A stretch of DNA of 53,545 nt from a virus, in the IMG/VR virus record IMGVR_UViG_3300037248_000068, positions 1 through 53,545 of that record. The stretch is one strand, 5' to 3'. The number at the start of each line of letters is the position of its first letter. Position 1 is the first letter of the stretch. A program made the position numbers and the translations under genes. Shown piece after piece: positions 1-53,545 of the stretch. Under the pieces are notes generated by a model. It was not told the DNA's origin. It did not search any database and saw nothing but the letters and a program-made list of their open reading frames with translations.

Positions 1-127
1 AGCTCCCTTGGGAGTGACATTGCATAGCTGCCATGCGGAATAACATTTGACATTCTTAGGGATGTTGATAGGTTGCGGATGTCAACACGAGCTGGAGAGC
101 AAACCAAATGACCTTCGCCCCCTTCTG
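1..127. repeat. Left copy of 127-bp terminal identity
   Basis: The first 127 bases are identical to the last 127 (53419-53545). The repeat contains the end of the 53034 gene, an early promoter and the first codons of the 108 gene. An exact 127-bp overlap is what a de Bruijn assembler using k=127 leaves on a circular contig, so I read it as an assembly overlap of a circular or circularly permuted genome rather than a physical terminal repeat. Confidence 0.93.
47..107 (+). promoter_or_regulatory. Early promoter and leader, copy 1
   Basis: TTGACA lies at 47-52. The leader ends with GCTGGAGAGC at 91-100, which supplies the ribosome binding site for the ATG at 108. The same TTGACA-plus-GCTGGAGAGCA arrangement precedes the genes at 1325, 1830, 52265 and 52055. 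No convincing -10 hexamer is seen at 17-bp spacing in this copy, so the -35 call rests on the other copies. Confidence 0.6.
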
Positions 128-335
128 CCTTTCGATCGAAACCACTTCCGGCAAATCCGAGCAATACGGCTTTCACCTCGGCACGGACGAAAAGCTTGCA
201 CGGCAAATCGCCGAAGAAAAGTTCAACGCGCGTGTACGGCACGGCTTGCCCGTCGTGACCGTTGCCCTCATGCGCCGCAAGATCGTCGACGTTTTCGACG
301 GCAAATGGTTCAACGATTGCCAAGGGGAGGGCTGA
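108..335 (+). CDS. Hypothetical small early protein
   Basis: This 75-residue soluble protein is not recognised. It has no signal peptide, membrane segment or cysteine motif, and mixed charged and hydrophobic content. The ATG at 108 is chosen because GGAGAG sits nine bases upstream inside the repeated leader. It is the first gene after the contig join and leads a run of small rightward genes, so it is probably an early host-takeover protein. That role is inferred from position only. Confidence 0.75.
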   Translation: MTFAPFCLSIETTSGKSEQYGFHLGTDEKLARQIAEEKFNARVRHGLPVVTVALMRRKIVDVFDGKWFNDCQGEG

Positions 336-336
336 C

Positions 337-669
337 ATGCACAAGCAATTCACCAAGGGCGACATCGTCGCGATCGTCGAAACGCGTGTTACGCTGTTCG
401 TGCACGGCATGCGGCCGTCGAAAACGTCGACAACCGTACGCATCGTGCGCGTTGAGAGCGCGAGCCGCGACGGCAATCACGTCGGTAAATACAGCACGTA
501 TCCGGGTTCGCCAACCTATCCGTACAACGGCCGTTACAACCGATCGAAACTACTCGCGATAAAGTGCGCGAACATGCAAAAGAATGCGCGGCGCCTATTC
601 GACGCGGCAACCGGACCACTCGACTACGATAGCGAAAAAAGTGCACAAGGCGCCGTGATTTTCGCTTGA
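337..669 (+). CDS. Hypothetical early protein
   Basis: This 110-residue basic protein of unknown function starts at ATG 337, preceded by GGGGAGGG and two bases after the previous stop. An upstream in-frame start at 262 would overlap the previous gene by 74 bases and lacks a binding site, so I rejected it. The N-terminal part (about residues 1-45) looks like a small beta-rich fold, followed by a Tyr/Pro/Asn-rich stretch at about 55-70. No family is recognised. Confidence 0.72.
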   Translation: MHKQFTKGDIVAIVETRVTLFVHGMRPSKTSTTVRIVRVESASRDGNHVGKYSTYPGSPTYPYNGRYNRSKLLAIKCANMQKNARRLFDAATGPLDYDSEKSAQGAVIFA

Positions 670-697
670 CAGTCACTAAGAAAGGGAGGGCTGAATA

Positions 698-931
698 ATG
701 CTTACCACGGCACAGCGGCGCGTGCTCAAAATAGCGGCCGAAGGTAAAGTGACGCGTACGTATCGAAGCGACGGCAACGTACTTAAAGGGCCGCCGGGAG
801 AAAACTTCGGACGTACGTTGTGGGATTTGGATCGCGCCGGCTTAATTGAAGACGAACGTATGAAAGGCTATCGGACCTGTTTTCGTCAAGTCATCACAGC
901 CGCGGGCCGCGCGGCCCTGGAGCAACCATGA
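698..931 (+). CDS. Small winged-helix-like phage protein
   Basis: This 77-residue protein opens with MLTTAQRRVL, a beginning seen in many short phage proteins with a winged-helix-like pattern: helix, turn, helix, then a beta hairpin around the charged stretch near residues 55-65. GGGAGGG precedes the ATG at 698. Its stop overlaps the next start by four bases (ATGA at 928), so the two are translationally coupled. DNA binding is a guess from the predicted fold. Confidence 0.7.
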   Translation: MLTTAQRRVLKIAAEGKVTRTYRSDGNVLKGPPGENFGRTLWDLDRAGLIEDERMKGYRTCFRQVITAAGRAALEQP

Positions 932-1269
932 CCGCCGAACTACGCCACGACAGGTCAGCTTGGGAGCGCGTGACTGAAGGTCCGCGCTTCTTCCTTCAAG
1001 GTCGGTCGTACAAACACTTGATCGAATTCCGCCGCCCGTGCAAAACGTGCGGCGAGTCGTTCTCGATTTTCGTCACTCAAAAGATCGCCGACGAACGTGC
1101 CGATTCAAATTCGTTCGGCCTTGTCAATTGCGAGCTGCACAGGCGCGGCCGTATCCCAAAGCCCGACGTCTATGCGGCCGAACGCGAATTGCGGGCCGAG
1201 GTCGAAAAGCTGCTCGCCGAGAACGAACGGCTGAAAAACAACCAAAGAAAAATGCCTTGGGAGGCTTGA
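928..1269 (+). CDS. Zinc-site coiled-coil protein with MPWE tail
   Basis: This 113-residue protein has a CxxC pair near residues 37-40 and a later Cys-His pair near 69-71, consistent with a small zinc site. A charged coiled coil spans about 84-106, and the extreme C-terminus is KMPWEA. The same order (zinc site, coiled coil, PWE tail) occurs in the 53034-53435 protein just across the contig join, so the two look like distant paralogs. The function is unknown. The tail belongs to the terminal PW motif set described in the findings. Confidence 0.72.
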   Translation: MTAELRHDRSAWERVTEGPRFFLQGRSYKHLIEFRRPCKTCGESFSIFVTQKIADERADSNSFGLVNCELHRRGRIPKPDVYAAERELRAEVEKLLAENERLKNNQRKMPWEA

Positions 1270-1324
1270 CAATCCCTAAGGAATTCCGTACGTGTGTGTA
1301 CGTTGAACCGCTGGAGAGCACGCC
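1266..1324 (+). promoter_or_regulatory. Early promoter and leader, copy 2
   Basis: TTGACA at 1266-1271 is followed after 17 bp by TACGTG at 1289-1294. The -35 is directly followed by CCCTAAGGA, shared in degenerate form with the copies at 47 and 1764. The leader ends in GAACCGCTGGAGAGCA (1305-1320), four bases before the ATG at 1325. Confidence 0.68.
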
Positions 1325-1591
1325 ATGGCAAACATTCGACACTTCGCAACGCTGAACGGCGAAACGATTGTTCTTAACAGCACGATTGATAATCGCGGCC
1401 GCGAAGGTCGTTTTGGCTGGCACCCGGAAACTAAGACTTGGATCAAAGTTGAACGCGTTATAGAGTACAAGTCCTTTGCTTCGAAGCACGAATGCGACGC
1501 GCGGTGCCTCAATGCGACGGGCCGTGTCATGAAGTGTGAATGTTCGTGCGGCGGCAAAAACCACGGCAAGGGGGCTTTTAGCTGTGAGTGA
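1325..1591 (+). CDS. Cysteine-cluster small protein
   Basis: This 88-residue protein of unknown function has a C-terminal cysteine cluster: CxxxC near residues 58-62, then CECSCGG followed by KNHGKG near 71-83. That spacing suggests bound zinc. The ATG is set by the GGAGAG leader. The gene overlaps the next start (GTG 1584) by eight bases. It is expressed from its own promoter at 1266. Short proteins ending in a CxCxCGG-NHG motif are common in phages, but I know of no assigned activity. Confidence 0.72.
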   Translation: MANIRHFATLNGETIVLNSTIDNRGREGRFGWHPETKTWIKVERVIEYKSFASKHECDARCLNATGRVMKCECSCGGKNHGKGAFSCE

Positions 1592-1760
1592 CGAATCATA
1601 CTGGACCTATCAAGCGGGGTCTAGAACCCCCGCTTTCGCCGAAGTACCGGCCAGCGCTTTTCGCGGCACGGAAGACCAATGGCATAGCTTGTCACCTGGC
1701 ATGCGACGCGAAATCGTCCGTACAGCACAGAAAAAATTTTTGTATCCTTGGCAAAAATAG
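1584..1760 (+). CDS. Small protein ending YPWQK
   Basis: This 58-residue protein is read from GTG 1584, with AAGGGGG upstream at a usable distance and an eight-base overlap with the previous gene. An ATG at 1536 in the same frame lies deep inside the previous gene and lacks a binding site. No family is recognised. The C-terminus FLYPWQK carries the aromatic-Pro-Trp motif found at the ends of many proteins in this genome. Confidence 0.62.
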   Translation: MSDESYWTYQAGSRTPAFAEVPASAFRGTEDQWHSLSPGMRREIVRTAQKKFLYPWQK

Positions 1761-1763
1761 TTG

Positions 1764-1829
1764 TTGACACTCCCTAGAGAACGCCGTACACATACGGACA
1801 TTGGAACGTTGAACCGCTGGAGAGCACAG
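1764..1829 (+). promoter_or_regulatory. Early promoter and leader, copy 3
   Basis: TTGACA at 1764-1769, a 17-bp spacer and TACACA at 1787-1792 make the best -35/-10 pair in this half of the genome. The leader carries ATACGGACATTGGAA and then GAACCGCTGGAGAGCA. Both pieces recur in the leftward promoter at 52332. The ATG at 1830 follows the GGAGAG. Confidence 0.72.
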
Positions 1830-2063
1830 ATGAAACGTCCGCATTCCGAAAACTGCGATACTTCGCACGCTGAATTCATTCTAAGCCGAATGGAAGCCGC
1901 GGCCCGTGCTGGCGACGCCAACAAGGCGTCATGCAATATCGCCGGCAAATGGCTTTCCGTATTTATCCGCGACGACGGCAGTATGGCGTACGGCTGGCAA
2001 GGTGGATACCCGAGCTGGGTAGTGTCGCGCGAAGTTGCACTTAGTGTTTTGGTGTGCCGATGA
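1830..2063 (+). CDS. Hypothetical early protein
   Basis: This 77-residue protein starts at ATG 1830 behind the repeated GGAGAG leader. The longer in-frame start at 1761 would put the promoter inside the gene and is rejected. The N-terminal half is helical and charged, and the middle holds a WLSVFIRDDGS segment that may form a beta hairpin. Its stop overlaps the next ATG (2060). No family is recognised. Confidence 0.68.
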   Translation: MKRPHSENCDTSHAEFILSRMEAAARAGDANKASCNIAGKWLSVFIRDDGSMAYGWQGGYPSWVVSREVALSVLVCR

Positions 2064-2200
2064 TTCCCGCAAACGACAACCGCAACTATTCGAACCTTCC
2101 GACGTACCATGCCGTACGGATGGAAGCCACGCATATCGCCGCAGAGGCGCGTCACGCCGAATGGCTGGCGCAAATCGCAAAACTCAGGGGGCAGAAATGA
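2060..2200 (+). CDS. Short coupled ORF ending RGQK
   Basis: This 46-residue ORF starts at an ATGA overlap with the previous gene and ends at an AAATGA overlap with the next. Its last codons double as the ribosome binding site of the next gene (CAGGGGGCAGAAATGA). The next two genes end the same way (2458-2472 and 2757-2770), so the arrangement looks maintained. The helix near residues 22-40 is rich in Ala and Glu. Function unknown. Confidence 0.55.
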   Translation: MIPANDNRNYSNLPTYHAVRMEATHIAAEARHAEWLAQIAKLRGQK

Positions 2201-2472
2201 CGGAGAACTACGCAGGCGCCCGAACACTCGCCACTGTTGAGCACTGTGGCTTAACATTCCGTATTGTGCGGCGTCGTTTTAAAGGAAAATTGTGGCGTAA
2301 GTATTTGACGCTTCTGTACGAAGATTTGCCAATCAGTGACGGTACATTTCCGCCGACAACGGACCCGCAAGAATGCGTTAAGTTCTATCGCGACATCCTG
2401 AGACGCGTGTGTCCAACCCGTGCCAGGACTGACGAGCAACTGGCAATTCTCAAAGCAAGGGGGCAGAAATGA
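2197..2472 (+). CDS. Hypothetical early protein ending RGQK
   Basis: This 91-residue basic protein of unknown function starts at ATG 2197 with GGGGGCAG just upstream. The listed longer frame from 2035 lacks a binding site and overlaps two genes. It contains a strongly basic stretch (IVRRRFKGKLWRK, about residues 23-35) that could bind nucleic acid. It is the second of three consecutive genes whose C-terminal codons embed the next gene's binding site. Confidence 0.68.
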   Translation: MTENYAGARTLATVEHCGLTFRIVRRRFKGKLWRKYLTLLYEDLPISDGTFPPTTDPQECVKFYRDILRRVCPTRARTDEQLAILKARGQK

Positions 2473-2771
2473 CGAATCCGATTTGCGCCGCGATGGGATG
2501 GCCCGTTCCTGGCCCGGACGAACAGCTTCACATCAGTCTCAACGGCAAGTTGGTTGCTCGCCTTACGGCCGCGCGGGGCGGCTATGCCGAAGGCCTCTAT
2601 CTCAGCAATCCCGCGGGCGCCAATTACGGATCATGTTTCTCGGCCGGTCCAGGGCCGCGGGAGCCTGATGTGATCCGCTACTTGGCAGACAAGCTCCGCA
2701 TCAGGCCGGCGACATTGTCTCAACTCACCGTCAACATAATTGCACCGGAAAAACTCAGGAGGCAGAAATGA
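2469..2771 (+). CDS. Hypothetical early protein ending RRQK
   Basis: This 100-residue protein of unknown function overlaps the genes on both sides by four bases. A Gly-rich central part (about residues 35-60) precedes a helical segment near 67-85. Its last codons (CAGGAGGCAGAAATG) supply the ribosome binding site and start of the following 51-residue gene. Confidence 0.68.
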   Translation: MTNPICAAMGWPVPGPDEQLHISLNGKLVARLTAARGGYAEGLYLSNPAGANYGSCFSAGPGPREPDVIRYLADKLRIRPATLSQLTVNIIAPEKLRRQK

Positions 2772-2923
2772 ATCACCAAACAGAAGTGGTTCGCTTGACA
2801 GTACTGCAACAAATAGAAGAGATGGCACGCGACGCTAACGTACATTCAATCCTAGACGCTAAGCAACTGTTGAGGCAGATAGCGCGCAAGGCGCGAAACG
2901 CAATCAAAGGCAAGATCATTTGA
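2768..2923 (+). CDS. Short helical basic protein
   Basis: This 51-residue ORF from ATG 2768 is preceded by AGGAGGCAG. It is almost entirely helical: an acidic first half and a basic C-terminal end (ARKARNAIKGKII). It is the last gene of a tightly coupled chain. Its stop codon lies inside a TTGACA motif (2920-2925) that probably begins the promoter of the next gene. Function unknown. Confidence 0.6.
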   Translation: MNHQTEVVRLTVLQQIEEMARDANVHSILDAKQLLRQIARKARNAIKGKII

Positions 2924-2949
2924 CAACCCCCGCACCGCAGGTCTAAAAG
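2920..2949 (+). promoter_or_regulatory. Putative promoter for the Acb2-like gene
   Basis: TTGACA (2920-2925) is followed after 17-18 bp by CTAAAAG (2943-2949). The next start, ATG 2980, has GGAGGGGGCG upstream. The promoter overlaps the stop codon of the preceding gene. Confidence 0.5.
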
Positions 2950-2979
2950 CGAATCGTCCACGAACGGAGGGGGCGACTC

Positions 2980-3177
2980 ATGAAGCAATTCCTGCAGTTC
3001 TTCGCGTACGATCACTTGCCGCCGCATTTGCAAGATGTCTCAAAGCCGTTCTGTCAAATGGCGCTCCAGCTTGTTGCGACACTGCCAGCCAACCCGGAAA
3101 GCACGGTCGCCATGCGCAAATTGCTGGAGGCGAAAGATTGCGCCGTGCGCGCGACGCTCTACAAATCCGAAAGCTGA
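2980..3177 (+). CDS. Acb2/Tad1-like hairpin protein (cyclic-nucleotide sponge candidate)
   Basis: This 65-residue protein carries the pattern FxYDHLPPHLQ (about residues 8-18), an Ala-rich helix, LPxNPE near 38-43 and LLEAKDCAVRA near 50-60. That is two helices joined by a Pro/Asn turn, the form I recognise for the Acb2/Tad1 hairpin family. Characterised members bind cyclic nucleotides made by CBASS (Acb2) or the gcADPR signal of Thoeris (Tad1) and so block abortive infection. The family call is mine by pattern, and no ligand can be inferred. The gene has its own promoter, a strong binding site (GGAGGGGG) and a hairpin just downstream, which suits an early counter-defence gene. Confidence 0.68.
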   Translation: MKQFLQFFAYDHLPPHLQDVSKPFCQMALQLVATLPANPESTVAMRKLLEAKDCAVRATLYKSES

Positions 3178-3185
3178 AAACAGAA

Positions 3186-3220
3186 GGTCCCTGGCACGGG
3201 GCTGAATCGTGCCAGGGACC
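3186..3220 (+). terminator. 12-bp perfect hairpin, terminator or attenuator
   Basis: GGTCCCTGGCAC (3186-3197) and GTGCCAGGGACC (3209-3220) form a perfect 12-bp stem with an 11-base loop, nine bases after the Acb2-like gene. It is followed by AAAAACC rather than a T run, so it is not a canonical intrinsic terminator. It may stabilise the upstream 3' end or separate early from replication transcription. A sister hairpin with the same GGTCCC...GGGACC ends sits at 10069-10097. Confidence 0.6.
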
Positions 3221-3247
3221 AAAAACCATCCGCGGGTGAAGGCGCGA

Positions 3248-5380
3248 ATGCACCCCCCACATAGACCGACCGACTTCAAAACGCAAGCCCCGTTGCGAAA
3301 AAGCAAGACAGGCTTGCCAATGCCATTTCCTAAATCGATTCAGGAATTTTGGGACGAAGCTGTACGTCGCGGCTTCTTTCCGCTCGCGATAGCGCGGGGA
3401 AGTAAAGCCCCGATCGGGGAAGGTTGGTCGACCTGGACACATCCAATTCCGCACCCGGGAGCCGGCTCTGTAGGGCTGCGTTGTGGTGACGGAGGCCTGT
3501 CCGGCTTTGATGTTGACTGTTCCCAGCCTGAAATTTCCGCTCGATTACTCGCGGCATTTCGTAACGTTCTCGGCACGACAATCCCCGTGCGGTGGGGGCG
3601 AAAGCCCCGTTTCCTGATACCGTACTTTTTAACTGACGCTCCCGTACAGGGCCGTACGTTTACTTTTGCCACAAGCGGCGAAAAATTGCAGCTCATGGGC
3701 GGACAGTTCATTGCCTTCGGGCCGCACAAGGACACCGGCCAGCCTTACGAATGGGAGAACTGGGAGAGCGAGTGGCCGCGAATCACCACGGCACAACTGC
3801 AATATATCCTGGCCGAAGTCCCGATGCGCGCGGGCACGAGCCTTCGCTTTTCCGCCGAGCACGAAACGTGCACCGCGGAGGAAATCGCGGACGCCACGCC
3901 GCGCACGCAAGACGAATGGCAAGCAGGCCGCGACGCCGCACAGCGCTACTTAGGCATGCTTAAGCAAGAGTTGCTAGGACGCACGGAGGGCCGCGGGTCG
4001 ACGATTTTTGCACTTGTCGGCGTGCTGAAATTTGCCGCCATGCACAGCATGTGTACGCGCGAGGAAATCGAGGACGCCATCATAGGCGCCGGCCACAGCC
4101 TCACGGAGGGCATCGGCGGCCGGACGCTCGGTGAGGAAGTCAACCGCCATGACGAACTGCCGGTGTTGCGCGGCAACCTTATCATGCTGGCCGTGCTCAA
4201 TCGACGCATATTAAAGCATGCTTTATTTGACGCGATGCAAGCGCCGACGCTGATCGCGCGTACGGGCTTCGAAGTATCATTAGACGACAAAAGCGATGAA
4301 CTGCCATGGTTGCTGCACCAACGCGTACTTTGCGGCGAAGTCCATTTGTTCACCGGCCACTCAGGCGCTGGCAAGTCTACCGTTGTCACGGACCTTGCAA
4401 TAAGCATGCTTTGCGGGCGCGCGTGGCTTGACGCCGACATTGAACGTGCGGACGGTCACGTGTTATGGATTGCCGCAGAAGACGCGTACGGAACAGAACG
4501 CAGGGTGCGTCACATGCTACGGCAGGAACCGAATGGCGCAGCGCTCGCCGCACGCTTTCACGTCGTTCCCGGCGTGTCGGAACCGATGGCGTTTGAGCAG
4601 CAATACGTTGCCCAAGTGCAAGCAATGGCCGCAATGAAGATGCGCGTTGACCTGGGCGTAGTCGATACGTGGGGCGCTTCCGGATTATGCTTTGCCGACA
4701 ACGATACGGAAGCCGTCCTAAAGGCGATGTTCATCCTAAAACTGGCGGCAAAGCGTACAGAGACTGCCCTGATAGTTACCGATCACTTGCCGATGGGCAA
4801 CAGCGACGCGTGGCAGAAGGGCAACGGCGCCAAAACCGGAAACAGCGGTTTTGTATACCGAATCACCGCCGGGCGGCAGGATCTCATATCGATCGACTGC
4901 GGTAAAGCGCGCGGGTGTCCCAAACCGAAAAGTTACATCGGCCGAATCGCGTCCGAAAACTACGGGGTCGACAGCAAGGGGCGCCCGACCACCGTCAATA
5001 TATTTCGGCGCGACGATACGCCGTCAACGCAAGAGCGCGAGATATCGGCCGCGCTAAAGCTGGCCGGAATGCTGCCGGGCGTCGTCGCGACGGGCATGGA
5101 CGCGCTTCGGGCCGGCAGCATTGTCAAGTTTGAAAGCGTAGCAGAACTCGGCGACAAGCTGGCTGATGACGAAGCGCCCGGATTCGTCGTCAACAAGGAC
5201 GCCGCACTAAAAATGTTTGCGAAAGAGGGCCTGGAGGGCTTGATGAACAGCGGCTATCTCCGTACAATGCGGGGCGCGCCGTTTTTCGCCATCTATTCGC
5301 CGATGAATGGCGTAAAGCATGCTTTAACAATGCCGTGGCCGATCGAAGTGCCGACACAGCCGGGAGGCTTCCCGTGGTGA
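3248..5380 (+). CDS. Primase-polymerase fused to RepA-like ATPase/helicase
   Basis: This protein of about 710 residues is the likely replicative primase-helicase. The first 200 residues match the bifunctional primase/polymerase N-terminal fold: a KAP...GW element, then GFDVD with the metal-binding pair D88/D90. The second half is a RecA-type ATPase of the RepA/AAA_25 kind, with Walker A GHSGAGKST at 370-378 and a Walker B-like VVDTW around D473. I chose ATG 3248 (GAAGG upstream). GTG 3209 lies inside the hairpin, and ATG 3320 would still keep the domain. The last 20 residues hold MPWP and end in GFPW, two copies of the terminal PW motif. Two AAAGCATGCTTT palindromes lie inside the gene. Confidence 0.88.
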   Translation: MHPPHRPTDFKTQAPLRKSKTGLPMPFPKSIQEFWDEAVRRGFFPLAIARGSKAPIGEGWSTWTHPIPHPGAGSVGLRCGDGGLSGFDVDCSQPEISARLLAAFRNVLGTTIPVRWGRKPRFLIPYFLTDAPVQGRTFTFATSGEKLQLMGGQFIAFGPHKDTGQPYEWENWESEWPRITTAQLQYILAEVPMRAGTSLRFSAEHETCTAEEIADATPRTQDEWQAGRDAAQRYLGMLKQELLGRTEGRGSTIFALVGVLKFAAMHSMCTREEIEDAIIGAGHSLTEGIGGRTLGEEVNRHDELPVLRGNLIMLAVLNRRILKHALFDAMQAPTLIARTGFEVSLDDKSDELPWLLHQRVLCGEVHLFTGHSGAGKSTVVTDLAISMLCGRAWLDADIERADGHVLWIAAEDAYGTERRVRHMLRQEPNGAALAARFHVVPGVSEPMAFEQQYVAQVQAMAAMKMRVDLGVVDTWGASGLCFADNDTEAVLKAMFILKLAAKRTETALIVTDHLPMGNSDAWQKGNGAKTGNSGFVYRITAGRQDLISIDCGKARGCPKPKSYIGRIASENYGVDSKGRPTTVNIFRRDDTPSTQEREISAALKLAGMLPGVVATGMDALRAGSIVKFESVAELGDKLADDEAPGFVVNKDAALKMFAKEGLEGLMNSGYLRTMRGAPFFAIYSPMNGVKHALTMPWPIEVPTQPGGFPW
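4212..4225. repeat. AAAGCATGCTTT palindrome, site 1
   Basis: A perfect 14-bp palindrome (TAAAGCATGCTTTA) lies inside the primase-helicase gene and is read as KHAL in protein. It is one of five copies of the 12-bp core between 4.2 and 12.1 kb. A shorter relative (AAGCATGCTT) occurs at 4402-4411. Confidence 0.85.
5313..5326. repeat. AAAGCATGCTTT palindrome, site 2
   Basis: This is the same perfect 14-bp palindrome as at 4212, near the 3' end of the primase-helicase gene, again read as KHAL and followed by the MPWP motif. Confidence 0.85.
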
Positions 5381-5730
5381 GAGCTTACCACAATGAAAAC
5401 AATCCGTACGCCGCTCAATGGCTCCGCAACCTCATCGCCGCCGGGCATCTACCCGCAGGCGCCCTCGGAAACGCTATCGTCCCGCAAGTCGCGGCGGAAT
5501 TTATCAAAGCGTACGGTGATGCCGTGGGAGACATGATTTGCGCATGTGGGAAAACAGCGATGGACGGCGTACGGTGCAGACTGGGGACGACGCACAAAGC
5601 GCCTATGCCGTGGGGGACGCAGTTATCTACCACAGAGACGCCAACGTTATCGGCACAGTCGTCCACGTCTCAACCGTCATCAGTCCCCTTATTTCCGTGG
5701 TTTGGGACGGCAACGACGGAGAGCCGATAA
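5374..5730 (+). pseudogene. Cytosine-C5 methyltransferase reduced to its two ends
   Basis: Read from GTG 5374, overlapping the primase stop. The first 28 residues (AYHNENNPYAAQWLRNLIAAGHLP and neighbours) match the usual N-terminus of phage Dcm-type methyltransferases. They run directly into GNAIVPQVAAEFIKAY, the usual C-terminal end of the same enzymes with motif X. Everything between, including the Pro-Cys catalytic loop, is missing without a frame break, so this is an in-frame internal deletion. After about residue 60 the frame overlaps the next gene and is probably noise. It could be inert or a small residual protein. A full-length relative is not present in the window. Confidence 0.68.
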
Positions 5731-5795
5731 TATATCCCATGAATACAACGCTACTGCGGAGGGCATGGCCGTGGGAAATCGAGGAAGGATCATAG
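5544..5795 (+). CDS. Small beta-rich protein ending WPWEIEEGS
   Basis: About 83 residues. From about residue 15 (VGDAVIYHR...VVHVS...VVWDGNDGEP) the pattern resembles an SH3-like barrel with a VGD opening and alternating strands. The start is uncertain: ATG 5544 has no close binding site, and the frame overlaps the methyltransferase remnant by almost 190 bases. The C-terminus AWPWEIEEGS carries the PW motif. The next gene begins two bases after the stop. Function unknown. Confidence 0.58.
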   Translation: MWENSDGRRTVQTGDDAQSAYAVGDAVIYHRDANVIGTVVHVSTVISPLISVVWDGNDGEPIIYPMNTTLLRRAWPWEIEEGS

Positions 5796-5796
5796 C

Positions 5797-5970
5797 ATGG
5801 GAGCCGCAAAAACGCTTTCCGAAGTGATTGCCGACGAAGCCGCACATCGGAAAGAAGCTCCGCGCAATCCGAAAACGCCGCCTGCAGAGCAGTTCAACAA
5901 CTTCTGCACAGAACCGCCGTGCGCTTCTGCCGCGTGCCGGAAGGCACGAAGGTGCCTGCACCATGACTGA
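5797..5970 (+). CDS. Short Cys-rich ORF
   Basis: This 57-residue ORF from ATG 5797 has GAGGAAGGA upstream, one of the strongest binding sites in the region. Its second half has four cysteines and two terminal histidines (CTEPPCASAAC...C...HHD), enough for one zinc site. It overlaps the next gene by eight bases in another frame. No family is recognised. Confidence 0.5.
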   Translation: MGAAKTLSEVIADEAAHRKEAPRNPKTPPAEQFNNFCTEPPCASAACRKARRCLHHD

Positions 5971-6304
5971 GGGAAAGCATGCTTTAATGCCGTGGGAGGC
6001 GCCGGCAGACGAACCGCCCGAACGGTCGCTAGAAGAAACCGTGAAAGCGCTGCAAGCGGACATGGCGTTTGCCGTACGTCACACGGCTGTCCTTGTGCGC
6101 AGTGATAACGCGCTGCTGCGAATGGTCGTCAACACGGAGCGCGGGCAGCTCATGCCGCCGGGCGCAGTCACGTTCACAGACGGAAGCACCGTTGAGTTTC
6201 AAGACATCGGCATGTGTCAACTCGGCGTCCCTACCATGACGGTGCACGAGCTGGCGAAAGCCGTGTTCAGCAAGGCGACAGAACTGGGGTTGGAAATTGC
6301 ATGA
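5963..6304 (+). CDS. Hypothetical protein with N-terminal MPWE
   Basis: This 113-residue protein of unknown function starts at ATG 5963. Its N-terminus MTEGKHALMPWEA holds the PW motif, and the bases coding KHAL form palindrome site 3. The rest is an acidic helix (about 20-45), a middle stretch with VTFTDGSTVEF (about 72-82) and a C-terminal helix. The longer frame from 5828 has no binding site. Its stop overlaps the next ATG (6301). Confidence 0.68.
   Translation: MTEGKHALMPWEAPADEPPERSLEETVKALQADMAFAVRHTAVLVRSDNALLRMVVNTERGQLMPPGAVTFTDGSTVEFQDIGMCQLGVPTMTVHELAKAVFSKATELGLEIA
5974..5985. repeat. AAAGCATGCTTT palindrome, site 3
   Basis: The 12-bp core occurs 11 bases after the start codon of the 5963 gene. 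Flanking bases are not symmetrical here. Confidence 0.8.
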
Positions 6305-6501
6305 GTAACCAGGGGCCTTGGGAATACCGCAGAGTCGAAATAGTTGTCGTGTACTACGCATGGGACGACATGCAAGGAGTCTATTTTTCTACGGAGGACC
6401 TTACGGAGTTGCTGAGACGCAGGCGTAGAGCGAGAACCCCTTTCGGTCCTCGAGAGCCCGTGGGGGCGTACTCGGTCGGACGCGTGAAGCCCGCAACATG
6501 A
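6301..6501 (+). CDS. Small protein with N-terminal GPWE
   Basis: This 66-residue protein from ATG 6301 overlaps both neighbours by four bases. The N-terminus MSNQGPWEYRRVE again places Pro-Trp-Glu at a chain end. A hydrophobic strand (EIVVVYYAWDD) is followed by a highly basic helix with five consecutive arginines near residues 39-43, suggesting nucleic-acid contact. Function unknown. Confidence 0.65.
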   Translation: MSNQGPWEYRRVEIVVVYYAWDDMQGVYFSTEDLTELLRRRRRARTPFGPREPVGAYSVGRVKPAT

Positions 6502-7058
6502 CCGTCGTCGCTTCAAACTTCACCCGGTCGCCGAACGACCTGTACGAAACGGAGCCGTGGGCCGTACGTGCGTTGCTGCGCCGCCTCCCACCCGTACGCG
6601 GCCGTAAGATATGGGAGCCGGCCGCCGGCAATCACAAGATCGCGGACGTGCTGAGATGGGAGAGCGCGGACGTACTCACCTCGGATATTGTTGTGTATCG
6701 TACAAAACACGATTTCATGTTCGATTTTCTTGCAACTCCGACCGGCGGAAGCGGGGCGACCGATCGCGACATCATCACAAACCCGCCATACGGGCCGCAT
6801 AACCGCGACGCCGTAAAGTTTGCACGTTTGGCATTGCAGCGGAGCGCCGGATGGGTTGCACTCTTGCTGACTGCCAAGTTTGATTTCGGCAAAACCCGCC
6901 GCGATCTATTCGCCGATAACCCGCGTTTCGCCTTCAAAGTTGCGTTACTCGATCGCATACAGTGGTTCTCGGGTGACACCGGCACCGAAGATCACGCTTG
7001 GTATGTATGGGGGCCACTGTGGCAGCCCGCGCCACGGCTGTTTTGGGAGGGCAAATAA
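6498..7058 (+). CDS. Phage adenine-type DNA methyltransferase domain
   Basis: This 186-residue protein has the two signatures of a class I DNA methyltransferase: EPAAGNHKIA at residues 40-49, replacing the usual glycine-rich AdoMet loop, and NPPYG at 95-99, the N6-adenine catalytic motif IV. It is short for a complete restriction-type enzyme and has no visible target-recognition domain. Such compact forms are common in phages and may protect the phage DNA. The altered motif I (Asn-His where small residues are usual) could reduce activity. It sits in a coupled gene chain with overlaps on the 5' side. Confidence 0.75.
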   Translation: MTVVASNFTRSPNDLYETEPWAVRALLRRLPPVRGRKIWEPAAGNHKIADVLRWESADVLTSDIVVYRTKHDFMFDFLATPTGGSGATDRDIITNPPYGPHNRDAVKFARLALQRSAGWVALLLTAKFDFGKTRRDLFADNPRFAFKVALLDRIQWFSGDTGTEDHAWYVWGPLWQPAPRLFWEGK

Positions 7059-7059
7059 A

Positions 7060-7368
7060 ATGCGCTACTGGCCTTTTAGCTTGCTGTGCACGTCGCCATT
7101 AATGCCGGGTGACTGCGTTGCAGAGTTGACCGCGCTGCACAAGACGCGGCGGCTATCAGGACGCGCATTTGAAGCATGTGGTTTCGTCGCGGGACGTACA
7201 GAACCCGTCATAGCGGACGGGCTTGTAGTTCTCGAAGACGAAAACCACACGACGCTGCAATTCGCGTATATGCAGATGCCTACCTCGGAACAGTGGAGGC
7301 GTTTGGAACGCGCTAACATCATAGAAGCGCCCCACTGTCACATATTTATTATTAGTACGCTGCACTGA
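7060..7368 (+). CDS. Hypothetical protein, 102 residues
   Basis: Start ATG 7060 is one base after the methyltransferase stop, with GGGAGGGC upstream inside the previous gene. The protein is mixed alpha/beta with three cysteines spread along the chain and no recognised motif. It is the last gene before a promoter at 7373, so it probably ends a transcription unit. Function unknown. Confidence 0.65.
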   Translation: MRYWPFSLLCTSPLMPGDCVAELTALHKTRRLSGRAFEACGFVAGRTEPVIADGLVVLEDENHTTLQFAYMQMPTSEQWRRLERANIIEAPHCHIFIISTLH

Positions 7369-7372
7369 GGGC

Positions 7373-7401
7373 TTGACATGCGGCGTCCGTACACGTACAG
7401 T
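7373..7401 (+). promoter_or_regulatory. Putative promoter
   Basis: TTGACA (7373-7378), 17 bp, TACAGT (7396-7401). The spacer contains CCGTACACGTACAG, an almost exact match to the sequence at 45578-45590 near another putative promoter. Confidence 0.62.
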
Positions 7402-7477
7402 GCGCGGCATGAACACAATCGGGATTAATCCTTTCGCTTCGATAGTCGAGATAGCGCGGCAACTAAGGACGCCAATC

Positions 7478-7750
7478 ATGAGCATCAAAACCACGGACAG
7501 TGAATTAGTGCGCGCCATATCGCGCGAATGGTTGGCGATCTTCATGAAAGCGTTCGGCCACTCAATACGCAATGAACGCGCCAGCGCACGGATCGCCACT
7601 GCGGCATTTGTTGATGGGCTTGCAGGTGTTACGGCGCTCGCCATAGCTGGGCGTCACGGCAGCAAAGACGAAATAGTCGAAGCCACGATCACATCGCTTC
7701 GCGAATCGATCGACCGTGATTTGCAGCATTTGTTCGGTGGTTTGACATGA
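7478..7750 (+). CDS. Hypothetical helical protein
   Basis: This 90-residue protein of unknown function, nearly all helical, has an Ala-rich centre (ASARIATAAFVDGLAGVTAL, about residues 33-52). I chose ATG 7478 because CTAAGGA lies nine bases upstream. The earlier ATG 7409 would lie eight bases from the -10 box and has no binding site. Its stop overlaps the next ATG (7747). Confidence 0.62.
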   Translation: MSIKTTDSELVRAISREWLAIFMKAFGHSIRNERASARIATAAFVDGLAGVTALAIAGRHGSKDEIVEATITSLRESIDRDLQHLFGGLT

Positions 7751-7908
7751 TTCGTGAAATTACAGACGATGAATTGAAAAAGTGGTGGTTCGTGTACGGA
7801 CCGCAGCCGGAGGAAGACCCCATAATCCGTTCGATACACGACTGGGATTTTCTACGCTTGGTTGCTACCTTAGCAACAATGCGCGGTGTAAAGTTGAAGG
7901 TTGCTTAG
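7747..7908 (+). CDS. Short acidic ORF before helicase
   Basis: This 53-residue ORF sits between two coupled genes: ATG 7747 overlaps the previous stop, and its TAG is immediately followed by the helicase GTG. Two adjacent tryptophans and a PEEDP acidic stretch mark the first half. The C-terminal half is helical. No family is recognised. Gene status rests on tight coupling. Confidence 0.55.
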   Translation: MIREITDDELKKWWFVYGPQPEEDPIIRSIHDWDFLRLVATLATMRGVKLKVA

Positions 7909-9516
7909 GTGTTCATCCCGCGCAAACATCAGATTGAATGCGTCCAGGCGCTAACTGCGTACGATGGCCGTTTCAGCGTCGGCGAAATGTGCGTTGCATC
8001 TGGCAAGTCGGGCGTGCTTGGCATGCTGGGATCGCACTACAGTCAGCGCGGACGCGTACTGATCGTTGCGCACAATAAAGAGTTGGTAATGCAGAACGCG
8101 GAAGCCGCAAAACTGCTCGGCTTGAATCCCGGCATTTGTTCGTCCTCGATCAGCACGAACGCATTCGCCCGCGTGACTGTCGGTACGATCGGAACCGTCA
8201 TAAATCGGGTCCGTCTGTTCCGCGACGTGGCTGCGATCTTGGTTGACGAAGTACACAGAGTGCCGCCGGCCAAGTCATCGCAGTACCGCAAACTATTCGA
8301 GGCACTCCCGCACGCGAAGGTGCACGGACTTACAGGCACGCCTTTCCGCGCGGACGGAACCGGCGATCTCGAAAAGACATTCGGTCCCGTCGTTTACAGG
8401 TACGCATTCCTTGAGGCGCTTCGCGACGGCTATGTTAAGCCGTTGGTGCCCGTCGACGCTGGCGAAGATGAAACGATCGATACGGAGGGGCTTAGCACGA
8501 CGGCCGGGGACTTCGATCCTGATGAGCAAGCGTCGCGCGCAATCAAGCTCGCCCCCAGTCATGCCCGTACGATCTTGGAAGTCATGCGCAAATTCAACAG
8601 ACGCCGAGTGCTCGTGTTCTGCTGCAACATCGAACACGTCGACAAGATGGAAGCCGAACTACGCCGTCTAGGTGCAAAAGTTGTCGGCGTGCATTCCAAG
8701 TCCGTAATCGGAAAACGAGACAAGTCGGTCGAAGCATTCCGGCGCGGCGACGCGGACATACTTGTTTCCTGCAACATGTTCTCAACCGGCTTTAACGTTC
8801 CTGACATAGATTACGAAGCGTTTTGCCGCGCAACAAGATCGGCGGTATTCTACGCGCAAGGTCTAGGACGCGGCGCGCGACCAACACCGTACGCGGTCAA
8901 CTGTCTCATATCAGATTTCGGAGATAATATCAGGCGTCACGGCACACTTGACGCCGTAGTGGCGGCCCCCGGGCGCATGCTGACATGCGATGACGAAGCA
9001 TGCGACGCGGAGTGGGAAACGTGGGAGCACGGCAGGATGTGCCCCAAGTGCCGCACGCTCCACAAGAGCGCGCCGAAGTGCAAAGCATGCTTTGAACGCT
9101 TCGACCCGCACTATCACGGCATGCGCTGTCCGCACTGCGGCGCTCAACAGGCAGCCATAAAACAGTGTGCCGCGTGCGAACAGCCGTACGCGGCGTTTCT
9201 GCATCCGATCTGCCCGTTCTGCCAGTTTGACAATAGCTCCGTACAGTCGCCCGGCAAGGAACTGAACACGCGCGGGGGCGAGCACGAAGCCGTCAACGTG
9301 CGAAATATCATTGAAGCCGAACCGTGGCAAGCTGTAGTGTTGCCGCCAGTTAAGATGAATGGTAGCGGGTGGATGCTCACGACAAAGTACACGACGGCTC
9401 TGTGGCCCTATGAAGTGCTTCCGCAGCCGCACTCAGTCTACCTCAAAAGGTCGCCGAACGGTCGTTACGTCGCGGCGGGAATTTACGACGTAAATGGGCA
9501 GGTGCACCAACGCTAA
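7909..9516 (+). CDS. SF2 DEAD/DEAH-type helicase with Cys-rich tail
   Basis: This 535-residue superfamily 2 helicase probably acts in phage recombination or replication. Motif I is VASGKSG (Lys33), motif II is DEVH (113-116), motif III is LTGTPFRADG near 140-149, and motif VI is QGLGRGARP near 318-326. After the helicase core, about residues 360-445 hold a dense series of CxxC pairs, enough for three or four zinc ribbons, an unusual addition that may mediate DNA or protein contacts. The GTG start directly abuts the previous stop. Palindrome site 4 lies in the Cys-rich part. The 3' end is followed by a promoter. Confidence 0.88.
   Translation: MFIPRKHQIECVQALTAYDGRFSVGEMCVASGKSGVLGMLGSHYSQRGRVLIVAHNKELVMQNAEAAKLLGLNPGICSSSISTNAFARVTVGTIGTVINRVRLFRDVAAILVDEVHRVPPAKSSQYRKLFEALPHAKVHGLTGTPFRADGTGDLEKTFGPVVYRYAFLEALRDGYVKPLVPVDAGEDETIDTEGLSTTAGDFDPDEQASRAIKLAPSHARTILEVMRKFNRRRVLVFCCNIEHVDKMEAELRRLGAKVVGVHSKSVIGKRDKSVEAFRRGDADILVSCNMFSTGFNVPDIDYEAFCRATRSAVFYAQGLGRGARPTPYAVNCLISDFGDNIRRHGTLDAVVAAPGRMLTCDDEACDAEWETWEHGRMCPKCRTLHKSAPKCKACFERFDPHYHGMRCPHCGAQQAAIKQCAACEQPYAAFLHPICPFCQFDNSSVQSPGKELNTRGGEHEAVNVRNIIEAEPWQAVVLPPVKMNGSGWMLTTKYTTALWPYEVLPQPHSVYLKRSPNGRYVAAGIYDVNGQVHQR
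9081..9094. repeat. AAAGCATGCTTT palindrome, site 4
   Basis: CAAAGCATGCTTTG, a perfect 14-bp palindrome, lies inside the helicase gene. It is read as KACF, a different frame from sites 1-3, so the repeat is conserved as DNA and not as a peptide. Confidence 0.85.
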
Positions 9517-9531
9517 ATCCGTACAAGAGAC

Positions 9532-9560
9532 TTGACGCCGACTCTTAGTTTTGTCATACA
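9532..9560 (+). promoter_or_regulatory. Putative promoter
   Basis: TTGACG (9532-9537), 17 bp, CATACA (9555-9560), upstream of the ATG at 9591, which has GGAGCTAAGGA as binding site. Confidence 0.55.
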
Positions 9561-9590
9561 CGGGCGTCGATTCACACAGGAGCTAAGGAA

Positions 9591-10007
9591 ATGAAACTCT
9601 GTTTTGACAGTATTGAGGAAGTGAAGGATTTCGTCGGGAGCCTCAAAGGCACGCGCGGCAAGAAAGGCGACGCCGACGACGGAGGCGACGCGAAAGCTCC
9701 GCCGCCAATTATGCCTCCAGTTGGTGGCGCCTCCACCGGATTTACGTCGCCGGCATCCGGTTTCATCGCACAAGGCGGCTTTCCGCCGGCTGGCGACCCT
9801 GCCGTTCAGGCACTCGTGACCCGCATCAACACCAAGATCGACGGCGCGCTTGCCAGCGGACAGCCACAGGACGCGGCGTTGCAGTGGTTCCGCGGGCAGT
9901 GCGGCCCGGAGGCCGCCGCAGCTACGATGGACCAAATCAAGACGGTGTTCCTGCCGCGGCTGACGCTGCCGGCGCTGGAGAATATCGCGAAGCTGATGGG
10001 CGCGTAG
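9591..10007 (+). CDS. Hypothetical protein with Pro/Gly linker
   Basis: This 138-residue protein of unknown function has a short N-terminal acidic helix, a low-complexity charged and Pro/Gly-rich linker (about 20-70), then a helical C-terminal domain (about 70-138). It has its own promoter and a strong binding site and sits just before the nuclease/ssDNA-binding pair, so a replication or recombination role is possible. That is inferred from position only. Confidence 0.68.
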   Translation: MKLCFDSIEEVKDFVGSLKGTRGKKGDADDGGDAKAPPPIMPPVGGASTGFTSPASGFIAQGGFPPAGDPAVQALVTRINTKIDGALASGQPQDAALQWFRGQCGPEAAAATMDQIKTVFLPRLTLPALENIAKLMGA

Positions 10008-10068
10008 TTTCGAAATTCTCGCCGGAGTCAACACCAACCGTTTAACCAAAGCAGTATCCGACGAGAAG

Positions 10069-10097
10069 GGTCCCGGGGTTCCCAAGGCCCCGGGACC
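10069..10097 (+). promoter_or_regulatory. 10-bp perfect hairpin related to 3186
   Basis: GGTCCCGGGG (10069-10078) and CCCCGGGACC (10088-10097) form a stem with a nine-base loop, 20 bases before the ATG at 10118. The flanks (AGAAG before, ACAAACC after) resemble those of the hairpin at 3186-3220. Both precede long replication genes, so they may be terminators, attenuators or RNA-processing sites. Confidence 0.6.
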
Positions 10098-10117
10098 ACA
10101 AACCCAGGAACGGCGCA

Positions 10118-11059
10118 ATGAGCAAGCACGAAATCTTCGCCGCGTCATCAGCCGCCACATGGCTTGAATGCTCGTGGTCCGCGTTGCACGACGTACCGGA
10201 GCCCCTCAGGAAGGCAAGCACGATCACCGCCGCGGAAGCCGGAACCGAGGCGCATGTTGACGTAGAGGAAGGCGACATCTCCGAAGTTGAGTCCTTCGTC
10301 GGACAGCTCGAAAACCCTGCGTCTACGGTGCGCGAATTCCGCGTGCTACTCGCCGACAACTGCGGCGGTACAGTCGATTTATTTTCGCACAACGCCCGCA
10401 TTGCGACCGTCATTGACGCCAAATTCGGCAAGTGGGACGTTGCAGCCTTCCACAACAAACAGCTTTTGACCTACGCTGCCGCACTGCTGGCAAGCTGTCC
10501 GGCCGAATGGTGGCGGCTCGTGATCTACCAGCCGAACGGGCTGGACGAAGAGCCTTGGAAACAGTGGATTGCGCACCGCTCCGAAGTGGAAGCGCACCGG
10601 CAGCGCGTCTTACGCGCTATCATGGACCGCAGCGCTCCCAAGCCCGGTCCGCACTGCCGTTGGTGTAAAGCTTTCCAGGCGTGCCCCGCAATGACGACCG
10701 ACGCCGGTTTCGTCATGGGCGCAATGACGCGCCGGGTTGAGGACCTGACGACGGAAGAACTTACGCGGCTGTTGCGGCTGATTCGTGCGCTCGGCGATGT
10801 CAAGGAAGTGTACGAAGATGCGCTTACGGTAAAATTGAAGTTAGGGTACACGGCAGAAGGCGTGTCGCTGAAGCCAGGCCGCGCTTGGCGCCAGTGGAAT
10901 GACGCAATTCAGGCGGCAGAATACGGTCACTTACACTACGGCCCGAAAGGGGTTAAGGCCCTGTCGCCAGCACAATTCGAAAAGCTTGGACCGGCAGGCA
11001 AGCAGTATGCGGCAGTTGCGTCGCACAAACCTGAGGCGTCCTACAAGGCACACTATTAA
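10118..11059 (+). CDS. DUF2800 PD-(D/E)XK nuclease, Cas4/RecB-like
   Basis: This 313-residue protein is of the DUF2800 family, related to Cas4 and AddB-type nucleases. The catalytic signature is GTVD (Asp87), then IDAK (Asp100, Lys102), then NKQLLTYA (about 113-120, the QxxxY-like helix). Four cysteines (18, 180, 183, 189) are spaced as in the iron-sulfur cluster of that group. It likely trims DNA ends with the ssDNA-binding protein encoded next door, a pairing seen in many phages. Residues from about 250 to the end form a separate domain that recurs as an independent gene at 51654-52055. GGAAC precedes the ATG. Confidence 0.85.
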   Translation: MSKHEIFAASSAATWLECSWSALHDVPEPLRKASTITAAEAGTEAHVDVEEGDISEVESFVGQLENPASTVREFRVLLADNCGGTVDLFSHNARIATVIDAKFGKWDVAAFHNKQLLTYAAALLASCPAEWWRLVIYQPNGLDEEPWKQWIAHRSEVEAHRQRVLRAIMDRSAPKPGPHCRWCKAFQACPAMTTDAGFVMGAMTRRVEDLTTEELTRLLRLIRALGDVKEVYEDALTVKLKLGYTAEGVSLKPGRAWRQWNDAIQAAEYGHLHYGPKGVKALSPAQFEKLGPAGKQYAAVASHKPEASYKAHY

Positions 11060-11060
11060 A

Positions 11061-11189
11061 ATGAGTGACGCCGGGCTCCGTAACTATCGGTGTTGTGCAA
11101 ACTGCAATTTGAGAAAAGGCGACAAGTCACCGGTAGAGTTTACAAACTGGCAACTGAAACTACCTACATTCTGGAAAGAAGGAAACTGA
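11061..11189 (+). CDS. Short CCxxC ORF
   Basis: This 42-residue ORF lies between the nuclease and ssDNA-binding genes, starting one base after the nuclease stop. It contains CCANC near residues 11-15 and a basic second half. The single cysteine cluster is too small for a full zinc site unless it dimerises. The binding site is weak, so gene status is tentative. Confidence 0.48.
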   Translation: MSDAGLRNYRCCANCNLRKGDKSPVEFTNWQLKLPTFWKEGN

Positions 11190-11192
11190 CAA

Positions 11193-12059
11193 ATGGCACA
11201 ACGTCAATACGAGCCTGCTACGGTGTTTAACGCGAGAATCGCCGATCTTCGTCATCTTTGGGTTCCAAGTGACCAATATAAAGGCCAAAAAACTACCAAA
11301 CCAAACTACTTCGCAATGTTTCTCGTGAAAAAGACGCAAGCGACGTGGTACGCCGAGCCAGCGCTGGCCGGAGTCGCGCAAGCGTGCGGAAGAATTTACC
11401 AGAACAACCCGCATATTTTGCAGTGGCCTGTCGTCGACGGTGACATGCCGAGCCCGGAAGGCAAGTCATCCGAGTTCGCCAAGGGGCATTGGCTGTTTTC
11501 CGGTTCCAGCGGCAACCCGCCCAACGTCGAAATCGTGCAAGCCGGCGGGGCGCTCGTGAAGCTGACGAACAAAGTCGGTGTGAAATCCGGCGATTACGTG
11601 ATGTGCGGCGTGACAGCCGCTGTCAAGCAGAACGACCCGCGCGGCGTCAAGCTGTATCTGAACGCCGTCGTGTTCTCCAGCCCGGGCGAAGAAATCGTGT
11701 TTGCCAGCTCCGTCAGCGGCGCCGAACTGATGCAACAGGCGGCACGGCAAGGGCTCCAGGTTGCGGGCTTCGCACCTGGGGGCGGGTTTGCTCCGCAGCA
11801 AGGCGGCTTCCCGCCTCCGAACTACGATACGCGACACCCCGGCATCGGGGGCGGTCCGGCAAGCGGACCCGCGGGGGCGCCGGGTTTTACCCCTGGGGGG
11901 TTCGCCCCGCCTCCGGGACCTGCGCAAGCGGGCTTCGGTGCCGCTACGGCTGCCCCGGGCCAATTCCAGCCTCCGGGACCTGGATTTGCGGGGACGATAT
12001 CCCCTTCTAACCCAGCGCCGGGGCAGTTCACGCCGCCTGCGTGGCCGCAACAGCGCTGA
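11193..12059 (+). CDS. DUF2815-type ssDNA-binding protein
   Basis: This 288-residue protein has an N-terminal domain (about 1-185) matching the DUF2815 family, OB-fold proteins that act as phage ssDNA-binding proteins. It sits with the DUF2800 nuclease and the polymerase, the usual set. Residues from about 190 are a Pro/Gly/Phe/Gln-rich disordered tail, as in other ssDNA-binding proteins. The tail ends in PPAWPQQR and not in an acidic tip, so partner recruitment may work differently here. AAAGAAGGA precedes the ATG. Confidence 0.82.
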   Translation: MAQRQYEPATVFNARIADLRHLWVPSDQYKGQKTTKPNYFAMFLVKKTQATWYAEPALAGVAQACGRIYQNNPHILQWPVVDGDMPSPEGKSSEFAKGHWLFSGSSGNPPNVEIVQAGGALVKLTNKVGVKSGDYVMCGVTAAVKQNDPRGVKLYLNAVVFSSPGEEIVFASSVSGAELMQQAARQGLQVAGFAPGGGFAPQQGGFPPPNYDTRHPGIGGGPASGPAGAPGFTPGGFAPPPGPAQAGFGAATAAPGQFQPPGPGFAGTISPSNPAPGQFTPPAWPQQR

Positions 12060-12078
12060 TGACGTGCCGCCGGCAGTG

Positions 12079-12090
12079 AAAGCATGCTTT
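12079..12090. repeat. AAAGCATGCTTT palindrome, site 5
   Basis: The 12-bp core overlaps the start codon (ATG 12084) of the methyltransferase gene. A protein bound here would block translation or transcription entry, and this copy is the strongest hint that the palindrome could be an operator. Confidence 0.8.
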
Positions 12091-12812
12091 TCCTTGGCGA
12101 CTGCTTGGACATCATGCCGACGCTGCTGGCAGCTTCCGTTGATTTGATCCTGTGCGATCTTCCATACGGGACGACGCAAAATAAATGGGATAGCGTAATT
12201 CCGCTAGACCGGCTTTGGCGGGAATACTGGCGCATAGCGAAACCAAACGCGGCAGTCGTACTTACGGCACAGACGCCTTTTGACAAGGTGCTTGGCACGT
12301 CACAACTGTCGAAACTGCGGTATGAATGGATATGGGAAAAGACCGCCGGTACGGGGTTTCTAAACGCCGCCAAGATGCCAATTAAAGTTCACGAGAACGT
12401 CTTGGTGTTCTACGCACAGTTGCCGACGTACAATCCGCAAAAGACGGCGGGCCACGTTATCAAGCGTGTTAACGTGGCGCGATCGAGCGGCAGCAAAAAT
12501 TACAACATAATAAACGTGCGAAAGCCTTATGAAAGCACTGAACGGTTCCCGCGCTCCGTAATAGTGGTTGCTAAAGATAACCGACTTGCCGAAGATACGC
12601 ATCCCACGCAAAAGCCCGTCGCGCTCATGGAGTACCTAATCCGTACATACACCAACGAAGGTGATGCCGTGCTCGATAACTGCATGGGCAGCGGTACGAC
12701 GGGCGTTGCGTGTAACAACACGGGCCGCAAATTTATCGGCATAGAGCGCGATCCGACGTACTTCGAAATCGCACGCAAGCGCATCGAACCGTACCCGTGG
12801 GAAATGCCGTGA
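12084..12812 (+). CDS. Beta-class N4/N6 DNA methyltransferase ending YPWEMP
   Basis: This 242-residue DNA methyltransferase has permuted motif order: motif IV DLPYG at 25-29 comes first, and the AdoMet motif DNCMGSGTTG at about 198-207 is near the end. That is the beta class of amino-methyltransferases acting on adenine N6 or cytosine N4. It probably modifies the phage genome against restriction. The start is the usual MLFLGDCLD opening and lies in palindrome site 5. The final residues EPYPWEMP carry the terminal PW motif. The stop overlaps the polymerase GTG (GTGA). Confidence 0.87.
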   Translation: MLFLGDCLDIMPTLLAASVDLILCDLPYGTTQNKWDSVIPLDRLWREYWRIAKPNAAVVLTAQTPFDKVLGTSQLSKLRYEWIWEKTAGTGFLNAAKMPIKVHENVLVFYAQLPTYNPQKTAGHVIKRVNVARSSGSKNYNIINVRKPYESTERFPRSVIVVAKDNRLAEDTHPTQKPVALMEYLIRTYTNEGDAVLDNCMGSGTTGVACNNTGRKFIGIERDPTYFEIARKRIEPYPWEMP

Positions 12813-14743
12813 TTCCCGATAGCCTCCTAGTCGATGTCGAGACGCGCTCCCGCGTCGACCTGCGCAGCGCGGGCGCGCGGCGTTATTCTGCCGACCCGTC
12901 AACGCAAATCACGACGGCCACATGGCACTACCGCGGTCAGCTAAAGACGGCGTGCACCGTACATCCGCACTTAGGCACGCATCCCATAACCGCGCTATAC
13001 GATGACATTCGGGCTTGCAGTCGGTTCGTGGCACACCACGCGAATTTCGACGTAAACGTGCTTCGTCGACAAAATCCTTTCGCGGAAATTCCGCTCTCAA
13101 AAATCGATTGCACGATGGCGCGGGCTCAGTGCCTCGCGCTCCCCGGCGGCCTTGACGAAGTGTGCACCACGCTCGGCATTAAAGGCAAAGACCCGCGCGG
13201 TCGCGCGCTCGTAATGGCGACGTGCCGCCCGCAACGCGACGGCACTTTTAACGAGAACGTACAGACGTTCCGCGAGCTGCTAGAATACAACGTACAAGAT
13301 ACGCGGTGTTTGATTGAAGTCGACGCGCGCTTGCCACCGCTGTCCGCCGACGAACGACTGATCTTTGAGCGCACGTGGCGCAAGAACGAAATCGGGTTGC
13401 CGATCGATATTGAATTAGCCACCGCAATTGCGCTCCGTCGTCAAGAAATAGAGCAAGAGAGTACCGCAGCACTGATGGAGTTGACAAACAACGCCGTCAC
13501 CAAGCTATCGCAGCGCCAGCGCATAATCGAATGGTGCAACAGCGGCAACCGCGCTGCCGGCCTGGAGAGCACGCAAAAGCACATCGTTGCGGAAAAGCTT
13601 GCCGATGAGAATTTGCATCCCGACGTACGGATTGTTTTGGAGTTGTTGCAAGCCGAAGGCGGTTCCGCCCCGCTGAAAGCGCAAGCCTTGCTCGATAGGC
13701 ACGTCGGCGGATGGTACAAGGATGCGACGCGATACTTCGGAGCGCGGTCGGGCCGCGGCACGTCCGAAGGTGCCAACATGTTCAATATAGCAAGACCGTC
13801 CGGCAAGTACGATGGGCAGGACGGCCGCCCGACGATCGACAGCGTAATTCATGGGCTTAAACAAGGATTCCGGTACGGCAACACGGCGTTGACTGACTGC
13901 TTGCGAAGCACGATCGTAGCACCGCAAGGGTGGATGGTTTGCGACAACGACTTGTCAGGCGCGGAGTACCGTCTCGCCATGTGGATGGCCGGCGATACCG
14001 AACGGTTAAAAGTGTTGGCAACCGGCGACAATCCGTACATATACAACGCTATCAAAATGGGCGGGTGGCCCGAAGGATGGACCAAAAATAATCACTTGAA
14101 AGAATACACCATATACAAAAATGTCACGCTCGGCGGTAACTACCAGCTAGGCTGGAAAACTTTTCTAGCTCACATGCGCAAAGGCGGCATGGGTATAGAC
14201 GAAGTTAAAGCCCGATCCAGCATCGACGGGTATCGGCAGGCAAATCCGTTGCTCGTGCAGCTATGGTACGATCTTGCGGACGCATTCAAATTCGCGATCT
14301 ATGAAGCGCCTGGCCGCATCTTTCCTGCCGGTAAGATCGCATTCCAGAAAGACGCGCACGGAACTGTATGGATGCTGCTTCCATCTGGCCGTGCCGTACC
14401 GCACTACTCGGCGCATATCACGTACAACGGCGAAATGGCGTTCTTCCGGGGCAAGTACGGCGCCATGCTGCGGCAAAAGGCGTTTGGTGGATCGCTTCTG
14501 GAGATCGCTTGCCAGTCGATGACGCGAGACTTAGTAACGGCCGCAGAAGCCGACATTGAACGCGAGCTGCCCGACGCGGTGCTTTTGCTGGACGTGTATG
14601 ATAGCATACTAGCGCTGGCGCGGGGGGACGTAGCGAAAGAGCGCTCGGCGCAGATGCGCGAAATCATGAAGCGCCCGCGACCATGGACGGCGGGGCTGCC
14701 GCTGGGGTGTGAAGGCTATGAATCAGAAAGGATGAGGAAATAA
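12809..14743 (+). CDS. Family A DNA polymerase with 3'-5' exonuclease
   Basis: This 644-residue replicative polymerase has an exonuclease with DVE at 9-11, NFD in the second motif (around 76-78) and a Y-V-Q-D third motif. The polymerase domain has motif A DLSGAEYR beginning at Asp381, motif B YKNVTLGGNYQLG at about 436-448 and motif C DVYDS at about 595-599. Motif C usually reads HDE, and here Tyr-Asp-Ser replaces it. The catalytic aspartate is kept. The GTG start overlaps the methyltransferase stop by four bases. The order nuclease, ssDNA-binding protein, methyltransferase, polymerase suggests one replication operon. Confidence 0.92.
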   Translation: MIPDSLLVDVETRSRVDLRSAGARRYSADPSTQITTATWHYRGQLKTACTVHPHLGTHPITALYDDIRACSRFVAHHANFDVNVLRRQNPFAEIPLSKIDCTMARAQCLALPGGLDEVCTTLGIKGKDPRGRALVMATCRPQRDGTFNENVQTFRELLEYNVQDTRCLIEVDARLPPLSADERLIFERTWRKNEIGLPIDIELATAIALRRQEIEQESTAALMELTNNAVTKLSQRQRIIEWCNSGNRAAGLESTQKHIVAEKLADENLHPDVRIVLELLQAEGGSAPLKAQALLDRHVGGWYKDATRYFGARSGRGTSEGANMFNIARPSGKYDGQDGRPTIDSVIHGLKQGFRYGNTALTDCLRSTIVAPQGWMVCDNDLSGAEYRLAMWMAGDTERLKVLATGDNPYIYNAIKMGGWPEGWTKNNHLKEYTIYKNVTLGGNYQLGWKTFLAHMRKGGMGIDEVKARSSIDGYRQANPLLVQLWYDLADAFKFAIYEAPGRIFPAGKIAFQKDAHGTVWMLLPSGRAVPHYSAHITYNGEMAFFRGKYGAMLRQKAFGGSLLEIACQSMTRDLVTAAEADIERELPDAVLLLDVYDSILALARGDVAKERSAQMREIMKRPRPWTAGLPLGCEGYESERMRK

Positions 14744-14745
14744 AA

Positions 14746-14949
14746 ATGTCAGTTAAATTTTCAGAAGCGAAGGGCCGAGATGAGTTAGGCGCACGCTTGA
14801 TAGCTTTGGCCGAACGCATGCTACGCAGCTTTGATCAAGGTGCCGACGGACGAATCAGCGTCGACGAAGAAACAATACATGACATCAAAGCAGCGGCGGC
14901 CTGCGTACTTCTCGCCGATATTGTCAGTCCAGAAAGGATGCGCAAATGA
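14746..14949 (+). CDS. Small helical protein after polymerase
   Basis: This 67-residue protein is mostly helical, with a central DGRISVDEE segment. Start ATG 14746 lies two bases after the polymerase stop, with AAGGATGAGG upstream. Both the polymerase and this protein end in ERMRK, because the same AAGGATG binding-site bases are embedded in both 3' ends. Function unknown. Confidence 0.65.
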   Translation: MSVKFSEAKGRDELGARLIALAERMLRSFDQGADGRISVDEETIHDIKAAAACVLLADIVSPERMRK

Positions 14950-15254
14950 GTATGGTAGTTGCGATTCACTCAGGTCGGGAAGCCGGTATCGTCGGCCAGA
15001 TTGAGGGCGATCTTCTCGCAATTCAAGCCACGGCGAAATCATGGAAATGTGTAGCCCTCCGTACGTTCATGGCGTTCCCCCGTACGTGCCGTTTCGTTCG
15101 TGTAAGCCGGTTACGCGTCGCTACCGATCACGAACGCATGCTATTCGAGGATATCCTCGAAATGCAAGGCGGCCTTTTTGGCGACGAACGTACGCATAAG
15201 CTGCGATTGACGCCACGTGCAGAGCGCCGCGTTAAGAACGGTGGGCGGCCTTGA
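14946..15254 (+). CDS. Hypothetical basic protein
   Basis: This 102-residue basic protein of unknown function overlaps both neighbours by four bases. It has a mixed strand-helix pattern, four arginine-rich patches and a basic C-terminus (RAERRVKNGGRP), so nucleic-acid binding is possible. No family is recognised. Confidence 0.65.
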   Translation: MSMVVAIHSGREAGIVGQIEGDLLAIQATAKSWKCVALRTFMAFPRTCRFVRVSRLRVATDHERMLFEDILEMQGGLFGDERTHKLRLTPRAERRVKNGGRP

Positions 15255-15763
15255 ACGAACAAGGTCTAGGCCGCTTCCTGATCCGCGACATCGGGCCGGA
15301 CGAAGGTGCAAAGGTGTTCGCGCTGACCGGCGACCGTACGGTGATGCGCTACATGGGGTTCCGCGCGCACGACTGCGTGAAAGACGCGACTGACCTGATA
15401 GCGACGTACCGCAATTCGCCGTCGAAGTGGCAGGCCGTGTGCGAGGACGGGGATCCCGCGGACATTCTCGGAATCGTCGGTTTCGAAGTCCAGGGGCACC
15501 AAGCGGCCGTAACGATCATGTTCCGCCGCGATTGGAAAGCGCGCGGCGCCGGCCGTGAATTCTCCGTGCCGTTCGTTCGATGGATTTTCACGCATCCGCA
15601 AATCTGGCGCGTGTGGGCGTACTGCCATCCCAGCAACACAGCCGTACAACGCGTCCTAGAGCGCATGGGCGCCGAGCGCGAGGGGCGGTTGCGGCGGTTC
15701 GCAATCTATCCGAACATCAGCTCGGAACCGCAAGACGCGTACGTATACGGCATCGTAAAATGA
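15251..15763 (+). CDS. GNAT-family acetyltransferase
   Basis: This 170-residue protein matches the GNAT N-acetyltransferase fold: strand and helix elements with a degenerate acetyl-CoA loop near RRDWKARGAGREF (about 96-108), then PSNTAVQRVLERMGAEREG (about 124-142), typical of RimJ/RimL-like enzymes. The substrate is unknown. The start is TTG, overlapping the previous stop (TTGA), with GGTGGGCGG upstream. It directly precedes a gene that may also be acyltransferase-like, so the two might modify phage DNA or host proteins. Confidence 0.75.
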   Translation: MNEQGLGRFLIRDIGPDEGAKVFALTGDRTVMRYMGFRAHDCVKDATDLIATYRNSPSKWQAVCEDGDPADILGIVGFEVQGHQAAVTIMFRRDWKARGAGREFSVPFVRWIFTHPQIWRVWAYCHPSNTAVQRVLERMGAEREGRLRRFAIYPNISSEPQDAYVYGIVK

Positions 15764-16269
15764 GATGGCATCTTTCCCACCGCGCGGACCCGCTAGTGGC
15801 GCCGCTTGCTGACAGGCACTATAGCCGGCAGAAAATCGGTTCTCCGCAGTTCGTTCCGCCGGGACGTTGCGTCGTGCTGCATTCGGACTGCCGACGTGCG
15901 TTTTGGGTTACTTCATGGCCTTTTGCCGAGTACGTAAAACATGCATGGGGTGGGGCCTGGATATGCAGTGCCTTTCGATCTGAGAACGCCGGCAACGCGA
16001 CTGAATTAATTACGGACGCCGTTGCTGCAACGCGTGCGGCGTACGGCGAATCGCCGCAGCAAGGCATGGTTACATTCATCGACAGTCGAAAAGTAGAACC
16101 TATTATGACGCATGGCGTTCCATCATTCGGCCGTACGTGGGTAAAAGCGGGTTTTAAGTACGCCGGAAAGACGGCCGCGGGGCTTCTGGTATTTCAACTG
16201 CAGCCGGCGGATATGCCGCTGCCATCTTCGGCGCTCCCGCGTAATCCGTTTCCGTGGCCCGTACGCTAG
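15760..16269 (+). CDS. Possible Mom/GNAT-like modification protein ending FPWPVR
   Basis: This 169-residue protein belongs to a group common in soil phages. It opens MRWHLSHR, followed by HYSRQKIGSPQFVPPGR (about 19-35), then WVTSW, CSAFRSEN, GMVTFID and AGFKYAGKT. The arrangement (Arg/His-rich start, strand-helix core, AGF near the end) resembles GNAT-like folds and recalls the Mu Mom DNA-modification protein. That link is my inference. It ends NPFPWPVR, another terminal PW motif. Its TAG and the stop of the opposite-strand gene share the tetranucleotide CTAG. Confidence 0.6.
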   Translation: MRWHLSHRADPLVAPLADRHYSRQKIGSPQFVPPGRCVVLHSDCRRAFWVTSWPFAEYVKHAWGGAWICSAFRSENAGNATELITDAVAATRAAYGESPQQGMVTFIDSRKVEPIMTHGVPSFGRTWVKAGFKYAGKTAAGLLVFQLQPADMPLPSSALPRNPFPWPVR

Positions 16270-16895
16270 AACGAACTTGCGAACGACCCCAGTCCGTTGA
16301 ACATTGATCCAATACCGGTGCCCTTGGCCTGAGAGTTCTTGGCCTGTGCCTGTGCGAGGGCGGATTGCTGATTCATCTGTGCAACGTCAACGCCGGCTTG
16401 CTGACCGGTGGCCGTCGCGCCCACACCGATCGCGCTAAACATATTTCCGAGGGCACTCTCGAGCTGGCCGAACTGTTGACTGTTGCCGGCCAGGTAGTTC
16501 GTGTATGCCTGATTCGCGTACGTATTGGCGATGCCGGTGTCCGTCGTGGCGAGTGCGCGTTCGTTGGCCCCCGAAAGCAGTTGACCTTGCGACGCTGCAC
16601 TGCTGTTCTGTATGGTGTTCGCGACGTTTGTACTGTACGTCTGCCCCGGCGAGCCTTGGTAGTTCTGCATAAACGTGTTATAATTCAGGTTCGGGTCCGC
16701 GCCGGCCGTCTGGCTGATGTTGCCGATTGCGCCTGACGCCGGATTGAGGAACGACTGCCCGAACGTGTTGTACGCGCCCGTCTGCCCCGTGTTGAAGTTC
16801 GTGGCCGTGTTGTTCACTTGGTCGAGGCCGGAATTCAGATTGCCGGCGGCCATCGACGAACCGATTACCGCTCCCAAGCCCGACCCGAACGACAT
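16266..16895 (-). CDS. Gln/Asn/Ala-rich virion protein, tail or ejection candidate
   Basis: This 209-residue protein starts at ATG 16895 with AAGAGGTG upstream. Its composition is strongly biased to Gly, Ala, Asn, Gln, Ser and Thr, with a Gly-rich N-terminus and no signal peptide. Such proteins in podoviruses are often tail-tip or DNA-ejection components carried in the virion. It stands alone, pointing left between rightward genes. No specific family is recognised. Confidence 0.58.
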   Translation of the reverse strand: MSFGSGLGAVIGSSMAAGNLNSGLDQVNNTATNFNTGQTGAYNTFGQSFLNPASGAIGNISQTAGADPNLNYNTFMQNYQGSPGQTYSTNVANTIQNSSAASQGQLLSGANERALATTDTGIANTYANQAYTNYLAGNSQQFGQLESALGNMFSAIGVGATATGQQAGVDVAQMNQQSALAQAQAKNSQAKGTGIGSMFNGLGSFASSF

Positions 16896-16906
16896 GAAAT
16901 CACCTC

Positions 16907-16942
16907 TTGACGGTGTATGACAAATCAGCGCATAGCGTACTT
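16907..16942 (+). promoter_or_regulatory. Putative promoter for the ribbon-helix-helix gene
   Basis: TTGACG (16907-16912) and CATAGC (16931-16936) are 18 bp apart, ten bases before the ATG at 16946. The transcript would be nearly leaderless. Confidence 0.42.
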
Positions 16943-16945
16943 CCG

Positions 16946-17137
16946 ATGTCGACCAAAAGCAAACTCATGATATCCGTCCGGCTGCCAACGAGCCTTGTCG
17001 AGCGGCTGGACTTCGCGGCCCGGAATGTCGGCAGCGCCAGCCGTTCCGCAGCTATTCAGGACGCTTTAGAGGCGTGGCTGTCGTCAAGAGAGCAAGGTTT
17101 CCGCGAGTTGGGACTTGCGCCTCCCAAGAGGAAGTGA
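16946..17137 (+). CDS. Ribbon-helix-helix (CopG/Arc-like) regulator
   Basis: This 63-residue protein contains LMISVRLPTSLVERLDFAA (about 7-25) and then a helix NVGSASRSAAIQDALEAWL. This is the strand-helix-helix pattern of CopG/Arc repressors that bind operators as dimers. It is a good candidate for the phage's transcriptional regulator and might bind one of the repeated palindromes in this genome. I chose ATG 16946 because the earlier start falls in the promoter. Confidence 0.75.
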   Translation: MSTKSKLMISVRLPTSLVERLDFAARNVGSASRSAAIQDALEAWLSSREQGFRELGLAPPKRK

Positions 17138-17143
17138 TTCGCT

Positions 17144-17536
17144 ATGGCGAAGCGTGCGAAAGCCCCCAAAAAGAAGGCTGCGAAGCGACCGCACAAGCCC
17201 GGGCAGAGTGAGAAAACTCTTCACATGCTTTGCCAACAATGGCTTGTGAAGTCGGGTTGGTGGGGCAAGCTACTGATCTTCCACGTGCCTAACGAGCGTC
17301 GTGGGGGTATTGGCGCGATCATGCACTTCAGGCGCTTGGGCGTCCGTCCGGGCGTGGCTGACTACCTCATTTTCAACAGTCGAGACGCCGCTATCGAACT
17401 GAAAGACAAGGACGGCGTACAGTCCGAGGACCAAGAGAAATTTCAGCGCCAGTGGGAATCTGCCGGCAAACTGTACTTCGTGGTCCGTACGCTGGAGGCT
17501 TTTCAAGGCACCGTGACCGCGCTGTCGATGTTCTGA
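17144..17536 (+). CDS. VRR-NUC nuclease
   Basis: This 130-residue protein has the VRR-NUC form of the PD-(D/E)XK fold. A basic N-terminus is followed by FHVPNERR (about 46-53), GVRPGVADYLIF with Asp73, IELK with Glu85 and Lys87, and Q-rich helix residues near 93-101. Stand-alone phage members cut branched or flap DNA and act in recombination or replication clean-up. GAGGAAG precedes the ATG. It sits six bases after the regulator gene. Confidence 0.88.
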   Translation: MAKRAKAPKKKAAKRPHKPGQSEKTLHMLCQQWLVKSGWWGKLLIFHVPNERRGGIGAIMHFRRLGVRPGVADYLIFNSRDAAIELKDKDGVQSEDQEKFQRQWESAGKLYFVVRTLEAFQGTVTALSMF

Positions 17537-17547
17537 GAGGACGTTCC

Positions 17548-17763
17548 GTGAATCGTCACTGCCCCTACTGCTTCCGCTACTTCAACCCGGCACCGGACCC
17601 GATGTCGGCCGAGTGCCCCGCCTGCGGAGAAAATCTCAATGGACATTCCGTGGATCGTACTTACGATGCTCGCAGTGGCGTGCTTCGCGGTCTTCGAAGC
17701 ACGCGCATTCCGCCATCCCGAGCGACAGAACACGCTCTCGCGCACGATCTACAACGTCGGTAG
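17548..17763 (+). CDS. Small zinc-ribbon ORF
   Basis: The ORF starts at GTG 17548 (GAGAGGACG upstream) and opens with HCPYC, followed 18 residues later by CPAC, a four-cysteine zinc ribbon of about 33 residues. After that the frame continues to 17763 but overlaps the 17639 gene by 125 bases and looks like shadow sequence, so the real product may have a meaningless tail. Such mini zinc ribbons are frequent between phage genes. Function unknown. Confidence 0.52.
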   Translation: MNRHCPYCFRYFNPAPDPMSAECPACGENLNGHSVDRTYDARSGVLRGLRSTRIPPSRATEHALAHDLQRR

Positions 17764-17872
17764 CAAGTGGCCGCTGTCGATTTTTATTATGGGCATGTTC
17801 GCGGGCGGGCTCGCGGTACATTTCTTCTGGCATTGGTGCCCGGACCTGATGCCGCCGGGCGTCGGCGGCTAG
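17639..17872 (+). CDS. Small membrane protein, holin-like candidate
   Basis: This 77-residue protein has two hydrophobic segments (about 4-20 and 45-64) separated by a conserved-looking RHPERQNTLSRTIYNVG loop. Proteins of this plan occur near tail or lysis genes in related phages, and a holin role is possible but unproven. Its start MDIPWIV also contains Pro-Trp, probably as part of the membrane segment. Its TAG shares CTAG with the stop of the convergent tail fibre gene. Confidence 0.65.
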   Translation: MDIPWIVLTMLAVACFAVFEARAFRHPERQNTLSRTIYNVGSKWPLSIFIMGMFAGGLAVHFFWHWCPDLMPPGVGG

Positions 17873-18687
17873 ACATGATAAGCAAACATGCCGTCGAATG
17901 CAGTCGTAGCTCCGAGTTTTGAAACGGCGAGAAGCTGTACGGATTGACCACTACCTTGTTCAAGCAAACGAACAACGGCGGTGTTTGGCTGAATGTCACC
18001 GAACGTCGAAGTAAAGCCCGCCGAATTGGTGACGCTGCTAGCATTCACGACGCCTTGGCCGGAATCGCCTGCGGTGTTGGCAGCGGTGAAGGGCAGTCCG
18101 CCAATTTGAGCATCGCCGGTGATGCCGTTCAACGCCGAAATAAGCAAATTAAATCGCACTACTATAAGTCGACCGACTCGCTCGTAACTGCCGTTCTGAC
18201 TTACGTAGGTTACGGGACCGCCGCCCGTAGAGCCGATTAACGTAGGCGTCCAGACGCCCGACGTTATTTCAGCGGCTACCACGGCCACGGCCGCATCTAC
18301 GTAAGCCGTGGTGGCAAGCTGCGTGTCGTTCGTCAGGGGCGCGGCTGTAGGAGCCGTGGGGGTGCCCGTGAGAGCTGGCGATACTGTAGGCGCCCTAGAC
18401 GTGTCAGTAGGATGCACGTGGTCTTGCCGAGCGAACCGCGTCGATACGCCAACTGCCGCAACGCCGTCCATCAGCGGCAGTGCGGTCCCCGGAGTGCCAG
18501 CGTTCGCGATCACGAACGCCGTAGTTGCGATTTGATCGGTGTTGGTCCCTAACGGCGCAGTCGGCGCCGTTACGACGCCGAGGTCAGAAGTGCTGCCGTT
18601 AAGTATCGATGTAAGTTCCAACAGCCAACGATTAAGTGTCGGGTCACGATTGGCAATCGGAGGCGGCGGCGGGATTTTCAGGACCAT
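17869..18687 (-). CDS. Tail fibre protein
   Basis: This 272-residue protein has the features of a modular tail fibre. A Pro-rich start is followed by repeated LGTNTDQIATTAFV and NDTQLATTAYVD segments (about 47-60 and 120-131) and an ARQDHVHPTDTSRAP motif typical of fibre shafts, then a Ser/Gly/Thr-rich C-terminal domain from about 150. There is no signal peptide, in contrast to the fibre-like proteins at 32-39 kb. It lies downstream of the tail gene 18690-20165 in the same operon. Confidence 0.78.
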   Translation of the reverse strand: MVLKIPPPPPIANRDPTLNRWLLELTSILNGSTSDLGVVTAPTAPLGTNTDQIATTAFVIANAGTPGTALPLMDGVAAVGVSTRFARQDHVHPTDTSRAPTVSPALTGTPTAPTAAPLTNDTQLATTAYVDAAVAVVAAEITSGVWTPTLIGSTGGGPVTYVSQNGSYERVGRLIVVRFNLLISALNGITGDAQIGGLPFTAANTAGDSGQGVVNASSVTNSAGFTSTFGDIQPNTAVVRLLEQGSGQSVQLLAVSKLGATTAFDGMFAYHV

Positions 18688-18689
18688 AG

Positions 18690-20165
18690 TTAGGTTCCCG
18701 GCGCGATAACGGCGAACAGTTCATCGATTGTGAACGGCGCCTGCGTGCCGCTGTACTGCAAGCGGAACTGTCTGCGCCGGCCAGTCCCGAACTCACGCCC
18801 GATAGCGCGACGCGTGCCGGGCTGCGGCATGGCGATCTGGCGAACGCCGCGCCACGTAACGCCGCGATCTTCCGACCAATCGAGTTGGAAATTACCGGCC
18901 GCCGGCCCCATGGACGATGTGACATCGATCGAACTGAACGTCTGTCGCGTCTCTTGGCCGCTTGTTCCCGCGGTAATCAGGTTGCCGGCGCTCCCGCCGA
19001 CCCATGGGCTCAGGATGGCGCGCGTGAGTGTACCGGCAGGTTCCGCGGCGCTATTGAGGTCGACTGTGCACACATGGCCAGTATCGAGGCCGACGTAAGT
19101 AACGCCGCCGTCGTGCTCCGTAGCACAACGCGCCGCGTGGTCCGCACGACCCGGGGATTGACGATAAGACCATACGCCAGTCGCAGATGATAGCTCGATA
19201 GACCACTGACCCGGTAAGGTGAGTACATAGAAATCCGCGCCTCCCTGTCCGTACGCGTACGCTGTCAATGTCGCTAGCTGCGATAGCGGCAAGCTTTGCA
19301 GCAGCAAATCAACCCAAACCGGCGATATCGGCTGCCCGGCCTGCCCGTTACAGAGCCACACGCGGCGGTCAGTGGCGACAAACGCGATGTTATCCCGAAG
19401 AACCGCGAGCGACAACCGCGCAGCGAGCCCTACGGAAATTAATGAGTTTGGGTACGCCGTAAAAGCGAAATCCGTCGCGCCGCCCGGGTCGTACCACTGC
19501 TCCAAGGACCGCGAGCCGAGCACCCACAGAACGCGGCCAGATATCGCCAAGTCGACCACCTTGTCTGCTCGCGCTTCCTTCGTGGCGAAGTTGGTCCCCG
19601 GTACGTTCGCCGGCTGCAACGGAACCGAACTGAACATTTTGGAATCTTGATTGGCGTAGAAATTCGACGCGCCCGACCACACAGTAAAGTTGTCCAGTTC
19701 GGCCGTCGCCGAGGGATCGAAATTGATTGATGCGTCAAGCCCTGCGTTCACGACGCCGCCCGCTATCGTCGCCGTGTACGCGGTGCCGGCAAGCGCTGCG
19801 TTTATTGTGTTTCTGTTGGTGGCGATGCACAGCGCCGTGCGGTCCTCCGCAAACCGAATCACTGGCATAGATGGATCGACAGCGACGAAGCCCGCGAGCA
19901 CCGGCACGCCGGTTTCGACGCCGGACCAAATTGAGCCATCCGCGTGTCCAGTCCAAATCGTTTCGAGAGCGTGACCGATGGCGATGCACGGCGCCACAGA
20001 CGGTTGGCATACGGTATCGAGCCCGGGAGCGCCGATGAAACGTACCTTGGACGGCTTACCTTCCTTTTGGTCGCGCGGCACTACGCGCACGTTGACAAGC
20101 TTGCCGGCGCCTTGGTCCAGGTTGTTCGGGTCTTGGAACGATCCGAGGATATCAATGGTTGGCAT
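18690..20165 (-). CDS. P22 gp10-like tail stabilisation protein
   Basis: This 491-residue protein starts at ATG 20165. The opening MPTIDILGSFQ and the following region with FIGAPGLDTV match the phage P22 gp10 family, the hub protein that plugs the neck after DNA packaging. Long beta-rich repeats make up the rest. It supports short-tailed morphology. The gene sits between the gp4-like connector and the tail fibre, the expected tail-machine order. The longer upstream frame is rejected because it would overlap the connector gene. Confidence 0.82.
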   Translation of the reverse strand: MPTIDILGSFQDPNNLDQGAGKLVNVRVVPRDQKEGKPSKVRFIGAPGLDTVCQPSVAPCIAIGHALETIWTGHADGSIWSGVETGVPVLAGFVAVDPSMPVIRFAEDRTALCIATNRNTINAALAGTAYTATIAGGVVNAGLDASINFDPSATAELDNFTVWSGASNFYANQDSKMFSSVPLQPANVPGTNFATKEARADKVVDLAISGRVLWVLGSRSLEQWYDPGGATDFAFTAYPNSLISVGLAARLSLAVLRDNIAFVATDRRVWLCNGQAGQPISPVWVDLLLQSLPLSQLATLTAYAYGQGGADFYVLTLPGQWSIELSSATGVWSYRQSPGRADHAARCATEHDGGVTYVGLDTGHVCTVDLNSAAEPAGTLTRAILSPWVGGSAGNLITAGTSGQETRQTFSSIDVTSSMGPAAGNFQLDWSEDRGVTWRGVRQIAMPQPGTRRAIGREFGTGRRRQFRLQYSGTQAPFTIDELFAVIAPGT

Positions 20166-20166
20166 G

Positions 20167-20850
20167 CTATGACCGCACCATTCGCAACCATTGCTGACCG
20201 CGGGCGTAGTCACGCCAGCGCTTGTTGACGCGCTCCGCGTCCAAGATGATCGGGTCCGTGGGACTGAGCACGCGCCCGTACGATCCCATGATGCTACGCC
20301 CCAAGAGCAGCACGGCGTCGTTGATGCCCTCCGGGGGCAGCGGCACGTTGTCGGTGCCTGCCGGGTTGGACAGTAACGGCACTCGGCCGCCGAATTCAAT
20401 AAGAGCCTGTGCAGTGGTGCGCGGCGGCTGCCAAGCCGTAATCAGCACGGAACCGTCTATCTGCCGCTCTTGGTGCCATTTGGTGATGATACCGGGGTAC
20501 GTTGTCCGTACGACATCGGCGATTGGCACCATGCGCGTTTCGCGGTTTACATTGTTGTTGATATCATTCAAATAAATTGCACGCACCGCAACAGCGTCTT
20601 TCTGCACCAAATATGATGCGTCACCGGTTCCGACCGTGAACGCGTAGATCAACCCCGGCACGCCGGCCGGGAGTTGGGCACCGACGCGCGTAATCAGGTA
20701 CTGGCAAGCACCATCCGCTTGCTCGTTGCGCAGCAAGTCACTGAGTATTGGCACGTTGTTCGCAAGATCGGCCGTCGTCGGGTTTTCAGCGGCGTCGATG
20801 ATGCCGAACCGCCGGAGCGCTTGCGTGATGACGTACGCCGCATTGACCAC
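20167..20850 (-). CDS. P22 gp4-like head-tail connector
   Basis: This 227-residue protein starts AAYVITQALRRFGII, then NVPILSDLLRNEQADG, and ends with a helical LNDAERVNKRWRDYARG-like segment. This is the pattern of the P22 gp4 family, the first neck ring attached under the portal. It is followed on the same strand by the gp10-like gene with the two overlapping closely at 20165-20169. Virion assembly role by family. Confidence 0.8.
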   Translation of the reverse strand: MVNAAYVITQALRRFGIIDAAENPTTADLANNVPILSDLLRNEQADGACQYLITRVGAQLPAGVPGLIYAFTVGTGDASYLVQKDAVAVRAIYLNDINNNVNRETRMVPIADVVRTTYPGIITKWHQERQIDGSVLITAWQPPRTTAQALIEFGGRVPLLSNPAGTDNVPLPPEGINDAVLLLGRSIMGSYGRVLSPTDPIILDAERVNKRWRDYARGQQWLRMVRS

Positions 20851-20853
20851 TGC

Positions 20854-21480
20854 TCACACCCCTTTTCGCGCCGCCCACGGGGGAGACCATACGATATCCG
20901 CCGGTACGTCTTTGTCAGTGGTCGATACGCCCGCCAACTCCGCGGCGGCGTTCGGCAGCGTCACTGTACGCACAGAACCGGACGGAATGAAAGTGCCGTC
21001 GTAGTCAGCCGGTACGAACGTGTTGAGGTTCGTCACTTCACTCGCCACCGGCTGCGCCAGCGATTGCAGCCCGGCAAAGGAAGCCGTTTTGCCGAGCAGC
21101 GCATAGTACGGGGGCGCCCTCAGCAGCGCAGCAAGCCTCGTGGCGTCGTCTGGAGCCGCTGCGGGCGCGTTGGCATAGTCCGCCGTCGTGCCGCTGGACG
21201 GGCCGTCGCCCCATATGTCGTCAAGATTGTAACGGAGCGGCAGCGGTTCCGGCGGCGGTTCGATTGACTTGTCCGGCGCGACCTGAAAATCAAACACTTC
21301 CGGCCAGGGATCCCAGCACGAGCGCACGCCGCGGCCGGACGACTTGGTGCACACCAAGAGCCCCGTCAGCCGCTCCCGGGCGAGCGTGCGGTACGGCACC
21401 CGCGCATTGCAGCGCGAACAGGCGCCCCATGTTTCATAGGGCGCCAGCTTTGGCTTAGCCGTGTGTACGGGTGCGCCCAC
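20854..21480 (-). CDS. Virion protein with zinc-ribbon start
   Basis: This protein has about 208 residues if read from GTG 21480. The N-terminal part holds CSRC and later two more cysteines before WDPWPEVFDF, a zinc-ribbon pattern I know from phage proteins encoded between capsid and connector genes. The middle is Pro/Ala-rich linker, and the C-terminus (about 150-205) is beta-rich. The longer TTG start at 21558 overlaps the small membrane gene and has no binding site. The exact role is unknown; head completion is likely from position. Confidence 0.65.
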   Translation of the reverse strand: MGAPVHTAKPKLAPYETWGACSRCNARVPYRTLARERLTGLLVCTKSSGRGVRSCWDPWPEVFDFQVAPDKSIEPPPEPLPLRYNLDDIWGDGPSSGTTADYANAPAAAPDDATRLAALLRAPPYYALLGKTASFAGLQSLAQPVASEVTNLNTFVPADYDGTFIPSGSVRTVTLPNAAAELAGVSTTDKDVPADIVWSPPWAARKGV

Positions 21481-21484
21481 AGAG

Positions 21485-21589
21485 TCACCGGCCTTGCAGG
21501 ATAAACCCGAAATCGTGCCATCCGAGCCAAAGGCCGCCGAAGATGACCCATATGACAAACAAGACCCAAAACAGAATGCCGATGGGCAT
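21485..21589 (-). CDS. 34-residue membrane peptide
   Basis: This short ORF starts at ATG 21589 with AAGGA upstream. The product MPIGILFWVLFVIWVIFGG-LWLGW is a single hydrophobic helix with a short polar tail. Very similar tiny membrane proteins (PIGILFWVL...) are common next to capsid genes in phages. Its stop lies just before the next gene's GTG, so the two are coupled. Function unknown. Confidence 0.62.
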   Translation of the reverse strand: MPIGILFWVLFVIWVIFGGLWLGWHDFGFILQGR

Positions 21590-21604
21590 GGCGCGCATCC
21601 TTAG

Positions 21605-21632
21605 AAAAACGGCTCCCAGTCACCCGGGAGCC
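21605..21632 (-). terminator. Intrinsic terminator after capsid gene
   Basis: On the minus strand GGCTCCC, an eight-base loop and GGGAGCC are followed by GTTTTTCT. This is a classic stem plus T run, about 40 bases after the capsid gene stop. It would reduce expression of the tail genes relative to the capsid protein. Confidence 0.8.
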
Positions 21633-21670
21633 AAGGCTAGAGAGACTGACGTCCTCAGTACGCTACCGTA

Positions 21671-22603
21671 CTAAGCGTTGTCGGCGCCGGGGCTCACGTA
21701 CACGGTGCGCCAATCGATGATTGAAGCCGCGCACCGGAACCACATCGCAATAAGCGACGCCTGATTCGACCAATTGCTGTCCTCGCGGGTTTCGAGCTGG
21801 GAGCGTTCCCAAAACGTAAAGCCCTGCCCGTTGTCTTTGTCTTGCTCCGAAGTCTGAATGAAGTAGTTGTCCTTGTCGACAAGGTACGGCGTCTCGACAA
21901 CTTCCGGCAGCGCGCCGGTGGACCGCAGCACGTTGATATTGTTCGTCTGCGCGTTCCACTGCAACGGCGAGCCGAGAATGCGCCGAGTTTCCGGCCCGCT
22001 CTCCGGGGACAGGATGACGCGCTTCGGAAGTACGTTGACGATAAAACCGCGGCCGTTGCGTGTGTACGATACCTGAATAACGGCATTCTCGAACGCCAGT
22101 TCCGACACGTTCGCGGCTATCAGCAAGTTGGACTGCACCCCGGATGCCGTGGGGTGGGATGCCGAGCCGAGCGGTACGCCGTCCGCCCGTACGCCGTTCA
22201 CGGCGTCCACGGCGACCTGCAGCGGCGCGTGGGCGATGTATTCCTCCGTTTGCCGCGCCGAAAAAGCGAGTTCTTTCATCATCCGGCCGCCGACATCTTC
22301 GTACAAGTTGTCGTCCTTGGCTTCCCGCGAAATCGAGACGGCGAGCCCGTAGCTCGCATGCGTCACTTGCGTACGGTAACCTTCGTTCGGCACGTCGAAT
22401 TGGACGGCCTCCAATTCGGGTTGCTGTACGGCGAGCCCGAGGCCGGCGCGCTCCGTCATGAACTCTTCAAACGCTTTTTCGGAGGGCTTCGAATCGAAGA
22501 ACTGCGGGTAGATCGGCATCAGCCGTTCATAGTCCATGCCAAATAAGGCGTAAAGGCCCGGCCAGTATTGCGAGGGCATCAAACTTCTGTCGATGACTTG
22601 CAC
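21671..22603 (-). CDS. Probable major capsid protein
   Basis: This protein of about 310 residues is read from GTG 22603, chosen because AAAGGAAAA lies upstream. The sequence has features of HK97-fold capsid proteins of this phage type: a long helix with FEEFMTERAGLG, the DGVPLGSASHPTASGVQSNLL loop (about 155-175), and a C-terminal strand-rich part with LRSTGALPEVVETP and WRTVYVSPG. It is followed by a strong terminator, as expected for the most abundant virion protein. It is transcribed opposite to the portal and scaffold. Confidence 0.75.
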   Translation of the reverse strand: MQVIDRSLMPSQYWPGLYALFGMDYERLMPIYPQFFDSKPSEKAFEEFMTERAGLGLAVQQPELEAVQFDVPNEGYRTQVTHASYGLAVSISREAKDDNLYEDVGGRMMKELAFSARQTEEYIAHAPLQVAVDAVNGVRADGVPLGSASHPTASGVQSNLLIAANVSELAFENAVIQVSYTRNGRGFIVNVLPKRVILSPESGPETRRILGSPLQWNAQTNNINVLRSTGALPEVVETPYLVDKDNYFIQTSEQDKDNGQGFTFWERSQLETREDSNWSNQASLIAMWFRCAASIIDWRTVYVSPGADNA

Positions 22604-22657
22604 TTGGTTTTCCTTTCGTGCTAAAGGCCAATACCGCAGGCCACCTGAGAACGAATC

Positions 22658-23179
22658 ATGCGCCATAAAGTACTCAAAATATGCAGCAAGTGCAAGAAAC
22701 CAGCCAAACTAGTTACACACCGCACGATATGCCATCTGTGCAATTTGGGGCGTAAGCGCGCTGTTGCAGCCAAAGCGCAGTCTACGGAGGCAGGCGCCGC
22801 ATACAACCGAACCACAACAGCAGCGTACAGACGAACGGCGCGCGGGCGCGCGGGGCTGCTAATATGGTTCGCAGAGCGGCGAGCGCGGGCCGCGGTGATG
22901 GAGTTTTCGATAGACGCACAAGACATAACAAAACGCGTAGCCACGGGCGTTTGTGAAGCCACCGGGCTGCCTTTCGACATGGCACCCGGCCCTGATAAAC
23001 ACCACGCGAACCCGTGGGCGCCATCGCTGGACCGCCGCGATAGCTCGAAAGGGTACACGCGGGACAATGTGCAAGTAGTCTGTGTAGCTTACAACTACGC
23101 AAAATCAAAATGGTCCACCGAAGTTCTGTTGAGGCTTGCCCGTGCTATCGTTGACGCGAATCACAAAGCGAGCGTATGA
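22658..23179 (+). CDS. HNH endonuclease
   Basis: This 173-residue protein has an N-terminal CxxC-type zinc site (CSKCKK at about 9-14, then CHLC) and a C-terminal HNH fold: CEATGLPFD, then HHANPWAPSLDRRDSSKGYTRDN split over about 110-135, then VCVAYNYAKS. That is the His-Asn-His layout of phage free-standing endonucleases, either a homing enzyme or a packaging cofactor. It is inserted between the divergent capsid gene and the portal gene. No intron is visible around it. Confidence 0.8.
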   Translation: MRHKVLKICSKCKKPAKLVTHRTICHLCNLGRKRAVAAKAQSTEAGAAYNRTTTAAYRRTARGRAGLLIWFAERRARAAVMEFSIDAQDITKRVATGVCEATGLPFDMAPGPDKHHANPWAPSLDRRDSSKGYTRDNVQVVCVAYNYAKSKWSTEVLLRLARAIVDANHKASV

Positions 23180-23185
23180 CACGCC

Positions 23186-25138
23186 ATGCCCATGCAACGC
23201 CTCCCAACCCTCAAATTTGATGTTGGCGATCCGGAATCGTTCGGCAACTTGGCCGAAAAGATGGACGTGGAGGAACGCCGGTCTCTCGCGGACGAATTGA
23301 TTATGCTGATTGGCATAGACGAACAGTCGATGGGCGACTGGCTGAGTGAAGCAAACGGCTATCTTGACGCCGTAACGGCGGAAGGGAACATTGCCAAGCC
23401 GCAGGACCGCGAGCAGGAAGGGTCCAACGAGGGTGAGCCGCCGTCTACCGAAATGACACTCTCTGCCGTGATTCAATTCTCGGCGCGCGCCACTGACGCG
23501 CTACTTGGCGAACCCGACCTAGCCAAAGCAAGCGAACCAGACGGCGAAGCGCTCGCAGAGTGGGTATCCAGCCAACTCCGTACGCGGGACCCGAATTGGA
23601 CGCTAGACACTGATCCGCTAGTTGTGCACATGGCCGTGACGGGGCTGGCATGGCGCAAGCGGTCTTTCAGCATTGAAGACAGAGTTTTTCGTTCGTATTT
23701 CCGTACGTGCGGGGACGTCATCATAAACAGCAACGTACGGTCAGTTGAGCGCGCACCGCGCATCACGGATCAATTCGAGCACTATCCGTACGAAATCGAG
23801 CGCTCGATTGAGCGCGGTCATTGGGTTGACTACGACCCCCAATACGACGAAAACGACCCTCAGGCGCCGAAACGATTTTACGAGTGTGATTGCTGGCTTG
23901 ATTTAGACGGCGATGAAATCGACGAGCCATGGACCGCGCTCATATCGCGGGACGACATGGCGGAAGTCGTCAAGCTTACGCCGCTGTGGTCCAAGAGCAC
24001 CGTCGTTGACAGCGACGAAGCGCTGTTTTTCAACCCAATACGCCGGTTCTATCCGTACAGATTCTTGCCGGACCCCAAAGGCGGTTTCTTCCCGATGGGT
24101 TTCGGTAAGCTGCTAGCCCGGGTTGAAAATTCGGCCGATCGGTTGTTTGCTTCGATCGTGGACACTGCAAAGAGCGAAAGCGAGAACGGCGGCGTAGTCG
24201 GCGGTAGCCAGTTCGGACTGCCGGATAAGATCGAAATCAAGGGCAACCGAATCACGTCAATCCCCACGGACGGCACCCCGCTGGATAAGCTGTGGTCGCC
24301 GTTCCCGCAAAAGTCGGTTTCCGCCGGTTCCGTGCAGGTGCTTGAAAAGATCATGACGCTCGGCGACCGGCTGGCCGGGACGTTGAACCTACTGGAGAAC
24401 GCCCCCGCATCGATGACGGCAACGATGGCCCGCGGCGTCATCGACAGCGGCACGCAAGTTCAGAGTGCCGTACACCGCCGCATGGTTGCGTCAATGACGC
24501 AAGAGTTCCGCATGTTCGTACAAATGGCCGCGGCGTACGACATGCTGCCCGAAGGCATGCAAGCTGACGCAAACGGCGTAGCGGTCACGGCAGACCCGCA
24601 ACTCGCCACCGAAATGCACCGCTCCGCACTGGCGGGCATCTACATGCAGATGCTGGAGATGGGCGCGAAAGTACCCGGCAGCTTCAGTATTCAGGAAGTA
24701 GTAAAACGTCTCTGCATGACGCTGCGCCTCCCCGACCCGGAAAAGCTGATCGGCCAGCCGCCGGAACCACAAGCTACGCCGAAAGAAAAGCTTGACGGCG
24801 CTGTGGCGTTGATGAAACAGAAGACCGAAAGTATCAAGGTCACAGGCGCCGTAGCTGTACAGCTTACGCAAGCGCTCAAAAACTTGGTCGAGGCGAGCGG
24901 CGGCATGCTTGACAACAAGGCTGCGTTGCTGACCATGGCGCAACTTGAACATGCCGTACAGCAGATGATGCAGGGAGCGGGCGATGCGGGAACAAGCATG
25001 GACGGAGTGGCTGGCCAGCCCGGAAACGCGGGCACTCCTGGCGTACCTCCGCAGGCGTCGGGACCCGGTGGTGGCGCTTCTGTTCTCGGGGGCGGAAGTG
25101 CCCCCGGTGACGCAGGGGCGGGCAGTGGCTTATCATGA
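23186..25138 (+). CDS. Portal protein
   Basis: This 650-residue protein of the podovirus portal type carries an acidic first part, then SVERAPRITDQFEHYP (around 190-205), WLDLDGDEIDEPW, DSDEALFFNPIRRFYPYRFLPDPKGGFFPMGFGKLL (about 275-310) and a long helical C-terminal crown ending in a Gly/Ala-rich tail. It forms the ring through which DNA is packaged and is the binding site for terminase and the gp4-like connector. Its last 155 bases overlap the 24984 gene in another frame. Start ATG 23186; ATG 23192 is also possible. Confidence 0.85.
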   Translation: MPMQRLPTLKFDVGDPESFGNLAEKMDVEERRSLADELIMLIGIDEQSMGDWLSEANGYLDAVTAEGNIAKPQDREQEGSNEGEPPSTEMTLSAVIQFSARATDALLGEPDLAKASEPDGEALAEWVSSQLRTRDPNWTLDTDPLVVHMAVTGLAWRKRSFSIEDRVFRSYFRTCGDVIINSNVRSVERAPRITDQFEHYPYEIERSIERGHWVDYDPQYDENDPQAPKRFYECDCWLDLDGDEIDEPWTALISRDDMAEVVKLTPLWSKSTVVDSDEALFFNPIRRFYPYRFLPDPKGGFFPMGFGKLLARVENSADRLFASIVDTAKSESENGGVVGGSQFGLPDKIEIKGNRITSIPTDGTPLDKLWSPFPQKSVSAGSVQVLEKIMTLGDRLAGTLNLLENAPASMTATMARGVIDSGTQVQSAVHRRMVASMTQEFRMFVQMAAAYDMLPEGMQADANGVAVTADPQLATEMHRSALAGIYMQMLEMGAKVPGSFSIQEVVKRLCMTLRLPDPEKLIGQPPEPQATPKEKLDGAVALMKQKTESIKVTGAVAVQLTQALKNLVEASGGMLDNKAALLTMAQLEHAVQQMMQGAGDAGTSMDGVAGQPGNAGTPGVPPQASGPGGGASVLGGGSAPGDAGAGSGLS

Positions 25139-25202
25139 ACTCGAAGGAATACTGACGAAAGCCGCGGACGAAGTTGACAAAATACTAGGAGGCGCGAAGT
25201 GA
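24984..25202 (+). CDS. Small protein nested in the portal 3' end
   Basis: This 72-residue protein starts at ATG 24984 with GGGAG upstream, inside the portal gene in another frame, and extends past its stop. The sequence (WLASPETRALLAYLRRRRDPVVALLF, then GRAVAYHELEGIL) is well-formed, helical and resembles small proteins found after portal genes in other phages, so I believe it is real despite the 155-base overlap. Function unknown. Confidence 0.66.
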   Translation: MREQAWTEWLASPETRALLAYLRRRRDPVVALLFSGAEVPPVTQGRAVAYHELEGILTKAADEVDKILGGAK

Positions 25203-25666
25203 GCGTAGGGGTCCATTCATTTCAAATTCCGCACGAGCACGTACAGCCGACGCGCGACATGGTGATTGTCCGCCTGCCCATGCCGCCGTCGAAAATCGGC
25301 AGCATCCTTACGGCGGATGTCACTCGCGACATGATGCAGCACAACGTCATGGCCGGTCGGGTCTTCGCAATGGGGCCGCTCGCGTTCAGTTTCAAGGATG
25401 GCGAAGGCGGCCTGGGGCGACAAGACGTAAAAATTGGCGACTGGGTGCTGTTCCGCCCGTTCGCCGGCACCATGATCCAGGGCGGCAAGCTTGTGAGCAC
25501 GAGCGGCTGGCGGTACGTATCCAGCTTCAACGACGTGATAGGCATCATCCCGGCCGCGCGCATGCCGGACGCCGCGTCGCTGGAGTGGGACTACGCGGAC
25601 GCTGAAACGGAGCCGCCGGCCGCAGCATTCAACTTCAACAGCATCCGGGAGCGCGTCACGGCATGA
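25199..25666 (+). CDS. GroES-like co-chaperonin
   Basis: This 155-residue protein resembles the ten-kilodalton chaperonin fold. A PTRDMVIVRLPMPPSK start (about 17-32) is followed by a mobile-loop-like region, QHNVMAGRVFAMGP (about 50-63), KIGDWVLFRPFAG (about 80-92) and a closing DVIGIIPAARM strand. Phage versions (for example T4 gp31) replace host GroES so that GroEL can fold the capsid protein. Its place between portal and scaffold fits that job. The GTG start overlaps the previous stop. Confidence 0.75.
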   Translation: MSVGVHSFQIPHEHVQPTRDMVIVRLPMPPSKIGSILTADVTRDMMQHNVMAGRVFAMGPLAFSFKDGEGGLGRQDVKIGDWVLFRPFAGTMIQGGKLVSTSGWRYVSSFNDVIGIIPAARMPDAASLEWDYADAETEPPAAAFNFNSIRERVTA

Positions 25667-26352
25667 ACGACCTGAACACGATGATGCGCGAAGCCGCCCG
25701 CGCGGGTTTGAAGGCGCAGCTCGCAACCGCCGTCACCGAAGGCAACACAGAAGCCGCCAGTAAAATCGCCGACGATATCGCAAAGCTGGACGTATCCACC
25801 GCGCCCAAAGCCCCGCCGTACGGCGACGCCGAGATACGCGCTCACTTGGACAAACAGCCGTGGTTTGGCACGGACCCGAAAAAGTCGGCGAAAGCCCTCG
25901 AATTCGGCAAGACCATGGACCCGAAGAAATTCGCGACGCCGGAAGCTTTCGCCGCGGCAATCGTCAAGGCGGTCGACGATGAATTCAAACCCGCCACCGC
26001 GCCAAAAAAGAAAGACCCGGAGGACCCCGAAGACCCGGAGGACCCCGAAGAGCCGGAGGACCCCGAAGAGCCGGAGGACCCCGAAGACCCGGAAACTGCT
26101 GGCAAGCCGCCCAAGAAACCACGCCGTACGGACGGCCCCGGTAGCGAGGGCGCTCCGAACCGTGCACGCCGTCCATCCGGCCCGTGGACGAAAGTTACCG
26201 ACGCGCCGAAAGACGTGCAAGCCGAAATCAAGCGCCAAACCAGCAAGTTCGTGTCCGCCAGCGCCACAAAAGAACAGCGGGAGGCTTTCGTAACGAAGGC
26301 GTTGGAAAGCCACTACGCCGCCCACTTGCGCAACACCAAAGGAAAGAAGTAG
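25663..26352 (+). CDS. Probable scaffolding protein with Asp/Glu-Pro repeats
   Basis: This 229-residue, highly charged, helical protein has an N-terminal helical domain (1-110), an acidic DPE/EPE repeat of about 26 residues (120-145), a basic Pro-rich linker and a basic C-terminal helix (about 185-229). Scaffolding proteins are typically charged and helical with a basic C-terminal capsid-binding helix, and the location is right. The homology itself is not visible, so this is inference from composition and position. Confidence 0.58.
   Translation: MNDLNTMMREAARAGLKAQLATAVTEGNTEAASKIADDIAKLDVSTAPKAPPYGDAEIRAHLDKQPWFGTDPKKSAKALEFGKTMDPKKFATPEAFAAAIVKAVDDEFKPATAPKKKDPEDPEDPEDPEEPEDPEEPEDPEDPETAGKPPKKPRRTDGPGSEGAPNRARRPSGPWTKVTDAPKDVQAEIKRQTSKFVSASATKEQREAFVTKALESHYAAHLRNTKGKK
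26014..26093 (+). repeat. Tandem GAC-CCG-GAG type repeat
   Basis: Units of GACCCGGAGGACCCCGAA and near copies are tandemly repeated, coding for alternating DPE and EPE triplets in the scaffold-like protein. Copy number could vary by slippage. Confidence 0.8.
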
Positions 26353-26355
26353 GTC

Positions 26356-26910
26356 ATGTCCACCAATACTCCGTTCCCGGGCACGGCCGGGCTCGCGCCG
26401 AACCTGATACCGAATCCGCCTCTCGACATGCCGGATGCGCCCGGCCCCGGCGACGCCACGGCGTCACTGTCGCCGTTCAGCGAACCCCAGGACGTCGATA
26501 GCATCATTGCGCAACTCGTGCTTGATAGGCCGTTGAAGCTGTATATCCCCAACCGTGAAAAGTACCCGGGGTGGGAGTTTCGAATTATCAACAGCATTCC
26601 GCAAGAAATCGCGGACGCCCAAAACAAGGGATGGAAGCAGGTTACGGACCCCGAGCTGGCGAAGCTGTTCAATGATCTTGTCGCCGGCACGGACAAGGAA
26701 GGCAAGGCATTTCGGCCGCTGTTGTTCTCGCGGCCGAAAGCAGTCGGCGACCACATCCGCAGGCAGAACCGGCAAAAGCTTCAGAGCCTGTACGCCGGCA
26801 TGGATCCCCGCAACAAAGACCTGGACGGAAAGTACACCGGCAACGTCGGCGACAAAGACGGCACCAAGGGGAGTTTCACCGGAGCCGGGTGGAAAATCAG
26901 AGTGGCGTAG
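26356..26910 (+). CDS. Head-region virion protein of unknown role
   Basis: This 184-residue protein has a Pro-rich N-terminal tail (1-40), an alpha/beta centre with LKLYIPNREKYPGWEFRIIN (about 56-75) and a C-terminal basic, Gly-rich tail. I have seen proteins of this plan next to scaffold and capsid genes in related phages, but I cannot assign a role. It ends the rightward head operon, just before a strong terminator. Confidence 0.62.
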   Translation: MSTNTPFPGTAGLAPNLIPNPPLDMPDAPGPGDATASLSPFSEPQDVDSIIAQLVLDRPLKLYIPNREKYPGWEFRIINSIPQEIADAQNKGWKQVTDPELAKLFNDLVAGTDKEGKAFRPLLFSRPKAVGDHIRRQNRQKLQSLYAGMDPRNKDLDGKYTGNVGDKDGTKGSFTGAGWKIRVA

Positions 26911-26918
26911 GGATCAGC

Positions 26919-26960
26919 AGCGGCTCGCGTCGTACGCTTGTGCGAGCCGCTTTCTTCTCT
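26919..26960 (+). terminator. Intrinsic terminator of the rightward head operon
   Basis: AGCGGCTCGC (26919-26928) and GCGAGCCGCT (26942-26951) form a 10-bp stem with a 13-base loop, followed by TTTCTTCTCT. It sits between two convergent genes. The stem could also stall leftward transcription, but that side lacks a T run. Confidence 0.82.
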
Positions 26961-27753
26961 ACAGCCCGAAATCGTACTTCAAGCCGAGCCAATATTGAGT
27001 CGTGAACTTGGCAGCGCCGCTCACCATGACGTTGCCGTTGGTGCCGAGTACGTTGCTGAAGGTGTCGCCGCGCTGCGGCCAGAAGACATCGGCGTAAACC
27101 TTCAGCGAGCCGTCGTTCGGCTTTCCGGTTGCGTCAAGCGTCTGCCAGCGAAATCCGGTCGTGAGGCCCGGAGCCCACCCGACAGCGGCCCCGCCCGCCT
27201 GTGCGAAGTTTCCGGTCAAACCGAACTCTTCCATTTTCAAGCCGACGTACTGGCGTGGCGCGGTGTTGACTGCAACGCCCGTGGGCAACGTTGGCGTGAA
27301 GGACGGGAATGGCAGGTTGAATCCGGCGCCGCTACCAAACGCCGCAAATGCGGCCTGGATTGCCGAGAACGCACCTATCCCGATATCCGCTTCCTGCGTG
27401 GAACTCCAGCGGGACGCGACCGACACTGGCCCGGCTGTCGCCGAAATGTTCTGATACCACCCGTCGGCTTCGAACTGCATCCAAGAGCCGAGTGGCCCCC
27501 TGTTGGTGATCCACCCGCACCCGCCGCCCACGGCACCGCCGGCAGCATTCACGTTGCTGTTGAGCAAGCTCGTTGCCAAAATACTGTTGCCCGACATGCT
27601 CGTTTGCGCGACGCCGGCTTGCGTGCCTAGGCCGCAGTACCAGCCGGACCCGGTGTTCGTCGAAAACGGCAGCGGCGCCTTGACAGGCATGTCGGCCGCG
27701 GACGCGACACTGGCGAAAAGCGCGAGCGCGGTACAAAGTACGTACTTTTTCAT
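26959..27753 (-). CDS. Host-like outer-membrane beta-barrel protein
   Basis: This 264-residue protein has a clear Sec signal peptide (MKKYVLCTALALFASVASA) and a mature start ADMPVKAP, the hallmark of the abundant Omp25/31-like proteins of Bradyrhizobium and relatives. The rest alternates in aromatic and polar residues as in a beta-barrel, with final strands TTQYWLGLKYDFGL. It is rare for a phage to carry such a gene. It could mask or replace receptors after infection, or be captured host DNA. It has its own promoter and lies at the end of the late leftward block. Confidence 0.8.
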   Translation of the reverse strand: MKKYVLCTALALFASVASAADMPVKAPLPFSTNTGSGWYCGLGTQAGVAQTSMSGNSILATSLLNSNVNAAGGAVGGGCGWITNRGPLGSWMQFEADGWYQNISATAGPVSVASRWSSTQEADIGIGAFSAIQAAFAAFGSGAGFNLPFPSFTPTLPTGVAVNTAPRQYVGLKMEEFGLTGNFAQAGGAAVGWAPGLTTGFRWQTLDATGKPNDGSLKVYADVFWPQRGDTFSNVLGTNGNVMVSGAAKFTTQYWLGLKYDFGL

Positions 27754-27787
27754 GATGGTGTTCCCTTCTGGCGCGTGATGCGCCGTA

Positions 27788-27815
27788 CGTGTACTACACC
27801 AATTCAGTGTGGCAA
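27788..27815 (-). promoter_or_regulatory. Putative promoter for outer-membrane gene
   Basis: On the minus strand TTGCCA (27815-27810) and TACACG (27793-27788) are 16 bp apart, about 35 bases upstream of the ATG at 27753, which has AGAAGGGAA as binding site. Confidence 0.5.
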
Positions 27816-27833
27816 GTCCGCCACGCTTGGAAA

Positions 27834-28031
27834 TTATTTGAATTTCTTTTCGATAATCTCAGCAAGTAGGCTCGTGACCGTGCGCCGGGTCGCCTTCGCC
27901 GCGCGATCCCACTTTGCTTTTTCCGCGCGGGTCAGCCGGACATCGACGCGGCACGGCCGGCTAACGGCTTTGACAGCTCTCCCCTTCGGCTTGGCCTTCG
28001 GCTTTTCCACTAAATTGCGGTCAGCTTCCAT
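27834..28031 (-). CDS. Ribbon-helix-helix-like DNA-binding protein
   Basis: This 65-residue basic protein starts at ATG 28031 (AGGAGC upstream). A lysine-rich arm precedes CRVDVRLTRAEKAKWDRAA and then a second helix RTVTSLLAEIIEKKF, the strand-helix-helix pattern of MobC/CopG-like proteins. It has its own early-type promoter at 28095. It lies directly downstream of the large terminase, so a packaging accessory role is possible besides transcriptional control. Confidence 0.65.
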   Translation of the reverse strand: MEADRNLVEKPKAKPKGRAVKAVSRPCRVDVRLTRAEKAKWDRAAKATRRTVTSLLAEIIEKKFK

Positions 28032-28066
28032 AGCGTGCGCTCCTATGTACATGTGTGGCAACACTT

Positions 28067-28095
28067 GCCGTACACGCACAGACGCGCCGTGTCAA
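28067..28095 (-). promoter_or_regulatory. Promoter inside terminase 3' end
   Basis: On the minus strand TTGACA (28095-28090), 17 bp, TACGGC (28072-28067). It overlaps the stop of the terminase gene and drives the ribbon-helix-helix gene, so that gene can be expressed apart from the late operon. Confidence 0.62.
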
Positions 28096-29621
28096 TCCAC
28101 GGCCATAGACACCGCGCACGCGTCCAATCGGTCAGGGGAGCGTCCGATGTCCTTATGTATTTTCACCTTCGGCGCCATGAACAGGCGCATTTTTTCATCA
28201 CGCCGGCAGCCGCCCTGCCCCCACTTGTACGCCGCCGCTTCCTCTTGCAAAAGCTTGTCGTTCGGCATCGACACGTCGCCTTGCAACCAACGCTGAAGCT
28301 TGTCGTGCAATTCCGCGCGCCTGTTTCCGTACAGTACGTCGTTTAGCGCACCCCACGCAAAATTGACAGCAATAACCTTTTCCAGGCCGTACTTGCGCAT
28401 GCGAAGACGCGTTGCGTCGACAAGTCCTTTGCCAGTCCCGGTGACATCAATCAGTATAGCGTCCATATCAAATCGTTCGAACGTCTGCCTAAGCCAGTCC
28501 GCCTGCACGTTGTAATCACGGTTGGCCAGCTCGCCCCACACGCGCGCTCCGATCGCCGAACCCTGCCGGTCGCATACCCAAGGCTTGTCCTGCCCGTCGC
28601 CGGCTGGGTCGACGCACAACAGCTTCAACGCGCCCGCGGAGGGCGCTGGCTTGCGCACCATCGCAGCATTGACGATAGACGCAGGGAAAAAGTCCAGCGT
28701 ACTATCCGCCATGAAACATTCATCGTACGTCGCCGGATACTCTTGCCGCGTCAGCCGATGAATAGTTTCGGGCTGCCCCCCGTTCATTGTTGCCAATGTG
28801 TAGTTTTTCAGCCAAAACCAGTATAGTTGCTCGCGATCAAAACCGTGAAACTTGGCATAATCTTCGAAGTCCTTCGGCGCTTTCCAGCCCTGCGGGACTT
28901 CCGCACGGTACTCAGGCATGAGGCCCCAGTGCAGGAAGTGCACTCGCCACGGTCCTTTGTTTTGTGCAGCGTGCGCTTCCCTGCACATGTTATAGAACAT
29001 GCCGGACTGCCCGTTGCCCGTGCTCTCTTGAATGATTTCCGTGTGCGCGATGTCCTGTACGGTCTGCATCAAGCCGGACGACAAATCCTCGGTATTGTCA
29101 AAAAAAGCGGCTTCTGAAAGGTGCATCAAATGAAAGTCGTCCGACCGGCCAATGTCACCGCCTTCGGCCGACGCGACCTTGTACAGCGATTTCAGCCTGT
29201 CAAAAATCAACTCCCGCGCATTCGAAGCACCTAGATGCGGGCGTGCGGAGAGCGGGAGCCCCGCGTAAAACTCTTTTACTTCGCGATGCAGGTTTGCGGC
29301 GCTGTCGGACCGGTGCGCAACGATTTGAGCCCGGCGTCCGAACTCCGTAGCTGTACGGTGGAAGTACCGCCCGCTTACGTACATGCTCACGCCCATGCGG
29401 CGCGCTTTCGGAATCAGCGCACGTACCATACCAAAGGTCTTGCGTTCATCCTGAATTTTGGCATGCAGAACGCGTTGCGCGCTATTGAGGATAAAGGGCA
29501 CGCGGTCGCCGCCCTCAAGAGGGCGCACCCGTAAAAACGTCTCGCGGTATCTGTCAAAATCGAGAAGCCGGGCCCGTATGTCCTCTTTGCTCTGTACGGG
29601 AGGCGTCCAAGGATAGTTCAC
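28092..29621 (-). CDS. Large terminase subunit
   Basis: This 509-residue packaging motor has an ATPase domain with an adenine-site and Walker A variant IPKARRMGVS (about 69-78) and Walker B with catalytic Glu in MHLSEAAFF (about 165-173). The nuclease domain has CVDPAGDGQDKPW (about 340-352), LIDVTGTGKG and SPDRLDACAVSM near the end with the conserved Asp. It cuts and packages DNA through the portal. It lies far from the portal and on the opposite strand. It opens MNYPWTPP, an N-terminal PW motif. A small terminase is not identified. Confidence 0.9.
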   Translation of the reverse strand: MNYPWTPPVQSKEDIRARLLDFDRYRETFLRVRPLEGGDRVPFILNSAQRVLHAKIQDERKTFGMVRALIPKARRMGVSMYVSGRYFHRTATEFGRRAQIVAHRSDSAANLHREVKEFYAGLPLSARPHLGASNARELIFDRLKSLYKVASAEGGDIGRSDDFHLMHLSEAAFFDNTEDLSSGLMQTVQDIAHTEIIQESTGNGQSGMFYNMCREAHAAQNKGPWRVHFLHWGLMPEYRAEVPQGWKAPKDFEDYAKFHGFDREQLYWFWLKNYTLATMNGGQPETIHRLTRQEYPATYDECFMADSTLDFFPASIVNAAMVRKPAPSAGALKLLCVDPAGDGQDKPWVCDRQGSAIGARVWGELANRDYNVQADWLRQTFERFDMDAILIDVTGTGKGLVDATRLRMRKYGLEKVIAVNFAWGALNDVLYGNRRAELHDKLQRWLQGDVSMPNDKLLQEEAAAYKWGQGGCRRDEKMRLFMAPKVKIHKDIGRSPDRLDACAVSMAVD

Positions 29622-29623
29622 GA

Positions 29624-30016
29624 TTACGAGATCACCTTTTGGCTCGCGGTTGCCTTCTCCAGCTCGGCGGCGGCATTTACAAGCGTTGCTGGAGACACCT
29701 TGGCGACGGCTGCCACGAGCTGCGGGTGATCCACTTGATTGACGGCTTCAATCAAATCGCCCGGCGACGCGGCCTTGACAACGGCCACTTGATGCGCACG
29801 CGTCCCAGTGTACGCCGACCACAGCGTCGTGGCAATCGGCGCTAGAATGCCGATGCCTACCACGATTTCGTTTAAACCTTTGAATACGTGATCAAAGCCC
29901 GCGACGATGTCGCCCTGCTGACTGGCCGAAATCGCGCCAAACGTCAGCGCCGCGCCAGCTCCGAAACTGACAATGTTTCGGCCGCCAGCCATGTACGGTG
30001 CAAAATTGAAAGCCAT
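29624..30016 (-). CDS. Membrane protein, holin candidate
   Basis: This 130-residue protein from ATG 30016 (AGGAGGAAG upstream) opens MAFNFAPYMAGGRNIVSFGAG, has two membrane-length hydrophobic stretches (about 15-32 and 50-70) and a soluble Ala/Val-rich C-terminus. Proteins with this opening are common in phages of Bradyrhizobium-type hosts next to lysis or packaging genes, and a holin role is plausible. The endolysin itself is 7 kb upstream in the same operon direction. Confidence 0.6.
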   Translation of the reverse strand: MAFNFAPYMAGGRNIVSFGAGAALTFGAISASQQGDIVAGFDHVFKGLNEIVVGIGILAPIATTLWSAYTGTRAHQVAVVKAASPGDLIEAVNQVDHPQLVAAVAKVSPATLVNAAAELEKATASQKVIS

Positions 30017-30030
30017 GTACTTCCTCCTGA

Positions 30031-32418
30031 TTATGCTGCTTGCGCCAGCCACGCGGGCGAGTTGTCGTTGGATGCGGGGTCGAGGTCGCGGTTGAGCAGA
30101 AAATTGTGCGTTCCCATGACATAGCCGGTCCCTTGGAACCCGATGTAGACGGTGCCGTAGGTATTGGCATCACCCTCGATTGTGCTCACTGTATCGATGA
30201 TACCGAGGGGAAAATCCGTCAGCTTGGTCCAAGTCGTGGCGTGATTGTCGCTCTCCCAGATGCCGTATACGCCGTTTACCCATCCCGCAAGATAGATCGC
30301 TGGATAGCCCGAACCGCCCGGTTTGGCTTTGCCGAACCCGAAAGCCCAAACCTCGTGGATGGTGCCGGGAACGGCGTTGCACGTCACAGTGCCGGCGCTG
30401 TCCGTGCACTCTTCGAATGTCAGGTCCGTGTGCGGGTACGGCCCCGGCGTCTGATAGCCCGATGAGAAATACATGTCACCGGCATTGCCAGGAACGCAGC
30501 GGAGCTTGGCATTGAAGAATGACAACGTGCTGCTGTCGAAGATCCCGCTCTTGGCCAGCGTCCACGTCCAGCTTCCCGCAGCGTAGACACCCTTGTAGAT
30601 ACCCGCGGTGCTTGATCCGCCGTAGTTGTAGGCATAGTACGTGTCAGTCGAGACGCGATCGGCGCACATCGTCTGCCGGAAATAGTTGGCACTCGCGCTC
30701 CAGCCGATCGTGCCCGAAGTCGCCACGCCGCTGATCGGTAGCAGCGACCATGACGTTCCGCCGTTCGTGGTGGCATAGAGGCCGCCGTTCGGCGCCTGCA
30801 TCCACAGCATCACGTTGGCGGAACTCCGCGCCACCGAGCCGCCGTCGAAGCTGGTACCGCTGCCGCTCGGCACGGCGCCAATCTGTGCCCACGTGCCGCC
30901 GCCATTCGTCGAGAGTGATGAAAAGTCCCCGCTGCCAATATATGAGATACACATGCAGATGATGTCGGCCGGCGTCGCTGAGGCCCAGTCCGCCGACGCT
31001 CCCGCCACCACGTTCGTGAATCCACCGTACCCGCCGTGCTGCGAGAACGCTGGGTAGGCCGCCGGATTGGTGATGGTGAATATCTGCTGATCGGATACCG
31101 CGACAAGAGGATTACTTCCGCCCGTCCACGGGCTGATCGCCCATCTGGATACGAGCTGCTCCATGCCGGCGCCCTGCGACGTCCAGGTCAGCGACGCGCC
31201 GCCCGTGAAGCCGCTCGCGGTCCACACGTCGAAGCCGGACGTCGAGAATAGGAAATTCGACTGCGCCGGATCGAAGGCAATCTGGCCGACATCGGTGAAG
31301 GTGCTCTTGGTGTGGGCGAGCCACGGGATGTCGGTCGCAGCCAAGGTCATGTTCCCGGCCGCGACATAGCCGCCAAACGAAGCGCCACCGTTGGTGCTGT
31401 ACGTCAATTGTCCCGAGATGTTGGCGGCAGTCACGTTGCTGTTGTTCGCCGGATCGATGGCAACGCCCGTGATTGGTCCCGACGTGCTGGAGCCGACCGT
31501 CACGGTCGACCACGTTCCGCCGACGCCGCCGGAGTAGATGTAGAGCGTCTGATCGGTGCCGCCGTTGTTGCCGACCACGTAGAGCTTACCATTGGCAGGC
31601 GCGGATACCATGAACATGTGCGTCGTTGGCATCCCGCTCGTATTCAGCTCCGTCCAGGACGAACCGCCGTTGGCTGAGTGATAGACGCCGGTGCCGTAAC
31701 TCGTGATGTAGATGCCCTGCGTGGCGCCACCGCTCGTGCCGGAGTTGAGATCGAACGCTACCAGCATCCCATTCGAGGTCGCATTGGTGATTCCGGTCAC
31801 GGCGCCGAACGATGTGCCGCCGTTGGTCGACGTGAAGCACCCGCTTGCCTCCGTACACACCAACACGATGTTGGCGTTGGCGGGGTCAATCGCAATCTTC
31901 GGCCCCCACCAACGATCGTTGGCGTTGTAGGTTGAGTTCTGCGTGAAACCGGTCGCGGTCCACGTCGCCGACGATCCGCTCTTGAGATTGGCTGTCTTAT
32001 ACAAATAGCCGCCCATCATCATGTAGGCGACGTTGGTGTTGCTCGGCGCTATCCTGATCTCAAAGTTGTCGCAAAATGTGGACGGCGTGTTGAGGCACGC
32101 GCCGGCCGCGTTCATGGGATCTCCATTCGGCAGCGACGTAGAGGTGACAAGCTGCTGCCATGTCCCATTGGCGACCGAGACGTAGGCTCCATAGGTGTCG
32201 GTGCCGACTACTTTAGTCGTGGTGCCGCTGTTGTTGCACTGGCCGACGCCCTGATCGCATTGGATGTCGATGCGCGTGGAGAACCCACCGGCGCCAAGGT
32301 TGACGCGGCTGAATTGCTGGCCAGCAGAGGGCGCCTGGGCACCACTGAACTGTACGGTTTGCGCCGGTATCGAAACCTGCACTAAAATAACCAGCAACAG
32401 CGCTAATAATAACCTCAT
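30031..32418 (-). CDS. Secreted GH74-like Asp-box beta-propeller
   Basis: This 795-residue protein has a Sec signal peptide (about 1-19). Six Asp-box motifs of the S-x-N-G-G-x-S/T-W/F type occur near 197, 248, 341, 503, 550 and 737, each turning a propeller blade. The final region (IYLAGWVNGVYGIWESD to TVYIGFQGTGYVMG, about 715-770) matches the end of GH74 xyloglucanase-type enzymes. I infer a two-propeller glycan-binding or glycan-cleaving protein. With a signal peptide it would leave the host cytoplasm, unlike a normal tail spike. Substrate unknown; catalytic aspartates cannot be assigned with confidence. Confidence 0.66.
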   Translation of the reverse strand: MRLLLALLLVILVQVSIPAQTVQFSGAQAPSAGQQFSRVNLGAGGFSTRIDIQCDQGVGQCNNSGTTTKVVGTDTYGAYVSVANGTWQQLVTSTSLPNGDPMNAAGACLNTPSTFCDNFEIRIAPSNTNVAYMMMGGYLYKTANLKSGSSATWTATGFTQNSTYNANDRWWGPKIAIDPANANIVLVCTEASGCFTSTNGGTSFGAVTGITNATSNGMLVAFDLNSGTSGGATQGIYITSYGTGVYHSANGGSSWTELNTSGMPTTHMFMVSAPANGKLYVVGNNGGTDQTLYIYSGGVGGTWSTVTVGSSTSGPITGVAIDPANNSNVTAANISGQLTYSTNGGASFGGYVAAGNMTLAATDIPWLAHTKSTFTDVGQIAFDPAQSNFLFSTSGFDVWTASGFTGGASLTWTSQGAGMEQLVSRWAISPWTGGSNPLVAVSDQQIFTITNPAAYPAFSQHGGYGGFTNVVAGASADWASATPADIICMCISYIGSGDFSSLSTNGGGTWAQIGAVPSGSGTSFDGGSVARSSANVMLWMQAPNGGLYATTNGGTSWSLLPISGVATSGTIGWSASANYFRQTMCADRVSTDTYYAYNYGGSSTAGIYKGVYAAGSWTWTLAKSGIFDSSTLSFFNAKLRCVPGNAGDMYFSSGYQTPGPYPHTDLTFEECTDSAGTVTCNAVPGTIHEVWAFGFGKAKPGGSGYPAIYLAGWVNGVYGIWESDNHATTWTKLTDFPLGIIDTVSTIEGDANTYGTVYIGFQGTGYVMGTHNFLLNRDLDPASNDNSPAWLAQAA

Positions 32419-32419
32419 G

Positions 32420-33148
32420 TCAGTCCCACGTCGCGGCTACTATGCCTGCGTTGGTCGTGTTGGTCAGCCCGTTCATGTTCGGCGTTAGAGAGCCGGCGAC
32501 GGCGCTGTTTCCAAGAACGCCTCCGAAAGTAGAGATGCTGATAGATTTATCGTTCGTCATGTTAGTGAAATTCGGCGCCCCCGCAACAGTCTGCATTCCA
32601 AAACCAATAGCAAAACCAGCGGATGGCACCGTCACGGCAGAACTGCAAGCCAGGGCGCCGCCAGAAACAGAAGCGCTCGATCCGTTGCAGCTTGTCGTCG
32701 GCGTCGTCGACGTAAGATTAGCTAGGGTGCCTACGCCGACAAGCATGCGAAACCACGAGTTGGCAGACGCTGACGTGGCAACAATATTCTGTGAGCCGCT
32801 ACATGCGACCGTGCCGTACCACAGCGTCACTACGTAGTTGGTGTTGAAGGCCCCGGTGTCAGCAGCCTTCGACAGGGAGACCGGCGAAGACGTGCATGCG
32901 GTCACGGCAGAGATGGTGCTCCCCTGATAGCCGGCTACGCCGACGACTATGAACCCAGCCGTGACGCTGACGGCCTGCGTGCACGTCGTGGCGAAGCCGC
33001 AGGCAGCATTCTCTTCAATGTCGGTCGGTGTCCACGTCGGTGCCGGGGCACTTCCACTTATGGATACGTCATAGTTGGAGTCACGCGTCTGCCACCCCGC
33101 AAATGCTGGTAGAGCCCAAAGCAACAGTGCGAGAGCTAGACGGATCAC
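32420..33148 (-). CDS. Secreted fibre-like protein
   Basis: This 242-residue protein is read from GTG 33148, which overlaps the previous stop (GTGA). The N-terminus VIRLALALLLWALPAFAG is a signal peptide. The mature part is rich in Thr, Ser, Ala and Gly with eight spaced cysteines, consistent with a disulfide-stabilised exported beta-structure. Ends two bases before the GH74-like gene. No family is recognised. Confidence 0.65.
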   Translation of the reverse strand: MIRLALALLLWALPAFAGWQTRDSNYDVSISGSAPAPTWTPTDIEENAACGFATTCTQAVSVTAGFIVVGVAGYQGSTISAVTACTSSPVSLSKAADTGAFNTNYVVTLWYGTVACSGSQNIVATSASANSWFRMLVGVGTLANLTSTTPTTSCNGSSASVSGGALACSSAVTVPSAGFAIGFGMQTVAGAPNFTNMTNDKSISISTFGGVLGNSAVAGSLTPNMNGLTNTTNAGIVAATWD

Positions 33149-34149
33149 AGCGTGAACCCCGTCGCCGTCACGGATACGACGCCGCCGGTCCCCGGTGCAG
33201 CGGAAATGACCGCGATGCCTGTGTTGACGGCGCTCGCCGGGACGCATGGCGAGAATATCATCTCTGTCACACCGAGCCCGGAGGCGAGCGGTGCCGTCCA
33301 CTGCGTGAAGTTGAGTGTTCCTGTGATCGTGCCGGTCACGGTCGCGTTGCCCGTCGCCGCCGCCGTGGCGTTGGCCCGGATCGACATGCTGCACAAGTAG
33401 GTCGTGACTGACGCGCCTGTGGCGAGCGTCGCGGTGGTCGCCCCCGTCGTGCCCGTCGCCGAGGCCGTGATGGGCGTGGCTCCGGCTGGATAGCCCGCGC
33501 CGCCGATGCGCAGCCCGCCGTGAAGATCCATCGACAGGTAGTCGGTTTGCGCGGTTGTGTAGGCGGGGGCGGCCGTCGTCACCGCCGCCATCACTAGCGA
33601 GCCGGTCTGGCCGCTCGTGGTCGAGCTCTGCGCAAGACCTACTGCACCGGTCACGTAAGCATTGACACTAGGACACGCGACCGCACTTGGTGCCGTGCCG
33701 TAGTTACTGACGCACCCCGAGTTGATCGCCGTACCGCCCATCTGGTTCATGTTGACGGACTGGTTGGCCGCCAACGCACCGCCGGCCTGGAACGGCGTGC
33801 CGAGCGTCGTGTTGATCGTGGTGAGCGCCGTGTTGCCGGTCGTCTGAAGCGCGGACGTGGCGGCCCCGGTCGGAAGAGGCAACGCTGCGGCGCTCATCGG
33901 AACGGCCGTACCGCCGGTCACGCCCTGCATCGGGAGAGCAAAGCTGGCGTTGGGAGTGCCGGGGGCCGTCGCCAGCGGATTACCCGCCGTGTCGCCGAGT
34001 ATCTGCATCAGCGACTGCACGCCGCTGCCGACGTCCTTCGACCTGAACGTGACGCAGCTCGTGGCGCACGGTGTCACGAGGATGGCGTTATCCGCCGCCT
34101 CTGCGGGCAGCGCTGACAGCAGCGCGAGCAGGAGCAGAATCTTGCGCAT
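33145..34149 (-). CDS. Secreted repeat-rich fibre-like protein
   Basis: This 334-residue protein starts at ATG 34149 (TAATG overlap with the previous stop). A signal peptide MRKILLLLALLSALPAEA is followed by a Thr/Ala/Gly-rich chain resembling a fibre shaft, with paired cysteines near the mature N-terminus and a C-terminal beta domain. The longer frame from 34284 covers the upstream gene and is rejected. Function unknown; part of the exported cassette. Confidence 0.66.
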   Translation of the reverse strand: MRKILLLLALLSALPAEAADNAILVTPCATSCVTFRSKDVGSGVQSLMQILGDTAGNPLATAPGTPNASFALPMQGVTGGTAVPMSAAALPLPTGAATSALQTTGNTALTTINTTLGTPFQAGGALAANQSVNMNQMGGTAINSGCVSNYGTAPSAVACPSVNAYVTGAVGLAQSSTTSGQTGSLVMAAVTTAAPAYTTAQTDYLSMDLHGGLRIGGAGYPAGATPITASATGTTGATTATLATGASVTTYLCSMSIRANATAAATGNATVTGTITGTLNFTQWTAPLASGLGVTEMIFSPCVPASAVNTGIAVISAAPGTGGVVSVTATGFTL

Positions 34150-34415
34150 TACTTTTCCTCCGAAGTAGCAGGCGCGGCGGGCGGCGGCTGTCTGGCAGCA
34201 ACCGCGCGGTCCACGGCGGCGCGCGCCGCCGCCTCGTTCTGAGCCCGCACAGACGCCACGGTAATCTGCATGATATCGTTCCACTCATCCCACGACCCGC
34301 GCTTGATGGTATTCAGTATCTTGTCTACCTGATCCGCAGTGTACGGACCAAGCGTGTAGGTCTGCTGCCCGAGAGCGACCGTCGTCATCAGAAGCAGAGC
34401 GACAAGCGTTCGCAT
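34149..34415 (-). CDS. Small secreted helical protein
   Basis: This 88-residue protein has a short signal peptide (MRTLVALLLMTTVALG) and a mature helical part with an Ala-rich C-terminus ending SEEK. It begins directly after the previous stop. The small size plus export suggests a periplasmic adaptor or spanin-type partner, but no lipobox is seen. Function unknown. Confidence 0.6.
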   Translation of the reverse strand: MRTLVALLLMTTVALGQQTYTLGPYTADQVDKILNTIKRGSWDEWNDIMQITVASVRAQNEAAARAAVDRAVAARQPPPAAPATSEEK

Positions 34416-34616
34416 TCAGAAGACTCCTGCGTACTGCGAATTGCATGATTGCGTGAAGTCGAAGCCCGTACCAGCACAGCCCGAAGGCGTTACGGTTACG
34501 GTTCCAGTCCCTGGAGTCTGCGGCACCCCGGGCGCAAAGCCGCCGGGAACGCCGGCCTGCCCCCACGCGGCTGCGGCGAGGGCGACGATGGCGAGGAGCG
34601 TGAGGGGGAGGCGCAT
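34416..34616 (-). CDS. Small secreted protein
   Basis: This 66-residue protein starts at ATG 34616 in a TGATG overlap with the previous gene. The signal peptide MRLPLTLLAIVALAAAAWG is followed by a Gly/Pro/Thr-rich mature chain with two cysteines. It resembles the N-terminal part of the exported fibre proteins and might be a truncated or accessory form. Confidence 0.58.
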   Translation of the reverse strand: MRLPLTLLAIVALAAAAWGQAGVPGGFAPGVPQTPGTGTVTVTPSGCAGTGFDFTQSCNSQYAGVF

Positions 34617-34714
34617 CACTTGCCATCCGATTTATTGTGACGACAACGAAGAAGATTGAACATCGCCATGCCGAGAGTAGCGGCGAGCATAATCTCACTG
34701 AGATAATGCCGCAT
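34616..34714 (-). CDS. 32-residue membrane peptide
   Basis: This short ORF starts at ATG 34714 in a TGATG overlap and ends in a TGATG overlap with the next. It has one hydrophobic helix (about 8-23) and a basic tail RCRHNKSDGK. The double coupling argues that it is translated. Function unknown. Confidence 0.5.
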   Translation of the reverse strand: MRHYLSEIMLAATLGMAMFNLLRCRHNKSDGK

Positions 34715-35163
34715 CACTGCGCCCCCAGCAGCTTACTGTACTCGGCCGGCTGCAAGACCTTCATCGCGGCCACGATCACCTTGTCGCCGTTCTGCATGAG
34801 CTTGTAGAGCCCGCCGATGCGATCCATCAGGTCGTCGGCCTGCTTGTGGGTGAGTGCGGCGGCGTGGTCGCTGCCGTACTTGTCGAGCACGGCGCGAAGC
34901 GACGCCTTGGTGCGCCAGTCCATGTTGCGGTCGGACTCGATGGCGAAGCTGACGCCGTAATTGGCGGCGGATGCGAGCGTGAGCGGGGGGCAGTCCTTGC
35001 GCTCCGGATCAACTTTAGCATCCCACGTTGGCGGGCAGTCCTTGATGGGCCTACCGTCAGCCTCAGAGAGCGCGGCGGTCATGTCTACGGTCCACGGCTT
35101 CGCGTCGTCGGCGAGCGCCAAGGAGTACCAAATCATCGCGACCGCAATAAGTGCAGTTTTCAA
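34714..35163 (-). CDS. Secreted protein, 149 residues
   Basis: A signal peptide (MKTALIAVAMIWYSLALA) precedes an acidic mature domain with two CPP motifs (about 43-45 and 58-60) likely joined by a disulfide, then a helical C-terminal half. The start overlaps the end of the tail-spike gene by four bases. Not recognised; export and disulfides point to the periplasm or cell surface. Confidence 0.65.
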   Translation of the reverse strand: MKTALIAVAMIWYSLALADDAKPWTVDMTAALSEADGRPIKDCPPTWDAKVDPERKDCPPLTLASAANYGVSFAIESDRNMDWRTKASLRAVLDKYGSDHAAALTHKQADDLMDRIGGLYKLMQNGDKVIVAAMKVLQPAEYSKLLGAQ

Positions 35164-36923
35164 TTCAGTCTCCTTTTAATACTATTGATTTCTATTTGTT
35201 GGCGGCGGAATATTTCAACAGTTAGGCCCCATGTAGCGGCATAGTCAAAATGACGAATGCCATGTGAATCCATGTCTACCAACTCCGGAAAAGCCAACTC
35301 CCAGTCATTGGCAATAACGCCGATACGGCGACCCGGCGCGCCATACCCATCATTATACGAGAACCGCACGCCACGGTTAGCGAGTACCTTGTCCAGTACA
35401 TCATCTTCAATAGGTTCAATGTCATGCTTCACTGACCGATCAGATGCAACGCATGTCGTGATACCTGACGACAGTAATCCGGCCGTTTCACATACGAATA
35501 ATCCAGTAGCGCTTGACACAGTGCCGACCGTAAGAGTTCCTGCCGTAATAACAGCTTGTGTGACGCCCTTTATCGTTAAAGCCGTTACGGCTGAATTTTG
35601 AACCGTTGCGCCAGCACCACTACCACCGGTTTGCAAAACGATGTCACCGCTCGCACCAGAGCCTGTGCTACGTGATCCGATTAACGTCCAATTAGCGCCA
35701 GCGACATTTGAATTGCCGGCCGCCACGTTTTGCACCTGGAATGTCTGAGCCGAGGCTGCTGTTGTGTCGGTAAACCCCAACTGAAGAGTTAGAGTCGCGG
35801 GAGACGTAATTGCCGTGTTACCGTTGCGTAGTTCAAAGGCACCATTGTTCGTGGTAATTCCGACAACATTGGTGCCGACAACCGTGAGCCCACTCACGTT
35901 ACCGCTAGGATCGACACAGTATCCAGTGGATTTAAATGAACATCCCCCGGATTGAAAGGTAACTGCTGAAAAATCGACGCCATTAAGAGCGACTGATGGT
36001 GACGCAGTTCCCGCAGTTCGAACTTGCGCGCCAATCAACGTACTATCAGTGGCGAAAGCCCATTGGTGAGCGTAGGCACCAAACATGATGCCTGTTTTCC
36101 AGCCGACAGCAGATGCGTTGTCTTGGGCACCAAACTGAATACCATTATCGTCATAAACGGCACGCACAGCATCGTTAGACCCAAGAACGACCGTTAGGCC
36201 GTGTTTCTCCGCGGCCGAAGTTCCACCCGCAAGCGTTACATCGTTCTCTTGAGAATTTACCAGCGACACAAAAGTGGCACCTGAAGTCGTATATATGTCA
36301 AACCCGCCGCCAAACGCAGTGCCTTTGTAGTTTGCGTATGCTCCGGTCGTTCCACCTAAATTTGCGGACACACGAGTTATCCCGCCTACAGCTACATATC
36401 CGGCAGCGCTCAAAGTAGTTGGCGTTCCAACTATATTTTCTGCCCCCTGGATTACGGTCCTACCACCGGTTGATCCGGCAGATGTGGCGTGACCAACATA
36501 GAAAACATTGAGATTTCCATTTCCATTGGTTGTGGTGTCAACACTGTCTCCACCTACGTAAATATGAAACGGCGCTAATATTGCGTCGCTTGCTAATTGG
36601 GTGGCGGTTCCAGTGAGGGACAATCCGTTAACTGAAAGCCACTGCTGATTGATCGATCCGGCACCAGAGTAGACGATGCTGTTGGTGAATTGCAGCCCCT
36701 TCGGAACCACTGCCGGCGCGGTATACGCCGACGCATCCTGCACCCCCTGCGTCAGCGGCCCGACGACGACCAGATCTCCCACGGTGCCGGCGGACGGCAG
36801 CACCTGCGAGCCGGGGCCACCCCCGCCCCCGATCGGCACGTCGACAATTTGCCCCCACGCCCCGCCGCAGGCCGCCAACAGGGCGAGCGCCGCAGCGCCG
36901 ATCAGTCGCGAAAACGGATTCAT
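35160..36923 (-). CDS. Tail-spike-like protein with S74 chaperone and lipobox
   Basis: This 587-residue protein starts at ATG 36923, overlapping the endolysin stop. It begins with a signal sequence MNPFSRLIGAAALALLAAC with lipobox LAAC (Cys19), or alternatively a cut after AWG. The bulk is a Gly/Thr/Ser-rich beta repeat region. The last 94 residues are an S74 intramolecular chaperone (ASDRSVKHDI, with catalytic-type Ser494 and Lys499; GVIANDWE; Gln-rich final helix), which folds trimeric spikes and cleaves itself off. S74 plus a signal peptide is an unusual combination. It may be a virion spike or a surface-anchored trimer. Confidence 0.75.
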   Translation of the reverse strand: MNPFSRLIGAAALALLAACGGAWGQIVDVPIGGGGGPGSQVLPSAGTVGDLVVVGPLTQGVQDASAYTAPAVVPKGLQFTNSIVYSGAGSINQQWLSVNGLSLTGTATQLASDAILAPFHIYVGGDSVDTTTNGNGNLNVFYVGHATSAGSTGGRTVIQGAENIVGTPTTLSAAGYVAVGGITRVSANLGGTTGAYANYKGTAFGGGFDIYTTSGATFVSLVNSQENDVTLAGGTSAAEKHGLTVVLGSNDAVRAVYDDNGIQFGAQDNASAVGWKTGIMFGAYAHQWAFATDSTLIGAQVRTAGTASPSVALNGVDFSAVTFQSGGCSFKSTGYCVDPSGNVSGLTVVGTNVVGITTNNGAFELRNGNTAITSPATLTLQLGFTDTTAASAQTFQVQNVAAGNSNVAGANWTLIGSRSTGSGASGDIVLQTGGSGAGATVQNSAVTALTIKGVTQAVITAGTLTVGTVSSATGLFVCETAGLLSSGITTCVASDRSVKHDIEPIEDDVLDKVLANRGVRFSYNDGYGAPGRRIGVIANDWELAFPELVDMDSHGIRHFDYAATWGLTVEIFRRQQIEINSIKRRLN

Positions 36924-37480
36924 GCCATGACCGCCATTTGGAGGGACGCCGCGCCGATTTCCGACGTGCGGCGCTCCCAGTCTTTGCCAAATCGAGTGAA
37001 TCCACCGAACCCGCGATACATGAGCGTGCGGCGCTCCGTAAATGCACGAATCACAGCGGACACGTTCTTGATGCCCTTTACGGCCGCATCGGTCTGCGGC
37101 CCCCATTTGCCATCCACGGAGATACCTAGGGCGTGCTGCAGTATTTCGACGCCGTGGCTGCCTTCGTTGACTTCCGCGTCAAAGAAACTCAGGTCGAGTC
37201 CAGGCGGCAGCTCCGGGCAATAGGGCAGCCAATATTTGTGATAGTAGATGTCGTCGCCTTCGTCCTCCGTACACTGACGCACGTCGCGACGCGGCTCGCC
37301 CTTCTGAGCGCGATATCGGTCGTATTCGACCTGGATAAGGCCGTCCATGGTCTTGCCGCCGGGGTCGCCGACATCGTTGCTGAAGTTGCGCGGGTTGCCC
37401 CAGTTGGACGGATACGGGCACTCTTGCATCAGCGTGAAAGGGAGACACGCCGCAAAGCGTTCGCTACCGTAGTTGTTCAT
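36920..37480 (-). CDS. GH108 endolysin (N-acetylmuramidase type)
   Basis: This 186-residue protein is read from ATG 37480. The GH108 plan is clear: a helix with an acidic residue in MQEC (about 18-21, probable catalytic Glu), NDVGDPGGKTMDGLI (about 35-49), RDVRQCTEDE, then the peptidoglycan-binding half with LPPGLDLSFFDAEVNEG (about 91-107) and LGISVDGKWGPQT (about 118-130). It degrades the host cell wall at lysis. It has no signal peptide, so a holin is required. It sits between two fibre-like genes. Confidence 0.85.
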   Translation of the reverse strand: MNNYGSERFAACLPFTLMQECPYPSNWGNPRNFSNDVGDPGGKTMDGLIQVEYDRYRAQKGEPRRDVRQCTEDEGDDIYYHKYWLPYCPELPPGLDLSFFDAEVNEGSHGVEILQHALGISVDGKWGPQTDAAVKGIKNVSAVIRAFTERRTLMYRGFGGFTRFGKDWERRTSEIGAASLQMAVMA

Positions 37481-37484
37481 GGTG

Positions 37485-38774
37485 TCACCCTGCCATTTGT
37501 ACGGGCTCGTTGTTGTCGTTCGCGGGTTCGAGGGCACCCTGTATCTCATCCAATATTAATACTGCCCCTGCATTGGCAGCGGGGATGGTTACTGTTCCTG
37601 AAGCGCCATTCCCAAAAACACTGTACGTTAGTGACGTGGACCTTGGAATATCAAAGAAAATCAATGTTGCAGGCACGTAGCCACCTGCCGTGCTGGAGAA
37701 ACTCGTTAGTTCGCCTATCAGAGTAGAACCGCGTGCCATCTGCATGGAGACGCTGGATGCTGCCGAATTTTGCATACTGCTTTGGAGAAATCCCCTGACT
37801 ACGTTAGTGGATGAACTTAAATTAATGGAGAGACTTTGCCCGTTAGTTAACGCCTGAGGGATACCTGCGTTCGCAGAAACAGTCCCGTTTGTGGCGGTGG
37901 CGTTAAAAACTGACTGAATAACATCTCCAGGTTTTTTGATCCCAGGGCCAAACAACTGAACAAGGCTCAGTCCCGTCCATCCGGTCCCGGACGCCCATGT
38001 GGCCTCCACATAACCAACAATGCGATAGGGTCGTGAGGTAACAGAAGACACTGAGCAGTACGCAAGTTGAGAAGACGTTCCGCCAGAAGTCCCCGACCCG
38101 CTAGAAAACAAAATAGCTTCGTTCAGTGGAGAGATGCTACTTGCATTCAAAGCGTTGAATGCACACAGTGCGATCCCGGCCCCGGTACCGTTAGTGTCAG
38201 ATGCCAATATCCACAGCCGACAGAGCGTGGAGGTGGTGCAGCCTAACGAGCTGGTAGTTGCTAACGTGAACGTCAGAGCCGATTGGAGTGGAAGAATCGT
38301 CGGCGCTCCACTCGTAAGTGCCGCCGAGCGGAAGTTAAAAAACGCAGTATCCGCGGTGGAAGGCGTTGCGCCTGCGGTAGTCAAAATACTGAGCACCAAC
38401 GTGTTTGCCGTCGCTACCGCCGTCACTTGTCCGTTCAGCATGCTCGCGCCCGTATTGGCAGCGAACGGATTTACCCACGTCGCGTCACCACGCCAGAACG
38501 TCGACGAATTCGCACCCGTACCGCCGTTCAGATTGCCTACAGGCAGGTTGCCGGTGACACCCGCGGTGCCAAGACCAATGGCACCGCAGATTGGGTCCGC
38601 GGAGCTGCCCTGACCGATGATAGGGACGTTGACGGAACACGGCGGCACGTTGCCGAAGCCGATGGCGCCCGCGCCGCGACCGAGCGGCACGGAATGGTTT
38701 GGCGTCTGCCACTGTGCATGTACGGACGCACAGGACAAAAACAGCGCGGTGACGACGGAGAAAAAGCGTTTCAT
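37485..38774 (-). CDS. Signal-peptide-bearing tail fibre-like protein
   Basis: This 429-residue protein from ATG 38774 (TGATG overlap) begins MKRFFSVVTALFLSCASVHA, a signal peptide, then WQTPNHSVPLGRGAGAIGFG and GTAGVTGNLPVGNLNGGTGAN (about 80-100), a shaft motif I know from fibre-like proteins of alphaproteobacterial prophages. The C-terminal part is a Ser/Thr-rich beta domain. Export signals on such proteins are unexplained. It lies directly upstream of the endolysin. Confidence 0.7.
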   Translation of the reverse strand: MKRFFSVVTALFLSCASVHAQWQTPNHSVPLGRGAGAIGFGNVPPCSVNVPIIGQGSSADPICGAIGLGTAGVTGNLPVGNLNGGTGANSSTFWRGDATWVNPFAANTGASMLNGQVTAVATANTLVLSILTTAGATPSTADTAFFNFRSAALTSGAPTILPLQSALTFTLATTSSLGCTTSTLCRLWILASDTNGTGAGIALCAFNALNASSISPLNEAILFSSGSGTSGGTSSQLAYCSVSSVTSRPYRIVGYVEATWASGTGWTGLSLVQLFGPGIKKPGDVIQSVFNATATNGTVSANAGIPQALTNGQSLSINLSSSTNVVRGFLQSSMQNSAASSVSMQMARGSTLIGELTSFSSTAGGYVPATLIFFDIPRSTSLTYSVFGNGASGTVTIPAANAGAVLILDEIQGALEPANDNNEPVQMAG

Positions 38775-39391
38775 CATGGCGCGATTACCCATGCGTTAAG
38801 GTCGGGGGACGGCTGCAGCATGACCCCGGCGAGCTGGACGGCGGTCGAAAACAACTGCCATGACTCGGCCCCCATGATAGTTGCCGAATCAGGCACCGTC
38901 AACGTGATAACGTGATTCGCGACGCCCGTAGAAAAGTCCACGATCTGTAACTTTTTAGCGGCAGCAAATTGCGCTGCGAGATTCGGCAGCACGATCGTTG
39001 TCGCGGCCGGCGCCGCGCGCTGTACAGCCGCCAGTGTCGTACCCGTCGCTATGGCCAGTCCGGTGTTGTTGAGCGACTGGAACACGTACCCAGATGTGAG
39101 AGGGAGGAAGTACGCCTGCCACAGGGCCGGCGTGGCGGGTTGGTACGCCGCCGCTCCCGCGTTCCACAAGTAAACGACGCCTTCCGCAGTCCACGACGGA
39201 ACGGCGGGCTGAAACCAAACTGTCGCGGCCTGATTGACCGTCGGCGCTGTGGCTTGCACCGCAAGATTGATAAAGCCCGCACGCGCCAAAGCGGCAACGA
39301 CGTAATCGAGCCCCGGCATTTGCTCCGTACGTACACCGCCGCCCGTATTGCGGAGCAGCGCCAGAAAATCCGTTGACGGCGTGTAGGACAT
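38774..39391 (-). CDS. Tail fibre or base protein
   Basis: This 205-residue protein has no signal peptide. It opens MSYTPSTDFLALLRNTGGGVRTEQMPGLDYVVAALARAG, a phrase found in tail-associated proteins of several phages, and continues as an Ala/Thr-rich beta domain ending DLNAWVIAP. Its stop overlaps the next start. Probably a virion component; the exact place is unknown. Confidence 0.62.
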   Translation of the reverse strand: MSYTPSTDFLALLRNTGGGVRTEQMPGLDYVVAALARAGFINLAVQATAPTVNQAATVWFQPAVPSWTAEGVVYLWNAGAAAYQPATPALWQAYFLPLTSGYVFQSLNNTGLAIATGTTLAAVQRAAPAATTIVLPNLAAQFAAAKKLQIVDFSTGVANHVITLTVPDSATIMGAESWQLFSTAVQLAGVMLQPSPDLNAWVIAP

Positions 39392-39402
39392 GGCGCCCCT
39401 AC

Positions 39403-39843
39403 CTAAATGCTGTGGGTATCCTCACCCGTGTATAGCGGATTCAGCGTTACGTTGACGGAACTCGCCGCGCCGGGCCACGCGCCTGCCGCCTTCGGCCCGT
39501 ACATCGACACGGGATTAAGACCGTAGTTTCCGAAACCTGCCCACAGCAAGTAGTAGTCTCCGTTCACGCCGATATCGTTCGTCGGCGGGAACGTGCCGAA
39601 CCACTTCAATTGCGGCTGGTAAGTCGGATCGACCAAAAAGACGTAGTGCCCCCAAGGGTCAACATCGCCGCCAGCTTCCGTCGACCGCTTCGTGTACAGG
39701 GTCCACGCTGCGGTATCAATATAGAGATCGCCAACAGCCCCGGCTTGCGGTACCGGCGGCCCAGTCCCGCGCATGATGGCGCCCATCTGCTTCGCTTGGA
39801 AGTAGATGCCGCCCTGTTGCGTGCCGTTGTCAAATCCGGAAAT
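39403..39843 (-). CDS. Virion protein, paralog of 39865-40506, probable ATT start
   Basis: A 146-residue reading begins at ATT 39843, with GGGAGG five bases upstream. Residues from that codon (ISGFDNGTQQGG) align exactly with the GTG start of the neighbouring paralog (VTGFDNGTAQGG), and no ATG, GTG or TTG is available there. The first ATG (39786) would remove 19 conserved residues. The two proteins share GDLYIDTAAW, VDPWGHY, QLKWF, GFGNYGL and a final NPLYTxEDxHSI. A tail-fibre or collar role is likely. Confidence 0.7.
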   Translation of the reverse strand: MSGFDNGTQQGGIYFQAKQMGAIMRGTGPPVPQAGAVGDLYIDTAAWTLYTKRSTEAGGDVDPWGHYVFLVDPTYQPQLKWFGTFPPTNDIGVNGDYYLLWAGFGNYGLNPVSMYGPKAAGAWPGAASSVNVTLNPLYTGEDTHSI

Positions 39844-39864
39844 CGCAACCTCCCATTACCGGCC

Positions 39865-40506
39865 TCATATGCTGTGCTCATCTTCGGCCGTATACAACGG
39901 ATTCAGCGTCACGGTAACGACGGACGGAACGCTTTGCAAACCCAGTTCGCTGATAAGCGTTCCGGCAACGTTGGAAACCGGCGTCGCCAGCACGTATTCA
40001 TCCACAAGACCCGCGACTATCAACTGCGTCGAATTGCTGTACGCGGCCTGCGCACCTTCGCCAAACAAGCCGAGCGGAAACACAAAACCAGCGCCCGCTA
40101 CGGCAATCGTTGTCGTCGGGCCGTTCCCACTTTCCGGCCAAGTCCCGCTTGCGTTCTTTGGCCCGTAAATCGACGGCTGTAAACCGTAGTTGCCAAAACC
40201 CGCCCATGACAAGCAATAATCGCCAGTAACGCCGATACTGTCATCCGGCAGCGACGTGCTGAACCACTTCAATTGCGCCTGGTACGTAGGTGGTACGGCG
40301 AAAAGATAATGGCCCCACGGATCGACCCCGCCGCCTGCATCATTGGACCGCTTGGTATGCAGAACCCATGCCGCGGTGTCGATGTACAAATCACCGACTA
40401 GGCCGCCTTGCGGCACCGGCGGCCCGGTCCCGCGCAAAATCGAGCCGAACTGTTTGGCCTGAGAATAGACGCCACCTTGCGCCGTCCCGTTGTCGAAGCC
40501 AGTCAC
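39865..40506 (-). CDS. Virion protein, larger paralog
   Basis: This 213-residue protein starts with GTG 40506 and is related throughout to the 39403-39843 protein, but has an extra 70-residue insertion (about 130-195) before the shared C-terminus VTLNPLYTAEDEHSI. The shared core has a VPQGG..GDLYIDTAAW motif known from phage tail proteins that bind fibres or collagen-like repeats. Tandem duplication followed by loss or gain of the insert explains the pair. Confidence 0.7.
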   Translation of the reverse strand: MTGFDNGTAQGGVYSQAKQFGSILRGTGPPVPQGGLVGDLYIDTAAWVLHTKRSNDAGGGVDPWGHYLFAVPPTYQAQLKWFSTSLPDDSIGVTGDYCLSWAGFGNYGLQPSIYGPKNASGTWPESGNGPTTTIAVAGAGFVFPLGLFGEGAQAAYSNSTQLIVAGLVDEYVLATPVSNVAGTLISELGLQSVPSVVTVTLNPLYTAEDEHSI

Positions 40507-40922
40507 GTCCCGCGGCCTCCGCGTCCGCTACGCGCCACGCGGAGCGCCATGTTGATGCCGGTACCGTCGCCATTATTAATGGCGAGAGCACGCAACCGAA
40601 CCCACCCCGAGCCGTGCACATCTCGGCTTGTAGCTACGACCATGTTTTGCCACTGATCGACCGGAAACGCTGCGGAGTTCGGGTCCGTACCGAACAACTT
40701 CATTTCCATCAATACAGAGCATTCCGGCGCGATCGGTGTCATCGTGACCGTACTTGACGCGGGCGTGTTGAACACGATTGATGCGCGTGCGATGTTAACC
40801 GCGAGCGCATCACCTTCGTTGACCGGAAGCCAGCCGGTGGCAAGCCCGGCAGCGTCGACGTACACGCAATCGTACTGACGATTGATCGCCTTCGTGCTGC
40901 CGCCGGGACGATAGAATGTCAC
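40503..40922 (-). CDS. Virion protein of unknown role
   Basis: This 139-residue, beta-rich protein read from GTG 40922 (GGAAG upstream) overlaps the next gene by four bases. It opens TFYRPGGSTKAINRQYDCVYVD and carries a central strand-rich region. Position between the fibre paralogs and small genes suggests a tail or head-fibre component. No family is recognised. Confidence 0.6.
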   Translation of the reverse strand: MTFYRPGGSTKAINRQYDCVYVDAAGLATGWLPVNEGDALAVNIARASIVFNTPASSTVTMTPIAPECSVLMEMKLFGTDPNSAAFPVDQWQNMVVATSRDVHGSGWVRLRALAINNGDGTGINMALRVARSGRGGRGT

Positions 40923-40928
40923 GTGCGT

Positions 40929-41192
40929 CTACTTCCGAGCGGGCTTGCTGAATGCCGTACGGCCCCTGAACACGGTGCCGCCGGACTCGCCTTCGCCATG
41001 CTTTGCTCGCGCGAGACGCCGATTGCCCGAACTGATATCGGCGACGGCACCCGGGAAGCGTTTCAACGGCCCCGCGGGCACGGCAGGGCGACCGCCGAAC
41101 TTCGTCTTGGGCGGCCCCAACGGGTTCGGAACGACGTCGTTTTCACCCGATGGGTTGAACCCCGTCTTGTGGCCGCAGAACCGCGTGCTCAT
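40929..41192 (-). CDS. Small basic Gly/Pro-rich protein
   Basis: This 87-residue protein from ATG 41192 (AAAGGACG upstream) has a basic, low-complexity sequence with many Gly, Pro, Lys and Arg and little predicted structure. It might line the virion interior or bind DNA. The longer frame from 41228 has no binding site. Function unknown. Confidence 0.58.
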   Translation of the reverse strand: MSTRFCGHKTGFNPSGENDVVPNPLGPPKTKFGGRPAVPAGPLKRFPGAVADISSGNRRLARAKHGEGESGGTVFRGRTAFSKPARK

Positions 41193-41224
41193 TTTCTTTC
41201 GTCCTTTCGGCAGCGTGGCCCTTT

Positions 41225-41701
41225 TCAATCGCCAAGAGCGCTCCCGGCGGTGCGCGAACTAAACTGTTCGTCAGTCTCGCCCGGCCGACGCACGGATTTA
41301 TCTGCCGTACTCCGAGGGAAAGGCCCGGAATCGCGCTGGCCCCCGTTCCGAACCCGGTCCCCGATCGCACTTTCCGCCGCCTTGATGTACTCGCGAAGTT
41401 CCTTGGCTCGGTCTGTGTCGGCGCCCCCAGAACGTTCCAAATTGGCGAGCTCTGCCTTGAAGCTCTCCAGGTTCGGCGAAGTCGTGCCGTGACCGCCGTG
41501 CAAGTCCTGGACTTTATCAAGGTCCGGGTGCTGCGTGAGTTGGTGGACCCTGCCGGCCGCCGACTTCACGATGTCGGCGAAATTCTGATTCTGCAGGTTT
41601 CGGGCCGCGTTTTCCAGCTCATGCAGCGCATCGCGCATGCGTTCGAGCCCCGTCCGCACGCTGTCGTCCGCCCGCATGTCACTGTGTGCTTCCCGTTCCA
41701 T
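41225..41701 (-). CDS. Helical virion or assembly protein
   Basis: This 158-residue protein is charged and largely helical (about 10-60 and 75-115), with a Gly/Ser/Arg-rich C-terminus. No membrane segment or known motif. Its helical nature recalls small internal virion or scaffold-like proteins. Function unknown. Confidence 0.6.
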   Translation of the reverse strand: MEREAHSDMRADDSVRTGLERMRDALHELENAARNLQNQNFADIVKSAAGRVHQLTQHPDLDKVQDLHGGHGTTSPNLESFKAELANLERSGGADTDRAKELREYIKAAESAIGDRVRNGGQRDSGPFPRSTADKSVRRPGETDEQFSSRTAGSALGD

Positions 41702-41731
41702 GACCTGTGCTCCCTTTGGGTTTTGCGTGAT

Positions 41732-42019
41732 CTACCTGCGTTCGTTCGGCGGCTGCCGAATCATGGCCTTGATTTCTGCGAACCCGCCATCGACCTTACC
41801 CTCGAGGCGCGCCATCCGTTCGCTCATGGTCGAAAGCACCTTAACTTGTTCTTTGAGCGTAGTCACGTCGCTTGTGACGCCGGACATGAACCATGCACCG
41901 GTAACGATGCCGCCACCGCCGGCCAGCGTAATGCTGATAAGCAGTGCAAGCGGAATGGCGCGATCGATATGCCAGCTCCTGCCGTACACGCGATCGTTTT
42001 CCATGGCGTCATTTCTCAC
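41732..42019 (-). CDS. Membrane-anchored coiled-coil protein
   Basis: This 95-residue protein is read from GTG 42019 (GAGGG upstream). It has a short cytoplasmic N-terminus, one membrane helix (about 24-43), then a coiled coil (about 50-85) in which hydrophobic positions repeat every seven residues. This plan occurs in phage lysis accessory proteins and in DUF2730-like proteins. A lysis role with the holin and endolysin is possible. Confidence 0.62.
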   Translation of the reverse strand: MRNDAMENDRVYGRSWHIDRAIPLALLISITLAGGGGIVTGAWFMSGVTSDVTTLKEQVKVLSTMSERMARLEGKVDGGFAEIKAMIRQPPNERR

Positions 42020-42076
42020 GTTGCCCTCAATTGCGTCGTGTTAACGTCCAACTCGGCAAAGAAGTTTCACGCCTTG

Positions 42077-42262
42077 TCAGCCATGCGACGAATAGCGACG
42101 CTGTAGACCATACCGCGCCGCGGTTCCTCCCCCGTCGTCAAACATGTCCGACGGCGCGTTGATGACGATTTCCGACGGCGCGCCGCTACCGTTGCTCTGC
42201 AAGTGCACTTTACGGATGCCGCCATCAGAGCGCGCCACTTCGCATGTGAACCGGCCGCGCAT
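42077..42262 (-). CDS. Small protein of unknown role
   Basis: This 61-residue protein from ATG 42262 has GGAGAGCG upstream. It looks like a small beta-rich domain with a Gly-rich C-terminus and shows no known motif. It lies three bases after the 42265 gene, so the two are probably co-translated. Confidence 0.55.
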   Translation of the reverse strand: MRGRFTCEVARSDGGIRKVHLQSNGSGAPSEIVINAPSDMFDDGGGTAARYGLQRRYSSHG

Positions 42263-42264
42263 GC

Positions 42265-42489
42265 TTAACGCTCTCCGTCGTGGTCTCGCTCCATTTTTCG
42301 ACCGCGCACCTCCCCGATGGCTTGGTCCCCTTCACTCAACTTTTGCTGGATACCGTTGGTATTGTGAATCACTTGGTTCATCTTATCGCGGCTCCCGTGC
42401 GCTATGATGATTTGCCAGACGACGCCGCTACCGATCAGAATCTCGACTGCAAGTCGAACGATCTGAATGGCTATTTCTAGTTCCGGCAT
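42265..42489 (-). CDS. Small membrane protein with charged tail, holin candidate
   Basis: This 74-residue protein has one strongly hydrophobic helix (about 6-29: IAIQIVRLAVEILIGSGVVWQIII) and then a charged helical tail. Together with the 41732 protein it makes a membrane pair typical of lysis cassettes. One membrane span at the N-terminus and a cytoplasmic charged tail fit a class III-like holin or antiholin. Not proven. Confidence 0.58.
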   Translation of the reverse strand: MPELEIAIQIVRLAVEILIGSGVVWQIIIAHGSRDKMNQVIHNTNGIQQKLSEGDQAIGEVRGRKMERDHDGER

Positions 42490-42492
42490 ATT

Positions 42493-42882
42493 TTAGCTCC
42501 AATAGCTGACGCTCATTGTCGTACCGATTATCTTAACTGCGGCGAGCGCAGCGGCGCCGTACAGGGGCAGCGCACCGCCGGCAGGAATCGCGGAGGTGTA
42601 GTTGACGGTGCTCGGCGTCGACCCGTCATAAGTGATGTACGCCGTTCCACCGATTGCGGTAATGATCGCATACGTTGGAACGTTATTGACAGTCGTGCCG
42701 GGCGTCGACGTCGCGCCGGACGGTACAGTCAAGCCCGTCGCAACTGCGATGCTGACGTTTTCCTGCGACGCGAGTTGAATGCGCGATGGTACGTCATCGG
42801 AAACGAAACGCGAGGCGCCGAGCTTCACGGCCTTGGCCATGAAGCTGTTGGGGAACTGATTCGCGAGGTCAACGCCGCTCAT
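42493..42882 (-). CDS. Virion decoration-type protein
   Basis: This 129-residue protein, beta-rich with Thr/Ser/Ala bias and no signal peptide, opens MSGVDLANQFPNSFMAKAVKLGASRF and ends in hydrophobic strands. Similar proteins coat heads or tails. Starts a few bases after the O-antigen-like gene. No family is recognised. Confidence 0.56.
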   Translation of the reverse strand: MSGVDLANQFPNSFMAKAVKLGASRFVSDDVPSRIQLASQENVSIAVATGLTVPSGATSTPGTTVNNVPTYAIITAIGGTAYITYDGSTPSTVNYTSAIPAGGALPLYGAAALAAVKIIGTTMSVSYWS

Positions 42883-42889
42883 GGCTCAG

Positions 42890-43978
42890 TTAGCCTTCTG
42901 TTTGATGACATCGATCCAAGGAAACAAGCGCGCCGCGTGCGGAACATTTTGGCTGCTTCCGCGATAGTACGCTAAATCCACAATCACAGCCGTCACCGCA
43001 AGGTACAGCATAATCCCGCAGAATGCGGCCCGTAGCAGCCACAGCAAGCAACGAAGTGATCGGCATGTAGAGCGGCATTGAGTAGCAAGAGGCAACAGCA
43101 AACGCGACGACAACCGGCCACTCTTTGGACCCCGTACGCAAGAGTGCAACACTGAGTATGCTGAGCGGCAGAAGCGCGCCCATCCCGTATTCAAACAAGA
43201 GCTGCAGCGCATCATTGTGTGCGTGCCCCGGATACAAAACCTGACCCGCTTGCGTGATATTCACAGCAGAGAACGCACCCGGCCCCCAACCAAACCAGTT
43301 CAGCCCGTGCCATGCCACTTCCCAAATCAACATACGCTCTTGGTCCGACGTACGTCCCAACGGCATGAACAGGTAAAAAATACCCACTGCGGCGACTATC
43401 GCACCGAGCGGCCACGCCCGCCTGAATCGCAGGGCAATCAAGCCGACTGCCAAGGCGAGCCACGCACCGCGCGACTGAGAGAGGACAAGACCTGGCACGA
43501 GTGGGACTATCCACAGCCACATCCGCTCCGTCGCCAGCGCGACGATAAGCAAAGCCAGCACGGCGCCTTGCTGTACGCTGTTGACGTACAACCCCGGAGG
43601 TGCCGTGGAAGTGACGGGGAGAAGCTGCCATCCCGCGTATTGCAAAACAGCCACTGCCGACGATACTGCACCCCCGATCGCAAGACCCGCGTACAAACCT
43701 CGCAACGTTGTCAACGTCGATCCTAGCCACAGATTGAGCCCCATCAACACGACCAACCAAAACCCGAATACGGCATTGTACGGAACTACGCTGAACCAAA
43801 CACCGATCGCGGCGTACAAGATGAATAGCACGCCGAACCCATGCAACACCGTGAACGGCGCGCTGCGGAACACGGTAAAAATTGACAGAACCGCCAACAC
43901 GGGCCACTGCGTTGCGATATACGCACCCGTAATACCGGGCACGTAGCAGAGCGACACGATGGCGCCGAGCCAAACCAC
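42890..43978 (-). CDS. O-antigen ligase/polymerase-like membrane protein
   Basis: This 362-residue polytopic membrane protein is read from GTG 43978 (GGAGGGCG upstream). At least eight hydrophobic helices and a periplasmic loop with YPGHAHNDALQLLFEYG (about 248-264) match the Wzy/WaaL O-antigen family, where His and nearby residues are essential. Such enzymes join or polymerise surface glycans, and phages use them to change the host surface and exclude rivals. The last 40 residues are Cys-rich and unlike the rest, while the alternative frame from about 43035 gives another perfect membrane helix, so a frameshift near 43000-43040 is likely. Confidence 0.74.
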   Translation of the reverse strand: MVWLGAIVSLCYVPGITGAYIATQWPVLAVLSIFTVFRSAPFTVLHGFGVLFILYAAIGVWFSVVPYNAVFGFWLVVLMGLNLWLGSTLTTLRGLYAGLAIGGAVSSAVAVLQYAGWQLLPVTSTAPPGLYVNSVQQGAVLALLIVALATERMWLWIVPLVPGLVLSQSRGAWLALAVGLIALRFRRAWPLGAIVAAVGIFYLFMPLGRTSDQERMLIWEVAWHGLNWFGWGPGAFSAVNITQAGQVLYPGHAHNDALQLLFEYGMGALLPLSILSVALLRTGSKEWPVVVAFAVASCYSMPLYMPITSLLAVAATGRILRDYAVPCGDGCDCGFSVLSRKQPKCSARGALVSLDRCHQTEG

Positions 43979-44008
43979 TTTCGCGCCCTCCTATCGAATC
44001 AGGCGTCC

Positions 44009-44671
44009 TTAGTGGCCGCCGATCGGGAACGGCAGCACTGCGGCACCGGGACCGTTGTTTCCGTACCCGCATAGGCGCGCCAGCGTGTAGAAGGGGATAT
44101 CGCCGCCGACGCTCGCCTGCATCGGTATGGCAACGGCGGGCGTGGTCGGGCACGCCGCACCCCACGCAAGCGGCGTCTGCGCATTGATTGTGACGTTGGT
44201 CGAGACGCTGATTTGCGTCCCGCTGGCCGCCGTCACGAATACGTACTGTGGAATTGTGATGGACGTGAGCGACGGATTCGCGCCGGCCGAAATCAGGCAG
44301 CCCACGCACGGCGGCGTGGTGGGGGTGGCGTTCAGGATGATAAGCGTTGACGGGTACTGCACCGTCAACACGCCCTGACCTGTGTAGGATGGCAGACCCG
44401 TTGCGCACGTTCCGCAAGCCGAACCGGCGGCGACGCCGCTGCCGGACGAAGTTGCAAAGCGCGCGCTGCCTTGCACGATGCGCAATTCGAGCGGCCCATT
44501 GCCGAAGTCGGTCACGCCGGGAGCCGGGTTGATAACGATTGGCAGCGGGAGCGCGGTCGCGGTAATCTGCTGCGACGTGACTTGCGCGCTCGCCGCGTGC
44601 GGTACCAGCACCGCGGCGACAATCAGCGTATTCAGTGCGAGACGATGCGCCCAACTCTTTCCGTAGTTCAT
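44009..44671 (-). CDS. Secreted protein of unknown role
   Basis: This 220-residue protein from ATG 44671 has a signal peptide of about 29 residues ending AASA. The mature part is Thr/Ala/Pro-rich and beta-structured, with eight cysteines in CGTC, CVGC and later pairs that probably form disulfides after export. It lies directly upstream of the O-antigen-like gene. The longer frame from 45052 overlaps the previous gene and is rejected. Function unknown. Confidence 0.68.
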   Translation of the reverse strand: MNYGKSWAHRLALNTLIVAAVLVPHAASAQVTSQQITATALPLPIVINPAPGVTDFGNGPLELRIVQGSARFATSSGSGVAAGSACGTCATGLPSYTGQGVLTVQYPSTLIILNATPTTPPCVGCLISAGANPSLTSITIPQYVFVTAASGTQISVSTNVTINAQTPLAWGAACPTTPAVAIPMQASVGGDIPFYTLARLCGYGNNGPGAAVLPFPIGGH

Positions 44672-44706
44672 GACGGGTATCCTTCGTTCGTTGTGCGTCC
44701 GTTCAG

Positions 44707-45438
44707 TTAGTCGGCAATGAAGCCAGCGCCGCCGCGGTAATGACGAGACTGATTGAACATGACTTGGGCAACCGCGCCGGCTGCTGTCGGGTCGTTGCCG
44801 ATTTGCTCCGACGCGTTGATAATTCGCAAGGGCAGCGTGCTCGTTGTCGCGATTGTGGCGGGATCCAGCGACGTGCCGGAAATGCCGAATCGTGTCTGTT
44901 GAAAACCGGCATTGGCCTTCACGTCGATGCCGTTGCCCAAGTCCAGATTGAAGGCAGTTGCCGGCACGGTAGGCATGGTGCACGACATGATGACTTGCGG
45001 GTCCGTCTCGACAAAAACCCAGTCTTCGGTCAGGGCCGGAGTGTACTGCCAACCGTTCTTCGCCTTGTACAGCGTAATCGGGCCGAACCCGACCACAAGA
45101 CCCGCGATGACGCTTGTCGTGTCACCCGGAACCCAGCGCGAAACATTGGGCGCTATCGAACCGTTGCCCAGGAGCGAACCGCCGCCGTTGCCAATCACAA
45201 GCCCGCCGGGTGCTCCGATGTTGGCCGGTAAGTCGCCCGCACCCTGGACGCCGATCGAACTGGAATTCCACACCACGATATCGCCACGGAAGATCGCGAG
45301 AGCGTTGGTCGCCGCGACGTGGAAGGGCCGAACGGAACTTTGCGCCTGTGAAGCGCCGTCGCCCGGCTGCTGCGGCAAAAGCCCGCTGTAGTGCCGATAT
45401 CCGCCGCCGAGCGTTCCTTGATTGACGATTTGGACCAA
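44707..45438 (-). CDS. Virion protein at the head of the late leftward block
   Basis: This 243-residue protein starts with TTG 45438, chosen because AGGAGG lies five bases upstream and no better start exists. The chain is beta-rich with Gly turns (RGDIVVWNSS, about 51-60; GWQYTPALTEDWVF) and ends QSRHYRGGAGFIAD. It fits a capsid-decorating or fibre protein. It is the first gene of the leftward operon, so expression is probably high. No family is recognised. Confidence 0.6.
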   Translation of the reverse strand: MVQIVNQGTLGGGYRHYSGLLPQQPGDGASQAQSSVRPFHVAATNALAIFRGDIVVWNSSSIGVQGAGDLPANIGAPGGLVIGNGGGSLLGNGSIAPNVSRWVPGDTTSVIAGLVVGFGPITLYKAKNGWQYTPALTEDWVFVETDPQVIMSCTMPTVPATAFNLDLGNGIDVKANAGFQQTRFGISGTSLDPATIATTSTLPLRIINASEQIGNDPTAAGAVAQVMFNQSRHYRGGAGFIAD

Positions 45439-45485
45439 AGTAGCCTCCTATGCGGCCGTTAGCTCTGGGGAACTCCCGAATCACT

Positions 45486-45514
45486 TGGTAGCACTGCAAC
45501 TTGTCATACGTCAA
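45486..45514 (-). promoter_or_regulatory. Putative late leftward promoter
   Basis: On the minus strand TTGACG (45514-45509), 17 bp, CTACCA (45491-45486), about 48 bases upstream of the TTG start of the 45438 gene. It would drive the late leftward block. Confidence 0.5.
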
Positions 45515-45542
45515 ATCTGAGCGTAATGCAGCTTGCGGTAGG

Positions 45543-45590
45543 TTGACTTTTTCCGCGCATTCGCATCATATGTGCGCCGTACACGTACAG
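45543..45590 (+). promoter_or_regulatory. Putative rightward promoter, divergent
   Basis: TTGACT (45543-45548), 17 bp, TCATAT (45566-45571). Just downstream GCCGTACACGTACAG repeats the sequence around the promoter at 7373. This and the leftward promoter share the 45439-45618 interval, which holds no gene. Confidence 0.52.
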
Positions 45591-45618
45591 AGGATTGAAT
45601 TATGAGGGCGGCCAGGGT

Positions 45619-45924
45619 GTGGAACAAGTGACGCACTTTCTTATCGGACTGCTCGTGCTTGTCGGGCTTATTGCCTTCGCGTTCGGCAGCGCCGTCGCGA
45701 TTGGCTTTGTACGCGCATGCTTGCTGCTTATCGCGGCGGTCGTACTTTTTGGTATCGCGTACGTCGTAATTGACGTGATGCAAACGCCGGACGCGCTGCC
45801 GATGGCAAAGATACCGGAGTTCACGCCGGAACTGCGCCGTACGTGTAGAGAATGGCTTGACCACCCGAACGACGCGCCGCGCATGTGCTTTGCATACTTG
45901 GACAGGTGGGAGAAAATCCGATGA
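45619..45924 (+). CDS. Small two-helix membrane protein
   Basis: This protein has about 101 residues from GTG 45619 (GAGGGCGG upstream). Residues 4-50 are two membrane helices with GLIAFAFG, a phrase repeated in the 50-residue membrane protein at 52113-52265 (GLITFAFG), so the two are paralogs placed behind similar promoters. A soluble tail follows (about 55-101) with two cysteines. Function unknown; an early membrane-active or superinfection role is possible. Confidence 0.62.
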   Translation: MEQVTHFLIGLLVLVGLIAFAFGSAVAIGFVRACLLLIAAVVLFGIAYVVIDVMQTPDALPMAKIPEFTPELRRTCREWLDHPNDAPRMCFAYLDRWEKIR

Positions 45925-46136
45925 GTACGATAGTCGCGGCGCTCGCCGTCATCGTTTGGCTGGAGGCGGGATTCATCGTATGCCTTCTGACGCGAAAGAC
46001 CGGAGGCGAGCGCCGCGAGCACATCGAAGATGACCTTCCGCCGGATCATCCGGTGAAATACCGGATTGACTCGTTCGCCAACCACCGGCGCTTTCGCGAA
46101 GACAGCGGCGCATGGCACCCATCATTGTTTAGCTGA
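45921..46136 (+). CDS. Small membrane-anchored protein
   Basis: This 71-residue protein has an N-terminal membrane helix (about 3-23), then a charged soluble tail rich in Glu, Asp and Arg. The ATG at 45921 overlaps the previous stop by four bases. The 30 bases around its start (TACTTGGACAGGTGGGAGAAAAT...) recur before the next gene at 46143-46172. Function unknown. Confidence 0.6.
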   Translation: MSTIVAALAVIVWLEAGFIVCLLTRKTGGERREHIEDDLPPDHPVKYRIDSFANHRRFREDSGAWHPSLFS

Positions 46137-46168
46137 ATGCCGTACTTGGGCAAGCGGGAGAAAATACG

Positions 46169-46351
46169 ATGACTTTCCCTTGGGAGCAGTCCGCATCGCG
46201 TCTCGAATTAATCAAAGACCCGATAACAGGACTGTATCCGGGAGAGCGCGACGGCATTCCGGGCTTTTTGCGGCGCGTACGGATGCCGGATGGAACCGTA
46301 CAGATTGGACTCAGTCCTTCAAATAATCCTCAAGACTCAAGCCAATCGTAA
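46169..46351 (+). CDS. Small protein with N-terminal FPWE
   Basis: This 60-residue soluble protein starts MTFPWEQSASRLEL, with the PW motif at the very N-terminus. GGGAG precedes the ATG. Its last 41 bases overlap the convergent gene 46311-46619, which also carries an N-terminal PW motif (FPWS). Function unknown. Confidence 0.6.
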   Translation: MTFPWEQSASRLELIKDPITGLYPGERDGIPGFLRRVRMPDGTVQIGLSPSNNPQDSSQS

Positions 46352-46619
46352 CTTCGGCCTTCGGCATCCACGAGTTGGCCTCGCGACGCATGGCGGCCCG
46401 TACGGTGCCGGCGACGCCGCTATCGCGTGCTCGCTCGAAAAGCAGTATCTCGCCCTCGGCAAGCGCCTTGTCGACCTCCGGATCGTCTTTGAGTGAGCTG
46501 GCCGCCACGCCAGCCGCCCGCGCTGCCAGTTCCAAGGGCACGCCTTCGCTAAGGCGCCGCAGCATGACAGCGCGTGGCGTCTCCTGCCTCTGCGTAAAGG
46601 GTGTCGACCACGGAAACAC
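46311..46619 (-). CDS. Small helix-turn-helix-like protein with FPWS start
   Basis: This 102-residue protein from GTG 46619 (VFPWSTPF opening) contains a helix-turn-helix-like stretch (LSEGVPLELAARAAGVAASSL, about 24-44) and a helical acidic-basic C-terminus. It ends the leftward block that begins with the 1302-residue virion protein. A DNA-binding or packaging role is possible. The PW motif is at the N-terminus. Confidence 0.58.
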   Translation of the reverse strand: MFPWSTPFTQRQETPRAVMLRRLSEGVPLELAARAAGVAASSLKDDPEVDKALAEGEILLFERARDSGVAGTVRAAMRREANSWMPKAEVTIGLSLEDYLKD

Positions 46620-46620
46620 G

Positions 46621-46917
46621 TTATCTCTTTTTCAGCGTGGCGCGGTTCGTCCCTGCGTCGTACTCGTAGTCGCGCGCGAGTCGCCCGCTTATTTTTGTCG
46701 CGCGGTCGATCGCGCGCCCCGCCGGCCCCAGTGCTTCGCGATACGCACCTTCCGCGGTCAGCCGCTCCGAGTTCTGTTCCACGTGGCCACGGTCGCGCAA
46801 AATCGAAAGCGCCATTTCGCGGTTGCCGCCGAGCTGATCCGTCAGCCGATCAATAAGCGGTTGGTGCGGCGCCCGCGGTGCCGACGCTTTCGGCCGAAGC
46901 ATTTTGTCAAACGACAT
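46621..46917 (-). CDS. Small helical virion-block protein
   Basis: This 98-residue basic protein starts at ATG 46917, a few bases after the end of the giant virion protein and within the same operon. It is helical with an Arg/Lys-rich C-terminus, and is probably an internal virion or ejection accessory protein. No family is recognised. Confidence 0.58.
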   Translation of the reverse strand: MSFDKMLRPKASAPRAPHQPLIDRLTDQLGGNREMALSILRDRGHVEQNSERLTAEGAYREALGPAGRAIDRATKISGRLARDYEYDAGTNRATLKKR

Positions 46918-46921
46918 CGCG

Positions 46922-49900
46922 TCACTCCGTCATGCTGACCGCGGCACGCGCGCCAACCGTGCCGCCAACATCGCGGAAACCGCGTGCACGCCTTGCTACC
47001 GCCTCTTTCAGTTCCGGCACGAAATCCTCGAACCGAGCTGCACCGCCTGCGGCGCGTTGTGCACGCCATTGGTTATAACCGGCAACCAACTTTACCGCGC
47101 TGATGACGTGGCCCAGCACAGGGATTTTTTCCGCGCCAACAAGCGTGCGAATATCCTTTTCGACATCCGGCCCTTTGCGACGCATGGCATCCCATGCAGC
47201 AATTGCGGCTCTGTCATCTTGCGCAAAAGCGCGAAACGTACGGTCAGCCGTACGGCCAGCTTCGCCAGTCATGCGCGCCGCGGCTGCCATGTCGCCGCCA
47301 TTCGTCGCCTCCATCAGCCTGCGGTACCGCGTATCGAGCACCCTCAGCCGATCGATGACTTTCGGACCTTCGGTCGGACCGAATACGGCATTGGCGACCT
47401 TTGCTTGCTGCGTCCGTACGGTATCGGCAAGCGTGCGCATATCTTTTGCCGTCTGTGTACGACCCAGCGCGGTGCTTGTCATGGCGTCGCGTTCCGCGTC
47501 CAGCAAAGCCGAACGAACGTCCTTAAGCTGCGTCCACTTCGATTGCCAGTCCTTGGCAGGCGCCGTAATCGCAGCCTCCGTACGTTCCGCCAGCTCAGCG
47601 TGCTTCGCGGATACCTGTTTGTTCTCGACTGCGGCGATCGGCCCGTCCGTCAGCTTGGGCGACGCCTTTGGAGCACCGACGCCTTTGTTGCCTACTTCTC
47701 TTTCGAGCTGCCGATAGCCGGCCCCAATGTGTTCTTTTTCAGTTGCGCCCGGCCGCGACACTTCCGCTTCGCCGCGCGGCACGCCTTCGGACGCCACCTT
47801 GTGCGCATATGCAACTTCGTCGGGCTTGGCGCTCGGCATCATTTCTTTGATGGTTAGTTCGGCTTTTTCCTTCGCCTTCTCCGCGGCTTCATATTTCGGA
47901 TTTGCAGTCGCTGCGGCGCCGGCCACGCCCGGCAATTTCGGCTGCTCGGTTTTCAGCGTCTCGTTTGCAGCGTGCAAGTCCGCCGCAGCGGCGCGTACGG
48001 TCTTTTGCGCGTCGTTCGTAAATAGACTGTAAATCTTGTGCCCCACCATGCCGAGCGCGCGGCCAAAGCCTTCGCCGATTGCCGCGGCGCCCGCACCCGT
48101 CACGGCGACTTCGCCAGCGTCGACCGCATCGCCGCCCTTCGCAAGCGTGTCGGCGCCTTCCACAGCGCCCACACCGAGTGCCCTGGCCGCAGCGCCGACG
48201 TAGGGACGGCCTTCGGGCGCCACGCCGAGAACGCCGCCAAGCGCTACTTGCTTGGCGATCTCCCGCGGGCTCTGCGGATTGCCGAGCAAATAGTCCTTAA
48301 GCCACTGGCCCGCACCGCCGCCGACCGCACCGCCGCCGACTGCGCCCGCCGGGCCGCCAGCTACGCCGCCGCCGAGCGCACCAATAGTCGACCCGATTGC
48401 GGGCGCGTGCTCGGCGGCGGCATTACCGACATCGGCCAGTGTGGTAGTCGCAGCTCGCGTAGGGCTGCGACCCGTACGCATTGCCGCTACGTTACGCGCC
48501 TCTGCTGCTTGGTCGCCACCAAGCGCTACTTGCTTGGCGACCTCCCGCGGGCTCTGCGGATTGCCGAGCAAATTTGCCGCTACGTTACGCGCCTCTGCTG
48601 CTTGGTCCGCCTCACTGCCCTGTCCGAACCACCGCGCCTCCCGTACGCGTCGCGAGGCAAGTCCTTGGTTAACTTCGCCACCGGCTTTGTTGTATTGCAG
48701 GAACGCGGCTTTCGCACCGGCAAGATCGCCAGCCCGTACCTTCTCGCCCAAGCCGGATTGAGCCCACTTTTCGCCGGAATTGAACGTCAACGATGCCAAC
48801 GCGGCGCGCGTCCCCGGATCAAGATTCGGATTGACCTTATCGACGAACGCGGACGCTTTGCTCATTTCTTCGTTGAAACGACGTTCCGCAGTCGGTTTGT
48901 CGATCGCTTCCGTGGAGTGGGCCGCACGCGTACCGTAGCCGTTGGTAAACTGCTTGTAGTCCCACTCGGCGCGCTGCTTAAACCCTTCGGATTTCTTGAT
49001 TTCTTCCGCGTAGTTTACCGGAATTCCGCCAGTCGGCGGCTGTGCGGGTGCGCCTCCAGATCCCGGAGCTGCACCAACAGGACCCGGGGGTGGCTGCCCG
49101 CCATTCGGAGCGGCGGGAGAGTTTGGCCCGGATGGCTGTGAACTGGGCACCGCGGGTTCCGGGCCGCCCGTCTGTGATGACGGGCTGTCGCTGCCATGGT
49201 CGAGTGGCGCGACCTTGGCGCCTGGCACGTTGCTTCCCGTAGGCAGCATGACGCGACGGTCGCCAATCGTGACCATGGGGTAACTGTCAATCTCGCGGTT
49301 GCCGGCTTTCAACGCACTGTCGTACGTCGCGCGTAGCTGCGGGTTTTCCGTAACTTCCTTGTCAAGCCCCAGATTCTTCAGGACCATGCCGTAGCGGCCA
49401 GCCGTCTCCATCGGCTGCGAGATGCGGTCGCTTAGTTCCATCAAGGCCTCGCCGTGCTTGAAGCGCGCAACTTCCTTGATGCCTTCGATCGACGGAGGCG
49501 ACAGGCGCTCTTGTGGCGGTTTGCCGAGCCATTCCTTAAGGGCCGCGCGCTCCGTCTCCAGTCGGTTGCGCGCTTTATCGATTGTGCCGTACTTAGCCTC
49601 CAACATCTTCGTGAGGCCAATGCTGCCGGCTGCCTTCGATCCTTCGGCAACGTCGCGGCCGATAGCGCCCAGTTCATCGCTGATCAGCGCGAGGCCCGCG
49701 GCAGATTTGTACAGCTTGTCATTGTTCGCCGTGTTAAAAAAGTCGCGCGACATTTTGTACTTGCTGATCGCGCCTTTTACTTCGTCCGCATTCATTTGCT
49801 CACGTACGGTCTTGATTTGCTCCGGGGCGGCATTCGACCACGTAACGCCGCGATTGGCCGTGTCTCGCGATCCGGGTGGTCCCATGACACCCTGCACGTC

Positions 49901-50830
49901 GCCGTACCCTGGCAGCGTAACGGCCTTAAAGCCCGGGACGCCTTCGCCGTTGGCGAACTGGTACGTACCCTCGATACGCGACCCTACCTTTTCGTCCGTG
50001 ATCGGCACCGCTTGGTTGAGCTGATCTTGGCGCGCATTGAACGCCATCAGCGTCCGGCTCGCTTGGTTGTACTGCGTCTGCAGCGACCCGCGAACCCGCG
50101 TCCATTCCTCAAGAGTTTGCGGGATGCTGTCAGACTTGACGCCGATCGCCTGCAAATCGTTTTCTTTGATGACCTTATCGCGTGCGGCCTTGTACGCCAC
50201 TTCACTGCCGGCGGTCGCAGCGGCGTTGAGCGTCGTCATGCCGCGCTGTACGGCCTCCACGTGTTGACCAAACTTCGCCATGGCGTCGGGCATGTATAAG
50301 TCCGCGCGGTTCTTCCATTCCGGCGACGCACCCGACAGCGCCTTGTAAGCGTTAAAATTGCCTTCGTCCTTCCACTGCCGCAGCGCTTCGTTGGCGAGCG
50401 TCGTATCGGTCGCCTGGTAACCGAATTGATTCGGGTTGGTCAGGCCCCAGTTGCGCGCCGTGCTCCGTATGTCGGCCGCACGCTGTCGCTGTTGCTCAAT
50501 TTGCTGCAGTTGCTGCGTCGCTTGTGGCATAAAATCGCGTGCGGCTTTCACGCCGTCGGGGTCAAAAAACTGTATGAGCGGGTTCGTAGCGACGCTGCCG
50601 GCGGACTTGATGCGTTGCTGCAGCAAGTCCGCAGACTGATCGAGGGCCGACGTTGCAGGGTCGGGTGGCGTGTACTGCGGGCCACCGAACAGCTTACCGA
50701 CAGCCTTACCTGCAGAACTGACCGCGGCGCCAAAGCCCGAGCCGAAGCCACCATCCTGCGGCGCCGCGGGTGGCGGTGCGCTCGAGTCCGGAGTGCTGAA
50801 CTGGGAGCCGAAGCCGTCGCCATCAGCCAT
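46922..50830 (-). CDS. Giant internal virion protein with GH24 lysozyme domain
   Basis: This 1302-residue protein starts at ATG 50830 with AGGGG upstream. A helical N-terminal part (1-570) is followed by a Pro/Gly/Ser linker, a GH24 lysozyme (about 606-735) with the E-D-T triad Glu615, Asp624, Thr629 (SEGF...WD...TNGYG), a Gly/Ala membrane-like segment (about 805-860) and a long helical C-terminus. That is how podovirus ejection proteins bring a muralytic enzyme into the envelope to let DNA through. A 93-bp duplication adds 31 residues after the lysozyme. It has the best -35/-10 promoter in the genome. Confidence 0.82.
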   Translation of the reverse strand: MADGDGFGSQFSTPDSSAPPPAAPQDGGFGSGFGAAVSSAGKAVGKLFGGPQYTPPDPATSALDQSADLLQQRIKSAGSVATNPLIQFFDPDGVKAARDFMPQATQQLQQIEQQRQRAADIRSTARNWGLTNPNQFGYQATDTTLANEALRQWKDEGNFNAYKALSGASPEWKNRADLYMPDAMAKFGQHVEAVQRGMTTLNAAATAGSEVAYKAARDKVIKENDLQAIGVKSDSIPQTLEEWTRVRGSLQTQYNQASRTLMAFNARQDQLNQAVPITDEKVGSRIEGTYQFANGEGVPGFKAVTLPGYGDVQGVMGPPGSRDTANRGVTWSNAAPEQIKTVREQMNADEVKGAISKYKMSRDFFNTANNDKLYKSAAGLALISDELGAIGRDVAEGSKAAGSIGLTKMLEAKYGTIDKARNRLETERAALKEWLGKPPQERLSPPSIEGIKEVARFKHGEALMELSDRISQPMETAGRYGMVLKNLGLDKEVTENPQLRATYDSALKAGNREIDSYPMVTIGDRRVMLPTGSNVPGAKVAPLDHGSDSPSSQTGGPEPAVPSSQPSGPNSPAAPNGGQPPPGPVGAAPGSGGAPAQPPTGGIPVNYAEEIKKSEGFKQRAEWDYKQFTNGYGTRAAHSTEAIDKPTAERRFNEEMSKASAFVDKVNPNLDPGTRAALASLTFNSGEKWAQSGLGEKVRAGDLAGAKAAFLQYNKAGGEVNQGLASRRVREARWFGQGSEADQAAEARNVAANLLGNPQSPREVAKQVALGGDQAAEARNVAAMRTGRSPTRAATTTLADVGNAAAEHAPAIGSTIGALGGGVAGGPAGAVGGGAVGGGAGQWLKDYLLGNPQSPREIAKQVALGGVLGVAPEGRPYVGAAARALGVGAVEGADTLAKGGDAVDAGEVAVTGAGAAAIGEGFGRALGMVGHKIYSLFTNDAQKTVRAAAADLHAANETLKTEQPKLPGVAGAAATANPKYEAAEKAKEKAELTIKEMMPSAKPDEVAYAHKVASEGVPRGEAEVSRPGATEKEHIGAGYRQLEREVGNKGVGAPKASPKLTDGPIAAVENKQVSAKHAELAERTEAAITAPAKDWQSKWTQLKDVRSALLDAERDAMTSTALGRTQTAKDMRTLADTVRTQQAKVANAVFGPTEGPKVIDRLRVLDTRYRRLMEATNGGDMAAAARMTGEAGRTADRTFRAFAQDDRAAIAAWDAMRRKGPDVEKDIRTLVGAEKIPVLGHVISAVKLVAGYNQWRAQRAAGGAARFEDFVPELKEAVARRARGFRDVGGTVGARAAVSMTE
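48233..48606. repeat. Mosaic duplication inside the virion gene
   Basis: A 59-bp block at 48233-48291 recurs at 48515-48573 with two mismatches. A 33-bp block at 48481-48513 recurs at 48574-48606. The inserted copy and one 33-bp copy make a 93-bp in-frame unit that codes 31 residues (DQAAEARNVAANLLGNPQSP and on). It could be genuine recombination or an assembly error. Confidence 0.85.
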
Positions 50831-50862
50831 GAAATCAACCCCTGCCTGCCGTTGTGGGGGTG

Positions 50863-50891
50863 ATTCTAGCACGTCAAGCGCGGCAACTCAA
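50863..50891 (-). promoter_or_regulatory. Strong promoter for the giant virion protein
   Basis: On the minus strand TTGAGT (50891-50886), 17 bp, TAGAAT (50868-50863), 33 bases before the ATG at 50830. The -10 is the closest to consensus in the window. Confidence 0.7.
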
Positions 50892-51080
50892 TCACCGGAA
50901 CTTGATTGTGCGAACGCGACCCGGCGGGCTGTCGTAACGCTCCGTTTCTTCGTCGCGTATGCGGTCGGGGATTTCCTCACATTCGCGCAATGTCGGTGCT
51001 CGCAGACACAGCACTACGAACGCAAGCGCCGAGCCCGCGATGACTGTAGCGGCGCCGGCCGCGAACGATGCCCAGTTCAT
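50892..51080 (-). CDS. Small membrane-anchored protein
   Basis: This 62-residue protein has one membrane helix (about 6-27) and a charged tail. Its ATG overlaps the stop of the upstream gene (ATGA). It ends the leftward early operon 51620-50892. The membrane-plus-tail plan recalls the small proteins at 45921. Function unknown. Confidence 0.6.
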   Translation of the reverse strand: MNWASFAAGAATVIAGSALAFVVLCLRAPTLRECEEIPDRIRDEETERYDSPPGRVRTIKFR

Positions 51081-51280
51081 GTTGCGGTCTCCAGTGCCCA
51101 GTGCATCCACGCCGTGGACTGCTCGCCGAAATGAAATTGCATGGGATGGTCGCCCCACTCGATTGCGACGATGATCTTGCCGCGGTGATTCTCGACATCC
51201 GCCACTGCGCCTGACGACCCGGACATCGCATTGCGGATACGGTCGCCCCGCTTAAGAGCGCGGAATTCGTCAATGGTCAT
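51077..51280 (-). CDS. Small SH3-like early protein
   Basis: This 67-residue soluble protein has LKRGDRIRNAMSGSSGAVADV (about 9-29) and KIIVAIEWGD (about 35-44), the alternating strands expected of a small SH3-like barrel. It overlaps both neighbours by four bases or less. Compare the beta-rich protein at 5544. Function unknown. Confidence 0.6.
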   Translation of the reverse strand: MTIDEFRALKRGDRIRNAMSGSSGAVADVENHRGKIIVAIEWGDHPMQFHFGEQSTAWMHWALETAT

Positions 51281-51453
51281 CTGTCGGCCTGCCAGCTCGG
51301 CACGCTGGCATCAACTGTCGGCGCGGTTATCCAGAAGCCACGATCGTTGAGCACGAGCAAGCGACCGTCGTGCGTCATGCGCGTATCCGGCCTATCGCTA
51401 CGCGCCAGCTTGGCACGCTTTACCGAGTCAATTGTGCTCTTCCATGGGATCAT
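51277..51453 (-). CDS. Small early protein with IPWK start
   Basis: This 58-residue ORF starts at ATG 51453 and is coupled to both neighbours by ATGA overlaps. It opens MIPWKSTIDSVKRAKLARS, an N-terminal PW motif followed by a basic helix, and has a beta-strand pair (GRLLVLNDRGFWIT). Function unknown; gene status rests on coupling and composition. Confidence 0.55.
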   Translation of the reverse strand: MIPWKSTIDSVKRAKLARSDRPDTRMTHDGRLLVLNDRGFWITAPTVDASVPSWQADR

Positions 51454-51620
51454 GTTCTGCTCCCCTCCGTTGCGATGTCGTCAACGATATCCATGATTCC
51501 CTTGATGACCGCGATCAGCGCGATCATGTCCGCATCCTCGGCCCTAATTTCCCTGAGGCGCGTGCGGATGCGCAACGTACGTTCGCGGCGACTGCGTTTC
51601 GCATCATCGTTGCGGCTCAT
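51450..51620 (-). CDS. Small charged helical protein
   Basis: This 56-residue ORF from ATG 51620 has AAAGGACG upstream. It consists of one long basic helix (about 7-28) running into a hydrophobic, then acidic stretch. It is the first gene of a chain of four overlapping leftward genes. Function unknown. Confidence 0.55.
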   Translation of the reverse strand: MSRNDDAKRSRRERTLRIRTRLREIRAEDADMIALIAVIKGIMDIVDDIATEGSRT

Positions 51621-51653
51621 TTGTCTTCGTCCTTTGCGGGCCGTATTACGATG

Positions 51654-52055
51654 TCAGTACACCACGCGATCGGTTGCTTCCGGCTTGAACGACGCGACGG
51701 CGACAAGTGCCTCACCGTCTTTGCCGAGTTTTTCGATTGCTGCGGGCGATAGCAACTTGAACGCAGTTAAGCCGATCTCGTCAAACGCAAGCACCGCGGC
51801 CGTATCTTCATCGTTCCACTTGCGGTGCGTGATGCCAGGCTTGCGAGCGGCGCCTGGGAGCGTCGTACCTTTGGTGACGACGCGATAGGTGATTTGCGCG
51901 TCAAGCGCTTTCACGTAGCCGGCAACGTCCTGTACGGTCTTTGCCAGCGGCACGAGTTCGGCGTCGGCGATGGCTGCAGCGTCTAGCACCTGCAGCTCGG
52001 ACACGATCGCGTCGAGTGCGGATTTCAGTTCGGCGGGTGTGCGGTGATTGGACAT
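51654..52055 (-). CDS. Stand-alone copy of the DUF2800 C-terminal domain
   Basis: This 133-residue protein has an N-terminal helical half (1-60) followed by a segment aligning with the last 60 residues of the DUF2800 nuclease at 10118: KPGxxxRxWND, then LSPAxxEKLGxxG, then AVASxKPEA. It has no nuclease residues. It could regulate or compete with the nuclease, or bind the same partner. It has its own early promoter and the GGAGAGCA leader. Confidence 0.75.
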   Translation of the reverse strand: MSNHRTPAELKSALDAIVSELQVLDAAAIADAELVPLAKTVQDVAGYVKALDAQITYRVVTKGTTLPGAARKPGITHRKWNDEDTAAVLAFDEIGLTAFKLLSPAAIEKLGKDGEALVAVASFKPEATDRVVY

Positions 52056-52116
52056 TTGTGCTCTCCAGCGTTGAGTTGACGGTGTGAGGTCTAGCGTGAT
52101 TCGGCGGAAGTGTCAA
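52056..52116 (-). promoter_or_regulatory. Leftward early promoter and leader, copy 5
   Basis: On the minus strand TTGACA (52116-52111), 17 bp, TAGACC (52093-52088), then a leader ending AACGCTGGAGAGCACAA before the ATG at 52055. It has the same parts as the rightward copies at 1266 and 1764. Confidence 0.68.
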
Positions 52117-52265
52117 GGGGCGAAGCAAACGATCGCGACGAATGCCAGCGCTCCAAAAATCAGCGTAGCGCCGACGACCGTACGCGCAACCTTCACGCCG
52201 AACGCGAAAGTTATCAATCCGATGATGACGGCGAAGCCGATTGAGTGGCCGTGACGGTGCGACAT
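52113..52265 (-). CDS. 50-residue membrane protein
   Basis: Two hydrophobic segments (about 9-25 and 32-48) fill nearly the whole protein. It contains GLITFAFG, shared with the 45619 membrane protein. ATG 52265 follows the GGAGAGCA leader. The earlier in-frame start is inside the leader and is rejected. Function unknown; early placement suggests membrane or superinfection effects. Confidence 0.65.
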   Translation of the reverse strand: MSHRHGHSIGFAVIIGLITFAFGVKVARTVVGATLIFGALAFVAIVCFAP

Positions 52266-52332
52266 GTTGCTCTCCAGCGGTTCGGTGTTTTCCAATGTCC
52301 GTACGTATGCGCCTTAAGGATTGCCGTGTCAA
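52266..52332 (-). promoter_or_regulatory. Leftward early promoter and leader, copy 4
   Basis: On the minus strand TTGACA (52332-52327), 17 bp, CATACG (52309-52304), then TACGGACATTGGAA and GAACCGCTGGAGAGCA before the ATG at 52265. It matches copy 3 (1764) over most of its leader. The -35 overlaps the end of the upstream gene. Confidence 0.7.
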
Positions 52333-52772
52333 GCGCGTTTTTCAACTTTTCGCGAATATTTTCTTGCCGCGTCGGTTTGCATGCCGAGCAGCCAGGCCAG
52401 CTTGCCGATTTCGTACTTCGCGCAAATGGCGTCCCAGTGCGCCACGGCCGCTCGCCCATTGATTGGCGAAGCCGCGATGGCAATCCGTAGAGCTGACGCC
52501 GCAGGTTCCTCAGCAGCCGCCAGAACGCGTTGCATGCGCTTTGTGCGTTCGAAGTCCGACCGTGAAAGCCGGCCGATCGCAATCAGGTCGTCGACAACGC
52601 TCGCAAGCAATCCGCCGCACAGTTCCGCCAGCTCGACCGATAAGCCGTGTTGCTTGCAAGCCGACGTCAGAGCCGGTGATTGCATCCGCACAAGCCGACT
52701 GATGACAGCCGCGTTGTTAGCCGCTGTCTGCAGTGCGTACTGCGATAGCCGGATGGCCGGTAGGTTTGTCAT
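52329..52772 (-). CDS. Helical early protein, remote FlhD-like pattern
   Basis: This 147-residue, almost entirely helical protein starts at ATG 52772 (AAGGA upstream). The stretch LSQYALQTAANNAAVISRL...HGLSVELAELCGGLL...LIAIGRLSRSDFE (about 10-75) is weakly like FlhD-type regulators. This is low-confidence pattern matching, and a new family is equally possible. It is the first leftward gene beside the control region at 52809-53033, where a master regulator might be expected. The earlier TTG start is rejected. Confidence 0.6.
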   Translation of the reverse strand: MTNLPAIRLSQYALQTAANNAAVISRLVRMQSPALTSACKQHGLSVELAELCGGLLASVVDDLIAIGRLSRSDFERTKRMQRVLAAAEEPAASALRIAIAASPINGRAAVAHWDAICAKYEIGKLAWLLGMQTDAARKYSRKVEKRA

Positions 52773-52812
52773 TTCGAAGTCCTTATCATCTTTCTTTCTC
52801 CCCGCCAAGCGA

Positions 52813-52825
52813 GGGGCGAAGCCCC
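52813..52825. other. GC-rich hairpin in 5' leader
   Basis: GGGGC, GAA, GCCCC form a short tight hairpin about 40 bases upstream of the leftward start at 52772. It lies in the 5' untranslated region of that gene and could affect its translation. Confidence 0.5.
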
Positions 52826-52829
52826 GCAG

Positions 52830-53033
52830 CGCTCTACGGCGGTAATACTTTCTTTTCTTTATACACAGTGGCTCACGGTTTAACCGTGGCCCGTGAGTTC
52901 TTACGGCTGTGTGAGATCAAATTACGCAAATTGCGTGACAAACTTGTGGATAACTTGCGTAATTGCGTAGATGTGACACTAGTGAATCAGTGTATAAGGA
53001 TTGCGTAAACAGCGCAAACGCCAGGAGCGCGGA
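52830..53033. other. Divergent control region, origin candidate
   Basis: There is no gene here, and the DNA is more AT-rich than its surroundings. It contains TGTGGATAA (52945-52953), the exact complement of the consensus DnaA box. Five copies of TTGCGTAA or one-base variants lie at 52922-52929 (inverted), 52931-52938, 52955-52962, 52963-52970 and 53001-53008, and the palindrome CACGGTTTAACCGTG at 52874-52888. Genes diverge on both sides. This is what an iteron-type origin or a multi-site operator looks like. Confidence 0.66.
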
Positions 53034-53435
53034 ATGAACTTGACAGGCACCACGATCCACGGATGGAACGTCGGCGAGGCGGTCACTAAATGGTGGCGGG
53101 GTAAGTTCGTGAGTCTCTACAGGCTGCGGAAAAACTGCGGACAGTGCGGCGTCGAAATGGTACTGGACGTAACGAAATCAGCCATTCAGGGCACGGCCAA
53201 GAATTCCGGCCTCCATATCATGCGGTGCACGGCATGCCGCGACGCTTCGCACTCGCAAGGCTCTACATCTCGACCGACCACCGTCACGACGACGGAGACC
53301 GCGGCCGCGGCCGGCCCAGTCGACACAGAAGAATTGGAACGCCTCCGCATGTCCAATAAGATCATGAAAGAAGAGTTGGACGGCCTCTACGCCGAATTGC
53401 GAGCCCTTAAGGCGAGCAAGCTCCCTTGGGAGTGA
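53034..53435 (+). CDS. Zinc-site coiled-coil protein ending LPWE
   Basis: This 133-residue protein from ATG 53034 (CAGGAGCG upstream) has a CGQC pair near residues 34-37, a CTAC pair near 64-67, a Thr-rich linker and a coiled coil (about 97-128), and ends KASKLPWE. The order matches the 928-1269 protein. Its stop lies inside the 127-bp terminal repeat, so the coding region is complete only because the contig overlaps itself. It is the first rightward gene after the control region. Confidence 0.72.
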   Translation: MNLTGTTIHGWNVGEAVTKWWRGKFVSLYRLRKNCGQCGVEMVLDVTKSAIQGTAKNSGLHIMRCTACRDASHSQGSTSRPTTVTTTETAAAAGPVDTEELERLRMSNKIMKEELDGLYAELRALKASKLPWE

Positions 53436-53545
53436 CATTGCATAGCTGCCATGCGGAATAACATTTGACATTCTTAGGGATGTTGATAGGTTGCGGATGT
53501 CAACACGAGCTGGAGAGCAAACCAAATGACCTTCGCCCCCTTCTG
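53419..53545. repeat. Right copy of 127-bp terminal identity
   Basis: Identical to bases 1-127. It includes the end of the 53034 gene, the promoter at 47-52 and the first 20 bases of the 108 gene. It marks where the circle closes and should be counted once. Confidence 0.93.

Follow-up and report, generated by a model that had tools for sequence, protein, structure and literature searches.

The leftward late operon of a 53,545-base IMG/VR virus record (IMGVR_UViG_3300037248_000068), the whole of which is termed the window here, harbors a cassette of ten genes with predicted Sec signal peptides, and the relatives compared indicate that possession of such an exported cassette is a conserved trait of a clade comprising dozens of phages of approximately 50-55 kb. 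A large multi-gene set of exported, partly fibre-like proteins inside the late operon had been proposed by the first-pass annotation, and such a cassette proved to be real. The best explanation, to which a probability of about 0.5 is assigned, is that the cassette supplies disulfide-bonded adhesins and glycan-active proteins that would act at or beyond the host envelope or be released at lysis, and that are most likely not parts of the virion assembled in the cytoplasm.

The plus strand of the window encodes a DNA polymerase, a primase, a helicase, an exonuclease and a ssDNA-binding protein, and the leftward late block contains the terminase, a GH108 endolysin, a lysozyme-bearing protein of 1302 aa and the fibre genes. 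No integrase was seen among the window genes tested. None of the 50,697 phage records compared has a match more than about 31% identical to the terminase, which implied that the phage group is uncultured. In PHROGs and Pfam searches most cassette genes had no family match, and the products of genes 42890, 44009 and 33145 (genes are named by their lower coordinate) had no relative among the same 50,697 records.

The export signals were evaluated with a home-made, rule-based Sec signal scorer calibrated on eight known exported proteins (OmpA, PhoA, MalE, LamB, Lpp, Bla, DsbA and TolC), which obtained scores of 5.8-9.6. Signal peptides or a lipobox had been noticed beforehand in at least nine late genes, with the outer-membrane protein of 26959 named beside them, and all ten of these minus-strand genes, spanning 26959-44671, have the signal-peptide plan by this scorer, with scores of 6.1-10.1, 1-3 K/R residues, an uncharged hydrophobic core of 8-15 residues and an A-x-A-type site; the lowest scores belong to 35160 and 34149. 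A score of at least 6.1 was reached by 10 of 25 genes in the minus-strand block at 26.9-44.7 kb versus 1 of 56 elsewhere (Fisher p=1.5e-5), the sole positive outside the block being a two-helix membrane peptide. At a stricter threshold of 7, eight signal peptides were counted in the window, 8-9 in three near-complete relatives and five in one further relative, whereas the control phages P22, Pseudoalteromonas H6/1, Roseobacter CRP-7, ctKR88 and Erwinia PEp14 had 0-1 each, which ruled out that such signals are commonplace in any phage. The few positives in the five controls were mostly spanin-like. Signal peptides also occur in some, though a minority, of the other phages that share the FWRGDATW fibre motif. 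Most start codons of the cassette overlap or abut the preceding stop codon (ATGA and similar), which supports the corrected starts at the signal peptides, namely 34149 for gene 33145, 44671 for 44009, 36923 for 35160, 33148 (GTG) for 32420, 34616 for 34416 and 38777 for 37485.

Two independent patterns suggest that these export signals look functional. The first was found in the family of 37485 (37485..38777, minus strand), a core exported family in which the signal peptide and the conserved mature start (QWQTPNHSVPxGRG) precede a fibre-like linker that leads to an exchangeable tip. Among 12 members, mean identity is 27% in the signal peptide, 90% over the first 14 mature residues and 48% over the next 33 residues, and the boundary between signal peptide and mature start is present in 13 of 13 pattern hits. 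The jump from 0.27 to 0.90 at the predicted site indicates, for this family, that the selection boundary is the cleavage site, and a divergent segment that keeps its hydrophobicity, positive charge and A-x-A type site ahead of a conserved mature start evolves like a cleaved signal peptide.

The second pattern concerns cysteine. In many bacteria, exported proteins tend to have even cysteine counts, owing to the disulfides that they form (PMC7678975). In a first non-redundant set, drawn from nine relatives plus the window and counted on mature parts, 40 of 43 exported proteins had even numbers (p=1.5e-9) versus 51 of 123 other proteins (41%), and a second set, built from other contigs, gave 37 of 41 (p=5e-8) versus 21 of 57 (37%), the binomial p values being somewhat overstated because they take proteins below 60% identity as independent, and homologous families recurring in both sets. 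Cysteine content in the first set was 1.80% for exported versus 0.88% for other proteins. The counts of the ten window genes are all even (0, 2, 2, 2, 4, 6, 6, 6, 6 and 12), and some cysteine pairs were lost jointly in the 37485 and 44009 families. The even-number bias together with the doubled content is the signature expected of periplasmic disulfide bonding.

Relatives were gathered via the terminase (74-88% identity), the QTPNH pattern and the 44009 and 38774 families, and they amount to dozens of contigs, many of 50-55 kb. Three core exported genes are kept in the relatives with the full region in hand: the 37485 family, located after 38774; the 44009 family, located after 44707; and, close to the terminase, a protein of outer-membrane-barrel type. 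The remaining exported genes show almost complete turnover from relative to relative. Of 29 relatives, 27 have an open reading frame with a scored signal peptide downstream of 38774 (the calls for L177/L178 being doubtful), and in 25 of these 27 it is the very next gene and encodes a mature start of the Q(W/Q/F/Y)Q type. The corresponding N-termini of L167/L168 score low, yet they are signal peptide-like by eye. With such homologues in relatives, the possibility that the trait is unique to the window was ruled out. In relatives, the exported products comprise, among others, a spike resembling pectate lyase, a beta-helix, a Sortilin/BNR propeller, a Gly-rich tip and a protein with collagen repeats. 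The QTPNH module was absent from the 84,980 bacterial genomes searched, which also yielded no relatives of the 30031 product, so that neither a prophage nor a host link was obtained; a host of Hyphomicrobiales type is no more than a guess based on the AADMPVKA-like porin start.

At the low-coordinate end of the cassette, all members of which lie on the minus strand, 26959 (26959..27753) encodes a putative exported protein of outer-membrane-barrel type with two cysteines and a signal peptide ending in ASA before a mature start of AD. The protein itself had no Pfam match; relatives encode an exported protein with a similar AD-rich mature start at its place, and the occupant of that place in relative L004 (6278-7054) matches OMP_b-brl (PF13505, E=4e-10). 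The product of 30031 (30031..32418; 795 aa, 12 Cys, signal-peptide score 8.3) is a two-propeller protein resembling GH74 xyloglucanases, residues 113-769 of which match PDB 6p2m with E=9e-41 (phmmer against PDB), other GH74 entries matching too. The Asp-box propeller of the earlier reading proved to be GH74-like. A putative catalytic Asp, that in SADW, lines up with SIDY in 6p2m, and a second candidate, an N-terminal Asp (GTDTYGAY), falls outside the aligned regions. This gene was found solely in the present phage and one identical contig.

Several smaller proteins follow. Gene 32420 (32420..33148) starts at GTG with a 4-nt overlap with its upstream gene and encodes a 242-aa exported protein with six cysteines and no family match, and 33145 (33145..34149) encodes a 334-aa exported protein, also with six cysteines, whose C-terminal domain is common to an exported protein of L004 (14542-15387). 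The 88-aa product of 34149 (34149..34415; score 6.1) contains no cysteine, while the exported mini-protein of 34416 (34416..34616; 66 aa, 2 Cys) carries a C-terminal two-Cys motif that is similar in small exported proteins of relatives L007 and G003. Gene 34714 (34714..35163), with a TTG start and a 4-nt overlap with its upstream gene, encodes an exported protein of 149 aa with two cysteines.

The larger neighbours are more readily assigned. The fibre-like product of 35160 (35160..36923) ends in an S74 intramolecular chaperone/protease domain, the identification of which in the first-pass annotation was borne out by Pfam (Peptidase_S74, E=1.5e-11); it contains a lipobox (LAAC), an alternative SPase I site and four cysteines besides that of the lipobox, so it may be either a lipoprotein or a soluble exported protein. 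A GH108 endolysin without signal peptide (36920..37480; Glyco_hydro_108, 1.4e-14) is located within the cassette. Gene 42890 (42890..43978) encodes a membrane protein of about nine helices (nine hydrophobic segments) in the Wzy_C / O-antigen ligase family (E=2.5e-9; 37.5 bits against a gathering cut-off of 31.7), with homologues in relatives G002 and G004. The core family of 44009 (44009..44671; 6 Cys), adjoining the conserved gene 44707, has a signal peptide ending in ASA before QV, and its AlphaFold model (pLDDT 50) was too poor for a fold search.

These assignments bear on what the cassette may do. The idea that several members are tail fibres or spikes was not supported in that form, being too narrow, since 30031 is GH74-homologous and relatives carry other glycan-active folds. 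The same two observations suggest a polysaccharide-acting role beside the blocking of rivals, the holding of released virions and the altered adhesion that had been put forward. In line with this glycan and surface theme, matches to GH74, Wzy_C, OMP_b-brl, pectate-lyase-like, beta-helix, Gly-rich and TNF-like lectin or fibre-tip proteins were obtained in the window or its relatives.

With signal peptides, conservation, cysteine pattern, domain types and turnover read directly from the sequence, we infer actual export, surface location or release, and benefit as follows. The proteins would be synthesized late, leave the cytoplasm via Sec, lose their signal peptides and fold with disulfides in the periplasm (Dsb). 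Trimer-type fibres and lectin-like tips (37485 and 35160), a glycan hydrolase-like protein (30031), a barrel-type protein (26959) and small disulfide proteins would be exported, with the Wzy_C-type membrane enzyme 42890 acting alongside. The exported set would be displayed on the infected cell surface or released with the virions at lysis, where it may bind polysaccharides of the surface and matrix, cleave them or mask them. The expected benefit would be that receptors of the dying cell, debris or matrix capture fewer virions and that superinfection is reduced. Several points weigh against such a surface-acting role: 37485 is locked to 38774 and has the conserved N-terminus and exchangeable tip of a virion receptor-binding protein; superinfection exclusion is not usually encoded among late genes; the Sec route by itself leads no further than the periplasm, and crossing the outer membrane needs a further step; the GH74 activity and the catalytic residues of 30031 are putative; the signal-peptide scorer is home-made; and 44009, 32420, 33145 and 34714 have no assignable function.

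The main rival holds that receptor-binding proteins mature outside the cytoplasm: the 37485-like fibres would leave the cytoplasm, acquire disulfides while folding in the periplasm, and join the virion at or after lysis through the conserved mature N-terminus (QWQTPNHSVPxGRG). We consider this rather unlikely, despite the gene order and architecture that speak for it. Gene 37485 follows, with an ATGA stop-start overlap, the cytoplasmic-type fibre/adaptor gene 38774 (38774..39391, minus strand; no signal peptide), which adjoins it in all relatives examined; the conserved N-terminal module is combined with an exchangeable tip, and two tandem copies of the type occur in relative G006. The structural model of 37485 is of modest confidence (mean pLDDT 54, the mature N-terminus being modelled as unstructured), and its low-confidence tip matched lambda gpJ, Bdellovibrio fibres, TNF-like lectins and phage fibres, among them tail-fibre tips, in foldseek, a weak fold match suggesting a TNF/C1q-like tip. 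Nevertheless, no precedent was found of a tailed phage that acquires exported fibres once the cell has lysed, the fibre-like genes 38774, 39403 and 39865 of the same operon have no signal peptide, and the GH74, Wzy_C and barrel genes would be left unexplained.

An auxiliary-metabolism role, in which secreted accessory enzymes and adhesins would nourish or shield the host, for example by plant xyloglucan breakdown through 30031, is improbable. The GH74 homology and signal peptide of 30031 and the glycan-active folds of relatives would agree with such a role, but the genes occupy a late, lysis-linked position beside the endolysin, the window genes tested include no integrase, most members are fibre-like or of no known role, and GH74 was found only in this phage and its identical contig. 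Under a third alternative, which the purely home-made predictor and the low scores of 35160 and 34149 might allow, these would be ordinary virion proteins of the cytoplasm whose N-termini act as membrane anchors without being cleaved or are hydrophobic by chance. It is very improbable, given that conservation in the 37485 family changes at the cleavage site, that both data sets show the even-cysteine bias and that signal peptides are scarce in the control phages.

Returning to the exported set as a whole, we tentatively propose that a lytic-looking tailed-phage clade may make disulfide-bonded receptor-binding fibres and glycan-active proteins in the periplasm and display them on the cell or add them to virions at lysis, which would constitute an undescribed extracytoplasmic arm of morphogenesis or a form of cell-surface conversion. 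If so, these phages would use the periplasm as a workshop, infected cells would receive a new coat, or have their surroundings digested, either ahead of lysis or during it, and exported phage enzymes open to testing would become available. The even-cysteine test provides a cheap finder of further cases in sequence data.

In textbook tailed phages, all fibre proteins are built in the reducing cytoplasm. The cassette shares domain types, a modular N-terminus and a variable tip with S74/beta-helix tail fibres and tailspikes, but the known examples of the latter lack Sec signals and are both produced and assembled in the cytoplasm, whereas signal peptides and an even-cysteine bias were found here. 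Similarly, 30031 resembles the GH74 xyloglucanases (PDB 6p2m, 6mgj, 2cn3 and 7kn8) in its two-propeller match over about 650 residues and its signal peptide, although it is divergent and phage-borne and its activity is putative. Phages also encode systems of surface remodelling and superinfection exclusion, such as P22 gtrABC, the T5 Llp lipoprotein and outer-membrane proteins such as Lom, whose products are sent to the envelope and change the host surface, and the Wzy_C and barrel genes of the cassette would fit this theme. However, those systems comprise one or a few small genes, often expressed from a prophage, whereas the late operon here contains as many as ten, among them several large, fibre-like ones.

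Individual parallels were also found in Xanthomonas phage PBR31, whose gp40 is a hydrolase with an N-terminal signal peptide (PMC10975493), and in VarioGold, where an O-antigen ligase gene adjoins a signal-peptide protein (p25/p26; PMC9658991), but these are isolated genes rather than a conserved multi-gene set. In the open-access literature searched, only such single genes were reported, and no conserved multi-gene exported cassette in a phage clade was found. The earlier remark that no system like this had been described holds for phages in that literature, but the mosaic adhesive trimer (MAT) proteins of Bdellovibrio bacteriovorus form a close bacterial precedent (PMC10769870). In MAT fibres, a signal peptide and a conserved N-terminal region precede exchangeable tips that resemble phage tail fibres and include S74, beta-sandwich, TNF-like and lectin domains, and a genome encodes several such proteins (PMC10769870). 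The cassette likewise combines signal peptides with fibre-like exchangeable tips (S74 and, from the low-confidence tip model, TNF-like), and the tip model of 37485, at that same low confidence, matched Bd2133 and Bd2734 of Bdellovibrio in foldseek. Unlike the cassette genes, which lie in a phage late operon with lysis genes, MAT proteins are bacterial and much longer (~1,000 aa), and they have a conserved beta-rich domain of ~130 aa after the signal peptide, where the mature N-terminus of 37485 is modelled as unstructured, so that 37485 is likened to them in plan and MAT membership is not claimed. If the proposed export is correct, the cassette would likely represent a phage counterpart of the bacterial MAT adhesins.

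The tiny exported protein encoded at 34416-34616 of the window has a C-terminal two-cysteine motif in common with the tiny exported proteins of two relatives of this phage, L007 (4610-4858) and G003 (25994-26242), and each of the three apparently forms a single disulfide. Signal peptides were also predicted in fibre-motif proteins or their neighbours at L016, L027, L038, L040, L054, L057, L068, L073, L084 and L085, which seemingly represent other phages without relation to the window phage. Across the whole set of such loci, the exported proteins are biased towards an even number of cysteines (20 of 26). Another contig, L104, encodes at 10220-12808 an exported protein of 862 aa with collagen repeats, to which the family match is limited; its motifs HEACNEQWNGG and GYEGGQ, inspected by eye, look like those of glycoside hydrolases.

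Stretches near-identical (mostly 100%) to the window phage are contained in two other metagenome records, L002 and L003. In the window itself, the 1302-aa protein encoded at 46922-50830, which harbors an internal phage lysozyme domain (PF00959), is likely an ejection protein. A Wzy_C/O-antigen ligase-like membrane protein (42890-43978) is flanked by exported genes; among the relatives, homologues were found in G002 and G004 and none in G001, G003 or L004. A similar arrangement is known from the phage VarioGold, where the gene of a signal-peptide protein likewise adjoins an O-antigen ligase gene (PMC9658991).
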